Positions 1 to 64,000 of a stretch of DNA of 64,000 nt are shown in pieces. The notes beneath the pieces are model-generated. The model saw only the letters and a program-made list of their open reading frames with translations, did no database searches and was not told the origin of the DNA. The DNA comes from Ensifer canadensis (GTDB lineage Bacteria > Pseudomonadota > Alphaproteobacteria > Rhizobiales > Rhizobiaceae). The translations under genes were made by a program, and so were the position numbers. The stretch lies in contig NZ_CP083371.1 of the NCBI RefSeq assembly GCF_017488845.2, positions 1,116,001-1,180,000 on the forward strand, in the 5' to 3' direction. Position 1 is the first letter of the stretch; every line of letters starts with the position of its first letter.

Positions 1-1094
1 CTGAGGAGGGCCGGCGGGCCTATGGGCAGATCATTCCGCCGCGTGCGCCCAATGTGACCCAGATGACGGTGAAGGTCCCGGTCGGCCCGGTGGCGGCTTT
101 TACACCCTGGAACTTCCCGATCAACCAGGTGGTACGCAAACTTTCGGCGGCTCTTACGACCGGATGCTCGATCATCGTCAAGGCGCCAGAGGAAACACCG
201 GCTTCGCCGGCCGAGCTGATCCGGTGTTTTGTGGATGCAGGGGTGCCGGATGGTGTCGTCAACCTCATCTACGGCGTGCCCGCACAGATCTCGCAGTATC
301 TGATTTCACATCCGGTGATCCGCAAGATGTCCTTCACAGGCTCGACTCCGGTTGGCAAGTCGCTGGCTTCGCTTGCCGGCCTGCACATGAAGCGGGCAAC
401 GATGGAGCTTGGCGGGCATGCCCCGGTGATCGTCACCGAGGATGCCGACGTCGACGAGGCGGTCGCCGTAATGGCTGGCAGCAAATACCGCAATGCCGGT
501 CAGGTCTGCGTGTCGCCGACGCGTTTCCTCGTGCAGGAACGGGTGGCCGATCGGTTCATCGACGGCTTCACCGCCGCCTCGCAGGCAATCAAGGTCGGCA
601 ATGGCCTCGATGCGGCAACGGACATGGGGCCGCTTGCCAACGAGCGCCGCATTCCCGCAATCGAGAGGCTGATCGTCGATGCCGTCGAACAGGGTGGGCG
701 CCTGACGACCGGCGGCCACCGCATCGGCAATCGCGGTTATTTCTTCGAACCGACGGTGCTTGCAGACGTGCCGCGCTCGGCCGCCATCATGAACGACGAA
801 CCCTTCGGCCCTGTTGCGATCATCAACCGATACTCGGATCTGGACGAAGCTATCGATGAAGCCAACCGCCTGCCGTTTGGGCTGGCCGCCTACGCTTTCA
901 CCGGCTCGCAGAAGCAGTCGGATCGCATCGCTGCCGAAATCGAAAGCGGCATGATCTCGATCAACCATCTCGGACTTGCCCTGCCCGAAGTCCCGTTCGG
1001 GGGGATCAAGGATTCCGGCTATGGCACCGAAGGCGGATCCGAAGCGATAGATGCCTATCTGGAAACGCGCTTCGTGACGCGCAAGAGCGCCTGA
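1..1094 (+). CDS. Aldehyde dehydrogenase, succinate-semialdehyde type (5' end missing)
   Basis: NAD(P)-dependent oxidation of an aldehyde, probably a short semialdehyde, to the acid in the cytoplasm. The frame is open to the left edge, so the N-terminus lies outside the window; the visible part is about 364 residues of a usual 480. Visible family motifs in order are PWNFP, the cofactor-binding [16 protein letters not shown] with the general-base Glu, [10 protein letters not shown] with the catalytic Cys, EPFGPV, and the C-terminal [11 protein letters not shown]. The motif style is that of the GabD/SSADH subgroup; the actual substrate cannot be read from sequence. A strong hairpin follows the stop. 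Confidence 0.9.
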
Positions 1095-1115
1095 AACCTC
1101 GCCATGCCGTTATCT

Positions 1116-1155
1116 GGTTCCCCGCCGGGAGAGCGTGCTCGCCCGGCGGAGAACC
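1116..1155. terminator. Hairpin after the aldehyde dehydrogenase
   Basis: A 14-bp stem with one mismatch (GGTTCCCCGCCGGG against CCCGGCGGAGAACC) encloses a 12-nt loop, 21 bases after the stop. No T-run follows, so termination is inferred from position and stem strength. The rest of 1095-1418 shows no gene; it must hold the promoter of the following dehydrogenase. Confidence 0.5.
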
Positions 1156-1418
1156 ACCAGCCGAAATACGGCCGTCCAGCTCCGGGGGCACGTGGTCCCG
1201 CCACGTCGCGTTTATCCACGGCGCGGCGGTTCAACTGGCATTGAGGCGGTACGGCTGACAGGCGTGCACATCCCCTTCTGCCAACGAACGCGCTTTGCGT
1301 TTGTTGCGCGGAAATTTCCTCGCACGCAACGCGCCATCGTGTGGCGTGGTGACTTCGAAACCAAAGATCGCTGAGAATGTTTAACCTTCACTGTGCCAGG
1401 TCACAGGGAGGAATGGCA

Positions 1419-2534
1419 ATGCGAAATGGGCTGAATCCGCGGCAGGAAATCGCTTCCGCAACCACGCTTGATATTACCGACATCACCAGCGAGGCATCAG
1501 GTTTGCCTGGCTTCGACGCCCACGAGCAGGTTTGGCTGGGCCGCGACTCCGAGCGCGGCCTTGAGGCAATCGTGGCTGTTCACACGACGGTCCTTGGTCC
1601 GGCTTTGGGCGGAACCCGCATCTGGCCGCATGTCAGCTTCGAGGCCGGCGTCACCGATGCACTGCGCCTCTCGCGCGGCATGAGCTTCAAGTCCGCTATT
1701 GCCGGCCTGGCGCTGGGCGGCGGCAAGGCGGTGATCATGGCCGACCCGAAGACAGAGAAAACGCCGGCGATGCTCGCGGCCTATGCCGAGATGCTGAATG
1801 CGCTGGTTGGCCAATACATCACGGCCGAAGATGTCGGCATGACGCTTGCTGACGCGGATTTCCTTGCCGAGCGCACGCCGAATGTCAGCGGCACCACCAA
1901 GGGCGGCAGTGGCAACCCATCGCCCTTTACCGCCTTGGGCACGTTCCTCGGCCTCAAGGCCGCACTGCGCCATCGCACCGGTAGCGATAACCTGAAAGGC
2001 ATTCGCGTTGCCGTACAGGGATTGGGGTCTGTCGGTTGGGCGCTCTGCCAGAGGCTCCACGCCGAAGGCGCCATGCTGACGGTTTCCGATCTCGACCAAG
2101 CCCGCACCGAACGCGCTGCTCAAGAGCTTGGCGCGACAGTCGTCGAGGGCCAGGCGATCATTGCAGCGGATGTCGATATATTCGCGCCCTGTGCGTTGGG
2201 CGGCGTTCTGTCCGCCGTGACGATCCCGTTGCTCCGAGCCAAGATCGTTGCGGGAGCGGCAAACAATCAGCTCGCGACCGCTGCGGACGGTGAGCGCCTC
2301 AGGGAAAGAGGCATCCTCTATGCGCCCGACTATGTCATCAACGCCGGCGGTGTTATCAATGTCGCGGCCGAAATCGGCAGCGGTCGCTACAGCGTCGACG
2401 ATGTGATGGTTCGCGTCGACCGGATCCCTTTGATCTTGACCCGCATCTTCGAACGCGCCGAGGACGAGGGCCGGACCACCGACGCCGTGGCCGAAACGAT
2501 CGCCCGCGAGATCATCCACACTGCCAGACGGTAG
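1419..2534 (+). CDS. Glu/Leu/Phe/Val dehydrogenase, leucine dehydrogenase type
   Basis: NAD-dependent oxidative deamination of a branched-chain or related amino acid to its 2-oxo acid, in the cytoplasm. It has 371 residues, normal for leucine/valine dehydrogenases. The substrate domain carries LALGGGKAVI with the catalytic Lys near residue 103 and the AEDVGMT motif. The C-terminal Rossmann domain carries the nucleotide loop GLGSVG near residue 205. The ATG at 1419 is preferred because AGGGAGG sits 8 bases upstream; the ATGs at 1377 and 1413 are badly spaced for it. No regulator is adjacent, so whether it acts on Leu, Val or Phe is open. Confidence 0.88.
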   Translation: MRNGLNPRQEIASATTLDITDITSEASGLPGFDAHEQVWLGRDSERGLEAIVAVHTTVLGPALGGTRIWPHVSFEAGVTDALRLSRGMSFKSAIAGLALGGGKAVIMADPKTEKTPAMLAAYAEMLNALVGQYITAEDVGMTLADADFLAERTPNVSGTTKGGSGNPSPFTALGTFLGLKAALRHRTGSDNLKGIRVAVQGLGSVGWALCQRLHAEGAMLTVSDLDQARTERAAQELGATVVEGQAIIAADVDIFAPCALGGVLSAVTIPLLRAKIVAGAANNQLATAADGERLRERGILYAPDYVINAGGVINVAAEIGSGRYSVDDVMVRVDRIPLILTRIFERAEDEGRTTDAVAETIAREIIHTARR

Positions 2535-2698
2535 GTTTGCCCAGACGACAAGATGGTGGACAAGCGAAGACTTCTGCTCAATGTTCCCGCACAGCCGCAT
2601 CAGCGAGCCCATTGTTTTGGGTTGGCCGATGCGGCAGCCGCAACGTCGGCCTGACAGCGGATCTGCACGTTGTCGGCCCAAATCGCCGCGAGGATGTC

Positions 2699-3424
2699 AT
2701 GGCATTTGAACTCTACTACTGGGATGGCATTCAGGGCCGTGGAGAATTCGTGCGGCTGACACTCGAGCACGCCGGGGCCGACTATGTCGATGTCACGCGG
2801 GAGCCTGACCGCGGGACGGATGAGATGATGCAGTTCATCGATAGTTCGTCGGAGGCGCATATTCCCTTCGCGCCTCCTTTTCTCAAAGACGGCGGGCAGC
2901 TCGTCTCCCATGTTGCCAACATCCTGCTCTATCTTGGCCCTCGGCTTGATCTTGCGCCGCGAGACGAAGACGCGCGCTGGTTCGCCAACGGACTTCAATT
3001 GACGATCACTGATTTCGTCGCCGAAGTGCACGACACGCACCACCCGATCGCGACTTCCAAGTACTATGAAGACCAGAAAGAAGAAGCAAAGGCGCGAGCG
3101 GCGGAGTTCGTCATGAACCGCCTGCCGAAATTCCTTGGTTATTTCGAGCGCGTGTTGAAGCAAAACCCGGTACAAGGCGGCCATCTTGTCGGCGACAGCC
3201 TTACCTATGTTGACCTGTCGATGTTCCAGATGATCGAAGGGCTGGTCTATGCCTTCCCCAAGGCAATGAAGCACCACGACATCCGATATCCGGGTCTCGC
3301 ACGGCTTCACGACCGGGTGAAGGACGGTCCCGCTATTGCTTCCTATCTGGCGTCGCCGCGTCGATTGGCGTTCAACGAAAGCGGCATTTTCCGCAGATAT
3401 CCCGCGCTCGATATTGATCCGTGA
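2699..3424 (+). CDS. Glutathione S-transferase family protein
   Basis: Cytoplasmic glutathione transferase of 241 residues. The N-terminal thioredoxin-like half has the tyrosine-bearing start FELYYWDGIQGRGEFVRL, the expected place of the catalytic Tyr, and the glutathione-binding region around PFLKDGGQLVSHVANI. An all-helical C-terminal half follows. The ATG at 2699 has GAGGA about 5 bases upstream. The same frame is open further left to 2537, but the fold begins exactly at this Met. It is convergent with the aldo/keto reductase. The 164 bases before it contain nothing I recognise. Confidence 0.87.
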   Translation: MAFELYYWDGIQGRGEFVRLTLEHAGADYVDVTREPDRGTDEMMQFIDSSSEAHIPFAPPFLKDGGQLVSHVANILLYLGPRLDLAPRDEDARWFANGLQLTITDFVAEVHDTHHPIATSKYYEDQKEEAKARAAEFVMNRLPKFLGYFERVLKQNPVQGGHLVGDSLTYVDLSMFQMIEGLVYAFPKAMKHHDIRYPGLARLHDRVKDGPAIASYLASPRRLAFNESGIFRRYPALDIDP

Positions 3425-3464
3425 TCACTGCGATCCTTCAACAGTGCGGTCGCGTGCAGAGCGA

Positions 3465-4355
3465 CTATGGGACGTCATTTCCGGTCGCCGCAGCGTAGAG
3501 GTCGAACCAGGTTTGCCTGTCGATGCGAACCGCAAGCGCCTCTGAAAAACGGAGGATCCGATCGATGCTGTTTGTGCCAAGCACAGGCAGAATTCGGGCT
3601 GGGTGGGCAAGCAGCCAAGCAATCGCGACGGCGGCCCGGTCGACGCCAGCCTCGGCACCGAGACGGTCGAGCTTCTCGGCGAGCACACCGTTACTCTCCG
3701 TTATCAACCGGCCCCCTGCAAGCGGGGACCAGGCCATCGCCGGGGTCGACATTTGCTGGAGGTGAGCAATATCCCCGTTGGTGAAGGGCGCCGTTGCCAA
3801 CAGACTGAGTTCAATCTGGTTGGTCGCGAGCCTTGTACTCATCGCCGACTGTAAAAGGCTTTGATCCCATGGGCGAAAATTCGAGACGCCGACCGATCGT
3901 ACCTTTCCATCCTTGACCAGCGCGTCGAGCGCAGCACCCGTTTCGACGTGATCCATGAACGGGTCAGGCCGGTGAATGAGAAGAAGATCGATGTAGTCCG
4001 TGGCCATCAGTCGGAGCGATTCGTCGACCGAGGCAGTGATATGGCGGGCGCTTGTGTCGTAATGCTTGACCTTCGCGGCGCCGTGCCTGCCGGCAGGGTA
4101 GACGATGCCGCATTTCGTGACGATCTCGATGCGCTGACGGAGTCCGCGGCCACGCAACGCATTGCCGAAGAGTTCTTCGACCATGTAGCCGCCATAGATG
4201 TCGGCATGATCCAGTGTGGTCACGCCCTGATCGAGACACGCGTCGATCTTTGAGCGGATGTGCGCTGTCGACCTGTCCTGATCGTCCGCCAGCCGCCACA
4301 TGCCGTAAACAATCCGCGAGAGCTCCACGTCTCCCGTAATTCCAATCCGCTCCAT
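3465..4355 (-). CDS. Aldo/keto reductase, YdhF-like
   Basis: NADPH-dependent carbonyl reductase with a TIM-barrel fold, 296 residues. The catalytic tetrad is visible: Asp and Tyr in DHADIYGGY (about residues 48-56), Lys in VTKCGI and His in LLIHRPDP. The overall pattern, including the C-terminal GNDVP, closely resembles E. coli YdhF. An ATG at 4355 is chosen because GGAG lies 7 bases upstream; an in-frame GTG at 4361 is too close to it. The natural substrate is unknown. It is transcribed alone, toward the GST gene. Confidence 0.88.
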   Translation of the reverse strand: MERIGITGDVELSRIVYGMWRLADDQDRSTAHIRSKIDACLDQGVTTLDHADIYGGYMVEELFGNALRGRGLRQRIEIVTKCGIVYPAGRHGAAKVKHYDTSARHITASVDESLRLMATDYIDLLLIHRPDPFMDHVETGAALDALVKDGKVRSVGVSNFRPWDQSLLQSAMSTRLATNQIELSLLATAPFTNGDIAHLQQMSTPAMAWSPLAGGRLITESNGVLAEKLDRLGAEAGVDRAAVAIAWLLAHPARILPVLGTNSIDRILRFSEALAVRIDRQTWFDLYAAATGNDVP

Positions 4356-4489
4356 CGTCACTCTCCATGTCGGCTCACTGTGTCGCGAAGCTATAATCTG
4401 TTGCTGATTTCAGCAACTTGGCAGCGGCGGTGAATGTCGACGATCCGCATTTCCTCCGTGCAGTGCCAGTGAGCGCGCTAAATTTGCTT

Positions 4490-4744
4490 TCAGCGCGGCC
4501 CCTGCCCCCGTCCCGTCAACAGCCACGAGAGGCTTACGCTCAAGACGCCGGCGATCATCGCCAGGCGATTGGCACGTGGGGCATCTCGATCGTTTTCCCA
4601 GTTGAACCACGTGCTCGTCTCGACGCCGAGGATCCTGGCGGCCTTTTGTGCCGAAACGTCAAGCGCATCGCGCGCAAGCGACATACGTCCGCCGATCGTG
4701 TCATCCTGGGTGCAGAACGTGTTTTCATGATTGTTGAAGTTCAT
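4490..4744 (-). CDS. Small XRE-type helix-turn-helix protein
   Basis: An 84-residue protein that is almost entirely one lambda-repressor-like HTH: AQKAARILGVETSTWFNWEN forms the two DNA-binding helices. There is no effector domain. It lies just beyond the end of the betaine transporter operon on the same strand, with a hairpin between them, so it could be expressed as a weak tail gene of that operon or alone. Targets are unknown. Confidence 0.72.
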   Translation of the reverse strand: MNFNNHENTFCTQDDTIGGRMSLARDALDVSAQKAARILGVETSTWFNWENDRDAPRANRLAMIAGVLSVSLSWLLTGRGQGPR

Positions 4745-4777
4745 CGGTATCCCTTTCCATTCTGATGTAGAGCGGTC

Positions 4778-4810
4778 GCCCGGCAGCGTTTTACCGGCGC
4801 CGGGCTTTTT
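4778..4810. terminator. Hairpin between betaine operon and XRE gene
   Basis: A perfect 7-bp stem GCCCGGC/GCCGGGC (4778-4784 with 4799-4805) is followed on the plus strand by five Ts. It lies about 25 bases after the stop of the betaine-binding protein, whose transcript reads the other way, so the T-run is on the wrong strand for it. It is probably a partial or factor-assisted terminator for the operon. Confidence 0.5.
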
Positions 4811-4829
4811 CTCCCGTGGGTGGACTGGC

Positions 4830-5696
4830 TTACTCTCCGATCCAGGCCTTCACCTGATCGGGGTGATCAGCGATGTATTTCTCGACTGCGGCTTCGTAGG
4901 AGGTCTCCTGCGCCTGGAACATCGCAGCCTCCAGATCGCCGATCGGCAGTTTCATGCGGGAGAGGAAGGCGGCGACATCAGGATTGTCCTGCTTGAAGCC
5001 CTGGCGCGCCAGCACATCGACATGTTCGGCCTCACCGAGCGAGCCCTTCGGATCGGCGATGTAGCGAAGCTCGTATTTGCCGAACATCCAATGGGGGCTC
5101 CAGGACGTAGCGACGAACCACTTTTCGGTCCTGATCGCGCGGTCCACCGCCGTCAGCATCCCGGCTTCGCTGGAGATCTGAAGCTTGTAGCCGTCGAGGC
5201 CGTAATCCTTGAGCGCCTTTTCCGAAAGACGCGTCAAGCCGGCGCCCGGATCGATGCCCTGAACCGTCGAGGCAAGCTTTTCCTTGATCTCGGGCTTCTG
5301 CAGATCCTCGATCGAGTTGAGTTCGCTTTCGGGAATATAGGCCGGGACGACCCAGCCGAGCCTAGCGCCCTCATAGACAGTGCCGAGGGTCTCGACCTTG
5401 TCCTTCACCTTGCCGTAGTAATCGGCATGGGTTTGCGGCAGCCATGCCATCATCATCGCATCGAGATCGCCACGGCTGACCCCTTGATAGAGCGGAGCGA
5501 CGTCTGTCTGGACAAGCTCGACCTCGTGACCGAGTTCATCCTTGATGATCTTCGCCGCCAGCTTGGTGACGAATTCCGCGTCCGACCACGCCGCCCAGCC
5601 GATTTTCACCGGCTTTGTTTCCTGCGCGAAGCTCACGCCTGCAGGGCCGCCGATAAACATGGCAGCAAGGCCGATGGTGGCGATTGTCTTGAACAT
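4830..5696 (-). CDS. Glycine betaine/choline-type ABC substrate-binding protein (OpuAC family)
   Basis: Periplasmic binding protein of 288 residues for a quaternary ammonium compound. A signal peptide (TIATIGLAAMFIGGPAGVSFAQ) is followed by the OpuAC fold, with aromatic residues such as IGWAAWSDAE and MMMAWLPQTHADYY that in this family form the cation-binding cage. Start ATG 5696 has AAGGA upstream; an in-frame TTG at 5702 is less likely. It is the last gene of a three-gene operon (ATPase, permease, binding protein). Glycine betaine, proline betaine and choline are all possible ligands. Confidence 0.88.
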   Translation of the reverse strand: MFKTIATIGLAAMFIGGPAGVSFAQETKPVKIGWAAWSDAEFVTKLAAKIIKDELGHEVELVQTDVAPLYQGVSRGDLDAMMMAWLPQTHADYYGKVKDKVETLGTVYEGARLGWVVPAYIPESELNSIEDLQKPEIKEKLASTVQGIDPGAGLTRLSEKALKDYGLDGYKLQISSEAGMLTAVDRAIRTEKWFVATSWSPHWMFGKYELRYIADPKGSLGEAEHVDVLARQGFKQDNPDVAAFLSRMKLPIGDLEAAMFQAQETSYEAAVEKYIADHPDQVKAWIGE

Positions 5697-5761
5697 ATCC
5701 AATCCTTCCTATGCATTTCGAATGACAGCGGGCGGAACGCCCGCCGATGAAGACGCTGCGC

Positions 5762-6640
5762 TCAGGCAGTCTTGGCCTCAGGTTCGCGCTGTGCGAACTT
5801 CACAAACGGCAGGCGCCAGGAAGCGCCTTTCTTTCCAAGGCTTTGGGTCAGGCGATCGAGAATGACGGCGAGGATGACCACGGCCAGGCCGCCTTCGAAG
5901 CCGGTGCCGACATCGAGCCGCTGGATGCCCGTCAGCACCGTGTTGCCGAGGCCGCCCGCGCCGATCATCGAGGCGATGACCACCATCGACAGCGACAGCA
6001 TGATCGTCTGGTTGATGCCCGCCATGATCGACGGCATTGCGTTGGGTAGCTGGACCTTGAGGAGAAGCTGGGTCGGCGTGCAGCCAAAGGCATTGCCTGC
6101 CTCGACGAACTCCACATGCACCTGCCGGATGCCGAGATTGGTAAGGCGCACGACCGGCGGCATGGAAAAGATGACGGTCGCGATGGTGCCGGGAACCGCG
6201 CCGAGCCCAAAGAACATGGCCGCCGGAATGAGGTAGACGAAGGCCGGCATCGTCTGCATCAGATCGAGCCCCGGGCGGATGACCGCGGCGACGGAATCCC
6301 GTCGTGCCATGGCGACGCCGAGCGGCAAGCCGATGATCATCGCGATGACAGTCGAAGCAATGACAAGAGACAACGTCTCCATCATCGCTGCCCACAGTCC
6401 CATTTGCCCGACCAGCGAAAGCGACAATCCGGCAAAGACCGCAAAGCCGAACGAGACGCGCCACAGGGCGAGAAGAGCGAAGATCGCTATACCGACCGGC
6501 ATGGGAATGTTGAGCAGACCGTTCTGCAATCCGTTCGTCACGAACCCGATCGACGCGGCGATTAAGTCGAGAGCGGGCGAAAAATTGTCGAGAATGTAAT
6601 TGACGGCCGAATCGATGCCGTCTCCGATGTCGAAGCTCAT
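5762..6640 (-). CDS. Betaine-type ABC transporter permease (ProW/OpuAB family)
   Basis: Inner-membrane permease of 292 residues with several hydrophobic helices. The EAA-type loop that docks the ATPase is visible as VEFVEAGNAFGCTPTQLLLKVQLP near residue 185. It sits between the ATPase gene (27 bases upstream) and the binding-protein gene in one operon, which makes it the membrane pore of the quaternary-ammonium importer. Confidence 0.88.
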   Translation of the reverse strand: MSFDIGDGIDSAVNYILDNFSPALDLIAASIGFVTNGLQNGLLNIPMPVGIAIFALLALWRVSFGFAVFAGLSLSLVGQMGLWAAMMETLSLVIASTVIAMIIGLPLGVAMARRDSVAAVIRPGLDLMQTMPAFVYLIPAAMFFGLGAVPGTIATVIFSMPPVVRLTNLGIRQVHVEFVEAGNAFGCTPTQLLLKVQLPNAMPSIMAGINQTIMLSLSMVVIASMIGAGGLGNTVLTGIQRLDVGTGFEGGLAVVILAVILDRLTQSLGKKGASWRLPFVKFAQREPEAKTA

Positions 6641-6666
6641 AATTTTATCCGATTGGCTGGTGAGGT

Positions 6667-7899
6667 TCAGTTGGCGCGGTCGAGCGTCTCAAGCAGCGCC
6701 GACTTGCTGATGGCGCCGATGTAACGGTCTTGGTCGTCGACAACAGGAACCGGCCATGCGCTTGCAGCCACTTGCCCAAGGACACTCGAGAGCTGTTCGC
6801 TGGCAAGGATCGGCGCTGCGTCGGCAAGGAAAGCCTTGCGATATGGATCTTCCGCCCTGGTGCGGATCTTCTCCATCAATGACGCCTGGCTGACCATGCC
6901 ATGGTATTTCATGTCGCGGCCGACGATGATCGCGAACTCCCTGTCGCGGCTCTTCATCTGCTCCAGCGCGGCAGCGGCGGAAACACCCTGACGCTCTATG
7001 ATGGTGATCTGGGTCTTTCGCGCGACGTCGCCGGCCTTGAAGACTTGCGAGACATCAACGTTGCGGAAGAACGACCGGACATAGTCGTTGGCGGGATTGC
7101 CGACGATTTCGTCAGGTGTGCCGACCTGGACGACGTTTCCGTTCTGCATGATGCAGATACGGTCACCGATGCGCATCGCCTCGTCGAGATCATGGCTGAC
7201 GAAGACGATCGTTCGGCTGTGTTCGGACTGCAGCCGAACCAGTTCGTCCTGCATTTCTGTGCGGATGAGCGGATCAAGCGCCGAGAAGGCTTCGTCCATG
7301 AGCAGGATCGACGGTTCGCTTGCCAATGCCCGGGCAAGGCCGACGCGCTGCTTCATTCCGCCGGAGAGTTCGTCCGTGCGGCTTTCGCTATAACCGTCAA
7401 GCCCGACGGCTTTCAGCGCCACCATGGCATTCGCCTTGCGCTCGGCTTCGCCGACGCCTGCCACTTCCAGCCCGAAGGCGGCGTTGTTTAGAACATTGCG
7501 GTTTGGGAGAAGCGCGAAGGACTGGAACACCATACTGATGTCTCGGCGACGGAGCTCGATCAGCGCCTTGCGCGACATCTTCGTGATGTCTTGGCCGTCG
7601 ATCTCGATGGAACCGGATGTCGGCTCGATGAGCCGGTTGAGCAGGCGCAGAAGCGTGGATTTGCCGGAACCGGACAGGCCCATGATCACGAAGATCTCAC
7701 CCGCCTTGATATCGAAGCTGGCGTCGTTGACGCCAATGGAGCAACCGGTTGCTCGGTGAATGTCTGCCTTGCTCTTGCCGGAGCGAATGAGCTCCAGGGC
7801 GTCTTCCGGGTATTCCCCGAAAATCTTGTAGACGTCCTTCAATCTTATCTTGGTCGAACTCTCGGACGTGCCGTTCTCGTGTTCCGTCGTAAAAGCCAT
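6667..7899 (-). CDS. Betaine-type ABC transporter ATPase with CBS domains (ProV/OpuAA family)
   Basis: Energises uptake of osmoprotectants. The nucleotide-binding domain shows Walker A GLSGSGKST, Q-loop, signature LSGGMKQRVGLARAL, Walker B ILLMDEAFSALDP and the switch His in VFVSHD. About 110 C-terminal residues form tandem CBS motifs, the ionic-strength/adenine-nucleotide sensor typical of ProV/OpuAA. I place the start at ATG 7899 (410 residues). A GTG at 7932 is in frame but AAGGAG directly abuts it, so the N-terminus is uncertain. It is the first gene of the operon. Confidence 0.88.
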   Translation of the reverse strand: MAFTTEHENGTSESSTKIRLKDVYKIFGEYPEDALELIRSGKSKADIHRATGCSIGVNDASFDIKAGEIFVIMGLSGSGKSTLLRLLNRLIEPTSGSIEIDGQDITKMSRKALIELRRRDISMVFQSFALLPNRNVLNNAAFGLEVAGVGEAERKANAMVALKAVGLDGYSESRTDELSGGMKQRVGLARALASEPSILLMDEAFSALDPLIRTEMQDELVRLQSEHSRTIVFVSHDLDEAMRIGDRICIMQNGNVVQVGTPDEIVGNPANDYVRSFFRNVDVSQVFKAGDVARKTQITIIERQGVSAAAALEQMKSRDREFAIIVGRDMKYHGMVSQASLMEKIRTRAEDPYRKAFLADAAPILASEQLSSVLGQVAASAWPVPVVDDQDRYIGAISKSALLETLDRAN

Positions 7900-8339
7900 A
7901 GAAACTTGCCGCCTGCTCAATAGCTGACGCACTCTCCTTGTTTGTGATCTTCAGCATTCCTCAAGCAAATACAGCTCAAGGAAACGATTTCTTTAGGCAC
8001 CAATTCCATCGCGCGGAATATGGCGAAGTTAATCCTCGGCAATCGTCAGATGAGCATTATTATAATAATACATGCTGCGTTGATGAGCGCGGAGAAACTG
8101 TCGTTTCTACAATGGCAAATGATGGCCGAGGCGCAAAGGATTGCCTTTATTACGACACAGAGTTCCGGATGTCCATTGAAAATTCTATTTTTTTCCGATC
8201 ATGGTCCGCCTGAGCAACTCAACAACGTGCTGTGGACGCCCGAACACCCTGCAAGAGCGCGCATGCGCGTGCTCGGTTTGACGCCGGTTGAAAGGGTTTT
8301 CCGGAGCGATGTGCGACATCGACAAGGGACCGCTGACGG
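7900..8339. other. Non-coding stretch upstream of the betaine operon
   Basis: About 440 bases that are clearly more AT-rich than their surroundings. They contain a perfect 14-bp palindrome, ATTATTATAATAAT (8056-8069). The betaine operon promoter must lie here. Short plus-strand frames exist but have no recognisable protein and no clear ribosome site. Confidence 0.45.
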
Positions 8340-8885
8340 CTAGCCGACGACCTCATTGCGGTAGACGCCCCATAGATCCACCTGCCTGACATATCCAATG
8401 AGACCGTGTCGCCTGACCGTCACTTCGCACCAGGTCCCATCACAACGATCAAGCCTGAGGAGCACGCCGCCTTGCAAGCTGGCGCGCTCCGTGGCTGTCG
8501 CTGCAGGCGCGCTTCTCAGTGCTGCGTTCGAATCCAGCCAGTTCCGACGGTGGCCATCCGTTGACCGGACAGCAGCGCTGCCGACATCCAGCCAATAGCG
8601 CCGTCCGCGTCGCGAACCATTCGCCAGTTGCCGGACTCTTCCACAACCTCGAGCGGCAAACCAAGCGTGACATAATGCCAGATGATCGGATAGTCCGTGG
8701 AAGGTCCTATCCGAAGCCTTGCCGCGTTGCTCTTCAGCGACACGAAGCGCGGGATTGCCAGGCCGGTGACGCGCCCGACGTTCCCGAGCCTGGCGACGGG
8801 CGTCGCCAGGCTCTTTCGGTCCACTTCGCAGATCGCGGGCGCCAACCAGGACAGCAAAGCACATCTGGGCGATCAGCGAGGCCAT
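8340..8885 (-). pseudogene. SH3-domain secreted protein, frameshifted
   Basis: Two SH3-like halves of one known protein type lie in different frames. Minus frame A (8857-8516) holds the first repeat: IPRFVSLKSNAARLRIGPSTDYPI through GWMSAALLSGQR. It then stops. The expected continuation (AALRSAPAATATE through CDGTWCEV to LWGVYRNE) resumes in the frame that runs to the stop at 8340. Joining them needs a -1 shift near 8545. The only signal-like start (MASLIAQMCFAVLVG, 8885) is also in that second frame, so two compensating shifts are implied. It lies 12 bases after the ialB-like gene. A sequencing error is an alternative. Confidence 0.7.
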
Positions 8886-8897
8886 CTGACGCTCGAC

Positions 8898-9398
8898 TCA
8901 TCGTGTGCAGCGGGCAGCACCTTTGAGGGCTGCCGTCATGCCTTTCAGTGAAAACGAATAGGTCGTTTCCGTGCCGCGGCGTGAGCGCGCATTCAGCGTC
9001 ATTGTGGCGCCCGCCTTCATGGCGGCTACGAGCTCGGCATCACGGGCCTCGCGTCGCGTCCATGCGGCCCTGCCCTGCGGTGCCAGCGTGAAAGCCTTGT
9101 CGCCCACCGTGGCAGTCAGGGTGGAACCGGCTTCGAGATCATAGCCCATGATGGCTTGTGGCACATATCCGGTGGCCGGCCGCGGCGACGGCGCGACAAG
9201 GAAGAAGTTGTCGCCGTGGTCGACGTGATCAGGTTTCATCGTCGTTGGGATCGAGAGAATGTAGCAGGTGTCGCGCCCGTCATTTTTGTAGGAATACACG
9301 CCCCAGGCGCCGAAGGAGTTGAGCTTTACGGGTTGCGCCTGCGCTGAAGCGCAGGTGGTAAGGACGATAGCGCAAGCAGCAATAACTCTGGATTTCAT
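8898..9398 (-). CDS. Invasion-associated locus B (IalB) family protein
   Basis: Secreted protein of 166 residues with a signal peptide (VIAACAIVLTTCASAQAQ). The IalB-type body starts with SFGAWGVYSYKNDGRDTCYILSIP and includes the later VGDKAFTLAPQGRAAWTR. The Bartonella founder member is linked to erythrocyte invasion; in rhizobia the role is unknown. It shares a transcription unit with the broken SH3-domain gene, an arrangement that suggests an envelope role. The 301 bases upstream (9399-9699) show no gene. Confidence 0.8.
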   Translation of the reverse strand: MKSRVIAACAIVLTTCASAQAQPVKLNSFGAWGVYSYKNDGRDTCYILSIPTTMKPDHVDHGDNFFLVAPSPRPATGYVPQAIMGYDLEAGSTLTATVGDKAFTLAPQGRAAWTRREARDAELVAAMKAGATMTLNARSRRGTETTYSFSLKGMTAALKGAARCTR

Positions 9399-9699
9399 CT
9401 TGTTTCCTTTGGCATGGAGGGATCAGGCAGTGCGTTTCGACCGCACACAAGATGCGCCATTCGCGGTCGCAATCGTTGTCAAAGTATTAACGAAAAGCAC
9501 CCGAAAAATGCCCATTGCCGCCGACCGGGCGCAAGTCCCGCGCAATTCACTGCTTGTGCCTCGCTGACTGAGACGTGCGACCTCGATAAAAATATCGTGA
9601 CCGGATTGTGTTCACTTGAGGGGTCGACATGTGGTCGGTTAGTCGCGAACATGAACGGGAGATGAACAGATATTTGATCAAAGTTCGGAACGGGCGCCC

Positions 9700-9948
9700 A
9701 TGTTCGGCCTAACGTTCGCTCCACAATTCTCTTTGCAACCCATTGACATTGCTGGGGTCGTGGCGGTCAGGACTGCCATCGCCTACTCTGACGTGTTGAC
9801 GGACGTCGACATTTCGGTAACGCACGAACACGGTGTCATCTACCTGGATGGGGTGGTGTCATCCGTCAGGATGCGCGATGCGGCCCAGAAGATAGCTGCT
9901 GAAGTTACCGGTTCACCCGTCAGAAACCGGCTTTGCGTGGCACATTGA
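9700..9948 (+). CDS. Small BON-domain protein
   Basis: An 82-residue protein that is essentially one BON domain: VRTAIAYSDVLTDVDISVTHE, then the central GVIYLDGVVSSVRMRDAAQKIA with the conserved glycine, then a hydrophobic end. BON domains are usually periplasmic or membrane-associated, but no signal peptide or lipobox is visible here, so the product may be cytoplasmic or the start may be misplaced. No strong ribosome site precedes the ATG. Confidence 0.62.
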   Translation: MFGLTFAPQFSLQPIDIAGVVAVRTAIAYSDVLTDVDISVTHEHGVIYLDGVVSSVRMRDAAQKIAAEVTGSPVRNRLCVAH

Positions 9949-10141
9949 CCGTTACCTCTGAAAACGTGACCGTCGGGATCGGTCACGGCATCTTTGCGCC
10001 CGACGATTAGCGCTGATCACGACACCCGGCGGGTTCATTCCGCAGCAAGGGTGCGGCCATACATGGCCGTCAAGGGCCTGGAATTAACGCGATCGAAAGC
10101 CGGTGATGTTAGCACTCCTGGGTTGAAAAGGGAGAGCTGTC

Positions 10142-10921
10142 ATGCTGCCTGCACCATGGAAGCCGATTGAATCCGGTGGCCTGATCCGGCTGGGATCCGC
10201 ACGCGACGGCGGTTATGTCGTTCCGAAGCGCGCCGTGCTTGCCTCAAAGCGCTTGATCAGCATGGGACTGAACGACGATTGGCAGTTCGAGAAGGAATTT
10301 CGGCAGTTCGCAGGCGTTGGCATCGTCTGCTTCGACCATTCCGTCACTTGGAAGTTCTGGCTGCGGTATTATGTCGAGCAGGTTCTGCGGCTTCGCTGGG
10401 GCAGACTGGCGCGATATCTGGATTATCGATGGTTCTTCAGCCGGCCAGGCGTCGAGCACCAGCCCATCAGGATCGGCTATGATCAACCGGGGGAAGTTAG
10501 CGTCAAGGGGCTGCTCAAGGAGTTCTCCGAAGACAATATTTTCCTCAAGATCGATATTGAGGGATCCGAGTACCGGATACTGGACGATATCGTGAAATAT
10601 TCGGACCGCTTTACCAGCGTCGTCATCGAACTCCACGATATCGACATACACGAAGATCGAATCCGCAGGTTTGTGGAGGGAATGTCGAATTTCTCGATCG
10701 TTTTCCTACACCCGAACAATTTTGGCGGCACGGACGATCAGGGCGATCCATTGGTTATCGAAATGTGCCTTGTGAGGAATGATCTGCTGGACCCGGCAGC
10801 ACCAGGCGAGACACGCCCCGAACTGCCGGCAAACACGTCACGCCTCCCCGATATCGAATTGCGCTTCGCCCCGGCCGGCATCAGTTCGACGGTCGGGCCG
10901 CGCCGCGATCTCACGGCTTAA
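10142..10921 (+). CDS. FkbM-like methyltransferase family protein
   Basis: A 259-residue protein whose central FLKIDIEGSEYRILDDIV matches the conserved acidic motif of FkbM-type SAM-dependent methyltransferases. VVIELHDIDIH follows as the next strand. The N-terminal GSARDGGYVVPKRA resembles the entry region of proteins that act on glycans. AAGGGAGAG lies properly before the ATG. The last 40 residues are proline-rich and look disordered. Substrate unknown; a cell-surface sugar O-methylation would fit the family. It is convergent with the P450 gene. Confidence 0.72.
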   Translation: MLPAPWKPIESGGLIRLGSARDGGYVVPKRAVLASKRLISMGLNDDWQFEKEFRQFAGVGIVCFDHSVTWKFWLRYYVEQVLRLRWGRLARYLDYRWFFSRPGVEHQPIRIGYDQPGEVSVKGLLKEFSEDNIFLKIDIEGSEYRILDDIVKYSDRFTSVVIELHDIDIHEDRIRRFVEGMSNFSIVFLHPNNFGGTDDQGDPLVIEMCLVRNDLLDPAAPGETRPELPANTSRLPDIELRFAPAGISSTVGPRRDLTA

Positions 10922-10942
10922 GCTGACATCCACAGCATCCCA

Positions 10943-10974
10943 GGAGTAGCGGCCCTCGTTGGTACCGCCACTCC
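10943..10974. terminator. Hairpin between convergent genes
   Basis: GGAGTAGCGG (10943-10952) pairs with CCGCCACTCC (10965-10974), 9 of 10 positions, in the gap between two convergent genes. It can serve both strands. No T-run. Confidence 0.4.
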
Positions 10975-10978
10975 GTAC

Positions 10979-12190
10979 TCAGCGTTTGAACAAGGGTGTG
11001 CGAACGTGCCCCGAAGCGGCGTATGTGAGCGAGGATTCGAGTTGCTCGAACGGCAAGCCGCGGCGGAGCAGATGAGCGACAGCGACCTCGACGAGCAGCG
11101 GTGCGAATTTCTCTGCGGGACAGGCATGCACGCCGGCACCGAACTCAAGAAACTTTCTGTCCGCCCGCGTGATATCGAAACGATCCGGATCCGGGTTTAA
11201 CGCCGGGTCCCGGTTTGCCGCCGCCAGCAATACGATGATCATCTCGCCCTGCCGCACCATATGGCCTGCGATCTTCCCGTCACGCGCCATGAAGCGAAAA
11301 GTGCTGTTGGTGACGGGATCACACCGCAAAACCTCCTGAATAAGCGGTCGCACCAATGTCGGATCCGCGACGACCTGCGTGCGCAGCGCCGGTTGGCGCG
11401 CCAGCGCCAGGAGCGTCGATCCGATCAGAGACGCCATCGCCACATAGCCCTGAACCAGGTAGCCGATGGCGTTGACGACGACATCAGTTTCATCATCGCA
11501 CCCGACGCGCCTTGCCTCGTTTGCCAGGGCGTGAAGCAACGGACCGCACTGTTGACTGTCACGCCTGATCTTCATGACGAGCTCGAACAGCGCCTGGGCG
11601 CCGTGGTGGCCCCGTGCGAGCAGTTCTGCAGTCAATGCGGGGATCCCGGTTGCCGCGGCCGCAGCGGCGGCGCCATAATCGCCGAGCCACGCCATCACAT
11701 CGCCGAAGCTGGCCTTGGGGATGCCAAGCAGTTGCGCGACGACCTGCACCGGCAACGCAAACATGAACGTCATCGTTCTATCCACGCTGAACATCTCTTG
11801 TGCGTCACTGTCGAGTTCCATGGCACGCCGATGCGCAACGACAGCGACCTGCCCGAGATCGACGCCACGCAAGGCGCTTGCGACCGCCCGCCTCAACTTG
11901 TCACCGGCGTCGTCATCGCGCAGACGCACCAAGCGCCCGAATATCTGGCCGGCCGCGCCACCCAGCAAGGCCTCGGGGATCGGTTCGCTCAAGGGGCGCG
12001 TGAGGCAGATCCTACTGGTCAGAACCTCCTTGACTGCAGCCGCGCTCGCAGCCACCCACCAGCCATTTGCCTCGTCATGAAAGAAATGCTGCTCTTGTGC
12101 CAGACGGCTATAATAGGCGGAAGGGTCGCGATGAGATGGCGCAGCACGAACATGCGCGGGTTCGTCGGGGGACAGTATGATTGTGTTCAT
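10979..12190 (-). CDS. Cytochrome P450 with atypical I-helix
   Basis: A soluble bacterial-type P450 of 403 residues. The ExxR motif (EVLR), the FRFMARD segment, AANRDPALNPDPDRFDITR and the haem loop FGAGVHACP with Cys near residue 357 are all present. At the I-helix, where most P450s have an acid-Thr pair (AGHETT), this protein reads QGYVAMASLIG, so both residues that deliver protons to bound oxygen are missing. The start ATG 12190 has AGGAG about 8 bases upstream. It is divergent from a LysR gene that probably controls it. No redox partner gene is adjacent. Confidence 0.88.
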   Translation of the reverse strand: MNTIILSPDEPAHVRAAPSHRDPSAYYSRLAQEQHFFHDEANGWWVAASAAAVKEVLTSRICLTRPLSEPIPEALLGGAAGQIFGRLVRLRDDDAGDKLRRAVASALRGVDLGQVAVVAHRRAMELDSDAQEMFSVDRTMTFMFALPVQVVAQLLGIPKASFGDVMAWLGDYGAAAAAAATGIPALTAELLARGHHGAQALFELVMKIRRDSQQCGPLLHALANEARRVGCDDETDVVVNAIGYLVQGYVAMASLIGSTLLALARQPALRTQVVADPTLVRPLIQEVLRCDPVTNSTFRFMARDGKIAGHMVRQGEMIIVLLAAANRDPALNPDPDRFDITRADRKFLEFGAGVHACPAEKFAPLLVEVAVAHLLRRGLPFEQLESSLTYAASGHVRTPLFKR

Positions 12191-12295
12191 GGCAATACTC
12201 CTGCGTTCGGGCCAATGAGCCGCCTTGTCCCTTAATGTCCCTTGCCTTTGCATTTGTCCAAGTTATAGTATTTCTGATACCGATCAGCTTTATGC
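12191..12295. promoter_or_regulatory. Divergent promoter region between P450 and LysR genes
   Basis: A 105-base gap between the two divergent starts. It contains three TGTCC copies (two as an adjacent TGTCCCTT direct repeat at about 12226-12243) and an AT-rich stretch around 12262-12282. A LysR-type operator is expected here by position; no exact T-N11-A site can be singled out. Confidence 0.4.
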
Positions 12296-13249
12296 ATGGC
12301 CATGGACAGCGAAGCACTGCTCACATTCGTGACCATCCACCAGGCCAACGGGTTCTCGCGCGCCGCTGACATTCTCGGCCGCTCCCAGCCTGCCATAAGC
12401 CGGCGCATCGCTTTGCTCGAAGAAGAACTAGGCGTGCCGGTTTTCGAGCGTGCCGCCGGTGGCATTGTGTTGAGCGAAGCGGGCCGCACCCTGCTCCCAC
12501 ATGCAGAGCGCGTACTTGCTGCGCTCGGCGATGCCTCGAGTGCAATCAAAGCCATGCAAACGAACGTCGTGGGGCGTGTCGCGATCGTCGCTGTTGGCAC
12601 ACTCGCCGGCACAAACCTGACCGTGGTTCTCAAACACTTCACGGCCGAGCATCCCGGGATCGAACTTGCGATCAGCACCGCAACCAGCGCCGAAGTCAGC
12701 GAGCTGGTTCGGCGGGGTGAAGCGGCGATTGGTCTGCGCTATCTCCTCGACATCGCACCGGATCTCATCTGCGAGCATGTCGCCTCGGAACCCATGGCCG
12801 TCATCTGTCACGCCGACCATCCCCTGGCGGGCAAGGAAATCAAATCTCTGACTGAGCTGCGCCATGAGACCTGGTTCGCTTTCCGCAATTCTTACGATCA
12901 GCGCGAAACGTTCGCCGACAACATCTTTGCCCAGTTTCAGGCGCGCGGCGTCGCCGAAATCCGCTGGTCGGCCATAGACAGCCTCAATGCGATGAAACGC
13001 CTGGTCGAGGCCGGCCTCGGCATTGCGTTACTGCCGGAAAGCGCGATCGATGAGGAAAGGCGCGCAGGTTCACTCGCCACGGTCGGGGTTGCAGACCTGA
13101 TCGTCGCAAACCCAATTTACACGGTCACGCGTCGTGGCGGTTATCTCAGCCCCGCCACGCTTCGTCTGCTGGAACGTCTGCGAACATCTCCCAGTTTCAT
13201 GGGCAAGGCTGACCTGCAACCACAGGGCGGAAGACTTAAGTCTTCGTAA
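12296..13249 (+). CDS. LysR-family transcriptional regulator
   Basis: A 317-residue LTTR. The N-terminal winged helix (LLTFVTIHQANGFSRAADILGRSQPAISRRIALLEEELGVPVFER) is canonical. The C-terminal periplasmic-binding-like effector domain spans roughly residues 95-300. Start at ATG 12296 or 12302, two codons apart, with no strong ribosome site for either. The divergent P450 gene 105 bases away is the likely target. The ligand is unknown. Confidence 0.9.
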   Translation: MAMDSEALLTFVTIHQANGFSRAADILGRSQPAISRRIALLEEELGVPVFERAAGGIVLSEAGRTLLPHAERVLAALGDASSAIKAMQTNVVGRVAIVAVGTLAGTNLTVVLKHFTAEHPGIELAISTATSAEVSELVRRGEAAIGLRYLLDIAPDLICEHVASEPMAVICHADHPLAGKEIKSLTELRHETWFAFRNSYDQRETFADNIFAQFQARGVAEIRWSAIDSLNAMKRLVEAGLGIALLPESAIDEERRAGSLATVGVADLIVANPIYTVTRRGGYLSPATLRLLERLRTSPSFMGKADLQPQGGRLKSS

Positions 13250-13375
13250 GACACAATCCGGTTGGGCAGGTCCTATACAAGGACGTGAGGCTGTAGACGG
13301 TCCAGCTTAGCATTGCGGAAAAAGCTGGTGACAGCACAAGACACCTTCGCAGCGGGCGGCCACTTCCCGATGCAT

Positions 13376-13714
13376 TCCGCATCGATGGCGGGTAACGACA
13401 AGAACAAGCGCATGGCGTCCTGCGGATCGTCGAAGGCAGCCGCAAATCACCTGATCCGCAATATCGCCTTCGACCTCGGCTTCAAAAACATCCGCGTCAA
13501 CGGCATCGCACCGGGCGCCACGCGGACGGATGCACTTGGATCCATGCTGAATGATGACATCGAGGAAAGGATGCCGGCGCACACGCCCATCCGCCGACCG
13601 GGCGAACCCCAGGACATGGCAAACGCCGCCTTGTTCTTGTGTTTCCCAGCCGCAAGCTGGATCAATGGTCAGATTGTCACCGTCTCGGGTGGTGGCGTGC
13701 AGGAACTGGATTGA
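13376..13714 (+). pseudogene. Relic of an HdhA-type short-chain dehydrogenase
   Basis: Only the C-terminal half of a classical SDR remains: SMAGNDKNKRMASCGSSKAA, AFDLGFKNIRVNGIAPGATRTDAL, HTPIRRPGEPQDMANAALFL and VTVSGGGVQELD. The pattern matches E. coli 7-alpha-hydroxysteroid dehydrogenase (HdhA), including the C-terminal GGGVQEL. The NAD-binding N-terminal half is absent and not found in any nearby frame. The catalytic Tyr of YxxxK is Cys (CGSSK). The frame stays open, so the loss is fairly recent. The 228 bases after it (13715-13942) hold nothing I recognise. Confidence 0.75.
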
Positions 13715-13942
13715 GACAACAGGATTGAGACCGGGCTCTCCGTGCGGTCAATCACATCGAGCTGCCGTGGCCTTGGGGCCATGGCGACCTGTTCCTTGCC
13801 AATCGCCGCTTGCCGGATGGACGGACGGCAGTCCCCGCCGACCGGCGGGCACTGACATCTTTTGCCCATAGGCAGCAAGACCGAATTTCGACGGTTCGCA
13901 GCAGCGGCAATCTCACGCGATCTTACGCCCGGCGCGCTCAGC

Positions 13943-14365
13943 TTACTGTTGGGCTGGGGGCGTGGTTTGAATTTTTTCCTGAACCTTCTTGGCCAGAGCC
14001 GGGTCGTTTTGGGCGGCTGTCAGGATAGAAGAGTATTCCTCCACCGAAATAGCGGACGAGGATTCCACAGCCTCCACCATCTGCTTGCTGGCTTCAGTCT
14101 GCAGCTTCTCCTTTGCCGCTGCGTCCGTTGTTGCTTCTATCTTCGCGGAATACGCCTGCCGGACCTTGTCGACCTGAAGGTAAGCGACTGCAAATGCCTG
14201 GATCTTCTGATCGCTGATGGCGGCATCCGTGCCCTTGCCGGCCTGACCCTGGGTCGGCTGCGTCTCTTGTGCCTGGGCCATTTCCAAGGCGGACGCCGGA
14301 CTGAAGGCCGTGAAACTGACGAGTGTGGCGGTCAGCGATGCAATGAGTGCGTAACGATTGATCAT
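13943..14365 (-). CDS. DUF4168-like secreted protein
   Basis: A 140-residue exported protein: signal peptide (RYALIASLTATLVSFTAFSPASA), a Gln/Thr-rich linker, then a helical domain (ISDQKIQAFAVAYLQVDKVR through ISVEEYSSILTAAQNDPALAKKV) of the DUF4168 type. ATG 14365 is chosen because AGAGGA lies 6 bases upstream; an ATG two codons earlier overlaps that site. Function unknown. Transcribed alone. Confidence 0.75.
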   Translation of the reverse strand: MINRYALIASLTATLVSFTAFSPASALEMAQAQETQPTQGQAGKGTDAAISDQKIQAFAVAYLQVDKVRQAYSAKIEATTDAAAKEKLQTEASKQMVEAVESSSAISVEEYSSILTAAQNDPALAKKVQEKIQTTPPAQQ

Positions 14366-14701
14366 GTCCATTCCTCTATAACGTGCCAGGCAGCAATACA
14401 GCGCCTTGCTCATTCGCCCCCAAACCGGATGAATGCGGGGCGTGGTCTGGACAATGAAACCCTCGAAAGGGCCAGGTGGGGCAGCGACAGGGCAATTTGC
14501 TGACCATTGAACGGCAGCTTTGTGGCTTTCACCGAGCGCCGAAAACGCCACCGCGGCCCTGTCGCCCTGCGGAAACCTTGCTGCGCGACTGGCTCTTAAC
14601 TGCAATGCGATCGTCGGCCGCCGCCTTTGTTGGCGAGCCGGTACGCTACGGATATCGAATGTCCAAAGCGCACCGTTTGCGGACGCCAAGGTCGAATAGC
14701 G
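14366..14701. other. Intergenic region, no gene seen
   Basis: 336 bases between the DUF4168-like gene start and the 3' end of the Lrp gene. Open frames run through it on the minus strand as an upstream extension of the DUF4168-like gene, but they lack domain character. It should contain that gene's promoter. Confidence 0.4.
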
Positions 14702-15274
14702 TCATCTGCCGCGTCCGCGATGGTCGTTGAACGCAGCGGTACCAAACTCGACGTTCTTGGCAAGTGCCGGCCATTCGCTCGTCACGCCCGGCTGCACCGG
14801 CCGCTCCAGATAGGTCGAAAGAACGACATAGCTCCGGGTCGCCTTGACGCCAGGCGTGTCATACAGGCGCGCCAGCAGTCCTTCCAGCGCATGCGTGCTC
14901 TCCGTGCGCACCTTGAGGAGCATGCAGGTGTCCCCCGCCACCGAATGCACCTCCTCTACTTCGGGATGTTCTTCAATAGCAAGCAATGCTGGGGTCTTGC
15001 CCCAGCCGGTGGTGTCGACATGAACAAAGGCAAGCAGGGTCTTGCCAACGGCCTCGGGATCGATGAGCGCCGCCACGCGACGAATTGCGCCAGAGCGCCT
15101 CAGGCGCTTTACGCGCTCGTGCGCGGCCGGTGGTGATAGTCCGACACGGTCCCCGAGTTCGGCGTAGCTCATGGTCGCGTCCTCGACCAAGGCGCCTAAT
15201 AGCTTTCGGTCCATCGCATCCAGATCACGTTCGGGACGAGGCTTGCGCCGAACCTCTTCTGTATTTTGGTCCAT
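14702..15274 (-). CDS. Lrp/AsnC-family transcriptional regulator
   Basis: A 190-residue feast/famine regulator: N-terminal HTH (LDAMDRKLLGALVEDATMSYAELGDRVGLSPPAAHERVKRL) and C-terminal RAM ligand-binding domain (LLAFVHVDTTGWGK, EEVHSVAGDTCMLLKVRT). Start ATG 15274 has AGAGGA 9 bases upstream. It is divergent from an MFS gene with only 48 bases between the starts, containing a palindrome. It therefore probably controls itself and the transporter in response to an amino acid. Confidence 0.88.
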   Translation of the reverse strand: MDQNTEEVRRKPRPERDLDAMDRKLLGALVEDATMSYAELGDRVGLSPPAAHERVKRLRRSGAIRRVAALIDPEAVGKTLLAFVHVDTTGWGKTPALLAIEEHPEVEEVHSVAGDTCMLLKVRTESTHALEGLLARLYDTPGVKATRSYVVLSTYLERPVQPGVTSEWPALAKNVEFGTAAFNDHRGRGR

Positions 15275-15293
15275 TCTGATGTTTCCTCTTGTG

Positions 15294-15310
15294 GCAGAAT
15301 GACATTCTGC
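15294..15310. promoter_or_regulatory. Probable Lrp operator
   Basis: A perfect odd palindrome, GCAGAATGACATTCTGC, in the 48-base gap between the divergent Lrp and MFS starts. A further half-site CATTCTG overlaps the Lrp start (15272-15278). Lrp/AsnC proteins often bind such sites next to their own gene; the assignment is by position. Confidence 0.6.
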
Positions 15311-15322
15311 AATCATCGCTCC

Positions 15323-16498
15323 ATGACGAATGCAGATCAACATATTTCCACTAAATCTGTCGAGCGCTCCCGCATCCCTCCGTTTGCCTTCGTGTTAACG
15401 ACCTGCATCGGCGTCATCGGGTCGAACTCGCTGGCGCTGGGGCCGATTGCGCCAGAAGTTGCACGCAGTCTTGACGTGGGCGCTCCGGCCGTCATGACGG
15501 CATCGGCGGTTTTTGGTCTCGGTACGGCGGCGAGCGCCATCTTCCTTGGACGTTTCATTGATCGCTACGGCCCGAGCCGAATGCTTGTGATCGCATTGCT
15601 TCTGCTTGCGATCGGGCTTGGCGCCAGCGCGGCCGCACCGGCGCTCCCCTTCCTTGTGACAGCACAATTGCTGGTCGGGATTGCCGCCGGCATCGCGCTG
15701 CCGGCCATCTACACGCTGGCAGCCATTGTCGCGCCGGCGGGACGCGAGAGCGAGACCATCGGCCTGGTGTTGACGGGCTGGACGCTGAGCATGGTCGCAG
15801 GTGTACCGTTGTCGGCGGCTATTGCCGATTTCGCCGGCTGGCGCGTGACCTTCCTTGTCGTCGCCGCGGCCGCCCTTATCGTATGTGCTGCGGTGCGGAT
15901 GGCTGTCGTCCGGGGGGACGCGCCTCAAGCGGCGGCTTCGTCGCCGTTGACGGCGCTCGGCGTTCGTGGGGCCGTGCCACTTCTTTCCGCCTGCGCCGCT
16001 TTCATGGCCGCCTTCTATGGCGTCTATGCCTATATCGGCGATCATCTCCATGCCGCCTTGGAACTGCCCCTCAGCGCCAACGGCTTCATCGCGGCCTTCT
16101 ATGGAGTCGGTTTTGGAAGTGCCGCCTTCCTCGACCGTCTGATCGATCGCCTCGGTGCCGGAAAATTACTGCCGCTCATTTTTCTCGTTGTCGCCGCAGT
16201 CTACGTTGCGATGGCAGCAGCCAGCGGTTCCTACAAAGCCATGCTGGCGGTCGTCTTCTTCTGGGGACTTGCCAACCACCTCGGACTCAATGTGCTCATC
16301 ATGCGGCTGACGGCGCTCAGCCCCACCCGGCGCGGCGCCATCATGGGACTGAACAGTGGCGTCACCTATCTTGCCCTGTTTGCCGGCACACTTGCCTTTG
16401 GCAACCTCTATTCTGCGGCGAGCTTCTTTGCTCTCCCTGTTGCCGCCGGCGGTCTGATGCTTGCGGCAGCGCTTTGCGCGGCTCTTGCACCGCGCTAG
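15323..16498 (+). CDS. MFS transporter, probable efflux protein
   Basis: An inner-membrane protein of 391 residues with 12 hydrophobic segments and the MFS loop motif GRFIDRYGPSRML after helix 2. The gene is divergent from an Lrp/AsnC regulator and shares its short control region, which suggests export of an amino acid or related metabolite. The substrate is not evident. Start ATG 15323. Confidence 0.82.
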   Translation: MTNADQHISTKSVERSRIPPFAFVLTTCIGVIGSNSLALGPIAPEVARSLDVGAPAVMTASAVFGLGTAASAIFLGRFIDRYGPSRMLVIALLLLAIGLGASAAAPALPFLVTAQLLVGIAAGIALPAIYTLAAIVAPAGRESETIGLVLTGWTLSMVAGVPLSAAIADFAGWRVTFLVVAAAALIVCAAVRMAVVRGDAPQAAASSPLTALGVRGAVPLLSACAAFMAAFYGVYAYIGDHLHAALELPLSANGFIAAFYGVGFGSAAFLDRLIDRLGAGKLLPLIFLVVAAVYVAMAAASGSYKAMLAVVFFWGLANHLGLNVLIMRLTALSPTRRGAIMGLNSGVTYLALFAGTLAFGNLYSAASFFALPVAAGGLMLAAALCAALAPR

Positions 16499-16603
16499 AG
16501 CATGTCGCGCAAAAGCGTACAGCGGTTTTGCGATGACCACATGCGCAAAAACAAGAGCTTAGAGCGCAGCAAGCGAATCCGAGAAATCGCGACGCGCTTT
16601 AGC
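16499..16603. repeat. Rhizobial-type short intergenic repeat
   Basis: Starts right after the MFS stop with AGAGCATGTCGCGCAAAAGC and continues through GCGGTTTTGCGATGACCACATGCG to a GATCGCGACGCGC-like end (GAAATCGCGACGCGCTTTAG). This resembles, from memory, a roughly 100-base palindromic element found in many copies between genes of Rhizobiaceae. TCGCGCAAAAGC/GGTTTTGCGA and GCATGT/ACATGC can pair, giving a folded RNA. Confidence 0.6.
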
Positions 16604-16673
16604 GGCCATCGTCGTTCGACCAGTTGGAACGCCGATCAGCGTATAGGCGGGATGGGTTGCCGAGGCGCCTGTT

Positions 16674-17429
16674 CTAATGCGCGGTGTAGGCGCCATCCAC
16701 CAGATGGTAGCTACCGGAGATGAAGCTCGCTCGTTCGGACAGGAGAAAACACACAAGAGCTGCAACTTCGTCCGGCGTGCCGCGTCGGCCCATGGGCTGA
16801 AGCGCCTCCAAGCGTCGGTTGCTTGTCAACTCGGACTGCTCGGATAGCAGTGGCGTTTCGATCATGCCAGGCCCGACCGCATTGATTCGTACGCCCCTTT
16901 TTGCATACTCGATCGCGGCGACCTTCGTCAGGCCGACAACCCCGTGCTTGGCTGCGGTGTATGCCGATGCGGTCGGCAGGCCGACGGAGCCCAGAATCGA
17001 CGACATGTTGACGATGGATCCACCACCCTGCGCCGCCATGGCGGCGATCTCGTACTTCATGCAATAGAACACGCCGTTGAGATTGACGCTGATCAACCTT
17101 TCCCACTCGTCTACCGGGTAATCAGCCGTCGCCCTTCGAATGCCGTCGACTCCGGCATTGTTGACCGCCAGATGCAGCCCCCCGTGTGTCTGGACAACGG
17201 TTTCGACCAGCTTCGCCACGTCGCCGGCTTTGGCGACATCGACCTCCACGGGGAAGGCCGTCCCGCCAGAGGAACAGATCTCGTTGGCGACCGCCTGCGC
17301 CGCATCGGGATTGATATCCGCTACGACGACTTTCGCCCTTTCTGCTCCAAGCTGGCGGGCAACCGCGGCACCTATCCCAGACCCTGCGCCGGTTACAAGC
17401 GCGACTTTGCCGGCGAAGCCAAGCTCCAT
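16674..17429 (-). CDS. Short-chain dehydrogenase/reductase (classical SDR)
   Basis: NAD(P)-dependent oxidoreductase of 251 residues. It has the nucleotide loop TGAGSGIG at residues 13-20, NNAG, the catalytic Ser (NMSSILGS) and the YTAAK dyad (Tyr and Lys). The C-terminal GSYHLVDGAYTAH is typical of the classical group. The acidic residue in VVVADINPD favours NAD over NADP. It is monocistronic, with its back to the L,D-transpeptidase gene. Substrate unknown. Confidence 0.87.
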   Translation of the reverse strand: MELGFAGKVALVTGAGSGIGAAVARQLGAERAKVVVADINPDAAQAVANEICSSGGTAFPVEVDVAKAGDVAKLVETVVQTHGGLHLAVNNAGVDGIRRATADYPVDEWERLISVNLNGVFYCMKYEIAAMAAQGGGSIVNMSSILGSVGLPTASAYTAAKHGVVGLTKVAAIEYAKRGVRINAVGPGMIETPLLSEQSELTSNRRLEALQPMGRRGTPDEVAALVCFLLSERASFISGSYHLVDGAYTAH

Positions 17430-17663
17430 TCTGTGTATCCTTATTCAAGAGCCCAATCGACCAGGGACGGACGCAAGCTGCAAGCAGTTTCATCAATTGT
17501 GGCGTGCTTTGTCAGCCTGCACCTGCGAAACGCGAAGTGCAATGGTCTTTACTCTTCCTACACTACTAGTTTTCTCCTCGGAAAAGCGAAGAATAGCGAC
17601 TTGGCCAACGAACGCTTGAGTGTTAAAGACGAAACAGTGCTCACCGATTACTCGTAGGTGGAT

Positions 17664-18254
17664 ATGAACAGTAACCGCGTTACCCGGCGGGCGATCCTGC
17701 TCGGCAGTTTGGCTTTAACGGCATCTGGATGCACATCAACGGCACAACGATTGGGCGAGCCCATCTTTTCTGCCTTCGGAGGTGGCCCGTCTTCCCGCTA
17801 TCGGCGTCGAGATGTGGCTTATGACGGAGGTGAGCCCCCTGGGACGATCGTCGTCGACACCACGGAACGCTACCTATACCTGGTTGAAGGCGGTGGCCGG
17901 GCCATCCGCTACGGCGTCGCTGTCGGCGAAGATGGACGCACGCTCAAGGGCCCGGCGTCAATCGGGCGCAAGGCCGAATGGCCGTCCTGGACCCCGACCG
18001 AAAGCATGATGGAGCGCAAGCCGCATTTACGGCAATATGCCGGAGGCGTCAGCGGTGGGAACCATAATCCACTTGGTGCAGCCGCGCTTTATCTCTATCG
18101 CGGTGGGCAGGATACCATGTTCCGGCTGCATGGAACAAACGAGCCCTGGACGATAGGCCAGGCAGTATCGAGCGGATGCGTCCGCTTGACCAATGAGGAT
18201 ATCGTCGATCTGTACAACCGAACTCCCGTTGGGGCCAAGGTTCTGGTCATCTGA
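17664..18254 (+). CDS. L,D-transpeptidase lipoprotein (YkuD domain)
   Basis: Cross-links or anchors peptidoglycan stem peptides. The 196-residue protein has a Tat-like or Sec signal with RR (VTRRAILLGSLALTASGC) ending in a lipobox, so it is probably a lipoprotein. The YkuD catalytic motif is complete: FRLHGTN and SSGCVRLTNED, with the nucleophilic Cys. Start ATG 17664 is favoured over GTG 17658. Two further lipoprotein genes follow on the same strand. The 234-base gap before it is the divergent promoter region. Confidence 0.88.
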   Translation: MNSNRVTRRAILLGSLALTASGCTSTAQRLGEPIFSAFGGGPSSRYRRRDVAYDGGEPPGTIVVDTTERYLYLVEGGGRAIRYGVAVGEDGRTLKGPASIGRKAEWPSWTPTESMMERKPHLRQYAGGVSGGNHNPLGAAALYLYRGGQDTMFRLHGTNEPWTIGQAVSSGCVRLTNEDIVDLYNRTPVGAKVLVI

Positions 18255-18376
18255 TCAAGCTTTTATGCTCGCCGACGCAAATTGTGTTCTTTTTGCACTA
18301 GGCGAGAGCGAAGAACGCCCTATTAATATAAGCGTTGCCTTTGATTCCCATTCCGCATAGAGGAGAGGACTTCTTG

Positions 18377-18511
18377 ATGAGCAGAAATCTAATCATGATC
18401 GTTACCTTGCTTTCCGTCGTAAGCCTGAGTGGCTGCGATACTATCGGCAAAGGCAAGGGTAAAGCCCCGCCGCCGGTCGAGTCGGCCGAACCGGCACCGG
18501 TCTATAAATAA
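18377..18511 (+). CDS. Small lipoprotein (44 residues)
   Basis: A short gene with a strong AGGAGAGGA ribosome site 8 bases before the ATG. The product reads MSRNLIMIVTLLSVVSLSGC, a signal peptide plus lipobox, followed by a Lys/Gly stretch, three prolines and a short acidic-proline end. About 24 residues remain after lipid attachment. It resembles entericidin-sized lipoproteins in layout only. A stable hairpin follows 16 bases after the stop. Confidence 0.72.
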   Translation: MSRNLIMIVTLLSVVSLSGCDTIGKGKGKAPPPVESAEPAPVYK

Positions 18512-18527
18512 CTTGAACTTCTGATGG

Positions 18528-18553
18528 GTGGGGAGGGCAAGTGCCCTCCCCAC
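18528..18553 (+). terminator. Hairpin after the small lipoprotein gene
   Basis: A perfect 11-bp stem, GTGGGGAGGGC with GCCCTCCCCAC, and an AAGT loop. No T-run, but the stem is very stable and lies 16 bases after the stop. Confidence 0.6.
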
Positions 18554-18637
18554 GTCATCCCAACCGGTCGGGCCGGCCGTAAGGCTGCAATGTCTGCCGG
18601 GCTGTGCTCATCGGAGTTCAGGAGATATTCCACAGTG

Positions 18638-19222
18638 ATGCCGCATATGATTGGCCGACTAACACTCGTGGCAATGCTCGCGTTTGCGACGGCTGCCTGC
18701 GAATCAACTGATAAAAAACCCGAACCGCGTTTTGTCTCGAGTACCAGTGGCGCACCTGCCGTGAGCGCAGGCGTAGTGCGGGAAGCCGGTTACTTTATCG
18801 AATTTAGATCCCGTTACGCCCTAAGCTACGGCCATACCTATGTGATTTTCGGGCGCACGGATCAGGCGGGTGCGATGATTGATCCCGAAGTCGCGGGTCT
18901 TGCACCGGCCAGTACCAGCGCAACCCCCTATGTCCTCGGTCACTTTTTGCCCGTACCGGCCGAAACCGGTGCCAGCGACGGTGATCTTGAGGAGGCATAC
19001 AGGTCAGCAAGCTGGCGCGTCATGCTGACCGAAGCGGAATACAACAAGACCGTTGCCTACATCAGGCAGCTTAAAGCCAAATCGCGCCTCTGGCAGGCGT
19101 CGGTTTACAACTGCAATGCATTCGTCTCGGACATCGCGCGTTCCATGGGATATCAGACGCCCAGCATCTGGCTAAGGCCGCAGCAGTTCGTTACAAAACT
19201 CCGGCAGATGAACGCGGGCTAA
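18638..19222 (+). CDS. Lipoprotein with possible permuted papain-like (NlpC/LRAT-type) domain
   Basis: A 194-residue exported protein: signal peptide and lipobox (LTLVAMLAFATAAC), a short linker, then an uncharacterised domain. Two conserved-looking spots stand out: an early His in ALSYGHTYVIFGR and a later Cys in SVYNCNAFVSDIARSMG. His-before-Cys order and the NC-x-x-FV motif recall permuted NlpC/P60 and LRAT-type enzymes (NCEHFV), so an amidase, peptidase or acyl-transfer role is possible but inferred. The start is ATG 18638 or GTG 18635, with AGGAG 10-13 bases upstream. Confidence 0.6.
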   Translation: MPHMIGRLTLVAMLAFATAACESTDKKPEPRFVSSTSGAPAVSAGVVREAGYFIEFRSRYALSYGHTYVIFGRTDQAGAMIDPEVAGLAPASTSATPYVLGHFLPVPAETGASDGDLEEAYRSASWRVMLTEAEYNKTVAYIRQLKAKSRLWQASVYNCNAFVSDIARSMGYQTPSIWLRPQQFVTKLRQMNAG

Positions 19223-19288
19223 AGGCGATCGGTCCGGCGTTTCGCGCCCAATCGATCGTATATCGCAGAAAGGCTTCGGTGACTTGAA

Positions 19289-19882
19289 GTGATCATATCG
19301 ATCGCCGCTCTGGGCAAAATCGTGTGGGTAGTCGGCATCATTACCTGGTACTTTATTCGTGTGCCGTTCGAACGCCGGGCCAAGCGCGTGCAGGTCGTCA
19401 GCACCCGCCGCTCGCCGGTTGACATGTTCGGGCTTGCGTCCGGCCTCCTTGGCCTGGCGATCATCCCAGCTTTCTACGTTGCCACCGGAATGCCGGGGGC
19501 CGCCGACTATTCGGCCCGTCCGTGGGCCATCGTGCTAGGCGCAGTCATTTTTTTCTTTGCCCTGTGGGTTTTTCGCCGGACACATAAGGAGCTCGGTCGG
19601 AACTGGTCGATCACGTTGGAGATTCGTGACAAGCACGAGCTGATCTCCGGCGGACCTTACGCCTTTGTTCGCCACCCGATGTATACGTCCTTCATGCTGA
19701 TGGGTCTCGGTCAGGCCTTTCTGCTTTCCAATTGGGTGGCAGGGCTGGCGGGCTTGCTCGGGTTCGCGGTGCTTTTTTTTCTAAGGGTGGACAAGGAAGA
19801 GCGTATGATGCTGGAGATTTTCGGGCCGCAGTACCGTGACTACATGCAGCGGACCAAGCGAATCGTGCCGTATCTCTACTAA
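19289..19882 (+). CDS. Isoprenylcysteine carboxyl methyltransferase-like membrane protein
   Basis: An integral membrane protein of 197 residues with about five hydrophobic helices. It carries the ICMT/PEMT-type SAM-binding signature: GGPYAFVRHPMYTSFML, then KEERMMLEIFGPQYRDYMQRTKRIVPYLY at the C-terminus. Bacterial members methylate varied small substrates or are uncharacterised. The GTG start follows a weak ribosome site. It is the first gene of a three-gene operon, with the next gene 7 bases after its stop. Confidence 0.8.
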   Translation: MIISIAALGKIVWVVGIITWYFIRVPFERRAKRVQVVSTRRSPVDMFGLASGLLGLAIIPAFYVATGMPGAADYSARPWAIVLGAVIFFFALWVFRRTHKELGRNWSITLEIRDKHELISGGPYAFVRHPMYTSFMLMGLGQAFLLSNWVAGLAGLLGFAVLFFLRVDKEERMMLEIFGPQYRDYMQRTKRIVPYLY

Positions 19883-19889
19883 AGGTGAC

Positions 19890-20678
19890 ATGATGCGAGG
19901 CCGAGCCATCAAGCTTTCGGTGCCACGGCGCCTTGTCTGCGACCTGATGCGGTTTTCGATCGGGGTGCCGCGCGTTACCGTTCAGCGGCAAATGAACCTC
20001 GACCCGCTGCAAAGGGCGAGAATCGCCCAGACCAGCAGGCCGTCTTGGACCGCGCTGTTCTTGAAGGGATACGCGCTTCTTTGTCGGGAGACGCCGGAGT
20101 TCCGGCGTGCATACGTCAAGCTCCCCCGACCTCAGCTTTATGAATACCCGGAAAGCGTAGCGTCCATTGCGCATGAACGCGAGCATGACGGCGAGCGGGT
20201 GGTCCTGCTCAGCAAGATCAAGTCTCCGGAGCGCCTCCCGATCCCTGAACTGGCCGCCCTGATCGATGCGGCGCGGTCGCGCCCGGTGGCGGAGATAAAG
20301 GAGTTTCGGCGCGCGCTGAAGATTGCCCGCATGCCGGGCCCAATCCGTTGGCTGCTCATGTGGCTGGGACTCAATCTCGGCGCGCGGCGCGCCCACTACT
20401 TCGGCACCTTCCAACTGTCGGTCTATTCGGGCCTCGGGGCGGAATCGCTCAATCCCCTGACCCCCCTCACCACCCTCTTCAATTACGGCCCCATCGCCGC
20501 GGACGGCACGGTCACCGTACGCATCCACTACGATCACAGGGTCATGGATGGTGCCAATGTCGCGCGCGCGCTGGAGCGCTTCGAAGCGATCCTGAACGGT
20601 GATGTTGCCCAGGAAGTGTTGGGTCTTTCTCAAGACGAAGCCGTTCACACGCCCTTGCTGTCGCGGAAGACCACATGA
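19890..20678 (+). CDS. Stand-alone E2-type acyltransferase catalytic-domain protein
   Basis: A 262-residue protein resembling the catalytic domain of 2-oxoacid dehydrogenase E2 enzymes and chloramphenicol acetyltransferase. The C-terminal YDHRVMDGANVARALERF contains the HxxxDG active site. There is no lipoyl domain and no E1/E3-binding domain, so it is not a normal complex subunit. AAAGGTG precedes the ATG. Its stop overlaps the next gene by 4 bases. An acyl transfer onto a small molecule or lipid is a reasonable guess. Confidence 0.7.
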   Translation: MMRGRAIKLSVPRRLVCDLMRFSIGVPRVTVQRQMNLDPLQRARIAQTSRPSWTALFLKGYALLCRETPEFRRAYVKLPRPQLYEYPESVASIAHEREHDGERVVLLSKIKSPERLPIPELAALIDAARSRPVAEIKEFRRALKIARMPGPIRWLLMWLGLNLGARRAHYFGTFQLSVYSGLGAESLNPLTPLTTLFNYGPIAADGTVTVRIHYDHRVMDGANVARALERFEAILNGDVAQEVLGLSQDEAVHTPLLSRKTT

Positions 20679-21568
20679 TGGTACAGGCCGAATTGCGACC
20701 GGCGGTCGTGGTCATTGGAGCCTCGCGCGGTATTGGTCGGGCGATCGCCAAAGTTGCCGCGCGAGAAAAAGCACCCGTCGTACTTGTCGCGAGATCCCAC
20801 GACGATCTGGTCGCTGTGGCGAGCGAGATTGGGGAGGCCGGCGGCGAAGCATTCGTGCTGGACCTCGACCTGTTCTCGGCCGATGCGGCGGCGCGCCTGG
20901 GGGATTTCCTCACGGCAAACAACCTTTGCTGCGACGTCCTGGTCAACAGTGCAGGCTACGGTTTGCGGGGGGCGGCAACGACACTCCCCGTCCAGGATCA
21001 GCTGGGGATCATCGACCTCAACATCCGCGCGCTTACCGACTTGTCTCTTCACTTCCTGCCGGGGATGGTGGCGCGCGGTCGCGGCGGCGTCCTCAACCTC
21101 GGCTCCATTGCCGGCTTCATGCCCGGCCCTAACATGGCGCTTTACTACGCAAGCAAGAGCTACGTGCGCTCCTTTTCCGAGGCCCTTCACCAGGAATTAC
21201 GCCGTACCGGCGTCACGGTGACATGCGTTGCTCCCGGTCCGGTATCGACCGAATTCCTGCAGCGATCCGGCGCCGATCGCGTGCCGCTTTTCAAGGTCCT
21301 GCCGAAGCTTGATGCCGACTATGTCGCCGAGCGCGCTTGGCGCGGGTTCAAGTCGGGGCGGCGTCTCGTCGTGCCGGGAACCTCCGCCAAACTTGCGGCG
21401 TTTGCCGCAGCATGGCTGCCATCCGCAGTCATGTTGCCATTGATCGGCCGATTGCAACGCCGCAGCAATGATCCCTGCCCTTGCGGCTCCGGCATAAAAT
21501 TCAAGGATTGCTGTGGCGCCCGTTCGCGTCGGGACGGCTTGCGGCAAAACACCCCTCTAAACCGCTGA
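20675..21568 (+). CDS. SDR-family oxidoreductase fused to a C-terminal SEC-C motif
   Basis: A 297-residue protein. Residues 10-230 form a short-chain dehydrogenase (GASRGIG nucleotide loop, NSAGYG, Ser in LGSIAG, YYASK catalytic pair). A hydrophobic stretch, LAAFAAAWLPSAVMLPLIG, may touch the membrane. The end carries a zinc-binding SEC-C motif, NDPCPCGSGIKFKDCCG, better known from SecA. The ATG overlaps the previous stop, so translation is coupled to the E2-like gene. SDR plus SEC-C is an uncommon combination. Confidence 0.82.
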   Translation: MMVQAELRPAVVVIGASRGIGRAIAKVAAREKAPVVLVARSHDDLVAVASEIGEAGGEAFVLDLDLFSADAAARLGDFLTANNLCCDVLVNSAGYGLRGAATTLPVQDQLGIIDLNIRALTDLSLHFLPGMVARGRGGVLNLGSIAGFMPGPNMALYYASKSYVRSFSEALHQELRRTGVTVTCVAPGPVSTEFLQRSGADRVPLFKVLPKLDADYVAERAWRGFKSGRRLVVPGTSAKLAAFAAAWLPSAVMLPLIGRLQRRSNDPCPCGSGIKFKDCCGARSRRDGLRQNTPLNR

Positions 21569-21894
21569 TCGGTTTGACACCGTCGAAAAATGCGCCTTCG
21601 GATCGCCGCCGGATACCGCAACCAATGTGAGGGGAGCCGTTTGCGAATGCGCTCCATGGCACCTGCGTCAAACGCCTCAAAAATTGGATGTGGTTGATGA
21701 TGGCAGAGTGACTGGCGATGTCGGAGGATGCCGTCGACGCGTGTACCAAAAAAGCGGTGTCAGACACTTGAAGGCCGGCCAGCGCCCTCCCATCTACCGG
21801 ACAACCCGCTGGTCCGGGCCCCTCTGGCGAGAGCTTCCGGCGCTCTTGCGATGTCGGACCTTATCCGACATCTGCGCCGGCGGAGCTCTATTCC
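21569..21894 (+). promoter_or_regulatory. Structured leader region of the TerC gene
   Basis: 326 bases with no gene. A perfect 8-bp hairpin, ATGTCGGA-CCTTA-TCCGACAT (21851-21871), lies 23 bases before the GTG start. Further up, GAGG...CGTTTG and CAAACG...CCTC (about 21630-21680) can pair around a purine-rich GGGGAGC. TerC/Alx genes elsewhere are often under manganese or pH-sensing leaders, but I cannot match the yybP-ykoY consensus here. Confidence 0.4.
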
Positions 21895-22881
21895 GTGGAT
21901 ACTTCCCTTTTGTTTATCGTTTGGCTGGGTAAGCCAATCTGGATGTGGCTCAGCTTCATCACGCTGGTCATCGCTATCCTGTCCTTCGACCTTGGCGTGC
22001 TGCACAAGGAAAACAAGGAAATCGAGGTTGGCGAGAGCATCAAGCTCTCGGCGCTCTACATCTCGCTTGGCCTCGCTTTCGGCGGCTGGGTCTGGTGGTA
22101 TCTGGGCGCCGACGCCGGCCTTGCCTACATGACCGGCTTCGTCGTCGAAAAGACGCTCGCGCTCGACAACGTGTTCGTCATCGCCCTCATTTTCTCATTC
22201 TTTGCCGTCCCGCGTCTCTACCAGCATCGGGTGCTTTTTTGGGGCATCCTCGGCGTCATCGTCCTGCGCGCCATCATGATCGGCGTCGGTGCGACGCTTG
22301 TCGCTGAATTCTCATGGCTACTCTACATCTTCGCTGCCTTCCTCGTCGTTACCGGCTTGAAGATGCTGTTCATGAAAGAAGCCGAGCCCGACATCTCCAA
22401 CAACGCGTTGGTGCGCTTCATGCGGAACCGTTTCAATGTAACGGAGACCCATCACGGCGAACATTTCTTCGTCAAGCAGGCTGATCCGAAGAGCGGCAAG
22501 CTGATCTGGTTCATCACGCCGCTGTTCATGGCCCTCGTGCTTATCGAGGTGGCTGACGTTATCTTCGCCGTCGATTCGGTACCGGCGATCTTCGCCATCA
22601 CCACCGACCCGTTCCTGGTTTATACGTCCAACATCTTCGCCATTCTCGGCCTGCGGGCGCTCTACTTCGCACTGGCTGCGATGATCCACCGTTTCCGCTA
22701 TCTGAAGCCGGCTCTGGCCGTTGTCCTGATCTTCATCGGCTCGAAGATCTTCGTTGCCGATCTGCTGGGCCTGGAGAAATTCCCGGCGGCGCTGTCGCTT
22801 GGCATCACCTTTGCCATCATCGCAAGCGGCGTGATCTGGAGCTTGGTCAAGACGCGCGGGGAACCGATACCGGCCGAGTAA
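21895..22881 (+). CDS. TerC/Alx-family integral membrane protein
   Basis: A 328-residue polytopic membrane protein. TerC-family signatures are clear: VEKTLALDNVFVIALIFSFF and IEVADVIFAVDSVPAIFAI, which carry the buried acidic residues proposed to bind metal, plus GLRALYFAL. Members export or protect against manganese (Alx) or contribute to tellurite resistance. Here metal export, possibly for exported metalloproteins, is the likely role. The GTG start is preceded by GGAG. Confidence 0.9.
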   Translation: MDTSLLFIVWLGKPIWMWLSFITLVIAILSFDLGVLHKENKEIEVGESIKLSALYISLGLAFGGWVWWYLGADAGLAYMTGFVVEKTLALDNVFVIALIFSFFAVPRLYQHRVLFWGILGVIVLRAIMIGVGATLVAEFSWLLYIFAAFLVVTGLKMLFMKEAEPDISNNALVRFMRNRFNVTETHHGEHFFVKQADPKSGKLIWFITPLFMALVLIEVADVIFAVDSVPAIFAITTDPFLVYTSNIFAILGLRALYFALAAMIHRFRYLKPALAVVLIFIGSKIFVADLLGLEKFPAALSLGITFAIIASGVIWSLVKTRGEPIPAE

Positions 22882-22973
22882 GTCTCGGCAAAGCGACCTC
22901 AATCAAGACGAGGCGATACGCCCGGAGGCTGCCCAAGAGGGCAGCCAATCCATTTCAGTGACAATCAGCTAAG

Positions 22974-23004
22974 CCGCGGGTGCTCGAAAGAACGCCCGCG
23001 GTTT
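22974..23004. terminator. Bidirectional terminator between TerC and a convergent small gene
   Basis: CCGCGGG (22974-22980) pairs with CCCGCGG (22995-23001), followed by TTT. A second perfect hairpin, GGCTGCCC-AAGA-GGGCAGCC, lies upstream at 22927-22946. Both fall between convergent genes. Confidence 0.65.
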
Positions 23005-23008
23005 GCGT

Positions 23009-23245
23009 TTATCGGATCGGCGTCTGCTCGCCCAAAGCGGCGACCATCGCGCGGATCTTGACGGCTTTCTCGAAATGGTCGAGCCGATGGGTTCTGATCC
23101 ACCATTCGGCCGCCTCCATCAAAAGCTCCGGGTCATCGTTTCTGTTGGCAAAGAAGGCATAGAACGAGAGGCCCACCCCGGGTCCCTTTTCAGCGATCTT
23201 CCGATCGCAAACTTCCAGTATCTTCCGTTGCAAGGCGGTTCTCAT
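23009..23245 (-). CDS. Small conserved protein, DUF6500-like
   Basis: A 78-residue soluble, helical protein (RTALQRKILEVCDRKIAEKG then GLSFYAFFANRNDDPELLMEAAEWW). From memory this matches a small family common in rhizobia (DUF6500). No catalytic motif is visible and function is unknown. It lies convergent to TerC with a terminator between. The 238 bases before the next gene hold its promoter and the MarR operator. Confidence 0.6.
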   Translation of the reverse strand: MRTALQRKILEVCDRKIAEKGPGVGLSFYAFFANRNDDPELLMEAAEWWIRTHRLDHFEKAVKIRAMVAALGEQTPIR

Positions 23246-23459
23246 GATCCGGCTCCAATGTGTTTGCTGATTGTCTCTGGTGAAGGGTTGGCTTCGCCCT
23301 GCCCGCTCGAAGGGCTCTTTTCAAGACGAGGTCTTAGCCGCAGCCGGTCGGGCTGCGCAATCCTTGAAAGGGCGGTCACGATTCATCGGGTGATTGTCTG
23401 ATTGACCGGCCGTTGCCGCACCCTTGGGCGTGCCATCGCACGCAGGGCTTGACGTCAGA

Positions 23460-23485
23460 ATATTGCGTGTATATACACGCAATAT
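23460..23485. promoter_or_regulatory. 26-bp perfect palindrome, probable MarR operator
   Basis: Each arm is ATATTGCGTGTAT and its reverse complement follows directly without a spacer. The right arm runs into the ATG of the MarR gene at 23484. A dimeric winged-helix repressor bound here would block both transcription and, if the transcript starts inside it, the leader itself. Confidence 0.75.
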
Positions 23486-23879
23486 GTCCTATTGTTATTG
23501 CATCCTCCTGCGCAAAGCCTCGAGACGAGTGACGTCGCTCTATGACGACGCGCTTGCGCCTATTGGCGTCAATCTCGCGCAGTTCAGTCTGCTGCGAAAT
23601 ATCCAGCGGGCCGAGCCCATCTCTTTGACGGATCTCGGCCAGCGCACGGAACTCGACCGTTCGACGGTCAGCCGGAACGTCAAGGTCCTTGAAAAAATGG
23701 AGCTGGTCGTAATGGTGAGCGGGCAGGATCAAAGGGAATCTGCTGTCGAATTGTCCGCCAAGGGGCGGCAGGTCCTGCGTGACGGGGCTCCTCTCTGGGA
23801 CGGCGTTCAGACGGCAATCGAAGCCAAGCTCGGCGACAAGGCATCTGCACAACTGACAGCTTTGCTGCAGGCTCTCTAG
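23484..23879 (+). CDS. MarR-family transcriptional regulator
   Basis: A 131-residue regulator starting MSYCYCILLRKASRRVTSLY. The winged helix is visible (ISLTDLGQRTELDRSTVSRNVKVLEKMELV, wing around SGQDQRE). Two Cys residues at positions 4 and 6 could be redox-sensitive, which is inference. It is followed 38 bases later by an MFS gene on the same strand, the classic MarR-efflux arrangement, and its start sits in a long palindrome. Confidence 0.88.
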   Translation: MSYCYCILLRKASRRVTSLYDDALAPIGVNLAQFSLLRNIQRAEPISLTDLGQRTELDRSTVSRNVKVLEKMELVVMVSGQDQRESAVELSAKGRQVLRDGAPLWDGVQTAIEAKLGDKASAQLTALLQAL

Positions 23880-23917
23880 TCAAATCAACACAATCGATCG
23901 ATGGAAGGAAATGGCCG

Positions 23918-25213
23918 ATGTTCGGACCGGTGCTTGCGCGGTATCTCGCCAAACGCGACATCCATTATGGCTGGGCTGTCGCGGCCGTTACATTCCTCGT
24001 CATGCTGGCGACCGCCGGTGCAATGGGGTCCGCGGGCGTTCTGATCAAGCCACTCGAAACAGAGTTCGGATGGTCGACTGCCGAGATATCGTTTGCGCTC
24101 GCCATTCGCCTCGTGCTCTTCGGTCTGCTTGGGCCGTTCGCGGCAGCCTTCATGAACCACTTCGGCGTCAGGAAGGTCGTTTCCGCGGCGCTGGTTCTCA
24201 TCGTTACCGGCATCATTGCGTCGTTCTTCATGACGCAGTTGTGGCAGATGGTAGCGCTTTGGGGTGTCGTTCTCGGCGTCGGCACGGGCATGACCGCGCT
24301 AGTGCTCGGCGCCACCGTCGCCACGCGCTGGTTCGACAAAAGGCGCGGCCTCGTTGTCGGCCTGATGACGGCCAGCAATGCCACCGGGCAGTTGGTGTTC
24401 CTGCCCCTCCTCGCCTCTCTCACCGAGGCGATCGGCTGGCGCACCGCCCTCACCGTCGTCATCGCGGTCCTGTCCTTTGCCTTCCTCCTCGTGCTCCTGT
24501 TCATGCAGGATCGGCCTGCTGACGTCGGCTTGGCGCCCTATGGCGGCCGGGCGATCGTGCCGGCTCCAGCACAGAAGCATAATCTGCGCACCCTGTTGCT
24601 TTCGCCATTGAAGGCGCTGCAGGAAGCGTCCCGTTCAAACACGTTCTGGGTGCTGTTTGCGACCTTCTTCGTCTGTGGCTTCAGTACCAATGGCCTGATC
24701 CAGATGCATTGGGTGTCGATCTGCGGCGATGTCGGCATCGCTGCCGTCGGTGCGGCCGGTTTCCTGGCGCTGATCGGCGTATTCGACCTCGTCGGTACGG
24801 TCTTTTCCGGCTGGCTCTCCGACCGCTATGACAATCGTTGGCTGCTCTTCTGGTTCTACGGCCTTCGCGGCCTGTCGCTGCTGTTCCTTCCCTTCAGCGG
24901 CTTCAACATCTACACGCTGTCGATCTTCGCCATCTTCTATGGCCTCGACTGGGTCGCGACCGTCCCGCCGACCGTGAAGCTTTCGGCGGAACGCTTTGGT
25001 GCAGAGCGGGCGGCGCTGGTCTTCGGCTGGGTGTTTACCGGACACCAGCTCGGCGCGGCGAGCGCTGCATTCCTCGCCGGCGCGAGCAGGACGTCGCTCG
25101 AGACCTATACGCCAGCGCTTATTGCCGCCGGCTTGCTGTGCATCGTCGCCGCACTGTTGGTCCTGACCATCGGTCAGCGCGCACCGGCAAACCTGGTGCC
25201 GCAGGCGGGGTGA
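23918..25213 (+). CDS. MFS transporter
   Basis: A 431-residue protein with 12 membrane segments, of the monocarboxylate/oxalate-formate-type MFS branch (RDIHYGWAVAAVTFLVML at the N-terminus, GPFAAAFMNHFGVRKVV as the loop 2-3 motif). It forms a unit with the upstream MarR gene, so it is likely induced by the ligand that MarR senses. Import or export of an organic acid or aromatic compound is possible. It ends just before a strong bidirectional hairpin. Confidence 0.85.
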   Translation: MFGPVLARYLAKRDIHYGWAVAAVTFLVMLATAGAMGSAGVLIKPLETEFGWSTAEISFALAIRLVLFGLLGPFAAAFMNHFGVRKVVSAALVLIVTGIIASFFMTQLWQMVALWGVVLGVGTGMTALVLGATVATRWFDKRRGLVVGLMTASNATGQLVFLPLLASLTEAIGWRTALTVVIAVLSFAFLLVLLFMQDRPADVGLAPYGGRAIVPAPAQKHNLRTLLLSPLKALQEASRSNTFWVLFATFFVCGFSTNGLIQMHWVSICGDVGIAAVGAAGFLALIGVFDLVGTVFSGWLSDRYDNRWLLFWFYGLRGLSLLFLPFSGFNIYTLSIFAIFYGLDWVATVPPTVKLSAERFGAERAALVFGWVFTGHQLGAASAAFLAGASRTSLETYTPALIAAGLLCIVAALLVLTIGQRAPANLVPQAG

Positions 25214-25224
25214 AATGCTAGCAG

Positions 25225-25257
25225 TTGCCGGCCGCAGTTCTTCATTGCGGCCGGCAA
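25225..25257. terminator. Bidirectional terminator
   Basis: A perfect 12-bp stem, TTGCCGGCCGCA/TGCGGCCGGCAA, with a 9-base loop, exactly filling the gap between the convergent MFS and TRAP permease genes. Confidence 0.7.
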
Positions 25258-25261
25258 TCGA

Positions 25262-26575
25262 CTATTGAACAGCCGTGGTCCCGTAAACGAGGTTCGGCAG
25301 CCAGAGCGAAAGCTGCGGGAACATGCTGAGCATCAGCAACAACACCATCATCATCGCGAGATAGGGCAGCACTTCGCGTGCATAGGCCATCATCGGAACC
25401 TTCAGCACCATCGACGAGATGTACATCAGCCCACCGACCGGCGGCGTAATGCCGGCAATGGTCAGGTTGGTGATGAAGACGACGCCGAAATGCACGCGAT
25501 CGATACCGACGCCGTCGATGATCGGGATCAGCATCGGCGTGAGGATGATCAGCGCTGCCGACCCCTCGATCGCCGTACCGATGACGATCAGAAGCACGTT
25601 GATCAGCAACAGCATCAACAGCGGGTTGTCGGTTGCTGCACCCAGCCAGCCGGACATCGCCTGCGGCACCTGTTCCCAGGCGAGATAGAAACCGAAGGCC
25701 GCGGCCGCGCAGATCATGATCATGACCACGGCCGAATCGCGCACCGACTCGGCAAGCACTTCCGGGATCTGGCGGATGGTGAACTCACGGTAACCGAAGA
25801 CCGCCACGAACAGCACGTAGACGACGACGACTGCACCAGCCTCCGTGGTGGTGAACAGCCCATAGCGAGTTCCGGCGAAGATGACGATCGGGATCGACAG
25901 CGCCCAGAGACCGTCGACCAGCGCCTTCATCGCTTCGGCACGGCTCGCCCGCTCCTTGCGCAGCGGCTTGTAGCCACGCTTCTTGGCAATGAAGTAGGTG
26001 GTGATCATCAGGCCGCCGGCAAGCACAAGGCCGGGCACGACGCCAGCCGCAAACAGCCGGCCGATCGAGGTTTCGGCAAGGAAGCCATAGACGATAAGAC
26101 CGATCGACGGCGGGATCAGGCTGGTGATGATGGCGGCCGACGACGTGATGACGGCGGCGAAGGCGCGGCTATATCCCCTCTCCGACATTTCGACGCCCAG
26201 CGTCTTGGCAAGCATCGCCGCATCGGCGTTGGCGGATGCAGTCAGGCCGCCAAGCAGCGTGCCGAGAACCGTGCACATCTGGGCGAGTGCCCCGGTCATA
26301 TGGCCGACGAGGACGTCAGCAAGGTTGAGCAGCCGGCGGGTGATGCCCGAGGCGTTCATGATGCAGCCGGCGAGTACGAACAGCGGCAGCGCCAGCAGCG
26401 ACACGGACTGGCTACCTTCGGCCATTTCCTGGGCGAAATTGGCAAGCGGGATCATGTCCATGTTGATGAGGAAGAACGCCAACGCTCCAATCGCCATCGC
26501 CCAGGTGATCGGGGTGGACAAAAGGAAGAGCACGACGACCAACAGCGACGGACCGGCAAGATGAAAGAAGGTCAT
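25262..26575 (-). CDS. dctM: TRAP transporter large permease (DctM)
   Basis: The ion-coupled translocation subunit of a tripartite periplasmic transporter: 437 residues, about 12 hydrophobic helices, with TRAP motifs such as NADAAMLAKTLGVEMSERGY and SLIPPSIGLIVYGFLAETSIGRLF. The same frame is open another 120 codons upstream but has no family features; the ATG at 26575 overlaps the dctQ stop by 4 bases, which fixes the start. It is the last gene of the dctPQM operon next to the deoxy-sugar cluster. Confidence 0.92.
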   Translation of the reverse strand: MTFFHLAGPSLLVVVLFLLSTPITWAMAIGALAFFLINMDMIPLANFAQEMAEGSQSVSLLALPLFVLAGCIMNASGITRRLLNLADVLVGHMTGALAQMCTVLGTLLGGLTASANADAAMLAKTLGVEMSERGYSRAFAAVITSSAAIITSLIPPSIGLIVYGFLAETSIGRLFAAGVVPGLVLAGGLMITTYFIAKKRGYKPLRKERASRAEAMKALVDGLWALSIPIVIFAGTRYGLFTTTEAGAVVVVYVLFVAVFGYREFTIRQIPEVLAESVRDSAVVMIMICAAAAFGFYLAWEQVPQAMSGWLGAATDNPLLMLLLINVLLIVIGTAIEGSAALIILTPMLIPIIDGVGIDRVHFGVVFITNLTIAGITPPVGGLMYISSMVLKVPMMAYAREVLPYLAMMMVLLLMLSMFPQLSLWLPNLVYGTTAVQ

Positions 26576-27084
26576 ATCAGCGATTCCACATTGCGATGCA
26601 CCCGCGCAGTCCACGGTCTTTCGACGATCAGGTGCTGAACGAACATGCCGGCGGACGCGAGGGCGAGCGGGCCATAGGAGAGGCTGCGCGACAGGTCGAG
26701 CGCGATGGTGTGGACCTGGCGCGACGTCCATGCCTGCCAGGCAAACAGCACCGTCATCACCAGGAAGAAGACGGCGAGCAACAGGTAATTGAACCAGGCA
26801 ATCGCCTTCTGCCAGCCTGCGGGGAAGGCCGTGACCAGCACATCGATCGCCGCATGCGTCCCCAACCGAACACCGGCAACGGCGCCGAAAAACACGAGAT
26901 AGGCAAAGGCCATGATCGCCAGTTCGTAGGTCCATGCAGCCGGCTGCGGGAAGATATAGCGACTGACGACACCCCAGAGGATCGAAAAGACGATGACGAT
27001 GAGCGCGACAACGCCGATCGCCTCGTCGGCGCGGCGAAAACTGAGAAGAGGTATTGTCTCTTCCTGAAGGTGTGAGGTTTCCAT
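26572..27084 (-). CDS. dctQ: TRAP transporter small permease (DctQ)
   Basis: A 170-residue protein with four hydrophobic helices, as expected for DctQ; WGVVSRYIFPQPAAWTYELAIMAFAYLVFFGAVAGVRLGTHA is the characteristic region. I place the start at ATG 27084, with GAGG 6 bases upstream; an ATG at 27099 lacks a ribosome site. It couples translationally to dctM. Confidence 0.87.
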   Translation of the reverse strand: METSHLQEETIPLLSFRRADEAIGVVALIVIVFSILWGVVSRYIFPQPAAWTYELAIMAFAYLVFFGAVAGVRLGTHAAIDVLVTAFPAGWQKAIAWFNYLLLAVFFLVMTVLFAWQAWTSRQVHTIALDLSRSLSYGPLALASAGMFVQHLIVERPWTARVHRNVESLI

Positions 27085-27114
27085 AGCGGCCTCGGTCATT
27101 TGAAGAGAAGGATA

Positions 27115-27137
27115 TGGGTGGCGTGTTGCGCCACCCA
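27115..27137. other. Intercistronic hairpin between dctP and dctQ
   Basis: TGGGTGGCG (27115-27123) pairs perfectly with CGCCACCCA (27129-27137) around a 5-base loop. It lies after dctP and before dctQM on the operon transcript. Such hairpins commonly protect the upstream message or attenuate, giving more binding protein than permease. Confidence 0.55.
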
Positions 27138-27240
27138 TTTTCAGTTCGGCTGTGCCAATCTCACATTCCCTGCGAGAAAATCTGCCGATCTGGCGTCGAC
27201 CGTCGAGCCGACGCCGGGTTGGCGGCGGGAGCGTGTCCGC

Positions 27241-28218
27241 CTACTCGGCCATCGCCTTCTGAACGCGATCGTAGATGCCCGGGGTAATATTCGGCACCTT
27301 GTCGTAGGCGACGCGCGATGCCTCGACGAAAGCCGGAACGTCGACGTCTGTAACGATCTCTACACCGGAGTCGGCAAGCTGCTTGGCATAGGCGTCGTCG
27401 GTTTCGAGCGTCATCTCAGTCAGTTCCTTGGCGATCGTCTGCCCCTCCTCCAGAAGGATCTTCTGCAGATCTTCCGGCAGGCCGTTGAAGAACTGGCTCG
27501 ATGCGACCCAGGCGGTGAACATGATCTGGTGGCCGGTCTTGGAGACGACCTTGCGGGTCTCGTTCAGCTTCGCACCGGCGATCGAACCGAATGGCCCTTC
27601 AGCGGCATCGACGACGCCGGTCTGCAGCGCGTTGTAGACATCGCCCCAGGGAAGTTCCGTCGGGCGTGCGCCGTAGCTGCCGAAGGTCGCCATCATGATC
27701 GGCGAGGACGGCACGCGGATCGTCACGCCGGCAAGATCGGCCGGGGTACGGACGGGCTTGTTGGAGATGATGTGGCGGTAGCCGAAGAGGCCGTTGGGCA
27801 TGATGATCTTGATGCCCTGCGCCTCGAGCTTGCCCGACAGTTCCTTGTAGAGGTCCGATGCAAACAGGCGGTCCGTGGCCTCAAGACTCGGATAGACGTA
27901 GGGGCCGGCCAGGATCGACATATCGGGCACGAACTGACCGAGCTGGCCGTAGTCGGTGGCGCTGAGCAGGCTGGCGCCGCTCATCACCATCTCATTGACC
28001 TTCTTCTGCGCGCCGAGCTGGTCGCCGGTCATCACGGTAATCGCGATTCGGCCGTCAGAACGCTTCTCGACGCGCTCGGAGAAGGTCTTCATCGCCTTGA
28101 CGATCGGCTCGTTGGGATTCACCTGCGAGGTCGAAAAACGCAGGCTGTATTCCTGCGCATTGGCGCTACCGCAATAGGACAGAGCGGCGATGGCAGCCGC
28201 GAGCACGAACTTCTTCAT
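27241..28218 (-). CDS. dctP: TRAP transporter substrate-binding protein (DctP)
   Basis: A periplasmic binding protein of 325 residues with a signal peptide (FVLAAAIAALSYCGSANA). The family's carboxylate-clamping Arg is in GVTIRVPSSPIM, followed by WGDVYNALQTGVVDAAEGPF. Ligands of this type are usually organic or sugar acids. The gene follows the terminator of the fuconate operon and has its own upstream inverted repeat. A sugar acid such as fuconate or a uronate is therefore a plausible cargo. GGAGGATCC precedes the ATG. Confidence 0.9.
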   Translation of the reverse strand: MKKFVLAAAIAALSYCGSANAQEYSLRFSTSQVNPNEPIVKAMKTFSERVEKRSDGRIAITVMTGDQLGAQKKVNEMVMSGASLLSATDYGQLGQFVPDMSILAGPYVYPSLEATDRLFASDLYKELSGKLEAQGIKIIMPNGLFGYRHIISNKPVRTPADLAGVTIRVPSSPIMMATFGSYGARPTELPWGDVYNALQTGVVDAAEGPFGSIAGAKLNETRKVVSKTGHQIMFTAWVASSQFFNGLPEDLQKILLEEGQTIAKELTEMTLETDDAYAKQLADSGVEIVTDVDVPAFVEASRVAYDKVPNITPGIYDRVQKAMAE

Positions 28219-28250
28219 TGGATCCTCCTGTTCCGGACTCCCCTCCGGAA

Positions 28251-28270
28251 TTCATTCATAAGCGAATGAA
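28251..28270. promoter_or_regulatory. Inverted repeat upstream of dctP
   Basis: TTCATTC (28251-28257) and GAATGAA (28264-28270) form an inverted repeat with a 6-base spacer, 33 bases before the dctP start. A third GAATGA follows at 28283. It is a candidate operator for GntR- or IclR-type control of the TRAP operon. Confidence 0.5.
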
Positions 28271-28365
28271 TAAGTTATTTACGAATGAGTCACAAGCGTC
28301 AAGTGGAATGTCTCGGCGCCGCGGCTGTTCGAAGGTGAGAGCGCCATTCCGCGTCCCGTTGGCGG

Positions 28366-28403
28366 AAAAAGCAAAAGCCGCCGCAGAGATCCTGCAGCGG
28401 CTT
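28366..28403 (-). terminator. Rho-independent terminator of the deoxy-sugar operon
   Basis: Read on the minus strand, AAGCCGCTGCAG pairs with CTGCGGCGGCTT (11 of 12) around a 5-base loop and is followed by TTTTGCTTTTT. It lies about 60 bases after the fuconate dehydratase stop, and separates that operon from the TRAP operon. Confidence 0.8.
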
Positions 28404-28465
28404 CAAGCAACACGTTTGAATTCACAACTTATATATGAATACCCTCTCAGGGATAATCGGCGCTA

Positions 28466-29743
28466 CTAGCCCTTGAACGTGTAATCCTTGATGGACTGCG
28501 GCTTCATCTCGATCGAAAAGCCTGGACGTTCCGGCGGCATGTAGGCGGCGTTGTGGATGATGCACGGCTCGAGGAAGTGCTCGTGCAAATGGTCGACATA
28601 CTCGATCACCCGGCCATCCTTGGTCCCAGACACGGCGATGTAGTCGATCATCGACAGATGCTGGACGTATTCGCAGAGCCCTACCCCGCCGGCATGCGGC
28701 CAGACTGGAAGCTCATACTTCGCCGCCACCAGCAGAACCGCCAGCACTTCGTTCAGGCCGCCCATGCGGCAGGAATCGATCTGCACCACGTCGATCGCGC
28801 CCTCGGCGATGAACTGCTTGAACATGATCCGGTTCTGGCACATCTCACCGGTTGCGACTTTCACCGGGCCGATCGCCTCACGGATCTTACGGTGGCCGGC
28901 GACATCATCGGGACTTGTCGGTTCCTCAATGAAGAACGGCTTGGCAAAGGCCAGTTGTTTGACCCAGTCGATCGCTTCACCGACCTCCCAGACCTGGTTA
29001 GCATCGATCATCAGGTAGCGGTCCGGGCCGATGACTTCGCGTGCAATGGTCAGGCGCCTGATGTCGTCGGCGAGATCACGCCCGACCTTCATCTTGACGT
29101 GATTGAAGCCCTGGTCGATTGCCTCCTGCGCCAGCCGGCGAAGCTTGTCGTCGTCATAGCCGAGCCAACCGGCAGACGTCGTATAGCAGGCGTAACCTTC
29201 GCTCTTCAGCGTCGCGATACGCTCCGCCTTGCCGGCTTCGGCACGCTTCAGGATCGCCACGGCTTCGTCGCGGGTCAGCACATCGGTCATATAGCGATAG
29301 TCGACAATGTCGGCGATCTCTTCCGGCGACATGTCGGCGACGAGTTGCCAGACGGGCTTGCCGGCTTCCTTGGCGAGCAGATCCCAGATCGCGTTGACGA
29401 TGGCACCGGTGGCCAGATGAATGGCCCCCTTCTCCGGGCCGATCCAGCGCAGCTGGCTGTCGCTGGTCAGATGTCGCCAAAAGCGGCCTGGATTGGCGAG
29501 TATCTCCGCCGTATCGCTGCCGACGACGAGATGCTGCATGGCTTTGATCGCCATGCAGCAGATGTCGTTGCCCCGCCCGATCGTGAACGTCAGGCCATGG
29601 CCCGCCAATCCGGGGCTATCGGTGTCGAGGATGACATAGGCCGCGGAATAGTCAGGGTCCGGGTTCATGGCATCGGAACCGTCGAGGCTCTGCGATGTGG
29701 GAAAGCGCAGATCGAAGACGCGCAGATCGGTGATGCGGGTCAT
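28466..29743 (-). CDS. L-fuconate dehydratase (enolase superfamily)
   Basis: Dehydrates L-fuconate to 2-keto-3-deoxy-L-fuconate. The 425-residue protein has the mandelate-racemase-subgroup machinery at the positions expected for characterised FucD: KMK (Lys 217 and 219), Asp 247 in IDANQVW, Glu in IEEPTSPDD, Glu in TGEMCQNR, and the base His in PHAGGVGLCEYVQHLSM. The last motif is typical of fuconate dehydratases. It is the final gene of the big operon, after the FAH-family hydrolase. Confidence 0.9.
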   Translation of the reverse strand: MTRITDLRVFDLRFPTSQSLDGSDAMNPDPDYSAAYVILDTDSPGLAGHGLTFTIGRGNDICCMAIKAMQHLVVGSDTAEILANPGRFWRHLTSDSQLRWIGPEKGAIHLATGAIVNAIWDLLAKEAGKPVWQLVADMSPEEIADIVDYRYMTDVLTRDEAVAILKRAEAGKAERIATLKSEGYACYTTSAGWLGYDDDKLRRLAQEAIDQGFNHVKMKVGRDLADDIRRLTIAREVIGPDRYLMIDANQVWEVGEAIDWVKQLAFAKPFFIEEPTSPDDVAGHRKIREAIGPVKVATGEMCQNRIMFKQFIAEGAIDVVQIDSCRMGGLNEVLAVLLVAAKYELPVWPHAGGVGLCEYVQHLSMIDYIAVSGTKDGRVIEYVDHLHEHFLEPCIIHNAAYMPPERPGFSIEMKPQSIKDYTFKG

Positions 29744-29764
29744 GTTTGCTCCAATGAGAATAGA

Positions 29765-30610
29765 TCAGTCGTCCGCGCGTACGGACTGCTTCTGGGTGCC
29801 GAGACCTTCGATGCCGAGTTCGACGACATCGCCGGCCTTGAGGTAACGCGGCGGCTTCATGCCCATGCCGACGCCCGGCGGCGTACCGGTCGAAATGATG
29901 TCGCCCGGCTGCAGCGACATGAACTGCGACAGGTAGGAGACGATATATGCGACACCATAGACCATGGTCTTGGATGAGCCGTTCTGCATCGTCTCGCCGT
30001 TGACCTTGAGCCACATCGGCAGGTTCTGCGGATCCGGGATTTCCTCCTTCGTCACCAGCCATGGGCCGGTCGGGCCGAAGGTGTCGCAGGACTTGCCCTT
30101 GGTCCACTGTCCCTGGCGCTCGATCTGGAACGCGCGCTCAGACACGTCGTGGACCGTGCAATAGCCGGCGACATAGTCGAGGGCTTCGGCTTCGCTGACA
30201 TACTTCGCCTTGCGGCCGATGACGACGCCGAGTTCGACTTCCCAGTCGGTCTTCTCGGAGCCGCGCGGAATGACGAGGTCATCGTTCGGACCGACGATGG
30301 CCGACGTCGCCTTCATGAATATGATCGGCTCGGAGGGAACGGTCGCACCCGTTTCGGCGGCATGGTCGGAATAGTTGAGGCCGATGCAGATGAACTTGCC
30401 GGTGCCAGCGACGCAAGGGCCGAGGCGCGGGCTGCCGGCCACAGCCGGAAGGCCGGCAAGATCGAGCTTGGCCAGCTCCGCCAACTTGGCAGGATCCAGC
30501 GCTGCTCCCGAGAAGTCGGCGACATGGTCGGAAAGATCGCGAAGCGTGCCGCTCGCGTCGATGATTGCAGGCTTTTCCTGCCCCGGTTCGCCATAACGAA
30601 GAAGTTTCAT
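29765..30610 (-). CDS. FAH-family hydrolase, probable 2,4-diketo-3-deoxy-L-fuconate hydrolase
   Basis: A 281-residue fumarylacetoacetate-hydrolase-family enzyme. It shows the N-terminal KLLRYGEPGQEKPAIID, FICIGLNYSDHAAETG, then the metal-binding EVELGVVIGRKAKYV and the GDIISTGTPPGVGMG loop. In this cluster the natural reaction is cleavage of the diketo acid to pyruvate and L-lactate, the last step of the non-phosphorylating fucose route. The family is broad, so the specificity rests on context. It lies 21 bases before the fuconate dehydratase gene. Confidence 0.85.
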   Translation of the reverse strand: MKLLRYGEPGQEKPAIIDASGTLRDLSDHVADFSGAALDPAKLAELAKLDLAGLPAVAGSPRLGPCVAGTGKFICIGLNYSDHAAETGATVPSEPIIFMKATSAIVGPNDDLVIPRGSEKTDWEVELGVVIGRKAKYVSEAEALDYVAGYCTVHDVSERAFQIERQGQWTKGKSCDTFGPTGPWLVTKEEIPDPQNLPMWLKVNGETMQNGSSKTMVYGVAYIVSYLSQFMSLQPGDIISTGTPPGVGMGMKPPRYLKAGDVVELGIEGLGTQKQSVRADD

Positions 30611-30635
30611 GGTGTCATATCCCTGATTTGAGTGC

Positions 30636-31370
30636 TCAGATTGTCCAGCCGCCATCGATGGCATAGGCCTGCCCGGAGGTATAGGTCGCGCCGGCGAGGT
30701 AGAGGGCGAGATCGGCGATCTCTTCCGGCGTGCCGATCCGGCCCATCGGCTGACGGGCGATGAAGGCGGCCCTCGCCGCGTCGTAATCGCCCTGTGCCCG
30801 CATGCGATCCTGCAGCGATGGGCTTTCGACCGTACCAGGGCAGATGGCATTGCAGCGGATGCCGTCGGCGACATAGTCGGCGGCAACGGATTTGGTCAGG
30901 CCGATGACGGCCGCCTTGGTCACGCCATAGGCAAAGCGGTTCGGCACGCCCTTGATGCTGGACGCAACCGAAGCCATGTTGATGATCGAGCCGTCCTTGC
31001 GCGAAAGCATGCCCGGCAACACGGCCCGGATGGTGCGGATCATCGCCTTGACGTTGAGGTCGAAGGCGAATTCAAGGTCGGCATCCTTCATGTCGAGGAT
31101 CGAGCCGGCATGCACGAAACCGGCGCAATTGAAGAGCACGTCGACCTGACCGATCTTGGCAACCAGCGCCTCGACAGCGCCTGGGTCGAGAACGTCGAGC
31201 CGATGGGTTTCAACAGAGGCTTCTGCGGCCAGCGCTGCGAGTGCCTCGGTGTTGATGTCGGTGGCATGCACCTTGGCGCCGGCCTTGGCAAAGGCAAGCG
31301 CGGTGGCGCGGCCGATGCCCTGGGCTGCGGCGGTGATAAGGACGACCTTACCCGAAAGACCCGTTGTCAT
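30636..31370 (-). CDS. SDR oxidoreductase, probable 2-keto-3-deoxy-L-fuconate dehydrogenase
   Basis: A classical SDR of 244 residues: TAAAQGIGRA nucleotide loop, the NAD-selecting Asp in HATDINTE, NCAG, Ser in NMASVAS, the YGVTK catalytic pair and the C-terminal YAIDGGWTI. Its place between the FAH hydrolase and upstream pathway genes fits oxidation of 2-keto-3-deoxy-L-fuconate to the 2,4-diketo acid. It could alternatively be the first-step sugar dehydrogenase. ATG 31370; the open frame upstream lacks SDR features. Confidence 0.85.
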   Translation of the reverse strand: MTTGLSGKVVLITAAAQGIGRATALAFAKAGAKVHATDINTEALAALAAEASVETHRLDVLDPGAVEALVAKIGQVDVLFNCAGFVHAGSILDMKDADLEFAFDLNVKAMIRTIRAVLPGMLSRKDGSIINMASVASSIKGVPNRFAYGVTKAAVIGLTKSVAADYVADGIRCNAICPGTVESPSLQDRMRAQGDYDAARAAFIARQPMGRIGTPEEIADLALYLAGATYTSGQAYAIDGGWTI

Positions 31371-31380
31371 TGTTGACCCC

Positions 31381-31827
31381 TCATGCTTTGCGTTCGACGA
31401 CCAGGATATGATCGGCGGCGAGGACGACCTCGCCACGCTGGTTGATAACTTCGCACCGTTCGACGACACGTCCCGCCTTCGGCCGCTTCGGATCGTCCTC
31501 CTTGGCGGAGATCGTCACGCGGGTGCGGATGGTGTCGCCGATATGAACCGGACGCACGAACCGTAACCGATCATAGCCATAAGAAAAGGCGACGGGATTG
31601 ATCAGCGACGCCGTCAGGCCGACGCCGATGGAAAAGATCATGGTGCCATGGGCGATCCGCTGGCCGCCGGGCAAGGTTTTGGCGAATTCCGCGTCCATGT
31701 GGTGCGGGAAGAAGTCGCCCGTATGCCCGGCATGGACCACGAAGTCGGTCTCGGTGATCGTACGGCCTGTGCTCAACCTGACATGGCCGAGTTCATAGTC
31801 TTCGAAATGGATTGTCTGTTCCAACAT
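31381..31827 (-). CDS. MaoC-like hotdog-fold protein (first of two in the cluster)
   Basis: A 148-residue hotdog-fold protein with the hydratase-2-like features [19 protein letters not shown] (Asp/His pair) and [19 protein letters not shown]. MaoC proteins hydrate enoyl-CoA or bind acyl-CoA esters, which is unexpected in a free-acid sugar pathway. It lies 2 bases after the Gfo/Idh gene and is in the same operon. It resembles the protein at 43072-43623, notably in [21 protein letters not shown]. Confidence 0.83.
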
Positions 31828-31829
31828 CG

Positions 31830-32909
31830 TCAACGTCCGGGAAGTGGCGCGATCGCGGTTGCAGGCCGCGCGCTGGATTGGTAGGCGGCCTCGACCAGCG
31901 CCATCGTCTGCCAGGCGTCGTCGACTGCGCCGATCAGCTGCTCGTCCTCGCCACTAACGAAGCGTTGCAGGTTGGCCATGCGATTGGCAAAAGCGTCTGG
32001 GAACCAGGCGCCGTTGAGCGGCACCTCCACCCATTCCGTGCCACCGGCTGGCCGGATCCACAGTTCGTCGGGCTCGCCGCGCGGATAGTCGAGATTGACG
32101 CCCAGCTTGACGTATGCCGCCCCCTCGGTTCCCGAGATACGGAACTCGCAGGCCTGGAACTTGCGGCCGAAATCATGGTCGTGATTGACCGAAAGCACGC
32201 AGCGCACCTGGTCGCCGTAGTCGAGAATGGCGGCCGTGCGGGTCTGCGCCACCTCATGATTGGGATGGCCGATCGTCTTGGCGTGCACACCGTCGGGATT
32301 GCCGAGCAGTCCGCGGATCAGATCGAGATAATGGATCGAGTGCATGGCGATCTCGATCCGCGGCAACCCTTTGAGGAACGGCCAGAGACCCCAGGGCGTG
32401 GCAAGTGCAAGCCACGCATCGAAGTCGACGATCTGGCCGAGATAGCCTTTTTCGATCGCGTCGCGCAGCGCCAGCATCATCGGGGCAAAGCGAAGCTGGA
32501 AATTGACTGCCGCCTGCAATTGCCGGTCACGGCAGATGTTGAGGATCTCCGTGGCTGCTGCCAGATCTGCGCCCATCGGCTTCTGGATCAGGGCGCCCGA
32601 TCCTACTGGCAGTTTCGACAGGATTGCAGCATGCGCTGCCGGCGGCGTCGCCAGATCGAAGATCGCATCTGGGATTGCCAGCGCCTCGGTCTCGGTCGCA
32701 AACGCTCGGATGCCCCATTCGGCAGCAAGCGACGCCGCCTTCTTGACATCGGGATCGAAGATGCCGGCGACGGGAAGGCCTGCCTTGCGATAGGCCGGAA
32801 GATGCGCATCACCGACAATGCTGCCGGCGCCGAAGATGACGATCGGGCGCGGTTTTTCGGGTGTCGGCCAGGATTGCTGCAGCGACGTCGGATCGAACTG
32901 GTCAGTCAC
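31830..32909 (-). CDS. Gfo/Idh/MocA-family oxidoreductase
   Basis: NAD(P)-dependent sugar or sugar-derivative dehydrogenase of 359 residues. The N-terminal Rossmann fold has [18 protein letters not shown]. The catalytic-region motif is QKP in place of the usual EKP. The C-terminal sheet domain contains [14 protein letters not shown]. It could perform the first oxidation of the sugar to the lactone, as no other obvious sugar-1-dehydrogenase is in the operon. Its start overlaps the mutarotase gene by 8 bases. Confidence 0.85.
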
Positions 32910-33252
32910 GATGCAAGACCTTTCCGTCGTGGTGGAAGACTTCCTCCATCATCGCCCACCACTCTCCATCCCCGCGCGTTTCGAGCGGCTTCTGGCATGG
33001 CATGCACACCGACCACCATTCCTGGTTCTTCGGGTGCGCGGCCATCCTGGCCATGTCGGCTGCGAAATCCTCGCCGATATATTCCCAGTAGCCGAACAGC
33101 AGGTTTTCCGGCTCCTTGAGGAAGATCGAGTAATTCGTGATGTTGCACTCGGAGATCAGCGCGAGGATCTCCGGCCAGACGGCAGCGTGCAGCGTCTTGT
33201 ATTCGGCGATCTTGTCGGGCTGAAGACCGATCACCATTCCCATTCGTTGCAT
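32902..33252 (-). CDS. L-rhamnose/L-fucose mutarotase-type protein
   Basis: A 116-residue dimeric alpha/beta-barrel protein of the RhaM family that interconverts sugar anomers so that a stereospecific dehydrogenase can use them. Family marks: KTLHAAVWPEILALI with the catalytic His, NYSIFLKEPENLLFGYWEY, and the tryptophan/histidine-rich AAHPKNQEWWSVC. The context favours L-fucose or a related 6-deoxy sugar. Confidence 0.88.
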   Translation of the reverse strand: MQRMGMVIGLQPDKIAEYKTLHAAVWPEILALISECNITNYSIFLKEPENLLFGYWEYIGEDFAADMARMAAHPKNQEWWSVCMPCQKPLETRGDGEWWAMMEEVFHHDGKVLHRD

Positions 33253-33262
33253 GGCGGCCTCC

Positions 33263-34375
33263 CTACTTCACGAATTCCCGGGTGAACTCGTTGATCGAGC
33301 GCGCTTTCACGGCATCCCAGTCCCAGGCAATGCCGATGCCGGCTTCAGATGGCGCGATGGCGCGTCCGTTACGGATCTCCATGCCCTTGGTCGTCAGTTC
33401 ATCGAGTTGCGGAATGTATTCGACATATTTGCCGTTCGGCACGGCGCAGACAAGGCTGACATGCAGTTCCATCAGGAAATGCGGGCAGACCGGAATATCG
33501 AAAGCCTCAGCAGCGTGCGCGACCTTCAACCAAGGCGTGATGCCGCCGATGCGGGCGACGTCGACCTGGACGATCGAGCAGGCCCCCTTCTGCATGTACT
33601 CACGGAAATGCCGGATCGAATACATGGATTCGCCGACGGCGATCGGGGTCGGGGTCGAGCGTGTCAGGCGGATGTGGCCGTCGAGATCGTCGGCCGGCAG
33701 CGGCTCCTCGATCCAGGCGAGATCCAGCTCCTTCAGCCGAGCGGCCCGGCGGATCGCCTCGTCAACGGTAAAACCCTGGTTACAGTCGGTCATGATCTCG
33801 AAGCCATCGCCGAGCGCTTTGCGCATCGCCGAGAGGCGATCATAGTCCTCGGAGCCGTGCGGCTTGCCGATCTTGACCTTGGAGCCGGAAAAACCCTTGG
33901 CCTTGGCCTGAAGCGCATCCTCGACGAGGGCTTCCTTTTCGATATGCAGCCAACCGCCTTCGGTGGTGTAGAGCGGGCAACTGTCCTTGGCGCCACCGGC
34001 AAGCTTCCAGAGCGGCAGCTTCTGTTTCCGTGCGCGCAGGTCCCAAAGGGCGGTGTCGACGGCAGCGAGTGCCAGCGCCGTTATCGGGCCGATCGTCGTC
34101 GCATGGGTGGCAAATTCCATCTTGTGCCAGATGGCTTCGATGCAATCGGCGTCCTCGCCGATCAGGATCGGAACGAGGTGGTCGGACAGCAGGCGCATGA
34201 CGGAGGATCCGCCCGTGCCGATCGTGTAGCTGTAGCCCGTCCCGGTCGCGCCGTCGGAATCGGTGATCGTGACGATCGGCGTTTCCTGGCTGACGAAGCT
34301 CTGGATCGCGTCGGTCCGCTTCACCTTCGGCTGCAGATCGACCATACGCAGTTCAATTTTCTCGATCCTTGCCAT
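33263..34375 (-). CDS. Enolase-superfamily acid-sugar dehydratase (MR/MLE type)
   Basis: A 370-residue second enolase-superfamily enzyme, distinct from the fuconate dehydratase. It has GSKVKIGK as the KxK-like catalytic region, Asp in TDCNQGF, IEEPLPADD, VGESMYS and a base His in CPHFLMELHVS. The exact sugar acid cannot be read; candidates include epimers of fuconate, galactonate-type or pentonic acids. Its presence suggests the operon handles more than one sugar. It lies 10 bases before the mutarotase. Confidence 0.82.
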   Translation of the reverse strand: MARIEKIELRMVDLQPKVKRTDAIQSFVSQETPIVTITDSDGATGTGYSYTIGTGGSSVMRLLSDHLVPILIGEDADCIEAIWHKMEFATHATTIGPITALALAAVDTALWDLRARKQKLPLWKLAGGAKDSCPLYTTEGGWLHIEKEALVEDALQAKAKGFSGSKVKIGKPHGSEDYDRLSAMRKALGDGFEIMTDCNQGFTVDEAIRRAARLKELDLAWIEEPLPADDLDGHIRLTRSTPTPIAVGESMYSIRHFREYMQKGACSIVQVDVARIGGITPWLKVAHAAEAFDIPVCPHFLMELHVSLVCAVPNGKYVEYIPQLDELTTKGMEIRNGRAIAPSEAGIGIAWDWDAVKARSINEFTREFVK

Positions 34376-34376
34376 G

Positions 34377-35474
<1,098 letters not shown>

Positions 35475-35479
35475 GAATG

Positions 35480-36346
35480 TTATCCTTTCACCGCGCCGAA
35501 GGTGAGGCCCGAAACGAGGTGCTTTTGAATGATGAAGGTGAGCGTGAGCGCCGGGACGATCATGACCACGGCGAGCGCGCACATACCGCGCCAGTCGATC
35601 GTGAACTCGGCGGTGTAGTCGAGCAGGCCGACGGGCAGAGTTTTCGAGTTGACCGAGCGGGTGATCTGCGAGGCCAGAGCATATTCATTCCAGGACGTGA
35701 GGAAGGCGAAGATGCCCGCGGAGGCAATGCCGGGGCCAGCAAGCGGAAACTCCACCTGCCAGAATGCCTGCCAGGGTGTGCAGCCGTCGATCTGGGCGGC
35801 TTCCGCCAGATCCTTCGGTACCTGACGGAAGAAGCCGTCGATCAGCCAGATAGTGAAGGGCACGTTCAGCGCGACATAGGTCAGGATCAGCGAGAAATGC
35901 GTGTCGATGATGCCGGTGCGGGCATAGATCATGAAGAGCGGGAGGGACAACGCGATGCCGGGAACGGCGCGCGTCAGCATGAAGCCGAGGAAAATCGCCG
36001 ACTTTGCCTTGAAGCGGTAACGGGCAAAGGCATAACCACCGGCCATGCCGATCGCCAGAGCGATCACCGTCGACGTGACGGAGATGATGAGAGAGTTGCG
36101 GAAGTAGTCCCAGACGGGAACCCCGCCCTGCCCGGCGCCGGCGAACATGGCGCGGTAGGCATCCAGCGAAATGCTTTCCGGGATCCAGACCGGCGGCTTT
36201 GCCATGATCTCGACGGTCGGGCGCAACGACGACAGCACGATCCAGAGGCCCGGCAGGCAGATCACGGCCATTGCGAGAAACAGCCCGATCAGATGCGCCG
36301 TCTTCAGGAGGCGCCGGCGCAGGCGATGTGACGAATTGATATCCAT
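35480..36346 (-). CDS. Sugar ABC transporter permease (MalG type)
   Basis: A 288-residue inner-membrane protein with six hydrophobic helices and the EAA loop DLAEAAQIDGCTPWQAFWQVEFPLAGP that contacts the ATPase. The ATG at 36346 touches the stop of the MalF-type gene, indicating coupled translation. It partners with that permease as a heterodimer. Confidence 0.92.
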   Translation of the reverse strand: MDINSSHRLRRRLLKTAHLIGLFLAMAVICLPGLWIVLSSLRPTVEIMAKPPVWIPESISLDAYRAMFAGAGQGGVPVWDYFRNSLIISVTSTVIALAIGMAGGYAFARYRFKAKSAIFLGFMLTRAVPGIALSLPLFMIYARTGIIDTHFSLILTYVALNVPFTIWLIDGFFRQVPKDLAEAAQIDGCTPWQAFWQVEFPLAGPGIASAGIFAFLTSWNEYALASQITRSVNSKTLPVGLLDYTAEFTIDWRGMCALAVVMIVPALTLTFIIQKHLVSGLTFGAVKG

Positions 36347-37242
36347 TACCACTCGGCTCCGATCTGCTGGCGCGCGGCGGCGAGCTTGCGGAAGAAATAG
36401 ACGGTGAAGACGATCGACAGCAGGATGGCGACATAGGCCATGGCGTTGGCCATCCCCATGCGGGCGTCGGCGTAGGCCGTGCGGCCGATCAGGGTCCACA
36501 GAAGCTCGGTGCGCTTGGCCGGGCCGCCATCGGTCATGATCTTCACGATGTCATAGGCGCGGGCGACGTCGAGCGAGCGGATCGTCATGGCGATGAAGGC
36601 AAAAGGCATGAGATAGGGCCAGGTGACGTAGCGGAATGTCTGCCATGGCGTGCAGCCATCGACATGCGCCGCCTCGACCGGGTCCTTCGGCATCGCCAGA
36701 AGACCGGCAAGAATGAGGATCGCGAAGACCGCGGTCGACGACCAGACCTCGGCAATGATGATCGAGATCAGCGCGAGGTTGCCGTCAATCAGCCAGGGGA
36801 TGGCGCGGTCCGTCAGCCCGAGCGACTGCAGCGCATTGTTCACGAAACCGATGTTGTCGTTGAACATGAATTTGAACTGGAAGCCGACGAGCACCGGTGA
36901 AAACATCATCGGGAACATCATGATGGTGCGCAGCAGCCGCTGGCCGTGGGTGGCCTTGTTGACAAGGAGCGCGAGGCCGAGGCCAAGCAGCATCTCCGTG
37001 TTCAGTGCGACGGTGAGCAGAAGGACGGTGCGGCCGAAAGCGACCCAGAAATCCCAGTTGCTCAGCACGGTGATGTAGTTGCGCAGACCGACGAAGATCC
37101 AGAGCGATTCAGGCTTGGTCAGCCGGAACGGCGTGAAGCTCGAATAGAAGGAGAAGAGCAACGGCACCACGATGACCGCTGCCAGCACGACAAAGGCCGG
37201 TAGTAGCAGAAGGACCGGTGCGGACAGTTTCTTGAGCTTCAT
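36346..37242 (-). CDS. Sugar ABC transporter permease (MalF type)
   Basis: A 298-residue inner-membrane protein, six helices, EAA loop DPVEAAHVDGCTPWQTFRYVTWPYL. The gene lies 179 bases after the binding-protein gene, the space being taken partly by a strong hairpin, and it overlaps the MalG-type gene by one base. Confidence 0.92.
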   Translation of the reverse strand: MKLKKLSAPVLLLLPAFVVLAAVIVVPLLFSFYSSFTPFRLTKPESLWIFVGLRNYITVLSNWDFWVAFGRTVLLLTVALNTEMLLGLGLALLVNKATHGQRLLRTIMMFPMMFSPVLVGFQFKFMFNDNIGFVNNALQSLGLTDRAIPWLIDGNLALISIIIAEVWSSTAVFAILILAGLLAMPKDPVEAAHVDGCTPWQTFRYVTWPYLMPFAFIAMTIRSLDVARAYDIVKIMTDGGPAKRTELLWTLIGRTAYADARMGMANAMAYVAILLSIVFTVYFFRKLAAARQQIGAEW

Positions 37243-37374
37243 CAGGCATTCCTGAGGGTGACATCACAGTGCCGCGCGTCAGATATGACGCGAAAAAGAC
37301 GCTGCAAGGCATTAAACTTGCTGCATAATCCTTCCTGACCATTTCCGATCCAGGGAGTTACGCAGTAAATGACG

Positions 37375-37410
37375 AAGGCGGCGCCGACACCTTGGTATCG
37401 GCGCCGCCTT
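37375..37410. other. Intercistronic hairpin after the sugar-binding-protein gene
   Basis: AAGGCGGCGCCGA (37375-37387) pairs perfectly with TCGGCGCCGCCTT (37398-37410); one further pair is possible. It lies 12 bases after the binding-protein stop and before the permease genes, a common device for higher binding-protein output. Confidence 0.65.
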
Positions 37411-37421
37411 CCTGTCTCTAC

Positions 37422-38741
37422 TCAGAGCTTTCCTGCGTCTTCCAGGATGCCGGTCGCCTTTTCGGCGGCAGTGTCGAGCGCTTCCTTCGACGTCTTGTCG
37501 CCGAGGATGGCGGCCTGGAGTTCAGGATAGACGGCGTTGGAGATTTCGATCCATTCTGCAGTCTGCGGAACCGGGAATGCATGCTTTGCCGCTTCCTGGA
37601 AAGCCTGCAACACCTCAGTCTTGTAGGCATCGCCCTCGGCGGCCTTGATGTTGTATTCCCAGACGGCGGTGCGCGTCGGCAGCGGACCGGTCGCCGATTC
37701 CAGCTTCTGGCTATCCTCGTTGGTCAGCCACCAGACGAGCGAAGCTGCCGCTTCCTTGTTGGCGCAGTCCTCGGTGACCGAGAAGCCGTGGTGCCCGGAC
37801 CAGCCCGTGCGCTTGCCCGAGGAACCTGCCGGCTGAACCTTGACGCCGACATTGCCGGCAACCTTCGACGACTTCGGATCGTTGAAGAAGCTCGCCCAGC
37901 CAGGCCAATCGAGATTGACGGCGATCGAGCCGGAAGCAAAGCCCTGGCCGAGATCGTCCCAGAGGTAGTTGGTCGTGCCCGGAGGAACGGCCTTGTCCTT
38001 GTAGAGCTTGACGAACCAGTCGAGCGCCCGGATGCCGGCTTCGGAATTGAAGGCCGGACGTCCATCCTTGTCGAGGTATTCGCCACCTTCGGCGACCAGC
38101 ATTTCATAGAAGCGGCCATTGATGGCCTCTTCCTTGCCGGCAAACTGCGTACCGTAGAAGTTCGGCGGGGCCGCGAAGAATTCTGCCTGGTCGCTGACCT
38201 GCGCCCAGGTATCCGGCGGCGTGAGGTCGTAGCCGTATTTTTCCTTGAAGGCGGCCTTCTTGGCATCGTCCTGGTAGAGGCTCTTTTGATAGTAGAGCGC
38301 CGACACGTCGAACTGCGCGCGTGGAAGCATGACGAGCTTGCCGCCGAGCGTCGAGGCGTCGATGACAGCCGGCACGAACTTTGCGATTTCTTCCGGCGGA
38401 AGCAGTGCCAGGAGATCGGTATAGATGTCGGGGTATTGCGGGGCGAAGGAAGAGTGGTTGGAACCGACGCACCAGCTGATACCGCCCGTGGCGATATCCG
38501 ACTTGATCTCCTTGTCGAGTTCGAAGTGATTCTTCTTCGACAGGATATTGACCTTGGCGCCGGTCGCCTTCTCCCATTCGGCGATGCGCTCATAGAGCTT
38601 TTCGTATTGCTGTCCGCCGATCAGCTTGGCGTCGATGGTGACGCCTTCGAACTTGCCGGGCAGTTCCGCGGCGCTGGCCGCTCCCACTGCGCAGGCAAGC
38701 ATGATGACTCCGGCCGAGACGCCGGAAAGCAGCCTGTTCAT
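37422..38741 (-). CDS. Sugar ABC transporter substrate-binding protein
   Basis: A periplasmic binding protein of 439 residues (family 1): signal peptide SGVSAGVIMLACAVGAASA, then the mature two-lobed fold with FEGVTIDAKLIGG, the hinge-side VMLPRAQFDVSALYYQKSLY and the C-terminal FPVPQTAEWIEISNAVYPELQAAI. Expected ligand: a monosaccharide feeding the neighbouring pathway. GGAGAGGTT precedes the ATG. It is the first gene of the operon, with an inverted repeat (38783-38800) 41 bases upstream. Confidence 0.9.
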   Translation of the reverse strand: MNRLLSGVSAGVIMLACAVGAASAAELPGKFEGVTIDAKLIGGQQYEKLYERIAEWEKATGAKVNILSKKNHFELDKEIKSDIATGGISWCVGSNHSSFAPQYPDIYTDLLALLPPEEIAKFVPAVIDASTLGGKLVMLPRAQFDVSALYYQKSLYQDDAKKAAFKEKYGYDLTPPDTWAQVSDQAEFFAAPPNFYGTQFAGKEEAINGRFYEMLVAEGGEYLDKDGRPAFNSEAGIRALDWFVKLYKDKAVPPGTTNYLWDDLGQGFASGSIAVNLDWPGWASFFNDPKSSKVAGNVGVKVQPAGSSGKRTGWSGHHGFSVTEDCANKEAAASLVWWLTNEDSQKLESATGPLPTRTAVWEYNIKAAEGDAYKTEVLQAFQEAAKHAFPVPQTAEWIEISNAVYPELQAAILGDKTSKEALDTAAEKATGILEDAGKL

Positions 38742-38782
38742 AACCTCTCCTCCACTGTAGCGCGCCCTCATCCCGGCCCGCA

Positions 38783-38800
38783 TTTCTCATTTGTGAGAAA
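38783..38800. promoter_or_regulatory. Candidate operator of the sugar operon
   Basis: A perfect inverted repeat, TTTCTCATTTGTGAGAAA (7-base arms, 4-base spacer), in the divergent region between the binding-protein gene and the IclR gene. The TTTCTYAT half recurs upstream of the lactonase gene and the MaoC/CoA-transferase operon. Confidence 0.65.
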
Positions 38801-38877
38801 CTAATTCATATACAAACAACAATTTTATCACTCGTCAAGGGTGAACTTTCTTTTGTCGGCGGCTTTCTCTGCGTATA

Positions 38878-38893
38878 TGGATATCGATATTCA
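38878..38893. promoter_or_regulatory. Candidate IclR autoregulatory site
   Basis: TGGATATCGATATTCA is a 16-base palindrome with one mismatched pair, ending 15 bases before the IclR start and just upstream of its AAGGAGG ribosome site. The position suits self-repression. Confidence 0.45.
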
Positions 38894-38908
38894 CTAAGGA
38901 GGACGCCC

Positions 38909-39697
38909 ATGGACACCGAAGAGTCCGATCGCTACCGCGCCCCCGCGCTGGACAAGGGACTTGATATTCTCGAACTGCTGGCGAGCGTCGATGGAGGCCT
39001 GACGCAGGCGGAAATATCGAAAAGGCTCAATCGGAGCCCGAACGAATTCTACCGGATGCTCGACCGGCTCGTGCGCCGCGGCTACGTCACGCGAATCGAT
39101 GGCGATCGCTATTCCCTGACGTTGAAGCTTTTCGGCCTGGCCCAGCTTCACGCACCGGTGCGGCGGCTGGCCTCCTATGCGACGCCACTGATGCGCGATC
39201 TTGCCCAGCGGTCGAAGCAGGCCAACCAGTTGGCCGTGTTCGATCGCGGCTCGGCCGTGGTCATCGCCCAGCAGGAAGCGCCTGATTACTGGGGTATCTC
39301 AATCAGGGTCGGCTCGCACATCAGCCTGTTCGATACTGGCTCCGGTCACATCCTGCTCGCCTTCCGCACGCCGGAGGAGCGGGAAATGATGATCGCCGAG
39401 CACGCGCGCAGCAAGGACGAGATCTTGCTTGGTCCGGAATTCTATGCCCGGCTCGACCAGATCCGCGAGCGTGGCTACGAAATGATGGCAAGCGCCCAGA
39501 CGGCCGGCGTCTACAACCTCTCGGCGCCCATTCTCGGGCCTGACGGCCGTGGCATCGCGGCATTGACCATTCCCTATATTGCGCTGGTCAATGCGCCATC
39601 TGCGCCTGATATCACCGAGACGATCTCGCTCCTGCGCAGCGCGGCAACACAGCTTTCGGTGCTCGCGGGATCGGATGTGGCGCAATCGTCGGAATGA
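38909..39697 (+). CDS. IclR-family transcriptional regulator
   Basis: A 262-residue regulator: N-terminal winged helix (LDILELLASVDGGLTQAEISKRLNRSPNEFYRMLDRLVRRGYV) and a C-terminal GAF-like effector domain. IclR proteins often govern sugar-acid and aromatic catabolism. It is divergent from the transport/catabolic operon and lies just before the lactonase gene, so it is the likely local regulator. AAGGAGG lies 5 bases before the ATG. The effector may be the sugar or 2-keto-3-deoxyfuconate. Confidence 0.9.
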   Translation: MDTEESDRYRAPALDKGLDILELLASVDGGLTQAEISKRLNRSPNEFYRMLDRLVRRGYVTRIDGDRYSLTLKLFGLAQLHAPVRRLASYATPLMRDLAQRSKQANQLAVFDRGSAVVIAQQEAPDYWGISIRVGSHISLFDTGSGHILLAFRTPEEREMMIAEHARSKDEILLGPEFYARLDQIRERGYEMMASAQTAGVYNLSAPILGPDGRGIAALTIPYIALVNAPSAPDITETISLLRSAATQLSVLAGSDVAQSSE

Positions 39698-39753
39698 GCA
39701 GGTGCCGGATCTACGGTCGGCACACGACGTCCGCGATCGCTGCATACTGTCAA

Positions 39754-39769
39754 TTTCTTATTTGAATGA
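39754..39769 (+). promoter_or_regulatory. TTTCTYAT-type site upstream of the lactonase gene
   Basis: TTTCTTATTTGAATGA lies 45 bases before the lactonase start and shares its first half with the operators at 38783 and 43731. A second similar half, TTCTCGTGTGAGAG, lies just downstream (39775-39788). Confidence 0.4.
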
Positions 39770-39814
39770 TCTCTTCTCGTGTGAGAGTGTGAGGCGTATG
39801 GAGGAAGCCGCATC

Positions 39815-40651
39815 GTGATCGTTGATACCCATCTGCATCTCATCAACAAGTCCGCGTTGACCTATCCCTGGCTGACGGGCGTCCCGGCGCTGGATCGGGA
39901 TTTCCTCTATTCGACCTATGAGGCGGAGGCCCGGCGTGTCGGCATCGAGACGGCGTTGCACATGGAAGTTGACGTCGATCCCGGCGAAATGGAGCTGGAG
40001 ACCTCAGAGGTTCGACAGCTCTCGCAAAAAGCGGGCAGTCTGCTCAAGGGGGCAATTGTCGCATGCCGCCCGGAAGAGGACGGCTTTGCCGCCTATCTCG
40101 AACGGCAGCAGGGGGACCGCCTCGTCAAGGGGTTTCGCCGTGTCCTGCATGTGGTCCCGGACGATCTGTCGGAAGGTTCCCTCTTCCGCGAGAACATCAA
40201 GCTGCTTGGCGGTAGCCGGTTTACCTTCGATCTCTGCGTCCTGCCGCACCAGATCCCCAAAGCGATTGCCCTTGCCGATCTCGTGCCCGATCTGCAGTTC
40301 GTGCTCGACCATTGCGGCGTTCCCGATATCCGCAACGGCGCCGAACATCCCTGGCGTGACCATATGCGCGAGATCGCAAAGCGGCCGAACGTGGTTGCCA
40401 AGATATCCGGCGTCGTCGCCTATGCGGATGAAAGCTGGAATGTCGAGACGCTACGACCTTACGTCGAGCATACGATCGCTACTCTCGGCTGGGACCGCGT
40501 CGTCTGGGGCAGCGATTGGCCCGTCTGCACGCTCGGCGCCAACCTTTCAACCTGGGTTGCGACCACTCACGCGTTGCTGGAGCACTGCAGTCCGGACGAG
40601 CGGACAAAGCTGCTGTCGGCAAACGCACGTCGAATCTGGAATCTCGCGTAA
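39815..40651 (+). CDS. Amidohydrolase-family sugar lactonase, probable L-fucono-1,5-lactonase
   Basis: A 278-residue metal-dependent hydrolase of the COG3618 group, which contains L-fucono-lactonases. It shows the N-terminal metal pair DTHLHL, FVLDHCGVPD with a central His, VAKISGVVAYAD, and the catalytic Asp in VVWGSDWPVCTL. It hydrolyses the lactone made by the sugar dehydrogenase to the free acid. A GTG start with GGAGGAAG 7 bases upstream. It lies downstream of the IclR gene and has its own upstream motif. Confidence 0.87.
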   Translation: MIVDTHLHLINKSALTYPWLTGVPALDRDFLYSTYEAEARRVGIETALHMEVDVDPGEMELETSEVRQLSQKAGSLLKGAIVACRPEEDGFAAYLERQQGDRLVKGFRRVLHVVPDDLSEGSLFRENIKLLGGSRFTFDLCVLPHQIPKAIALADLVPDLQFVLDHCGVPDIRNGAEHPWRDHMREIAKRPNVVAKISGVVAYADESWNVETLRPYVEHTIATLGWDRVVWGSDWPVCTLGANLSTWVATTHALLEHCSPDERTKLLSANARRIWNLA

Positions 40652-40727
40652 GGAAGCAACGCGGCCCATTGTGGCCACCCACCCGCACGACAAAGCCTGA
40701 AACCGCTAGGTCGGCCTTTTTTTGCTG

Positions 40728-40764
40728 AACACCGGAGATGAGCCGATCGCTTATCTCCGGTGTT
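40728..40764. terminator. Bidirectional terminator
   Basis: AACACCGGAGAT (40728-40739) pairs perfectly with ATCTCCGGTGTT (40753-40764) between convergent genes. A separate run of seven Ts sits just before it at 40717-40723. Confidence 0.7.
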
Positions 40765-40769
40765 TCTCT

Positions 40770-41906
40770 TTACGCCGCCGCGAAGCTTTCGGTGAAAAGC
40801 CGGTTGAGATCGTCAACGACCTGTCGCGCCTTCTCCTTGCGCAATAGCCCGTCATTGATGCGATCCGAGGCCGCCTGCTGGAACGGCATGTAACCATCGT
40901 GTCGGGGACGCACCCAGGCGGTTTCGAGCGTCGCACGGGTCGCGCGATAAAAGTTTGATGTCGCCGCGTTCACCGCATCGTCGTCCCAGGCGTCGCCGTG
41001 TCCCGGCTGTCCGCCGCCAAAGGCGTAGGCCTGGCGCTGGACCGCACCGCTTGCAACCCAATAGGCAAAGTCGGTCGCGGCGTCGATGGACGACGAGAAG
41101 CCGGAGACGGCAATGCCCGTTCCGCCAAGCGCCGAACCGCTTGGGCCATGCTGGCCGGCGACCGGAATGTCGCCAAACCGGATGAGCGACGGCCGGAAAC
41201 CGGCAACCGAGTAGCTGACGTAGCCGTAGATTAACGGCGCGCAGGCGGCTTTTGCCTCCGGGGCCGACATCGCCTCCAGCACCGCGATCGGATCCATCGC
41301 GAAGCAGGCGGGGTCGATCAGCGATACAAGCTCGGAGAGCATCTCGAAGGCGGCAACGCCTCCGTCACGGTCCACCAGGTCCGCTTGTCCGCTCACTGCG
41401 CAGGGGTGACCGAGATTGCCGCAGAGCGTGTAGAAGCTCATCAGCGAATGCGGCGGTCGCAGCGGCAGCAGCACCGCACCCTTGCGCGCGAGGTCCAACA
41501 TGCCGGACCAGCTCGAAACACGCTCTCCGAGATCAGGGCGCCAGGCCTGGACCTGTGCCGCGGCATCGATCGGAAAGGCCCATTGGCGCCCGTTCCAGCT
41601 GTAACTCGGATAGGATTGCCCGACCGACCCGGCTGCAAGCACGGAACGTTCCGCTTCTCGACCGGCCACATCAAGAGGCGCAAGGCACCCTTCATTGGTG
41701 ATCTGCCCGACATGCGGGTGATCGATAACGATCAGATCGTATGCCTTGGCGAGCTCCTCGACCGGATAGGTCTCGAAATCCTGCAGCGAGCGCTTCTCCC
41801 AATGGATGGCAACCCCGGTCTTTTCCTGCCAGAGTCTCGAACACGCCACCATGGGGTCGTAACCGCGTGGATGGCTCCACGTCATGCCCTTGAGGGTGAC
41901 GGTCAT
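40770..41906 (-). CDS. ABC-type solute-binding protein without signal peptide
   Basis: A 378-residue protein with the fold pattern of family-1 sugar-binding proteins: TVTLKGMTWSHPRGYDPMVACSRLWQEKTG, DLIVIDHPHVG, WAFPIDAAAQVQAWRPDL, then later FAYWVASGAVQRQAYAFGGGQPGH and FYRATRATLETAWVRPRHDGY. The first residues are those of the mature fold. There is no hydrophobic leader, and the ATG overlaps the CoA-transferase stop by 4 bases, so a missed upstream signal is unlikely. It is presumably cytoplasmic. It may have been repurposed as an enzyme partner or sensor. Confidence 0.78.
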   Translation of the reverse strand: MTVTLKGMTWSHPRGYDPMVACSRLWQEKTGVAIHWEKRSLQDFETYPVEELAKAYDLIVIDHPHVGQITNEGCLAPLDVAGREAERSVLAAGSVGQSYPSYSWNGRQWAFPIDAAAQVQAWRPDLGERVSSWSGMLDLARKGAVLLPLRPPHSLMSFYTLCGNLGHPCAVSGQADLVDRDGGVAAFEMLSELVSLIDPACFAMDPIAVLEAMSAPEAKAACAPLIYGYVSYSVAGFRPSLIRFGDIPVAGQHGPSGSALGGTGIAVSGFSSSIDAATDFAYWVASGAVQRQAYAFGGGQPGHGDAWDDDAVNAATSNFYRATRATLETAWVRPRHDGYMPFQQAASDRINDGLLRKEKARQVVDDLNRLFTESFAAA

Positions 41907-43063
41907 AGGCCGAACTCCTTGCGGATCGATGCACTGTGTTCGCCGATTCTCGGGGCAGCGCGATCGACCTGGGCGCGCCGACCGTTGACCCGCAGCGGCG
42001 AACGCGTGGTCAGGATTGACACGTCGTCTTCGCGGTTGACCGTCTGCAGCATGTCAAGGGTGCGGAAGCCGTCGCTTTCCAGCAGTTCGTTCCAGTTGAG
42101 CACGCGAGCGCACCAGATGTCGGCCGGCTCGAGCACGGCCAGCCAATGGTCCACCGTGTTTTCGCCGATGCGCTCGGCGATCAGGGCCTTGATCTCGTCT
42201 CTTGCGGAAAACCACGAAGACGGGTCGTCGCAATAGGGTGCGAGCTGCGGCATCTCCAGGAGGTCGGCAAGTTTCGAGATCGGCGTCATCGCGATGGCGA
42301 GGTAGCCGTCCTTGGCGGGGTAGACCCCGTAGGGCGCCGACAGATAGGCGTGTGCGCTGCGGAAATCCGAGCGCTTCGGCAGCCGCCTGCCGTCGTTGAG
42401 ATGGGTCGTCAGCACCTCGAACTGGAAGTCGACCAGTGCTTCGAGCAGGCTGGTTTCAATCAGGCTGCCCTTGCCGGAGATGCCGCGGCGGACGAGGCCG
42501 GCAAGAATGCCCTGGGCGGCTGCAGCGCCGGCAAGCATATCGCCAATGGCAAGACCGAAGGGGACCGGCCCTTGTGCTTCGTCGCCATTCAGCCACATGA
42601 CGCCGGAACGTGCCTGCGCCAGCAGGTCCTGACCGGGCCGCTTGACCCAGGGACCCTCCTCCCCATAACCGCTGATCGAAGCGTAGACGATGCGCGGGTT
42701 GATCGCCCGAACGGCCTCGTAGTCGAGGCCCAGCCGTTGAATGACGCCGGGTCGGAAGTTCTGGATCAGGACGTCGGCCTTGGCGAGCAGCGCCTTCAGC
42801 GCCGCCACATCGGATTCGTCCTTGAGGTCGATTGCCAGACTTTCCTTGGCGCGATTGATCGCGTGGAAGATGGTGGAATCGCCACCGATCTCGGTGTCGC
42901 TGAGATAGAGGCGGCGCGATAGATCGCCGCCATCCGGGCGCTCGATCTTGATGACGCGCGCGCCCAGGTCCATCAGCCGTAGAGAGCAATAGGGACCGGA
43001 GAGAAACTGGCTCATGTCGACGACGACAAGGCCGGCCAAAGGCAGTTCGTTTTCCTCGTGCAT
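41903..43063 (-). CDS. CaiB/BaiF-family CoA-transferase
   Basis: A family III CoA-transferase of 386 residues that moves CoA between carboxylic acids. Visible marks are the N-terminal LAGLVVVDMSQFLSGPYCSLRLMDLGARVIKIE, the SLAIDLK strand, VLIQNFRPGVIQRLGLDYE, the conserved Asp in PGQDLLAQARSGVM, and DMLAGAAAAQGILAGL. Between a MaoC gene (8 bases upstream) and the cytosolic binding-protein-like gene (4-base overlap), it forms the core of a three-gene operon. The acid substrate is unknown. Confidence 0.9.
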   Translation of the reverse strand: MHEENELPLAGLVVVDMSQFLSGPYCSLRLMDLGARVIKIERPDGGDLSRRLYLSDTEIGGDSTIFHAINRAKESLAIDLKDESDVAALKALLAKADVLIQNFRPGVIQRLGLDYEAVRAINPRIVYASISGYGEEGPWVKRPGQDLLAQARSGVMWLNGDEAQGPVPFGLAIGDMLAGAAAAQGILAGLVRRGISGKGSLIETSLLEALVDFQFEVLTTHLNDGRRLPKRSDFRSAHAYLSAPYGVYPAKDGYLAIAMTPISKLADLLEMPQLAPYCDDPSSWFSARDEIKALIAERIGENTVDHWLAVLEPADIWCARVLNWNELLESDGFRTLDMLQTVNREDDVSILTTRSPLRVNGRRAQVDRAAPRIGEHSASIRKEFGL

Positions 43064-43071
43064 CGCTGTTC

Positions 43072-43623
43072 TTATTTCTCTGTCTTGCCGACGAAGTCAG
43101 CCGGATTGTTGTACTTCACCGTCTGCAGATGCTCGCAGTAGAGCACCAGCTCACCCTCGTTCTTGAAGACCTGATAACTGGCCCGGATCAGACCCAGCTC
43201 CTTGTAGCGCGGTGTTTTGTCCATGTTGGTGCGGATCGTGTAGATCGTGTCGCCCAGAAAGACCGGCTTGATGAAGCGCAGCTTGTCATAGCCGTAGGAG
43301 AAAGCGTTGACGCAGTTGGTGGCGACGAGGCCGAGGCCGGCCGAAAAAACGAAGGCGCCAGCCACCAGTCGGCGGCCGAAGATGCCTTCCCGTTCCGCGA
43401 ACATCTGATCCTGGACATAAGGGTGGATGTCGACGACCAGCGTGTTGAACAGGTGGCTGTCGCTCTCGGAGATCGTCCGGCGCAACGAGCGGATGCGCTG
43501 GCCGACCGGCCAGTTCTCGTAAAACCAGTTTTCGGCATTCCACACCGGAAGGGCAGCGTGATCCTCCGGCATGTCGGTGGGGCGTGTCGTAGACACGCCA
43601 ACGGTTGGCGAGAATTCATTCAT
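43072..43623 (-). CDS. MaoC-family hotdog protein (second of two)
   Basis: A 183-residue member of the MaoC/hydratase-2 group. The catalytic loop region reads [20 protein letters not shown], then [18 protein letters not shown], with [24 protein letters not shown] further on. It closely parallels the shorter protein at 31381-31827. It is the first gene of the operon with CaiB and the leaderless binding protein, so it probably hydrates or dehydrates the CoA ester made by the transferase. Confidence 0.83.
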
Positions 43624-43730
43624 GAGAAAACCCTGCGCTGGCTCGTATCCGCATTGGCAGCTGGCAGCGAGTGGTCGCGCTTATCATATGGGCGCGGCTG
43701 TGCTGGTTGGGCATTATCTCCTCCATGAAT

Positions 43731-43746
43731 TTTCTTATGTAAAGAT
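43731..43746 (-). promoter_or_regulatory. TTTCTYAT-type site upstream of the MaoC/CoA-transferase operon
   Basis: TTTCTTATGTAAAGAT on the plus strand, a loose inverted repeat, about 110 bases before the MaoC start. The rest of 43624-43895 shows no gene. Confidence 0.4.
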
Positions 43747-43895
43747 ACTGTTCACATATGGAGGCTTTTTGCAAGATGCAAATGACCATTGCGCCCGGCC
43801 TGATCTGCCGGCCAAGAAAGCCATGGATCGAAAGAAACGCTGCAGAGCCGGTGAGTGAAAAATGGTGCCGTCCCAAGCGGCGCAGGATGCGAAAT

Positions 43896-44447
43896 CTATC
43901 GGGTGGTCTTGCGGATGCGGCTCACCTTCTCGTCGCGAGGCTTGGATGCCTGCGGTTGAGGGCCGGGTTGCTCTTCCTCCTCAACTACCGCTTCGAGCCT
44001 GCCGACGACGGAAAGAACAAGAAAGGCGGATCCTGTCGCAAAGGCAGCGATGATCCAGTGGCCGAAGCCGAGAGCGAGGCCAATGGCGCCCGCCAACCAC
44101 AGACTACCGCCGGTCGTCAGGCCCTGGACCTGTCCGCGCGACAGTACGATGGTGCCCGCCGCAAGAAAGGCGACGCCCGCGGTGACCGCCTCAACGACGC
44201 GCAAGGGATCGATCCGGACCCGCTCGTCTATGAAGCCCTTCATAGAGACGCTTTCAAGCGAGATGACTGCAAAGGTGCAGGCGGCGAGGCAGACGAGCAT
44301 GTGCGTCTTGAGACCGGCCGGGCGGGCTTTGGCTTCACGCTCGAAGCCGATGATCGAGCCCATCAGCAGGGCTCCGAGAATGCGCGCGAAGATGACCGGA
44401 TAGGGAATCTGCGACGGCGGAAACATGTCTGCTACGATTTGCTCCAT
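43896..44447 (-). CDS. MgtC/SapB-family membrane protein
   Basis: A 183-residue inner-membrane protein: the conserved LGALLMGSIIGFEREAKARPAGLKTHMLVCLAACTF block followed by further hydrophobic helices, and a charged, proline-containing tail. MgtC-like proteins affect magnesium-limited growth and ATP-synthase regulation in pathogens; in rhizobia the role is open. Two starts are possible: ATG 44447, which lies inside a large hairpin, or ATG 44426 (MFPPSQIPYPV), which fits the family N-terminus better. Confidence 0.82.
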   Translation of the reverse strand: MEQIVADMFPPSQIPYPVIFARILGALLMGSIIGFEREAKARPAGLKTHMLVCLAACTFAVISLESVSMKGFIDERVRIDPLRVVEAVTAGVAFLAAGTIVLSRGQVQGLTTGGSLWLAGAIGLALGFGHWIIAAFATGSAFLVLSVVGRLEAVVEEEEQPGPQPQASKPRDEKVSRIRKTTR

Positions 44448-44484
44448 GCGGAACCAACGCGAATGCTTCGCATTGGTTCCGCAT
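44446..44484. other. Large hairpin overlapping the MgtC start
   Basis: Outer arms ATGCGGAACCAA/TTGGTTCCGCAT and inner arms GCGAA/TTCGC, with one mismatch between, give an almost continuous 18-bp stem with a 3-base loop. It begins within the first codon of MgtC and lies 79 bases after the pseudoazurin stop. It may terminate the pseudoazurin message or gate MgtC translation. Confidence 0.65.
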
Positions 44485-44562
44485 GATGGCGCCGCCTTCC
44501 GCCCGGTGAGCGGCGCCTTCGAGCGGCCCGTCCCCGCCCGCTCGTTTCAGTGTGGCTTTGCT

Positions 44563-45060
<498 letters not shown>

Positions 45061-45082
45061 TTAGTCCGAAGGCCACGCACCT

Positions 45083-45102
45083 AATTTGATGCGCGTCAAA
45101 TT
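45083..45102. promoter_or_regulatory. FNR/FixK/NnrR-type box
   Basis: AATTTGATGCGCGTCAAATT contains TTGAT-N4-GTCAA, one base from the TTGAT-N4-ATCAA consensus, inside a 20-base near-perfect inverted repeat. It lies between the pseudoazurin start and the divergent MarR gene. The family consensus is established; control by oxygen or NO is inferred. Confidence 0.75.
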
Positions 45103-45128
45103 GGATGCGGATTCCCGGCGACGGTGAA

Positions 45129-45157
45129 TTGACACTAAATAGGAGTCCTATATATAT
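45129..45157 (+). promoter_or_regulatory. Sigma-70-like promoter with operator, probably giving a leaderless transcript
   Basis: TTGACA (45129-45134), a 16-17-base spacer and TATATA/TATATAT (45151-45157) make a near-consensus promoter. The expected start point falls at about 45163, the A of the MarR ATG. The spacer contains the palindrome ATAGGAGTCCTAT (45139-45151), ideally placed for repression. Confidence 0.65.
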
Positions 45158-45162
45158 CAGGC

Positions 45163-45819
45163 ATGGCAAAGAACACGACGACACCGCCTGCAATCATCGA
45201 CCGCATAGGCGATGGGTTCGCACGGATAGCGACGGCGATGCGGACCGAAGCATGGACGGCGGCCGACGTGATCGGATTGAACCCGACACAACTGCAGATC
45301 CTGATCTTTCTGGTGGGCCGTGGCAAAGCTGGCATGCGCGTCAAACAGATCGCAGCCCATCTCGGCGTCAGCCAGCCGACGGCGACCGATTCGATCAATG
45401 CACTGACGCGCAAGGGTTTTGTCGAGAAGCTGGCGGACCCTTCGGATGCGCGGGCCGTAGCGGTGGCCGCGACGGCCGAAGGCGAGGCCGCCGTGCGCCG
45501 CGCCGGCATGATTGCCTCGGCGACAGACGCTGCCTTTGCGTCGCTATCGACGCTCGAACAGGAAGATCTGCTGCTTCATCTGGTCAAGATCATCCGCACG
45601 CTGCAGGCGTCCGGCGCCATCCCGGAACAACGCATGTGTGTGAACTGCCGATACTTCCAGCCCAATGCCTATCCGGGTTCGAAAGAGCCGCACCATTGCG
45701 CCTTCGTCAACGCACCGTTTGGCCAAGCGGATTTGCGCATCGATTGCGGCGAATACGAAACGGCAGACGCCTCAAGCCAGGCCGCCGCCTGGAAGATATT
45801 CAACCGTGGCACGGCCTGA
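45163..45819 (+). CDS. MarR-family regulator with C-terminal four-cysteine (HiPIP-like) tail
   Basis: A 218-residue regulator. Residues 35-145 are a MarR winged helix (MRVKQIAAHLGVSQPTATDSINALTRKGFVEKL). The extra C-terminal part has Cys 159, 162, 179 and 195, spaced C-x2-C-x16-C-x15-C: MCVNCRYFQ...HHCAFVNAPFG...RIDCGEY. The CxxCRYF opening and spacing recall high-potential iron-sulfur proteins, so a bound 4Fe-4S cluster is possible; zinc is the alternative. It heads the operon with AhpD-like, redoxin, amidotransferase and MOSC genes. The 238-base gap after it has only an unconvincing frame. Confidence 0.85.
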   Translation: MAKNTTTPPAIIDRIGDGFARIATAMRTEAWTAADVIGLNPTQLQILIFLVGRGKAGMRVKQIAAHLGVSQPTATDSINALTRKGFVEKLADPSDARAVAVAATAEGEAAVRRAGMIASATDAAFASLSTLEQEDLLLHLVKIIRTLQASGAIPEQRMCVNCRYFQPNAYPGSKEPHHCAFVNAPFGQADLRIDCGEYETADASSQAAAWKIFNRGTA

Positions 45820-46057
45820 GGTGGGGCAGATGCAATGAAGGACACCACCGACCCATCATTTGTTTCGACCAATGCACCGGCGCTGCCACGCCCCAGCGTG
45901 CTGACGTCGGCACCAGGACGAACCGCTTCACCCTCGGGACCAAAGGATTTCACCGCATTCAAGCGCGCTTTCGGCCCCGATGATGTCGGCGCCGGCCCGT
46001 CGACTGCCATCGGCGGACCGGCATTTTCTCCCTCCACGCAAATAGAAAGAGAAAACC

Positions 46058-46606
46058 ATGAGCAGAATTAATCTAGTTGACCCCAAGACGGCAACCGGTG
46101 CCAGTGCAGAACTGCTGGGCAGCATCCACGCGGCCTTCGGCGCGACACCGAACATGTTTAAGGCGGTGGCCAATTCCCCGGCGGCACTTGCCAGCATGTG
46201 GGGTTCGTTCGGCGCGCTTGGCAATGGCCGGCTCGGCGCCAAACTCGGAGAGCAGATTGCCGTCGCCGTCGCTGACCGCAATGATTGCCACTATTGCCTG
46301 GCGGCGCATACGGCTCTCGGCCGCAAGGCCGGCGCGACAGCGCAGGAAATGGCTGACGCCCAACGCGGCGACTCCGCTGATCCGAAGACCGCGGCGGTGC
46401 TTTCATTCGTCCGCATCCTGGTCGACGAGCGCGGTCAGGTCTCGGATGCTGACGTCAAGGCGTTGCGCAATGCCGGCTTCGACGATCAGGACATTGTCGA
46501 GATCATCGCGCACGTGGCGCTCAATCTCTTCACCAACTACATCAACGTGGCCCTCGCCGTGCCGGTCGATTTCCCCGGCGTCAAGCTCGTGCGCGAAGCG
46601 GCCTGA
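46058..46606 (+). CDS. Carboxymuconolactone-decarboxylase/AhpD-like peroxidase-related protein
   Basis: A 182-residue all-helical protein of the CMD/AhpD superfamily. The redox motif NDCHYCLAAHTALGRKAG contains the CxxC plus His typical of AhpD alkylhydroperoxidases. The C-terminal half (DIVEIIAHVALNLFTNYINVAL) is the family dimer helix. It probably reduces peroxides or related oxidants using thiols. First gene after the four-Cys MarR. Confidence 0.87.
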   Translation: MSRINLVDPKTATGASAELLGSIHAAFGATPNMFKAVANSPAALASMWGSFGALGNGRLGAKLGEQIAVAVADRNDCHYCLAAHTALGRKAGATAQEMADAQRGDSADPKTAAVLSFVRILVDERGQVSDADVKALRNAGFDDQDIVEIIAHVALNLFTNYINVALAVPVDFPGVKLVREAA

Positions 46607-46612
46607 CATCCC

Positions 46613-46637
46613 GCCGGGCAGGACCTGCCTGCCCGGC
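46613..46637 (+). other. Intercistronic hairpin
   Basis: GCCGGGCAGG-ACCTG-CCTGCCCGGC, a perfect 10-bp stem, 6 bases after the AhpD-like stop and 22 before the redoxin start. It probably lowers expression of the downstream genes or protects the AhpD-like message. Confidence 0.55.
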
Positions 46638-46659
46638 CCCTCCCAAAAGGAATGGCCTC

Positions 46660-47235
46660 ATGATCGCTGATCTCTCAAATCAGGCGCCGGAACTGGACGT
46701 GAGCAGTTGGTTCAACACCGCAACGCCGCTGAGCCTCGGCATGCTGCGCGGGCGCGTCGTCTTCATCCACGCCTTTCAGATGCTTTGCCCCGCCTGCGTA
46801 TCGCACGGATTGCCGCAGACCCAGCGCGTGCAGCGGCTGTTTCGCGACACCGATCTCCAAGTGATCGGCCTGCACACGGTTTTCGAACATCATACGGCGA
46901 TGGGTCCGGAGGCCCTCAAGGCGTTCATCCACGAATACCGTCTAAGCTTTCCGATCGGCGTCGACGCGGCATCACCCGATACGCCGATACCGCGCACGAT
47001 GCAGGGCTACGGCATGCGTGGCACGCCCACGACCATCATCATTGGCCGCGACGGCAAGGTCCGCCACCATCGATTCGGGATCGAGGACGATCTGCTCGTC
47101 GGAGCTTGGCTGGCGACAGCACTTGCAGAACCGCTGCCGGCAACGACTGTGCCGGTGGACATCGCCGGCTGCACGACTGACGGCTGCGCAATTCCCGATG
47201 AGATTTCACGTCGAATAGAGACAGGAAAGCGATGA
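46660..47235 (+). CDS. Thioredoxin-like redoxin (AhpC/TSA-TlpA type)
   Basis: A 191-residue cytoplasmic thioredoxin-fold protein with no signal peptide. The active site is QMLCPACVSHG (CPAC). The cis-Pro region is MRGTPTTIIIGRDGKVRHHRFG. A C-terminal AGCTTDGCAI adds two more cysteines, possibly a second redox or metal site. The stop overlaps the next gene by 4 bases. Confidence 0.84.
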   Translation: MIADLSNQAPELDVSSWFNTATPLSLGMLRGRVVFIHAFQMLCPACVSHGLPQTQRVQRLFRDTDLQVIGLHTVFEHHTAMGPEALKAFIHEYRLSFPIGVDAASPDTPIPRTMQGYGMRGTPTTIIIGRDGKVRHHRFGIEDDLLVGAWLATALAEPLPATTVPVDIAGCTTDGCAIPDEISRRIETGKR

Positions 47236-47939
47236 CACTGAAATCGGCCCTGGTGATCAGGCATGTTCATTTCGAGGATCTCGGCACCTTTGCCGCTCCC
47301 CTTCGCGCTGACTACGGGATAGAATACCGCGATGTCGGAACCGCCGATTTTCTGGATTTCGCGCCGGACGCCCCCGACCTTGTCGTTGTACTCGGCGGAC
47401 CGATCGGCGCCTACGAGGACCGGACCTACCCGTTTCTGCAGCGGGAGGTCGAGGTGCTGGCAGCACGACTGAAGACCGGTCGGCCGACCCTCGGCATCTG
47501 CCTTGGCGCGCAACTGATTGCGCGCGCAAGCGGCGCGCGGGTCTTTCCATTGGGGATCAAGGAGATCGGTTTCGACCCGATCAGCCTTAGCGAGGCCGGC
47601 CGTGCTTCTCCGCTTCGTCATCTGGATGGCGTGCCGATGCTGCATTGGCACGGCGATACCTACGATCTTCCCGCCGGCGCCACTTTGCTGGCGTCGACCC
47701 CAAAGACCGTGCAGCAGGCGTTTTCCATCGGCAACAATATTCTCGGGCTTCAGTTTCACCCCGAGGCGGATGCGGGAGTGGCGTTTGAGCGGTGGCTGGT
47801 CGGTCACGCCTGCGAGCTGGTGGCGGCAAAGATCGACATCGGAAAACTTCGCGACGATGCGACGCAATACGGGGCCACACTAGCGACGGCCGCCGACTCG
47901 ATGATGACGGCATGGTTGGAGCAGTTGCATGCGGCCTGA
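47232..47939 (+). CDS. Class I glutamine amidotransferase-like protein
   Basis: A 235-residue GATase1-fold protein. The nucleophile elbow is LGICLGAQLIARASG, and the His-Glu pair is LGLQFHPEAD. Free-standing members of this type include GMP-synthase-like and gamma-glutamyl-peptide hydrolases, so a glutathione-related peptide is a plausible substrate given the redox neighbours. It overlaps both neighbours, indicating coupled translation. Confidence 0.84.
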   Translation: MTLKSALVIRHVHFEDLGTFAAPLRADYGIEYRDVGTADFLDFAPDAPDLVVVLGGPIGAYEDRTYPFLQREVEVLAARLKTGRPTLGICLGAQLIARASGARVFPLGIKEIGFDPISLSEAGRASPLRHLDGVPMLHWHGDTYDLPAGATLLASTPKTVQQAFSIGNNILGLQFHPEADAGVAFERWLVGHACELVAAKIDIGKLRDDATQYGATLATAADSMMTAWLEQLHAA

Positions 47940-48639
47940 GCAAATAGAGCCGATTGCCCTCAATGCATTGCTGGTGGGTTCACTGACCGCCATCGATGAA
48001 CGCGGGACGCAAAGCGGTATCGACAAGAAGCCGGTCGCCGGGGCGTTGCACCTGTCGCCGACCGGCTTCGTTGGCGATCACCAGGGCGACCTTAAACGAC
48101 ACGGCGGCATCGAGAAGGCTGTGCACCACTACCCCGGCGATCATTACCGGCTCTGGCGGTCGGAGATCGGCCCGGCAGCGGTTCTCGATCACCCTGGAGC
48201 GTTCGGCGAAAACCTGTCGACATCCGGACTGACGGAAGATGATGTGGCCGTCGGAGATCGGTTTCGCCTGGGCCGTGCCCTGCTCGAAGTCAGCCAGGGC
48301 CGGCAGCCGTGCTGGAAACTGAACAAGCGCTTCGGTCAAAGCGACATGGCCCGGCGTGTCCAGCAATCCGGTCGCACCGGATGGTACTACCGCGTGATCG
48401 AGGAAGGGCGCGTTTGCGCGGAAGACGCCCTCGCTCTGGTCGAGCGCCGATACCCGACTTGGACCATCAGGCGACTCTGGCATTACCTCTACGTCGACAC
48501 GATGAACCGGGACGCCCTTCAGGAGATTGCCAACCTCGATATCTTGCCGACGAACTGGCGCGACTACGCGATCAAGCGGCTGGCGACCCGCAAGGTCGAG
48601 GACTGGTCGCGGCGTCTTGAGGGCCAGCACGAAGGGTAG
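47929..48639 (+). CDS. MOSC-domain protein (YiiM-like)
   Basis: A 236-residue MOSC protein: KPVAGALHLSPTGFVGDHQGDLKRHGGIEKAVHHY and later ALLEVSQGRQPCWKLNKRFG, the latter holding the Cys that in MOSC enzymes binds molybdenum cofactor or persulfide sulfur. YiiM reduces N-hydroxylated compounds. It overlaps the amidotransferase gene by 11 bases and closes the operon. Confidence 0.87.
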   Translation: MRPEQIEPIALNALLVGSLTAIDERGTQSGIDKKPVAGALHLSPTGFVGDHQGDLKRHGGIEKAVHHYPGDHYRLWRSEIGPAAVLDHPGAFGENLSTSGLTEDDVAVGDRFRLGRALLEVSQGRQPCWKLNKRFGQSDMARRVQQSGRTGWYYRVIEEGRVCAEDALALVERRYPTWTIRRLWHYLYVDTMNRDALQEIANLDILPTNWRDYAIKRLATRKVEDWSRRLEGQHEG

Positions 48640-48688
48640 ATGTGGCCCCGGCTTGCTTGCCCGGCAAACGTAGAAAGCCTGCTCTGTG

Positions 48689-50122
48689 TCAGGCGATTTG
48701 CACCGCAGGCCTCGACCGGGACTGGCTTGCGAGACGCTGCGTGACCTGATGAGCGACGAAGATCGCATGATCATTCACCTGCGGCAGCCCCATCAACTCG
48801 CCGAATGTGCCGCGGGCAAGCGGGCCGGCGATGAAAAGCGCGTCGTCGCTTTTTCCGTCGCGGTCGGCTGCGCGGCTTTGTTCATCGCAGGCAAGGCCGA
48901 GGCCCACCCCATCCAGTTGCAAATGGCCAGCATCGGCCATATCGGCCAGCCAACCCTGGCTCCTGAGGATAGCCGTGTGCGCCGGGCCGGTGGTCACGAC
49001 GCAGGCGTCAAATGTCATCTGCTCGCACTTGCCGGTATGACGGTGTCTAACCTCGGCGGTGATGGTCTCGCCGGCCCGGGCTATCTCTTTCACCGATCCG
49101 CCAAGAACCCTGACGTCGCCGTGGTCAAGCCCTTGGCCGATGACCGCATCTATCTGTGGTGCGACCCGGAAGCGATGCACATCCCAATAGGGCCTCAGGT
49201 GGCGAACAAGTCGTTTTCGCTCCGGGATAGGTAGGGCTCCCCAGATTTCGCCGCCCTGGGCGCGCAACGCGTCGAAAACCGCGTGCCAGCTATGACCCGC
49301 CGTCGGCGCCTCCTGAACTGCCTGGCGTATCCTACGCAACAGCGAACGAGCGGTTCGCGAAGGATCGGTGACGAAATCGCCAAATGGCTCCTGCGCCGTT
49401 GTCGCGTGTCCCCTCGACCGAAGCCCCCGGCGGGAAAGGGCGGTGATCGGCCCTCGGTGGCCGTTTCGTCTGAGCGAGGCGATGACATCGGCCGAAGTCA
49501 GTCCGTTGCCGATCAGGAGGACGCGATCCTCCCCGCGGATTACGGATAGGGCGCCTGACAATGTCGAGTCGGCGACGAAACGTGGATGGCTGGCGAGCGC
49601 CTTGGCAATGTGCCGGGGTGCACACGGTGCCGGGTGGGTCGTGGCAACGATGGCGATGTCGGCCAGGATATCAGTTCCTCCATCGGCCGCGATCCGCCAT
49701 TGCTCGCCCGTCCTGACGATCTGGGCCACCCGTTCGTGACAGTGCTGGACCTGACCGCTCCGAAGAAAAGGTGCGATGAAGTCGCCGACATAGCGGCCGA
49801 AGACCGCTCGCCGAGGGTAGAGATTCCCGTCTTCGGTCAGCGCATCCTGGTCGTCGCGCGGCTCACCTTCAGCGGCCAGCCAGTGCAGAAAATCGTCCGG
49901 CTCATCCGGTATCAGGCTCATGCGCGCCGCCGGTACGTTGATGCGATGCGCCGGATCGGAGGTGTCGTAGGCAAGACCGGCACCCAGGCGCCCCCGAGGC
50001 TCGAAGACGATGATATCGACCGCCTGACCGGTCGTGTTCTTGGCTAGGTTGGCGGCAACCGCCGCCCCGGTGAAGCCACCGCCGATGATTGCGACAACCG
50101 GTCGGCGGGGTCGACGCTTCAC
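48689..50122 (-). CDS. FAD/NAD(P)-binding oxidoreductase coupled to ssuD
   Basis: A 477-residue flavoprotein-like protein. The FAD loop is [19 protein letters not shown], followed by [15 protein letters not shown]; a second dinucleotide loop is [14 protein letters not shown]. It belongs to the broad FAD-NAD(P)-binding group that includes N-hydroxylating and HCR-type proteins of unknown reaction. Its GTG start overlaps the ssuD stop (GTGA), so the two are co-translated. It resembles the protein at 54980-56386 on the other side of the sulfonate genes. Confidence 0.8.
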
Positions 50123-51288
50123 GATTGCGACACCTTGAGCTTGGGCCTGTGGTCGCCGGCAATGGTCTCGCCGAACGGACCGGTATTGATCGATGTTTCG
50201 CGCGCGGGAACCGCGTGACCCAGCGGCAGGTTTGGCAGCACGAGCTCGCCGAAGCGATAGGCCTCCTCCAGGTGCGGGTAGCCAGACATGATGAACGTAT
50301 CGATGCCGATCTCGCGGTACTCTTCCATCCGCGCCTTGACCTGATCCGGATCACCGACAAGGGCGGTGCCCGCACCGCCGCGCACAAGCCCGACGCCGGC
50401 CCAGAGGTTGGGCGCCACCTCGAGCTTGTCGCGCCGGCCGCCATGCAACCGGCTCATACGACTTTGACCTACCGAATCCATACGCTCGAACACCTTTTGT
50501 GCCGCGGCGATCGTCTCGTCATCGACATATTGTATCAGGTCGTCGGCCGCCCGCCATGCTTCCTTTGCGGTCTCGCGCACGATCACATGCAGCCGGATGC
50601 CAAATGTAACTTCCCGGCCCTCGGCCTCAGCCAGTGCGCGCACTTCGGCAATCTTTCTGGCGACATCTTCCGGTGGCTCACCCCAGGTCAGATATTTGTC
50701 GATCGTTCTGGCCGCCACCTCCTGGCCCTTGCCCGAGGAACCGCCGAAATAGAGCGGCGGATGCGGCGTCTGCACCGACTGGAACAGCAGCTTGCCGCCT
50801 TCGATATCGAAATGTTTTCCCTTGAAAGTAACGTCTTCGCCGCGAAGGACTGATTTGTAGACGTTGAGAAACTCCTCGGTGACTTCGTAGCGCTCGCCAT
50901 GCGACAGGTGGATGCCATCGCCCTTGTTTTCCGTCGGGTCGCCGCCCGTCACCACGTTGATCAGCAGCCGTCCCTCGGAAAGCCGGTCGAGCGTTGCCGT
51001 CATCCGGGCTGCCAGCATCGGTGAAAGCAGTCCAGGCCGCACCGCAATCAGGAAGCGCAGCTTCTCGGTCAAGGGTGCCAGGGCTGACGCCACCACCCAG
51101 CTGTCCTCGCAACTGCGGCCAGTGGGGATCAACACACCGTAGTAGCCCAGCGCATCGGCAGCCTGGGCGACCTGTTTCAGATAGTTGAGGTCGACATTGC
51201 GCCCTCCCCGTGATGTGCCGAGATAGCGGCTGTCGCCGTGAGTGGGCAGGAACCAGAGAACGTTGACTTTGTCAGGCGTGTTGCTCAT
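50119..51288 (-). CDS. ssuD: FMNH2-dependent alkanesulfonate monooxygenase
   Basis: Cleaves the C-S bond of alkanesulfonates, releasing sulfite and an aldehyde under sulfur limitation. The 389-residue protein closely follows E. coli Ssu[90 protein letters not shown] and [16 protein letters not shown] precedes the ATG at 51288. It is divergent from the flavin reductase gene that should supply FMNH2. Confidence 0.95.
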
Positions 51289-51356
51289 GCGAATTCTCCT
51301 CGGACACGATCGACGGCAGGCGCCAGACAGGGCCGGCAGTCCAAAAAAGATAAACT

Positions 51357-51371
51357 CTATAAAATTTATTG
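51357..51371. promoter_or_regulatory. Sulfur-cluster motif, copy a (ssuD / flavin reductase)
   Basis: CTATAAAATTTATTG in the divergent region, 69 bases from ssuD and 103 from the flavin reductase start. One of four related 15-mers in this cluster. Confidence 0.55.
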
Positions 51372-51473
51372 ACAATGAAAAATCCGGCGATCATTTTTGA
51401 GTAGAGGAAAAATTTTTTCCCGGATCGCGGCTTCACGACCGGGAAGCAGGTCAAATTTTTCGAGGATTTTGCC

Positions 51474-52022
51474 ATGAACATCGCTCTCGCCGCTTCCAGT
51501 GCATTCACGACATCAAGTCATGCGATCGATCGCCCTAACCCCATCACGCCATCGGAACTGAAATCCGCCATGCGCAACCTGTCGGGCGGCGTCTCGGTCA
51601 TCACCGCCGGTATCGGCGACGATCGCACAGGCGCGACGGTAACGTCGGCAACGGCGCTTTCGGTCGATCCACCGACGATGATCGTCAACATCAACCGGAC
51701 GTCATCCACCTGGCCGGTGATCGAGCGTTACCAGCATTTCTGCGTCAACATTCTCGCAAGCCAGCAGCAGCACGTGGCCGAGCGCTTCGCGGGCTTTGGT
51801 GGTCTCAAAGGCGCGGCACGCTACGGCGGCGCAGACTGGCGGACCCTCGTCAGCGGCGCTTCCGCCCTGAATGGGGCACTTGCCGCGATCGATTGCGAAG
51901 TCGAGGAGATCATCGAGCGTCATAGCCACGCCATCATCCTGGGACGGGTCCTGGCGATTGCGGCAGGCTCAGGCGAACCCGTCCTCTACCACAGCGGCCG
52001 TTACGGCAGTTTCCTGCCGTAA
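51474..52022 (+). CDS. Flavin reductase family protein (FMN-binding split barrel)
   Basis: An NAD(P)H:flavin oxidoreductase of 182 residues, HpaC/RutF type: LSGGVSVITAGIGDDRTGATVTSATALSVDPPTMIVNINRTSSTW, FCVNILASQQQHVAERFAG, then AIDCEVEEIIERHSHAIILGRV. It differs from the flavodoxin-fold SsuE but probably fills that role, supplying reduced FMN to SsuD across the divergent promoter. Ends at a rho-independent terminator. Confidence 0.88.
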   Translation: MNIALAASSAFTTSSHAIDRPNPITPSELKSAMRNLSGGVSVITAGIGDDRTGATVTSATALSVDPPTMIVNINRTSSTWPVIERYQHFCVNILASQQQHVAERFAGFGGLKGAARYGGADWRTLVSGASALNGALAAIDCEVEEIIERHSHAIILGRVLAIAAGSGEPVLYHSGRYGSFLP

Positions 52023-52087
52023 CTGGAGGGGACCACGTTCGAGCGGGCAAAGATGATGCCCAATCGACCGAAGTTTGGAATGGCTTC

Positions 52088-52117
52088 ATACCCCGTCGCA
52101 CAAACGGGGTATTTTTT
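52088..52117 (+). terminator. Rho-independent terminator of the flavin reductase gene
   Basis: ATACCCCGT pairs with ACGGGGTAT around a 7-base loop, followed by six Ts. It separates the flavin reductase gene from the tauABC promoter. Confidence 0.85.
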
Positions 52118-52121
52118 ATCT

Positions 52122-52136
52122 CTATAAAATCCATGG
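52122..52136 (+). promoter_or_regulatory. Sulfur-cluster motif, copy b (tauA)
   Basis: CTATAAAATCCATGG, directly after the terminator and 63 bases before the tauA start. Confidence 0.55.
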
Positions 52137-52199
52137 GTTTTGAGATTATCAATACAGGCTCCACGACGGGGCCATCGGCAAACCGTTGAGGAGCAGGCA

Positions 52200-53207
52200 A
52201 TGACAATAGCAAGACGTACCCTTCTGGTATCAACCGCAGCGCTGGTGTTGGCGACGCAGGGACTGCTTGCGGCTCAGGCCGCGGACACCACACTGACCAT
52301 CGGTTATCAGCCGATCGTCGAGCCGTCGCGCGTGCCGCAGGCCGATGGCACCTATGAGAAGGTGACCGGCGCGAAAATCAACTGGCAGAAGTTCGACGGC
52401 GGCGCCGATGTCATCGCGGCGCTTGCATCCGGCTCGATCGATATCGGCTATGTCGGCTCGTCGCCGCTGGCGGCTGCGGCAAGCCGGGAACTGCCGTTCG
52501 AAACCATCTTCGTCGTCGGCCTGATCAGCGACGCGGAAGCCCTGGCCGTCAAGGGCGTAAGCAAGCCCGAAGAACTCGCCGGCAAGAAGATCGCAACACC
52601 CTTCGTGTCGACGGCTCACTACAGCCTGCTGACGGCGCTGAAGCACTGGAACATCGATCCTAAATCGGTGGAGATCCTCAACCTGCGCCCGCCGGAAATT
52701 GCGGCGGCCTGGCAGCGTGGCGACATCGACGGCGCCTATGTCTGGGATCCGGTGCTGTCCGAGATCAAGAAGACATCGACCGTCTTGGCCACCTCTGCCG
52801 ACGTTGCCCAGTGGGGTGGCCCGACCTTCGATGCCTGGATCGTCAGCAAGAAATTCGCCGAAGAACATCCGGATATCGTCACCGGGTTCGTCAAGGTGAC
52901 CGGTGACGCCTATGCCGACTACCGGGCCAAGCCGGAGACATGGAATGCCACATCGGAGCAGGCCGAAAAGATCGCCCGCCTGACCGGCGCCAAGCCGGAG
53001 GACGTGCCCGCCCTGCTCAAGGGATATTACTTCCCATCATTGGAGGAGCAGGCAACATCCGATCTTCTCGGCGGCGCAACGGCCAAGGCCATTGCAGAAA
53101 CGTCGGCCTTCCTGCTCGAGCAGGGAAAGATCCCGGCGGTTCTGACCGATTACGGCCCTTACGTCTCGGCGCGCTGGGCGCAGGAAGCCGCCAAGCTCTC
53201 GTTCTGA
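52200..53207 (+). CDS. tauA: Taurine/sulfonate ABC transporter substrate-binding protein
   Basis: A periplasmic binding protein of 335 residues with a signal peptide (LLVSTAALVLATQGLLAAQA). The mature fold has LTIGYQPIVEPSRVPQADG, FDGGADVIAALASGSIDIGYVGSSPLAAA, FDAWIVSKKFAEEHPDIV and the C-terminal VLTDYGPYVSARWAQEAA, typical of TauA. ATG 52200 begins the signal peptide; the frame is open upstream but without features. It lies with tauB and tauC in one operon beside ssuD, under motif b. Confidence 0.87.
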   Translation: MTIARRTLLVSTAALVLATQGLLAAQAADTTLTIGYQPIVEPSRVPQADGTYEKVTGAKINWQKFDGGADVIAALASGSIDIGYVGSSPLAAAASRELPFETIFVVGLISDAEALAVKGVSKPEELAGKKIATPFVSTAHYSLLTALKHWNIDPKSVEILNLRPPEIAAAWQRGDIDGAYVWDPVLSEIKKTSTVLATSADVAQWGGPTFDAWIVSKKFAEEHPDIVTGFVKVTGDAYADYRAKPETWNATSEQAEKIARLTGAKPEDVPALLKGYYFPSLEEQATSDLLGGATAKAIAETSAFLLEQGKIPAVLTDYGPYVSARWAQEAAKLSF

Positions 53208-53231
53208 GCAGGGCGGGATTGCCTTGGGAGC

Positions 53232-53269
53232 GGTTGGCGGCACGACTGTGGGCGTGAACCCCGCCAACC
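53232..53269 (+). other. Intercistronic hairpin between tauA and tauB
   Basis: GGTTGGCGG (53232-53240) pairs perfectly with CCGCCAACC (53261-53269) around a 20-base loop, in the 101-base gap after the binding-protein gene. Confidence 0.5.
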
Positions 53270-53308
53270 CATCCTTCGAACCATGTTGTAGATTATGGGA
53301 ACTGCACA

Positions 53309-54127
53309 ATGTCCGTGCTTGCGCTTGAGAATGTCTCGTTGCGATACGCCCCTGGCGAAGGGGGGGCGCAAGCACCGCTGGTTCTCGACCGGATCAGTCT
53401 GGAGATTGCCGGCGACGATTTCGTCGTGGTCATCGGCAGATCCGGTTCGGGCAAGACGAGCCTGCTCAATCTGGCGGCCGGCTTTTTGACGCCAAGCAGC
53501 GGCCGGATCTCGCTTGATGGCCGGTCGTTGTCGGGCCCCGGTTCCGATCGTGCCGTCGTTTTTCAGGATGACGCGCTTTACCCATGGCTGAGCGCGATCG
53601 AAAACGTTGCATTCCCTTTGCGCCTGCGGGGTGTCGGCAAGGACCAACGATTGAAGGAAGCACAGTCTCTGCTGGAGCGCGTCGGTTTGCCGGATGCGGC
53701 AGAGCGCAAGGTGTGGGAGCTTTCCGGCGGCATGCGCCAGCGTGTCGGTATCGCAAGAGCCCTGGCTTCGCAGCCGCGGTTCCTGCTGATGGACGAGCCG
53801 CTCGGCGCATTGGATGCGCTGACGCGTGTGCGCATGCAAGGCTTTCTCCTGGACATGTGGCGGGCCAGCCGGGCCGGTGCACTGCTCATCACACACAGCA
53901 TCGATGAAGCCTTGATGCTGGCGACGCGTATCGTCGTCTTGACCGCGAACCCGGGTCGGATCGCCAAGATCATTCCGGTCAATTTCGGCCGGGGCTATCT
54001 CTCCGGAATACCTCAATCCGACCTGCGCGCCTCTGCCGAATTCAAGCAGTTGCACGATGACTTGACCGGTCTCATTCATTCCGAAACCGGTCTCATTCAT
54101 TCCGAAGACGAAGGTGTGGCAGCATGA
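53309..54127 (+). CDS. tauB: Taurine/sulfonate ABC transporter ATPase
   Basis: A 272-residue ATPase of the SsuB/TauB group: Walker A GRSGSGKTS, FQDDALYPWLSAIENVAFPL, signature LSGGMRQRVGIARAL, Walker B FLLMDEPLGALDALTR, switch His ITHSID. The C-terminus contains the heptapeptide TGLIHSE twice in tandem, from a 21-base DNA duplication. It overlaps tauC by 4 bases. Confidence 0.9.
   Translation: MSVLALENVSLRYAPGEGGAQAPLVLDRISLEIAGDDFVVVIGRSGSGKTSLLNLAAGFLTPSSGRISLDGRSLSGPGSDRAVVFQDDALYPWLSAIENVAFPLRLRGVGKDQRLKEAQSLLERVGLPDAAERKVWELSGGMRQRVGIARALASQPRFLLMDEPLGALDALTRVRMQGFLLDMWRASRAGALLITHSIDEALMLATRIVVLTANPGRIAKIIPVNFGRGYLSGIPQSDLRASAEFKQLHDDLTGLIHSETGLIHSEDEGVAA
54065..54106 (+). repeat. 21-bp perfect tandem duplication inside tauB
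   Basis: The unit begins ACCGGTCTCATTCATTCC and ends GAA; it occurs twice back to back and adds exactly seven residues in frame near the C-terminus. It looks recent because the copies are identical. Confidence 0.85.
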
Positions 54128-54960
54128 CCCTTTCCCTGGAAGCGACGTCCACCCGCCCCGATCCAAGCGGCGAAATCGAGGTCAAGCCGCCACGCACGCT
54201 GCCCGTTCTTTGGATTTCAGCGGCAACGGTCGCCGCGCTGGTCGGCCTTTGGAGCCTCGTCTCAGCCTATGGCCTGGTGCCGCCGCTGTTCCTGCCATCG
54301 CCGCTCGCCGTCCTTCGGGCGCTGAGCGGCCTGACGCTTACGGGCTTTGTCGACGCGACGCTCGTCCAGCATATCGCCGCCAGCCTTTCGCGCATCTTCG
54401 GTGCGCTCGGCGTGGCACTCATCCTCGGCGTGCCTGCGGGCCTTGCGATCGGCACCAGCCGCTGGGGCAAGGGCATCCTCGATCCGATCGTCGAGTTTCT
54501 GCGTCCGCTGCCGCCGCTCGCCTATCTGCCCCTCGTCATCATCTGGCTTGGTATCGGCGAGGCATCGAAGATTGCCGTGATTGCGCTCGCAATGCTGCCG
54601 CCGATCATTCTCTCGACGGCTGCGGGCGTGAAATCCGCGTCGCCCGACCACATCAATGCCGCGCGCGCCTTCGGCGCATCGCGACGGCAATTGCTGCTGC
54701 ATGTGATCCTGCCGGGCGCGCTGCCATCCATTCTCACCGGCACACGCATTGCGCTCGGCGCCGGTTGGTCGACCCTAGTTGCCGCCGAGCTCGTGGCGGC
54801 GACACGCGGCCTCGGTTTCATGATCCAATCGGCGGCCCAGTTCCTGGTCACCGACATCGTCATAGCCGGCATCGTGGTGATCGCTGCCGTCGCCTTCCTG
54901 TTTGAAGTCGTTGCACGACGGATCGAGCGGCGGCTGGTGCCGTGGTCGCACCACCGCTGA
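54124..54960 (+). CDS. tauC: Taurine/sulfonate ABC transporter permease
   Basis: A 278-residue inner-membrane permease of the SsuC/TauC group, six hydrophobic helices. The ATPase-docking loop is NAARAFGASRRQLLLHVILPGALPSIL, followed by GTRIALGAGWSTLVAAELVAATRGLGFMI. The start overlaps tauB. It ends the operon 19 bases before the convergent FAD protein gene. Confidence 0.9.
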   Translation: MTLSLEATSTRPDPSGEIEVKPPRTLPVLWISAATVAALVGLWSLVSAYGLVPPLFLPSPLAVLRALSGLTLTGFVDATLVQHIAASLSRIFGALGVALILGVPAGLAIGTSRWGKGILDPIVEFLRPLPPLAYLPLVIIWLGIGEASKIAVIALAMLPPIILSTAAGVKSASPDHINAARAFGASRRQLLLHVILPGALPSILTGTRIALGAGWSTLVAAELVAATRGLGFMIQSAAQFLVTDIVIAGIVVIAAVAFLFEVVARRIERRLVPWSHHR

Positions 54961-54979
54961 CGGGCAACCACGGCTCTTC

Positions 54980-56386
54980 CTATGCAGACTTCTGCGTCAC
55001 CCGGCGGCGCGTGGCGATCAATCGGGCGGCAGCATAGGTTTGCGTGACGATCTCGGGCACCAGATCGATATCGGGCAGGCTGCCGAGACCCAGGGGGCCG
55101 ATCGCGTAGAGGTTGGCCGTTGGATGGCTGTCCGAAAGCACCTCGCCGGCCGGGCTGACGGCGAGGCCGAGCCCGAGCTCGTCCGGCTGCGCCAGACCGC
55201 CGGCAAAGAGGTTCTGAATGACCGGGGCCTTGAGGTCAGGCGCAGAGCAGCGACAGTCGATGACCTGATCTGCCACCAGCAGATCTTCCTGCGGCGCTCC
55301 TGCCCAGCGGACCATGAGCCCGTCCGGCCGCCGCCGCCCGGCCCAGCCCTTGCGCACGACGGTGCGGCCGTCGGCCAGTTCCTGCTGCAGTCGCAGGTGC
55401 ATTGGCGCCGGCAGGCGGTTGCGATGGCTGTCGTAGATCGAGCGCAGATGACGGTTGAACTGACGCTTCTCCTGTTCTGGCAGAGCTTGCCACAGAGAAC
55501 GCGCGCGGCGCCGGAGCCCGTTCATGGCGGCCTGCCAGCTCAGACCGTTGGCCTCCGCCTCGGCGCAGGCTTGCCTGACGAAGCGGACGATGTCGCGTAG
55601 CCTCGTCGGCATCGGATCCACCGGGAAAGTCGGCGCTGCTGAAAGCCGCGTGTGCGATTGCGGCAGGAACCCATGCCGCGAAATGATGGTGATCTCGCCG
55701 GCATAGCCGTTGTCGCGCATTTGCAGCAGGCGATCGACGACACGCACCCCGCTGCCGAGCAGCACCGCATGGCGCGGCACCACCAGACGCCGCGCTCTCA
55801 CCAGGGGACGCTCATCGTCCGCAACCTCCATTTCAAGCGCGCGGATACCGAATCCGGTGGCGAGTACCGCAACGTCGCATTCGATCGAGCCTTCTTCCTG
55901 CAGGACCAGGAAGCGCCCGGATGGCAGCTTTCGCAGGCCCAGCACCGCCTGGCAGGAGAGCTGCATGGAGATATCCGGCCGCCGCGTCAACGCTTCGGAA
56001 AAGCGCTGGTAGACGTAGTCGCTGAAGATGCTCTTCGGTACGAAGATCTGCTGGAAGCCTGGAATGGCGGCTGAGACGGCGGAGCGAAAATCCTGGTTGG
56101 CACAGAGCCAATCGTTGAAATCCTCCGGCTGTCCGGCGGCCACCGACAGATCGCGCACGCGGCTATTGAGGATTTCGCCGCTCTGGGCGGCGGCCATGAC
56201 CTGCCCGCCACTGATGGTCGGTTGCGGGTCAAAGAGATGAACATGAAATGCTGTTCGCACCGACTTCATCAGCGCGATCGCCATCATGATCCCCGAGAAG
56301 CCGCGGCCAATGATGGCAATGCGCGGCTTTTCCCGAGGGCTGTCACTGTCGGGCGAAATCTTGGCAAACAATCCGTGGACAGTCAT
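54980..56386 (-). CDS. FAD/NAD(P)-binding oxidoreductase (second in the sulfonate cluster)
   Basis: A 468-residue protein with FAD loop IAIIGRGFSGIMMAIALM, HLFDPQPTISGGQVMAA, then the second nucleotide loop region HAVLLGSGVRVVDRLLQM and a long C-terminal part containing GLGLAVSPAGEVL. It shares its plan with the ssuD-coupled protein at 48689-50122: both have a SRRG/SRHGFLP segment and similar tails. GGGAG precedes the ATG. The upstream 343 bases contain motif copy c and no gene. A role in organosulfur oxidation or its redox supply is inferred. Confidence 0.78.
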   Translation of the reverse strand: MTVHGLFAKISPDSDSPREKPRIAIIGRGFSGIMMAIALMKSVRTAFHVHLFDPQPTISGGQVMAAAQSGEILNSRVRDLSVAAGQPEDFNDWLCANQDFRSAVSAAIPGFQQIFVPKSIFSDYVYQRFSEALTRRPDISMQLSCQAVLGLRKLPSGRFLVLQEEGSIECDVAVLATGFGIRALEMEVADDERPLVRARRLVVPRHAVLLGSGVRVVDRLLQMRDNGYAGEITIISRHGFLPQSHTRLSAAPTFPVDPMPTRLRDIVRFVRQACAEAEANGLSWQAAMNGLRRRARSLWQALPEQEKRQFNRHLRSIYDSHRNRLPAPMHLRLQQELADGRTVVRKGWAGRRRPDGLMVRWAGAPQEDLLVADQVIDCRCSAPDLKAPVIQNLFAGGLAQPDELGLGLAVSPAGEVLSDSHPTANLYAIGPLGLGSLPDIDLVPEIVTQTYAAARLIATRRRVTQKSA

Positions 56387-56623
56387 GTGAGCTCCCTTGT
56401 GGCCCGACTGCGGTCAGTCGGCAAAGTTTGAAACGCATGGCTGTTCCGATCCCGAACACGGATCGGACCTTGGGGTATCGCCCAGCACCGAGATCGGCCG
56501 CTGACGGGGCTCAAATCTGCAGTGTCGGGGATGGTGCCGCCAGCCGCATGGGCCGGCGAGGAGGTATCCGTTGTTCTGGCTGGCCTGGCACCTCGGCACA
56601 TGGTCATCCCTATACGGCATACT

Positions 56624-56638
56624 CTATAAAGTTTATGC
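56624..56638. promoter_or_regulatory. Sulfur-cluster motif, copy c
   Basis: CTATAAAGTTTATGC, 237 bases upstream of the second FAD protein gene and in the gap after the alpha/beta hydrolase gene. Confidence 0.45.
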
Positions 56639-56729
56639 GCTATTAAAACGCGATTTCCAGCGGACATCAAGCCCTTTGTGTCGCCCCTGCGTTTCGAGCC
56701 GCACGTAGAAGGTGAAACCGCGCCGGTAT

Positions 56730-57338
56730 CTATCGGCCAGCGACGACGCGACCCTCCCGGTTTTCAGCGATTTGTGCAGCGCTCGCCGGGGGCTGTTCGC
56801 GCCGTGCGATGCCATTCAGGACTGTCAGCAGGTCGTAGCCGCGCGACCACCGGCCAAAACCGCTCGCGACATTGATGTGCCCGGCATGACCGAGATCGAC
56901 GAGCCGGCTGCCCCAGCGGGTCGAGATATGCCGCAATCGGTCGAACGACATATAGGGGTCGTTGAGGCTGCCGACGATCAGGCTCGGAAACGGCAACGGA
57001 TGCTCGGGCATGGCGCCGAACGCGATCGAGCCGGGATGCAGCCGCCCCGTCACGTCTAGATCGCAGGGCGCCACCAGAAGCGCGCTTCTGATCTGCCGTG
57101 CCAGCGGTCGACGCGCCAGACTGGCAACGAGGATGCAGCCCAGGCTGTGGGCAACAACGTCCACGACACCGTGACGGAGAATAGTGCGCTCCAGCGCGTC
57201 ACGCCACCGCTCGAGCACCGGATGGTCCCAGTCATCTTGCTCGACGAGCGTCGCTCGCGGCTGGTCGTCCAGCCAGTGACGCTGCCAGTGCCCCGCGCCC
57301 GAGCCGAAAAGACCGGGGATGATCAAGGTTTTTGCCAT
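56730..57338 (-). CDS. RBBP9/YdeN-type alpha/beta hydrolase
   Basis: A 202-residue serine hydrolase: TLIIPGLFGSGAGHWQRHW at the N-terminus, nucleophile Ser in VVAHSLGCI, acid Asp probably in VGSLNDPYM, and catalytic His in DLGHAGHINV. Members are small esterases of unknown substrate. Motif copy d lies about 120 bases upstream, so it may belong to the sulfur-limitation response. Start ATG 57338; the frame extends 7 codons further without merit. Confidence 0.83.
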   Translation of the reverse strand: MAKTLIIPGLFGSGAGHWQRHWLDDQPRATLVEQDDWDHPVLERWRDALERTILRHGVVDVVAHSLGCILVASLARRPLARQIRSALLVAPCDLDVTGRLHPGSIAFGAMPEHPLPFPSLIVGSLNDPYMSFDRLRHISTRWGSRLVDLGHAGHINVASGFGRWSRGYDLLTVLNGIARREQPPASAAQIAENREGRVVAGR

Positions 57339-57458
57339 GGTATCAGCCTCTTGCGACACGGGCCAAGTGGCGGTGCGCCGATCGTCTTCCTATCAAACAA
57401 TTCATGGGGCGATTATGCGAAGGCAACTGGCATGAGGTAAGCAAGGAATACCCAATAT

Positions 57459-57473
57459 CCATAAAATCTATAG
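57459..57473. promoter_or_regulatory. Sulfur-cluster motif, copy d
   Basis: CCATAAAATCTATAG, 120 bases before the alpha/beta hydrolase start and 220 bases before the small gene ahead of cysT. The rest of 57339-57693 shows no gene. Confidence 0.45.
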
Positions 57474-57693
57474 CATAACTTTCTGCGGCTTTGAATCAGT
57501 GCACTGAAATTGCCGTATCGGCTGTGGAACAATGCTTGAGGCAGAGTGTTTCCTTTGACGCGTTTCTCAGCGAAATCAGTTTCGTTTTGAGGCCCCCGGC
57601 AGTCAAAAATTGCGTTGTTGGTGCCTGCGAAATTGATAGTTTGACGCGAGGACTTCGGCGGCAAGCGCAATCGAAGTTTTGAGGAGTGGTGCT

Positions 57694-57879
57694 GTGTTCG
57701 GCCAACTCGACAAGCCGGACGAAAGAACAGCAAGGTTGGCGGCGGACCAGATAGGTTTTGCCCGACCGGCGGTGCTAAGGCGTCGGGTTTGTTTGAGCTT
57801 GATCGGAATGGCGATCGCCTGGTTGGAAACGGCCGGGTCGATCATTGAGGACCGCTTGGGTTTTTTGCCTTGGGCATGA
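57694..57879 (+). CDS. Small hypothetical protein translationally coupled to cysT
   Basis: A possible 61-residue gene: GTG start with GAGGAG 8 bases upstream, and a stop whose TGA overlaps the cysT ATG (ATGA). The product begins [21 protein letters not shown] and ends with a mildly hydrophobic stretch. I recognise no family. The ribosome site and overlap argue for translation; the composition is not otherwise convincing. It occupies the place where a sulfate-binding-protein gene would be expected. Confidence 0.4.
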
Positions 57880-58754
57880 GAGGTGAGTTGGATTTGAGAG
57901 AGCATGGCCACAACAGGCGCTGGCGGTTTCGTCAGCCGAGCGTGCTTCCGGGGTTCGGTCTGGCGCTCGGCGTCACGCTATTCTGGCTGGTTTTGATCAT
58001 CCTCATTCCGCTGTCGGGCCTGATCTGGCGCTCGAGCGGCCTTGGCTGGTCGCAGTTCATGACGCTGGCGCTCGACACCCGCACCCTCAATGCACTCAGG
58101 ATCAGTTTCGGCACGGCCTTTGTCGCCGCCATCGTCAATCTGATCTTCGGCGTCATCCTCGCCTGGGTGCTGGTGCGCTATCGTTTCCCCGGCAAGCGGG
58201 TGATCGACGCCATGGTCGACCTGCCGTTCGCGCTGCCGACGGCGGTCGCCGGCATTGCGCTGGCGACACTGTATGCCCCGAACGGCTGGATCGGCGCGCT
58301 GCTGGCGCCGCTTGGCATCAAGATCGCCTTTACCCCCATCGGCATCGTCATCGCGCTGATCTTCGTCGGCCTGCCCTTCGTCGTCCGGACCGTGCAGCCG
58401 ATCATGGAGGAGATCGACAAGGAAGTGGAGGAGGCCGCCGCCACGCTCGGCGCCAGCCGCTTCCAGACGATCCGCCGGGTGCTGTTGCCGGGACTGCTGC
58501 CGGCTGGGCTGACCGGCTTTGCCCTCGCCTTTGCCCGCGGCGTCGGCGAATACGGTTCGGTGATCTTCATCGCCGGCAACCTGCCCTACGTCTCCGAGAT
58601 CGCCCCGCTCTTGATCGTCATCCGGCTGGAAGAGTTTAATTATCCCGCCGCCACCGCCATTGCCGCGGTGATGCTGGTGATCTCCTTTGCCATGCTGCTC
58701 GTCATCAACTCGATCCAGGCCTGGAGCCGGCGGAGATATGTCTATGTCGCCTGA
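57876..58754 (+). CDS. cysT: Sulfate/thiosulfate ABC transporter permease CysT (CysU)
   Basis: A 292-residue inner-membrane permease: [37 protein letters not shown] at the N-terminus, [15 protein letters not shown], and the EAA-type loop [30 protein letters not shown]. The order T-W-A matches the usual sulfate permease operon, but no cysP/sbp gene precedes it. ATG 57876 is chosen because it overlaps the upstream small gene; several in-frame TTG codons follow. Confidence 0.92.
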
Positions 58755-59616
58755 TCTGACTACAGCCGCCCATCACGTGCGCGCCGCCACCTCGGAAAGC
58801 CGCTTTGCCCGGCTAAGTCTGATCGCTGCAGCGCTCGCCTTCGTCGGCCTGTTCCTGCTGCTGCCGCTGGCCGCCGTCTTTACCGAGGCGCTGCGCAAGG
58901 GACCGGCCGAGTTCCTGTCGGCGCTTGGCGATGCCGAGACCTTTTCCGCCATCCGCCTGACGCTGATCGTCGCGGCCATCGCCGTGCCGCTCAACCTCGT
59001 CTTCGGCGTCGCCGCCGCCTGGGCGATCGCCAAGTTCGAGTTCATCGGCAAGGCCTTCCTGACGACGTTGATCGACCTGCCGTTCTCGGTCTCGCCGGTG
59101 ATCTCCGGTCTGGTCTTCGTGCTTCTGTTCGGCTCGCACAGCCTCATCGGCCCGTGGCTGCAGAGCCATGGCATCCAGATCCTGTTTGCCGTGCCGGGGC
59201 TGGTGCTGGCCACCGTCTTCGTCACCTTCCCCTTCGTTGCCCGCGAGCTGATCCCGCTGATGCAGGAACAGGGCACCAGCGACGAGGAGGCGGCGCTGTC
59301 CTTGGGCGCATCCGGCTGGCAGACCTTCTGGCATGTGACGCTGCCCAACATCAAATGGGGGCTGCTTTACGGCGTGCTCCTGTGCAACGCCCGCGCCATG
59401 GGCGAGTTCGGCGCGGTGTCGGTGGTCTCGGGCCATATTCGTGGCCAGACCAACACCATGCCGTTGCAGGTGGAAATCCTCTATAATGAATATAACTTCG
59501 TCGCCGCCTTTGCGGTTGCGACGTTGCTGGCGCTGCTGGCGCTGGTCACCCTCGTCTTGAAAACGGCGCTCGAGCTTCGCTACAGCGCCGAGATCGCCGC
59601 CAGCCGCAGGCATTGA
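58744..59616 (+). CDS. cysW: Sulfate/thiosulfate ABC transporter permease CysW
   Basis: A 290-residue permease with six helices; [29 protein letters not shown] and the docking loop [31 protein letters not shown] are typical of CysW. ATG 58744 (GGAG 9 bases upstream) overlaps the cysT end by 11 bases; an ATG 6 bases earlier is also possible. Confidence 0.92.
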
Positions 59617-59631
59617 AAGGTCCGGATCGTC

Positions 59632-60741
<1,110 letters not shown>

Positions 60742-60747
60742 CCTTGC

Positions 60748-60776
60748 AAGAGCGCCAGCCCTAGCCGGCGCTCTTT
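60748..60776 (+). terminator. Terminator after cysA
   Basis: AAGAGCGCC (60748-60756) pairs perfectly with GGCGCTCTT (60767-60775), 6 bases after the cysA stop, ending in TTT. Confidence 0.7.
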
Positions 60777-60805
60777 GGATCAATGATTACCGCCCGCGTC
60801 GTGTT

Positions 60806-62248
60806 CTAGGAAGGGACGGGCAGCGACAACGGCGCCAAGTCGCGCATTGGCCGCTTCTTGGGATCATTCTCAGGCGCCTTGCGGCACGCGTAATTCTGCG
60901 CGTCCTGTAGCAGCGCCACGGCTCCGTCGTAGTCGATTTTGGTCGCGCGCCCATGGCGCACGACGCATTGTCCATCGACATAGACTTCCTCGATAGCGCG
61001 CTCTGCCGCGCAATGCAGCAGATTGCGCAAGGGGTCGTAAACCGGCTGCATCGCGTGGTGTTTCAGGTCAACGATGAGAAAGTCGGCTTTTGCGCCGACG
61101 GCAATCCGGCCGATATCGTCACGGCCAAGCGCGCGGGCGCCCGCAAGCGTTGCCGTATCGAGAATATCCGCGGTCGATACGTCGAACACGGATTTGCCCG
61201 AAAGCCTCGCACAGATCATCGCCTGGCGCATTTCTTCAAGCATGTTGAAGGGATAGCTGTCAGTCCCGAGGGCGACGTTGACGCCGGCGCGGCGATAGCG
61301 CCCGACCGATTCCAGCGCCATGCCGCTGCGCGAGAACGTCACCGGGCAATGGGCGACCGTCGTGCGCCGCTCTGCCAGCAGGCCGAGATCGATATCGGTG
61401 CGCTGGCGCGTCCAGGAATGGCTGTCGACGAAGATGCAATGGCCAAGGATCAGGTTGTCGCCGAGGATCCCCAGGCTTTCCAGATACTGCACCGCGGTCA
61501 GGCCAGTCCGGCGCAGCATTTCCTCATGTTCCGCCATGGTCTGGGCGGAGTGGATGGTGATCGGCATGCCGCGCTTGCGCGCCTCTGCGGCCGCGTCCTG
61601 CAGCAATTCGGCCGAGCAGGTCTCGATCTGCGATGGCGCCACCACCCCGCCAAGGCGTCCGGAGGGATGGGCTGCGGCAGTGTCGACCACATCAAGCGCC
61701 CGGGCGAAAGCCTCGCGGCCTCGAGCCTTGTCCCAGATGAAATCAAGGCGATGGCTGTCTTCGACATGCCATTGCGCTTCGCGGAAGCCTGGAGCGACGA
61801 AGGCGCGAGCACCGCTTCGCGCCAAGGTCGGCAGCCAGCTTTCATGCGGCCCGGCAATGTCCAGCAGCGTGGTGACGCCGCTACGCATGAGGTCGCCGAG
61901 CATCACGGTCAACGACGCCTCGATCGCGCCATCGTCGATTTCCAGCAGGTTGGAATACTCGTAGAGGGCGTTGCCCCAAAGTGCTGCCGTACCCGCGTCT
62001 TCGAAGATGCCCTTGGAGATCGGTTCCTCGCCGGAGTGGCAATGCACATTGACGAAACCCGGCATCACCATCCGGTCGGCACCGGAGGTTTCGCTGGCAA
62101 AGGCGCCGTCATAATGTCCGCCGACATGGACGAAACCGGTATCGTCATAGGCGACGTCGACGTCGTTGAGATAGACATGGCTTTTCGTCTCGGTGTCGAA
62201 GCCGACAACCGTATGCGCCCTGCGGATGAGGTGAATATTGCTAGTCAT
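60806..62248 (-). CDS. Amidohydrolase-family protein (chlorohydrolase/cytosine-deaminase-like)
   Basis: A 480-residue metal-dependent hydrolase/deaminase. The HxH metal site is GFVNVHCHSGEEP, with later ligands in TIHSAQTMAEHEEM and LGHCIFVDSHSW, and the catalytic Asp in ALGTDSYPFNMLEEMR. The C-terminal GRIAVGAKADFLIVDLKH is the usual composite-domain return. Likely substrate: an N-heterocycle or amide. It overlaps the amino-acid permease gene, so the transporter probably imports its substrate. Confidence 0.87.
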   Translation of the reverse strand: MTSNIHLIRRAHTVVGFDTETKSHVYLNDVDVAYDDTGFVHVGGHYDGAFASETSGADRMVMPGFVNVHCHSGEEPISKGIFEDAGTAALWGNALYEYSNLLEIDDGAIEASLTVMLGDLMRSGVTTLLDIAGPHESWLPTLARSGARAFVAPGFREAQWHVEDSHRLDFIWDKARGREAFARALDVVDTAAAHPSGRLGGVVAPSQIETCSAELLQDAAAEARKRGMPITIHSAQTMAEHEEMLRRTGLTAVQYLESLGILGDNLILGHCIFVDSHSWTRQRTDIDLGLLAERRTTVAHCPVTFSRSGMALESVGRYRRAGVNVALGTDSYPFNMLEEMRQAMICARLSGKSVFDVSTADILDTATLAGARALGRDDIGRIAVGAKADFLIVDLKHHAMQPVYDPLRNLLHCAAERAIEEVYVDGQCVVRHGRATKIDYDGAVALLQDAQNYACRKAPENDPKKRPMRDLAPLSLPVPS

Positions 62249-63347
62249 GCGTGGTCCTGAAATATTGCTCGAGGAAACGGCTATAAGCGCCCATTAATGC
62301 GCTGAAAAAGAAGTAAACGACCGCCGCAAAAACGTAGCCTTCGAGCACGGCGATGCCCTGCCATTGCGGATCGCGCATGGCGGTGCGCACGGTATCGAGA
62401 AAATCGAGCAGGCCGACAATCGTCACCAGGGTCGTATCCTGGAAAAAGCCGATGAACAGCCCGACGAGCGGCGGGATAACCTTCTTCAGGGCTTGCGGCA
62501 GCACGATCTTTCGCATGATCTGCCAATAGTGCAGCCCGAGCGAATGGCCCGCCTCGATCTGCCCCTTGGGAACGGCCTGCAATCCGCCGCGGACGATTTC
62601 GGCGATGTAGGCGGCGGCGAAGAGAATGATCGCCACCTGGGCCCGCAGCAGTTTGTCGATGGTAATACCATCAGGCATGAACAGTGGCAGCATGACGGTC
62701 GCCATGAACAGGATGCTGATCAGCGGCACGCCGCGAACGATTTCGATGAAGCCGACGCCGAGAATGCGGATCGCCGGCAGGCTCGAAGCACGCGCAAGCG
62801 CAAGTGCAATGCCGAGCGGCAAGGCGCAGGCGAGCCCGACGAAGGAAAGCATGAACGACAGCGGCAGGCCGCCCCACTGGGTGGTCGGCACGACGGTCAA
62901 CCCGAACAGGCCACCGGCCATCAGCGCGTAAAGCGTCGGCAGGATCACCACGATCCATGTGACCGCAAGCGCCCGGCCCCAAGTGCGCGGCACCATCGAC
63001 ACGCCGCAAGCGCCGAGAAACAGCAGCATCGCCGTGAGCGGTCGCCACTGCTCGTCGAAGGGATAGAAGCCGAAGAAGATATAGCGCAGCTTGGTCGACA
63101 GGAACGGCCAGCAGGCGCCGCTTGAAACCTTGCACTCCGCCGGCGTGCCGGAAAAGATCGCGTCGAGGAACAGCCAGCCGATCGCGAGCTTGGCAAGGCC
63201 GAAGATCGTGCCGAGGCAAAGTATGGTGATCAGTGCGTTGCCCGGCGTTCCGAAATAGGCGGAAAGCCAGGTACGGTTGCTCACCCTCGGGCGGGCGGCG
63301 GGCGCCATCAGGATAGGGTCGGCAAGGAAGCCTTCGAACTGGGCCAT
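62241..63347 (-). CDS. Polar amino-acid ABC transporter permease (AapM/HisM type)
   Basis: A 368-residue inner-membrane permease, longer than simple HisM proteins and like rhizobial AapM, with an extra N-terminal part. The docking region is VPKGQIEAGHSLGLHYWQIMRKIVLPQALKKVIPPLVGLFIGFFQDTTLV. It follows the AapQ-like gene by 3 bases and overlaps the amidohydrolase gene by 8. An ATPase gene is not in the window. Confidence 0.88.
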   Translation of the reverse strand: MAQFEGFLADPILMAPAARPRVSNRTWLSAYFGTPGNALITILCLGTIFGLAKLAIGWLFLDAIFSGTPAECKVSSGACWPFLSTKLRYIFFGFYPFDEQWRPLTAMLLFLGACGVSMVPRTWGRALAVTWIVVILPTLYALMAGGLFGLTVVPTTQWGGLPLSFMLSFVGLACALPLGIALALARASSLPAIRILGVGFIEIVRGVPLISILFMATVMLPLFMPDGITIDKLLRAQVAIILFAAAYIAEIVRGGLQAVPKGQIEAGHSLGLHYWQIMRKIVLPQALKKVIPPLVGLFIGFFQDTTLVTIVGLLDFLDTVRTAMRDPQWQGIAVLEGYVFAAVVYFFFSALMGAYSRFLEQYFRTTHD

Positions 63348-63350
63348 GGC

Positions 63351-64000
63351 TCAGCGCTCCCTCAGCGCAACGCGCGCGTTGTACCAGTTCATCACCAGCG
63401 AGATCAGGATGGACAGGCCGAGATAGACGGCCATGAAGATGGCAATGGCTTCGATGGCCTGGCCGGTCTGGTTCATGATGGTGTTGGAAACCATCACCAG
63501 ATCCGGATAGCCGATGGCAATCGCGAGCGAGCTGTTCTTGAAGACCGTGAGATAGGTGTTGGTCAACGGCGGCACGATAATACGCAGCGCCTGCGGCAGG
63601 ATGACGAGTTTCAGCGTGCGCGAGCGCGGCAGGCCGAGGGCCGTCGCGGCCTCCCATTGTCCCTTGCTGACGGCTTGAATGCCGGCGCGCACGATCTCGG
63701 CGACATTTGCCGAAGCGCTCAACGTCAGGCCGATCAGCAGTGCCACGAATTCCGGGCGCACGTGATAGCCGCCGGTCAGGCGGAACCGGCCGAGTTCGGG
63801 GACATCCATCGAGACCGAGATGTCGGCGAACAGCAGTGTTGCCGCCAGCGGCAGCAGGAAGGCAAGCGCCGCTATGGTGGCAACGGGCATCTCCTTGCCC
63901 GTGGCAATCCGACGACGCGCAAGGACGCGCTCGATCGCAACAGCGGCAGCGGCGCCGACGAACAGGGCGATGAGGAGCGATTCAAAGCCGCTCGCCCATC
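63351..64000 (-). CDS. Polar amino-acid ABC transporter permease (AapQ type), 5' end missing
   Basis: The C-terminal 216 codons of a permease; the frame is open to the right window edge, so the N-terminus lies beyond. The docking loop is VSKGQWEAATALGLPRSRTLKLVILPQALRIIVPPLTNTYLTVFKNSSLAIAIGYPDL, as in AapQ. It pairs with the following AapM-type permease. The binding protein would be expected further right. Confidence 0.88.
   Translation of the reverse strand, partial: WASGFESLLIALFVGAAAAVAIERVLARRRIATGKEMPVATIAALAFLLPLAATLLFADISVSMDVPELGRFRLTGGYHVRPEFVALLIGLTLSASANVAEIVRAGIQAVSKGQWEAATALGLPRSRTLKLVILPQALRIIVPPLTNTYLTVFKNSSLAIAIGYPDLVMVSNTIMNQTGQAIEAIAIFMAVYLGLSILISLVMNWYNARVALRER

Follow-up and report, generated by a model that had tools for sequence, protein, structure and literature searches.

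A leaderless binding-protein-fold protein adjoins a CaiB-type CoA-transferase in bacterial sugar-degradation gene clusters and may act as its cytosolic partner

A leaderless protein with the predicted fold of sugar-binding proteins (hereafter LBP) is encoded next to a CoA-transferase in the sugar-degrading gene clusters of many bacteria, an arrangement that hints at an undescribed sugar-acid route via CoA esters. In the window, i.e., the whole stretch of 64,000 nucleotides from Ensifer canadensis that was analysed, three genes lie together on the minus strand, namely maoC1 for a MaoC-fold protein (43072..43623; Pfam MaoC, 47 bits vs a cut-off of 27), caiB for a CaiB/BaiF family III CoA-transferase of 386 aa (41903..43063; Pfam CoA_transf_3, 336 bits) and the gene for LBP, a protein of 378 aa (40770..41906; Pfam SBP_bac_8 and fold model). 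The gene calls confirm the close packing described in the original prediction, with a gap of 8 nt between maoC1 and caiB and an overlap of 4 nt between caiB and the LBP gene; the trio itself is thus real, and the interpretation that had been placed on it is partly supported. The best overall explanation, which we consider somewhat probable, is that LBP serves as a cytosolic substrate-binding partner of CaiB in the catabolism of sugar acids.

LBP lacks a signal peptide, as had been predicted. No possible start exists upstream of the called one in the window, and in 72 of the 73 members of the family none of the possible starts gives a leader-like N-terminus, as judged by hydropathy; these 72 score below each of 65 secreted controls (65/65 at 1.71 or above), which are orthologues of the secreted sugar-binding protein of the window (37422..38741). 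An AF2 model and a fold match predict a binding-protein fold that aligns end to end with true sugar-binding proteins, and the GG motif conserved in the latter is kept. LBP differs from CUT1-type sugar-binding proteins (TMBP 1eu8, LpqY, SmoF): it has no signal peptide, its gene adjoins caiB and not that of a permease, and some of its loci are without annotated ABC permeases.

The arrangement is conserved in other genomes, with caiB immediately upstream of the LBP gene in 78 of 80 genome loci, and in other loci the two genes abut or overlap in the reverse order as well. The gene for a Gfo/Idh/MocA sugar dehydrogenase-like protein (gfo; 31830..32909, minus strand; Pfam) was used as a co-occurrence marker: among 161 genomes, LBP and gfo occur together in 34 and are discordant in 2 + 2 (Fisher p = 4.5e-30, uncorrected for the relatedness of the genomes), and the co-occurrence holds where the genes are unlinked (14/14 genomes tested). 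One genome, G821, carries a close gfo (80% identity), yet no LBP at E <= 1e-60 and no CaiB within the fetched 20 kb.

In the window, gfo belongs to an adjacent operon with homologues of each step of the non-phosphorylative L-fucose pathway (dehydrogenase, lactonase, fuconate dehydratase, SDR and diketo-acid hydrolase). These include an Amidohydro_2 lactonase resembling L-fucono-lactonase (39815..40651, plus strand; Pfam) and, on the minus strand, an L-fuconate-dehydratase-like enzyme of the enolase superfamily (28466..29743; Pfam, orthologues named L-fuconate dehydratase), a FAH-family diketo-acid hydrolase (29765..30610; Pfam on the longer ORF) and an SDR dehydrogenase (30636..31370; Pfam on the longer ORF, NCBIfam). 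A MR/MLE (enolase superfamily) dehydratase-like enzyme is also encoded on the minus strand (33263..34375; Pfam). Curated models do not assign the L-fucose oxidative pathway, as the lactonase scores 104.5 bits against NCBIfam FuconLaconase (cut-off 400) and the hydrolase 421.8 bits against DhyDRhmHlse (cut-off 500); homology suggests L-fucose as the substrate. The same region encodes an ABC ATPase and two permeases of a sugar transporter (34377..37242, minus strand; Pfam ABC_tran, BPD_transp_1), and these permeases accompany the secreted sugar-binding protein, not LBP. The secreted protein (minus strand) has a signal-like N-terminus and orthologues annotated as solute-binding protein; its longer ORF gave no Pfam match. 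In Sinorhizobium meliloti, a different substrate-binding protein binds L-fucose (PMC3454389).

The trio and this L-fucose-type operon have a promoter motif in common, which agrees with the original prediction. The conserved motif TCCATATGTGAACAGTATCTTTACATAAGAAA lies upstream of maoC1 (43731..43762, minus strand), and [CT]ATATGTGA is present in 46 of 52 maoC1 upstream regions. A weight-matrix match was found between the gene for the secreted binding protein and iclR (38786..38817, plus strand), scoring 13.4 vs a 95% value of -10.4 for shuffles that preserved base composition only. The motif is not present upstream of every gene for the secreted protein, the lowest-scoring region reaching -13.5. 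The iclR gene encodes an IclR-family regulator (38909..39697, plus strand; Pfam).

CaiB of the window carries the family III CoA-transferase domain together with the catalytic Asp at residue 175, as aligned with solved CoA-transferase chains. A crude pattern for this Asp matched 23 of 35 divergent CaiB sequences, some of them at the wrong place. In an alignment with solved MaoC chains, MaoC1 reads D-I-H-P-Y-V where the hydratase has D-x-x-P-x-H, the Asp and His of which we take to be catalytic; Asp65 is kept, and the position of the His is Val70 in all 54 of 54 aligned sequences. Moreover, 13 of the 80 loci have no MaoC gene immediately preceding caiB, some of these loci being at contig ends, and a role of MaoC1 as the hydratase is doubted on both grounds. 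The adjacent operon has, as predicted, a MaoC paralogue of its own, MaoC2 (31381..31833, minus strand; NCBIfam, 24 orthologues), whose D-F-F-P-H-H catalytic motif is conserved at >=95% across the window copy and the 24 orthologues. Since MaoC1 is without the hydratase His, MaoC2 is the more likely hydratase, as far as the motifs indicate.

A regular association of CaiB with a hydratase is also seen at greater evolutionary distance. In the tally of 33 divergent loci (L156 included), CaiB and a MaoC/crotonase-type hydratase are found in the same 28 and neither in the other 5, by a permissive search in which some query proteins came from the same loci; with the same queries, neither was found in 20 control stretches of 20 kb (0/20). 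The two Bacteroidota loci L176 and L189 contain SusCD and RhaT, and neither an ABC permease among the annotated genes nor a tblastn match with the permeases of the window was found there; therefore a role of LBP in a local importer at these loci is unlikely. A second type of leaderless binding protein, which shares ~25% identity with the secreted one, is encoded there beside a second CaiB, and this type is also present in L115, L150 and L180. A haloarchaeal locus encodes the second type along with CaiB and MaoC, and has in addition Gfo and an AMP-binding acyl-CoA synthetase (CoA ligase). In the CaiB tree, the branches do not separate clearly according to the kind of binding protein.

The proposed processing of the sugar-derived acid in the form of a CoA ester thus gains comparative support, from the 28 of 28 CaiB loci with MaoC or crotonase and from the haloarchaeal synthetase, while the active site of MaoC1 speaks against it. 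As to the cytosolic binding protein, for which the roles of enzyme partner, carrier or sensor had been suggested, a putative enzyme partner is favoured over a carrier or sensor, because the genes for LBP and CaiB touch or overlap whichever of them comes first and because the second leaderless binding protein adjoins a second CaiB. LBP would accordingly stay in the cytosol, where its binding-protein fold would bind the substrate for the adjoining CaiB, of which LBP would probably be a subunit. The Gfo dehydrogenase and then the lactonase of the adjacent operon would yield an L-fuconate-type aldonate, and the CaiB-LBP pair, as a putative physical complex, would load CoA onto the sugar-derived acid supplied by that operon. 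A MaoC2- or crotonase-type hydratase/dehydratase would then act on the CoA ester, and CaiB would pass the CoA to the next acid, like CaiB and CaiD do with carnitine. The likeliest reaction would be the loss of the 3-hydroxyl from an aldonyl-CoA to give a 2-keto-3-deoxy acid. Such a CoA-dependent dehydratase would be redundant in the window, since two enolase-superfamily dehydratase-like genes are present there.

In carnitine metabolism, the family III CoA-transferase CaiB works with the crotonase CaiD, and CoA is recycled between acids rather than spent. The proposed system likewise pairs a family III CoA-transferase with an enzyme of the enoyl-CoA hydratase type; it differs in its sugar-acid gene context and its leaderless binding protein, and CaiB of the window reaches 81.5 vs a cut-off of 413 bits with the carnitine CoA-transferase model NF002914 (NCBIfam). 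The non-phosphorylative L-fucose pathway is, to our knowledge, complete without a CoA-transferase, MaoC proteins or a binding protein in the cytosol. In haloarchaea, a CaiB-type mesaconate CoA-transferase is followed by a MaoC-type mesaconyl-CoA hydratase, and this order resembles the proposed one; the substrate there is dicarboxylic, and the part of the source available to us mentions no binding-protein partner (PMC5592240). A literature search of titles and abstracts gave nothing pointing to the trio arrangement among the matches listed, and the accessible parts of PMC12595884 and PMC11378808 contain nothing on it.

If the proposal is correct, the binding-protein fold, which is treated as a mark of import, has come to serve CoA-transferases as a soluble partner, and part of non-phosphorylative sugar breakdown passes through CoA esters. 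Many proteins that at present carry the label 'extracellular solute-binding protein' would also gain a function, and the case would be a warning that annotations of this kind can mislead on both location and role. The more general idea, that sugar acids undergo dehydration in the form of CoA thioesters, with a CoA-transferase and its cytosolic binding-protein subunit charging the aldonate, a MaoC or crotonase enzyme removing the 3-hydroxyl and CoA being recycled, is tentative and in our view rather doubtful. It would add a further route of sugar-acid dehydration to those that use enolase, IlvD and UxaA/UxuA enzymes, and binding proteins would have been recruited at least twice as enzyme subunits (LBP and the second leaderless type).

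The strongest alternative, though an unlikely one, is that LBP is itself an enzyme, namely an epimerase, lactonase or dehydratase of the sugar acid or its CoA ester, with CaiB and the hydratase catalysing the flanking steps. Enzymes built on the binding-protein fold exist, cyclohexadienyl dehydratase reportedly being the subject of a paper on one. Eight polar or aromatic residues are invariant across 36 diverse LBP members (W10, R14, D62, H63, D114, Y232, Q300 and R333), which exceeds what a pure carrier might need. Moreover, four divergent LBP loci (L147, L148, L149 and L179) carry lactonase-, FAH- or dehydratase-like genes, and neither CaiB nor a hydratase was found in their fetched flanks, two of which (L147 and L149) end at contig ends; hence LBP may act without that CaiB. 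The end-to-end fold match with true sugar-binding proteins and the retained GG motif argue against catalysis, we know of no catalytic motif for LBP, and the adjacency to caiB in nearly all of the close loci favours the partner role.

It is improbable that LBP, rather than being a catalytic partner, senses a metabolite in the cytosol and so controls CaiB or the regulator of the IclR type. Binding-protein folds make good sensors and IclR genes are found near many LBP genes, but LBP adjoins caiB rather than the regulator in most loci, and in the loci of Streptomyces, Variovorax and S. meliloti LMB1 the same set of genes, for LBP, CaiB and hydratase, is accompanied by LacI regulators. An equally low probability is given to MaoC1, CaiB and LBP serving a different, merely co-regulated acid with an indirect link to sugar breakdown. 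This would be consistent with the altered active site of MaoC1, with two genomes that have LBP without gfo (G662 and G840), and with the scores of CaiB below the listed NCBIfam equivalog cut-offs, including those for mesaconate (209.7 vs 700), glutarate (205 vs 750) and oxalate (186 vs 522); against it stand the near one-to-one co-occurrence of LBP with the sugar dehydrogenase and the LBP loci of other families and phyla, most of which are likewise clusters for sugars or sugar acids. That LBP belongs to the ordinary binding proteins of ABC transporters, with a missed leader or another means of export, is very improbable even though Pfam and fold group it with the binding proteins of sugar importers, since the operon already has its own leader-bearing binding protein and a pure transport role is rejected on the basis of the leader test (no leader from any start in all but one member) and the two Bacteroidota loci without an annotated ABC permease gene.

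Natural fusions of LBP and CaiB were sought with a head-to-tail concatenation of both proteins of the window as the query (495 matches, 120 listed), and none among the matches listed was convincing. Seven of nine inspected matches are CaiB-CaiB tandems and two (P0289 and P0297) carry LBP and CaiB; by domains and coverage, both proteins are present in four among the 120 matches listed (P0289, P0291, P0297 and P0298). Frameshift read-through is the apparent origin of P0289 and P0297; P0291 and P0298 are cleaner candidates, each from one metagenome contig.

LBP was found in Pseudomonadota, Actinomycetota and Bacteroidota, and the other leaderless type, encoded beside the second CaiB, in Alphaproteobacteria, Bacteroidota and Halobacteria. 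Three of the relative loci (L176, L180 and L188) contain alpha-L-fucosidase genes, and another locus, L118, is A+T-rich.

The three genes of the trio lie on the minus strand in the order maoC1 (43072-43623), caiB (41903-43063) and the gene of the leaderless binding protein (LBP; 40770-41906), and their predicted positions, 8-nt gap and 4-nt overlap are borne out by the sequence. Their products carry the Pfam domains MaoC, family III CoA-transferase (CaiB) and SBP_bac_8, respectively. The contig measures 1.91 Mb in a genome of 8.09 Mb, and the top plasmid match, from Sinorhizobium mexicanum, is 87.0% identical over 84% of the 4.5-kb query. Upstream of the trio lies an MgtC-family gene (43896-44447, minus strand). 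The stretch 46058-52022 holds clustered genes for CMD, AhpC-like, glutamine amidotransferase, MOSC, FAD-NAD(P)-binding, luciferase-like monooxygenase and flavin reductase proteins.

The original prediction that LBP lacks a signal peptide holds, as its annotated start is the first possible one in the window and alternative starts give no clear leader in all but one of the family members compared. When N-terminal hydropathy peaks were compared with every possible upstream start allowed, 72 of 73 distinct family members fell below the lowest (1.71) of 65 secreted controls; the sole exception, L136, needed a start 39 residues upstream to reach 1.79, and its nearest start gives 0.69. The LKGMTW core is conserved, and N-termini lie within about ten residues of it in 16/16 aligned close homologues. 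LBP matches were found in 25 of 249 Pseudomonadota genomes, of which 11 have full-length matches at E < 1e-70 and the other 14 only partial ones at E = 6e-9 or worse, hence the family is separate from ordinary binding proteins. Plasmid records matching LBP at E <= 1e-30 number 144, Streptomyces and Persicobacter among them. Distant paralogues occur amid UxuA, RraA and SDR genes (L120, L121, L154, L179), and therefore the family is not bound to 6-deoxy sugars.

The trio neighbourhood is conserved. The species-genome collection gave 363 relatives, of which the best 80 loci were kept; in 78 of these caiB immediately precedes the LBP gene (the exceptions being L041, at a contig end, and L065, with a 182-nt gap), and in 67 a MaoC gene immediately precedes caiB. 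These loci come mainly from Sinorhizobium/Ensifer, Rhizobium, Mesorhizobium and Phyllobacterium, so that they do not give independent counts. In 63/80 the flanks hold one or more of gfo (a Gfo/Idh/MocA dehydrogenase gene), MR/MLE and the secreted SBP gene (37422-38741 in the window) of the neighbouring L-fucose-type operon; the operon genes are absent from the flanks of the other 17, and gfo, at 70-76% identity, lies elsewhere in the genome in 14/14 tested (L021, L024 and L041 left out). In S. medicae and S. meliloti (L003, L184), caiB and the LBP gene are annotated without maoC1 and are separated from the sugar operon by an amino-acid ABC/argH stretch; in L003 an IS110 transposase adjoins caiB.

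A family survey of 161 genomes gave LBP matches in 41 and gfo matches in 38. With five genomes holding only more distant LBP paralogues (below about 45% identity) and two 48-50% gfo matches dropped, and the truncated gfo of G900 kept, each gene is present in 36 genomes and both in 34 (Fisher p = 4.5e-30, uncorrected for relatedness); on one contig, they lie <= 20 kb apart in 30/30. LBP stands alone in G662 and G840, and gfo in G821 and G900. G662 has window-type LBP with CaiB and a crotonase (ECH; locus L156), but no gfo match; G821 has a variant operon of gfo, altronate-dehydratase-like, SDR, IclR and lactonase genes, with no LBP or CaiB within the fetched 20 kb. Both genomes count against the model outlined below.

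Shared regulation is suggested by the motif CATATGTGAA-N7-TTYAYAWAAGAA (approximate), which precedes maoC1 in 46/52 regions, including Phyllobacterium L046, where the trio is unlinked. A weight matrix built from these sites gave a median of 7.3 before the secreted SBP gene/iclR (n = 65; lowest -13.5) and 4.2 before the lactonase gene (n = 54), whereas shuffled SBP upstream regions (n = 325) had a median of -19.9, with -10.4 as the 95% value; by the same scores, the motif was not found before gfo (-23.0, n = 41) or MR/MLE (-23.4, n = 44).

More divergent loci were compared in a set of 33 fetched ones (about 32-66% identity to the window LBP), a subset of the hits in which several are closely related to each other. 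CaiB, counted at >= 40% of its length, and a hydratase (MaoC or ECH) occur in the same 28/33; at that threshold, 0/20 control 20-kb stretches (15 taken in the window's genome and 5 in two further genomes) contain any of CaiB, MaoC, ECH and gfo. The five loci without counted CaiB also have no MaoC/ECH: the L175 contig is 3.4 kb long and carries an incomplete CaiB, and L147, L148, L149 and L179, with LBP but not CaiB, count against the model. The gene content of the divergent clusters points to sugars or sugar acids, with dehydratases (MR/MLE or UxuA), altronate-dehydratase-like proteins, lactonases, SDR and FAH proteins and sugar transporters. The Rhizobiaceae order is caiB then LBP; in L116-L119, L176 and L189 LBP precedes caiB, overlapping or abutting. 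No convincing LBP-CaiB fusion was found among the matches listed for the joined-protein query, which also counts against the model. Many of those numbered P0182-P0288, e.g., from Hymenobacter and Planctomycetota, are proteins of about 770-830 aa, and 7/9 read are tandem CaiB domains, which parallel the paired caiB genes found next to LBP in L118, L119, L176 and L189.

By homology, Gfo would oxidise the sugar and the lactonase would open the product to an aldonate; lactonase and FAH score under the curated NCBIfam cut-offs. LBP would bind the aldonate in the cytosol and hand it to CaiB, which would charge it with CoA; MaoC2 or a crotonase would act on the thioester, and CaiB would recycle the CoA. 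A thioester raises the acidity of the alpha-proton, hence elimination of the 3-hydroxyl, yielding a 2-keto-3-deoxy acyl-CoA, would be chemically sensible. Against this reaction stand two enolase-superfamily dehydratase-like genes in the window and MR/MLE, UxuA or altronate-dehydratase-like matches in 15/28 CaiB-bearing divergent loci, whereas the other 13 have no such match in the fetched flanks (queries without IlvD), which favours it. CaiB keeps D175, which aligns with the Asp of family III enzymes; PMC5592240 describes Asp169 as catalytic. MaoC2 keeps D-F-F-P-H-H. MaoC1 has D-I-H-P-Y-V, with valine for the usual histidine in 54/54 aligned sequences (D-H-H-P-Y-V in the 66% identical L117 protein), and, judged by sequence, may be a non-catalytic, re-purposed or differently acting partner. 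PMC3454389 assigns strong L-fucose binding in S. meliloti to SMc02774, of another transporter, which counts against the model.

The component families are known, and the nearest known kind of system is a CoA-transferase plus hydratase; the arrangement looks undescribed. Nothing in the open-access titles and abstracts searched pointed to it, and fuconate, MaoC and CaiB do not occur in PMC9007349.

In the Bacteroidota Persicobacter (L176) and Rufibacter (L189), SusCD and a RhaT symporter are present, none of the genes annotated in 25 kb encodes an ABC permease, and the order is LBP, CaiB, CaiB, a second binding protein and Gfo, with MaoC nearby. Pfam places this second protein (L176:15436-16668; L189:12001-13248) among the SBPs; it shares about 25% identity with the secreted SBP of the window and is leaderless, with in-frame stops 4 and 1 codons upstream, respectively. 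The type recurs in three alphaproteobacterial loci, namely L180 of a sphingomonad (L180:5423-6610) and L115 and L150, which are 75% identical to the L180 copy. A 35% relative in the haloarchaeon Halostagnicola larsenii (L188:11992-13227) lies between an AMP-binding acyl-CoA synthetase and MaoC, in a cluster with CaiB, two Gfo, mutarotase, amidohydrolase and alpha-L-fucosidase. The latter gene, also found in L176 and L180, is an independent pointer to fucose. In Bacteroidota, the sphingomonad and the haloarchaeon alike, the second leaderless type has CaiB, Gfo and MaoC genes in its cluster.
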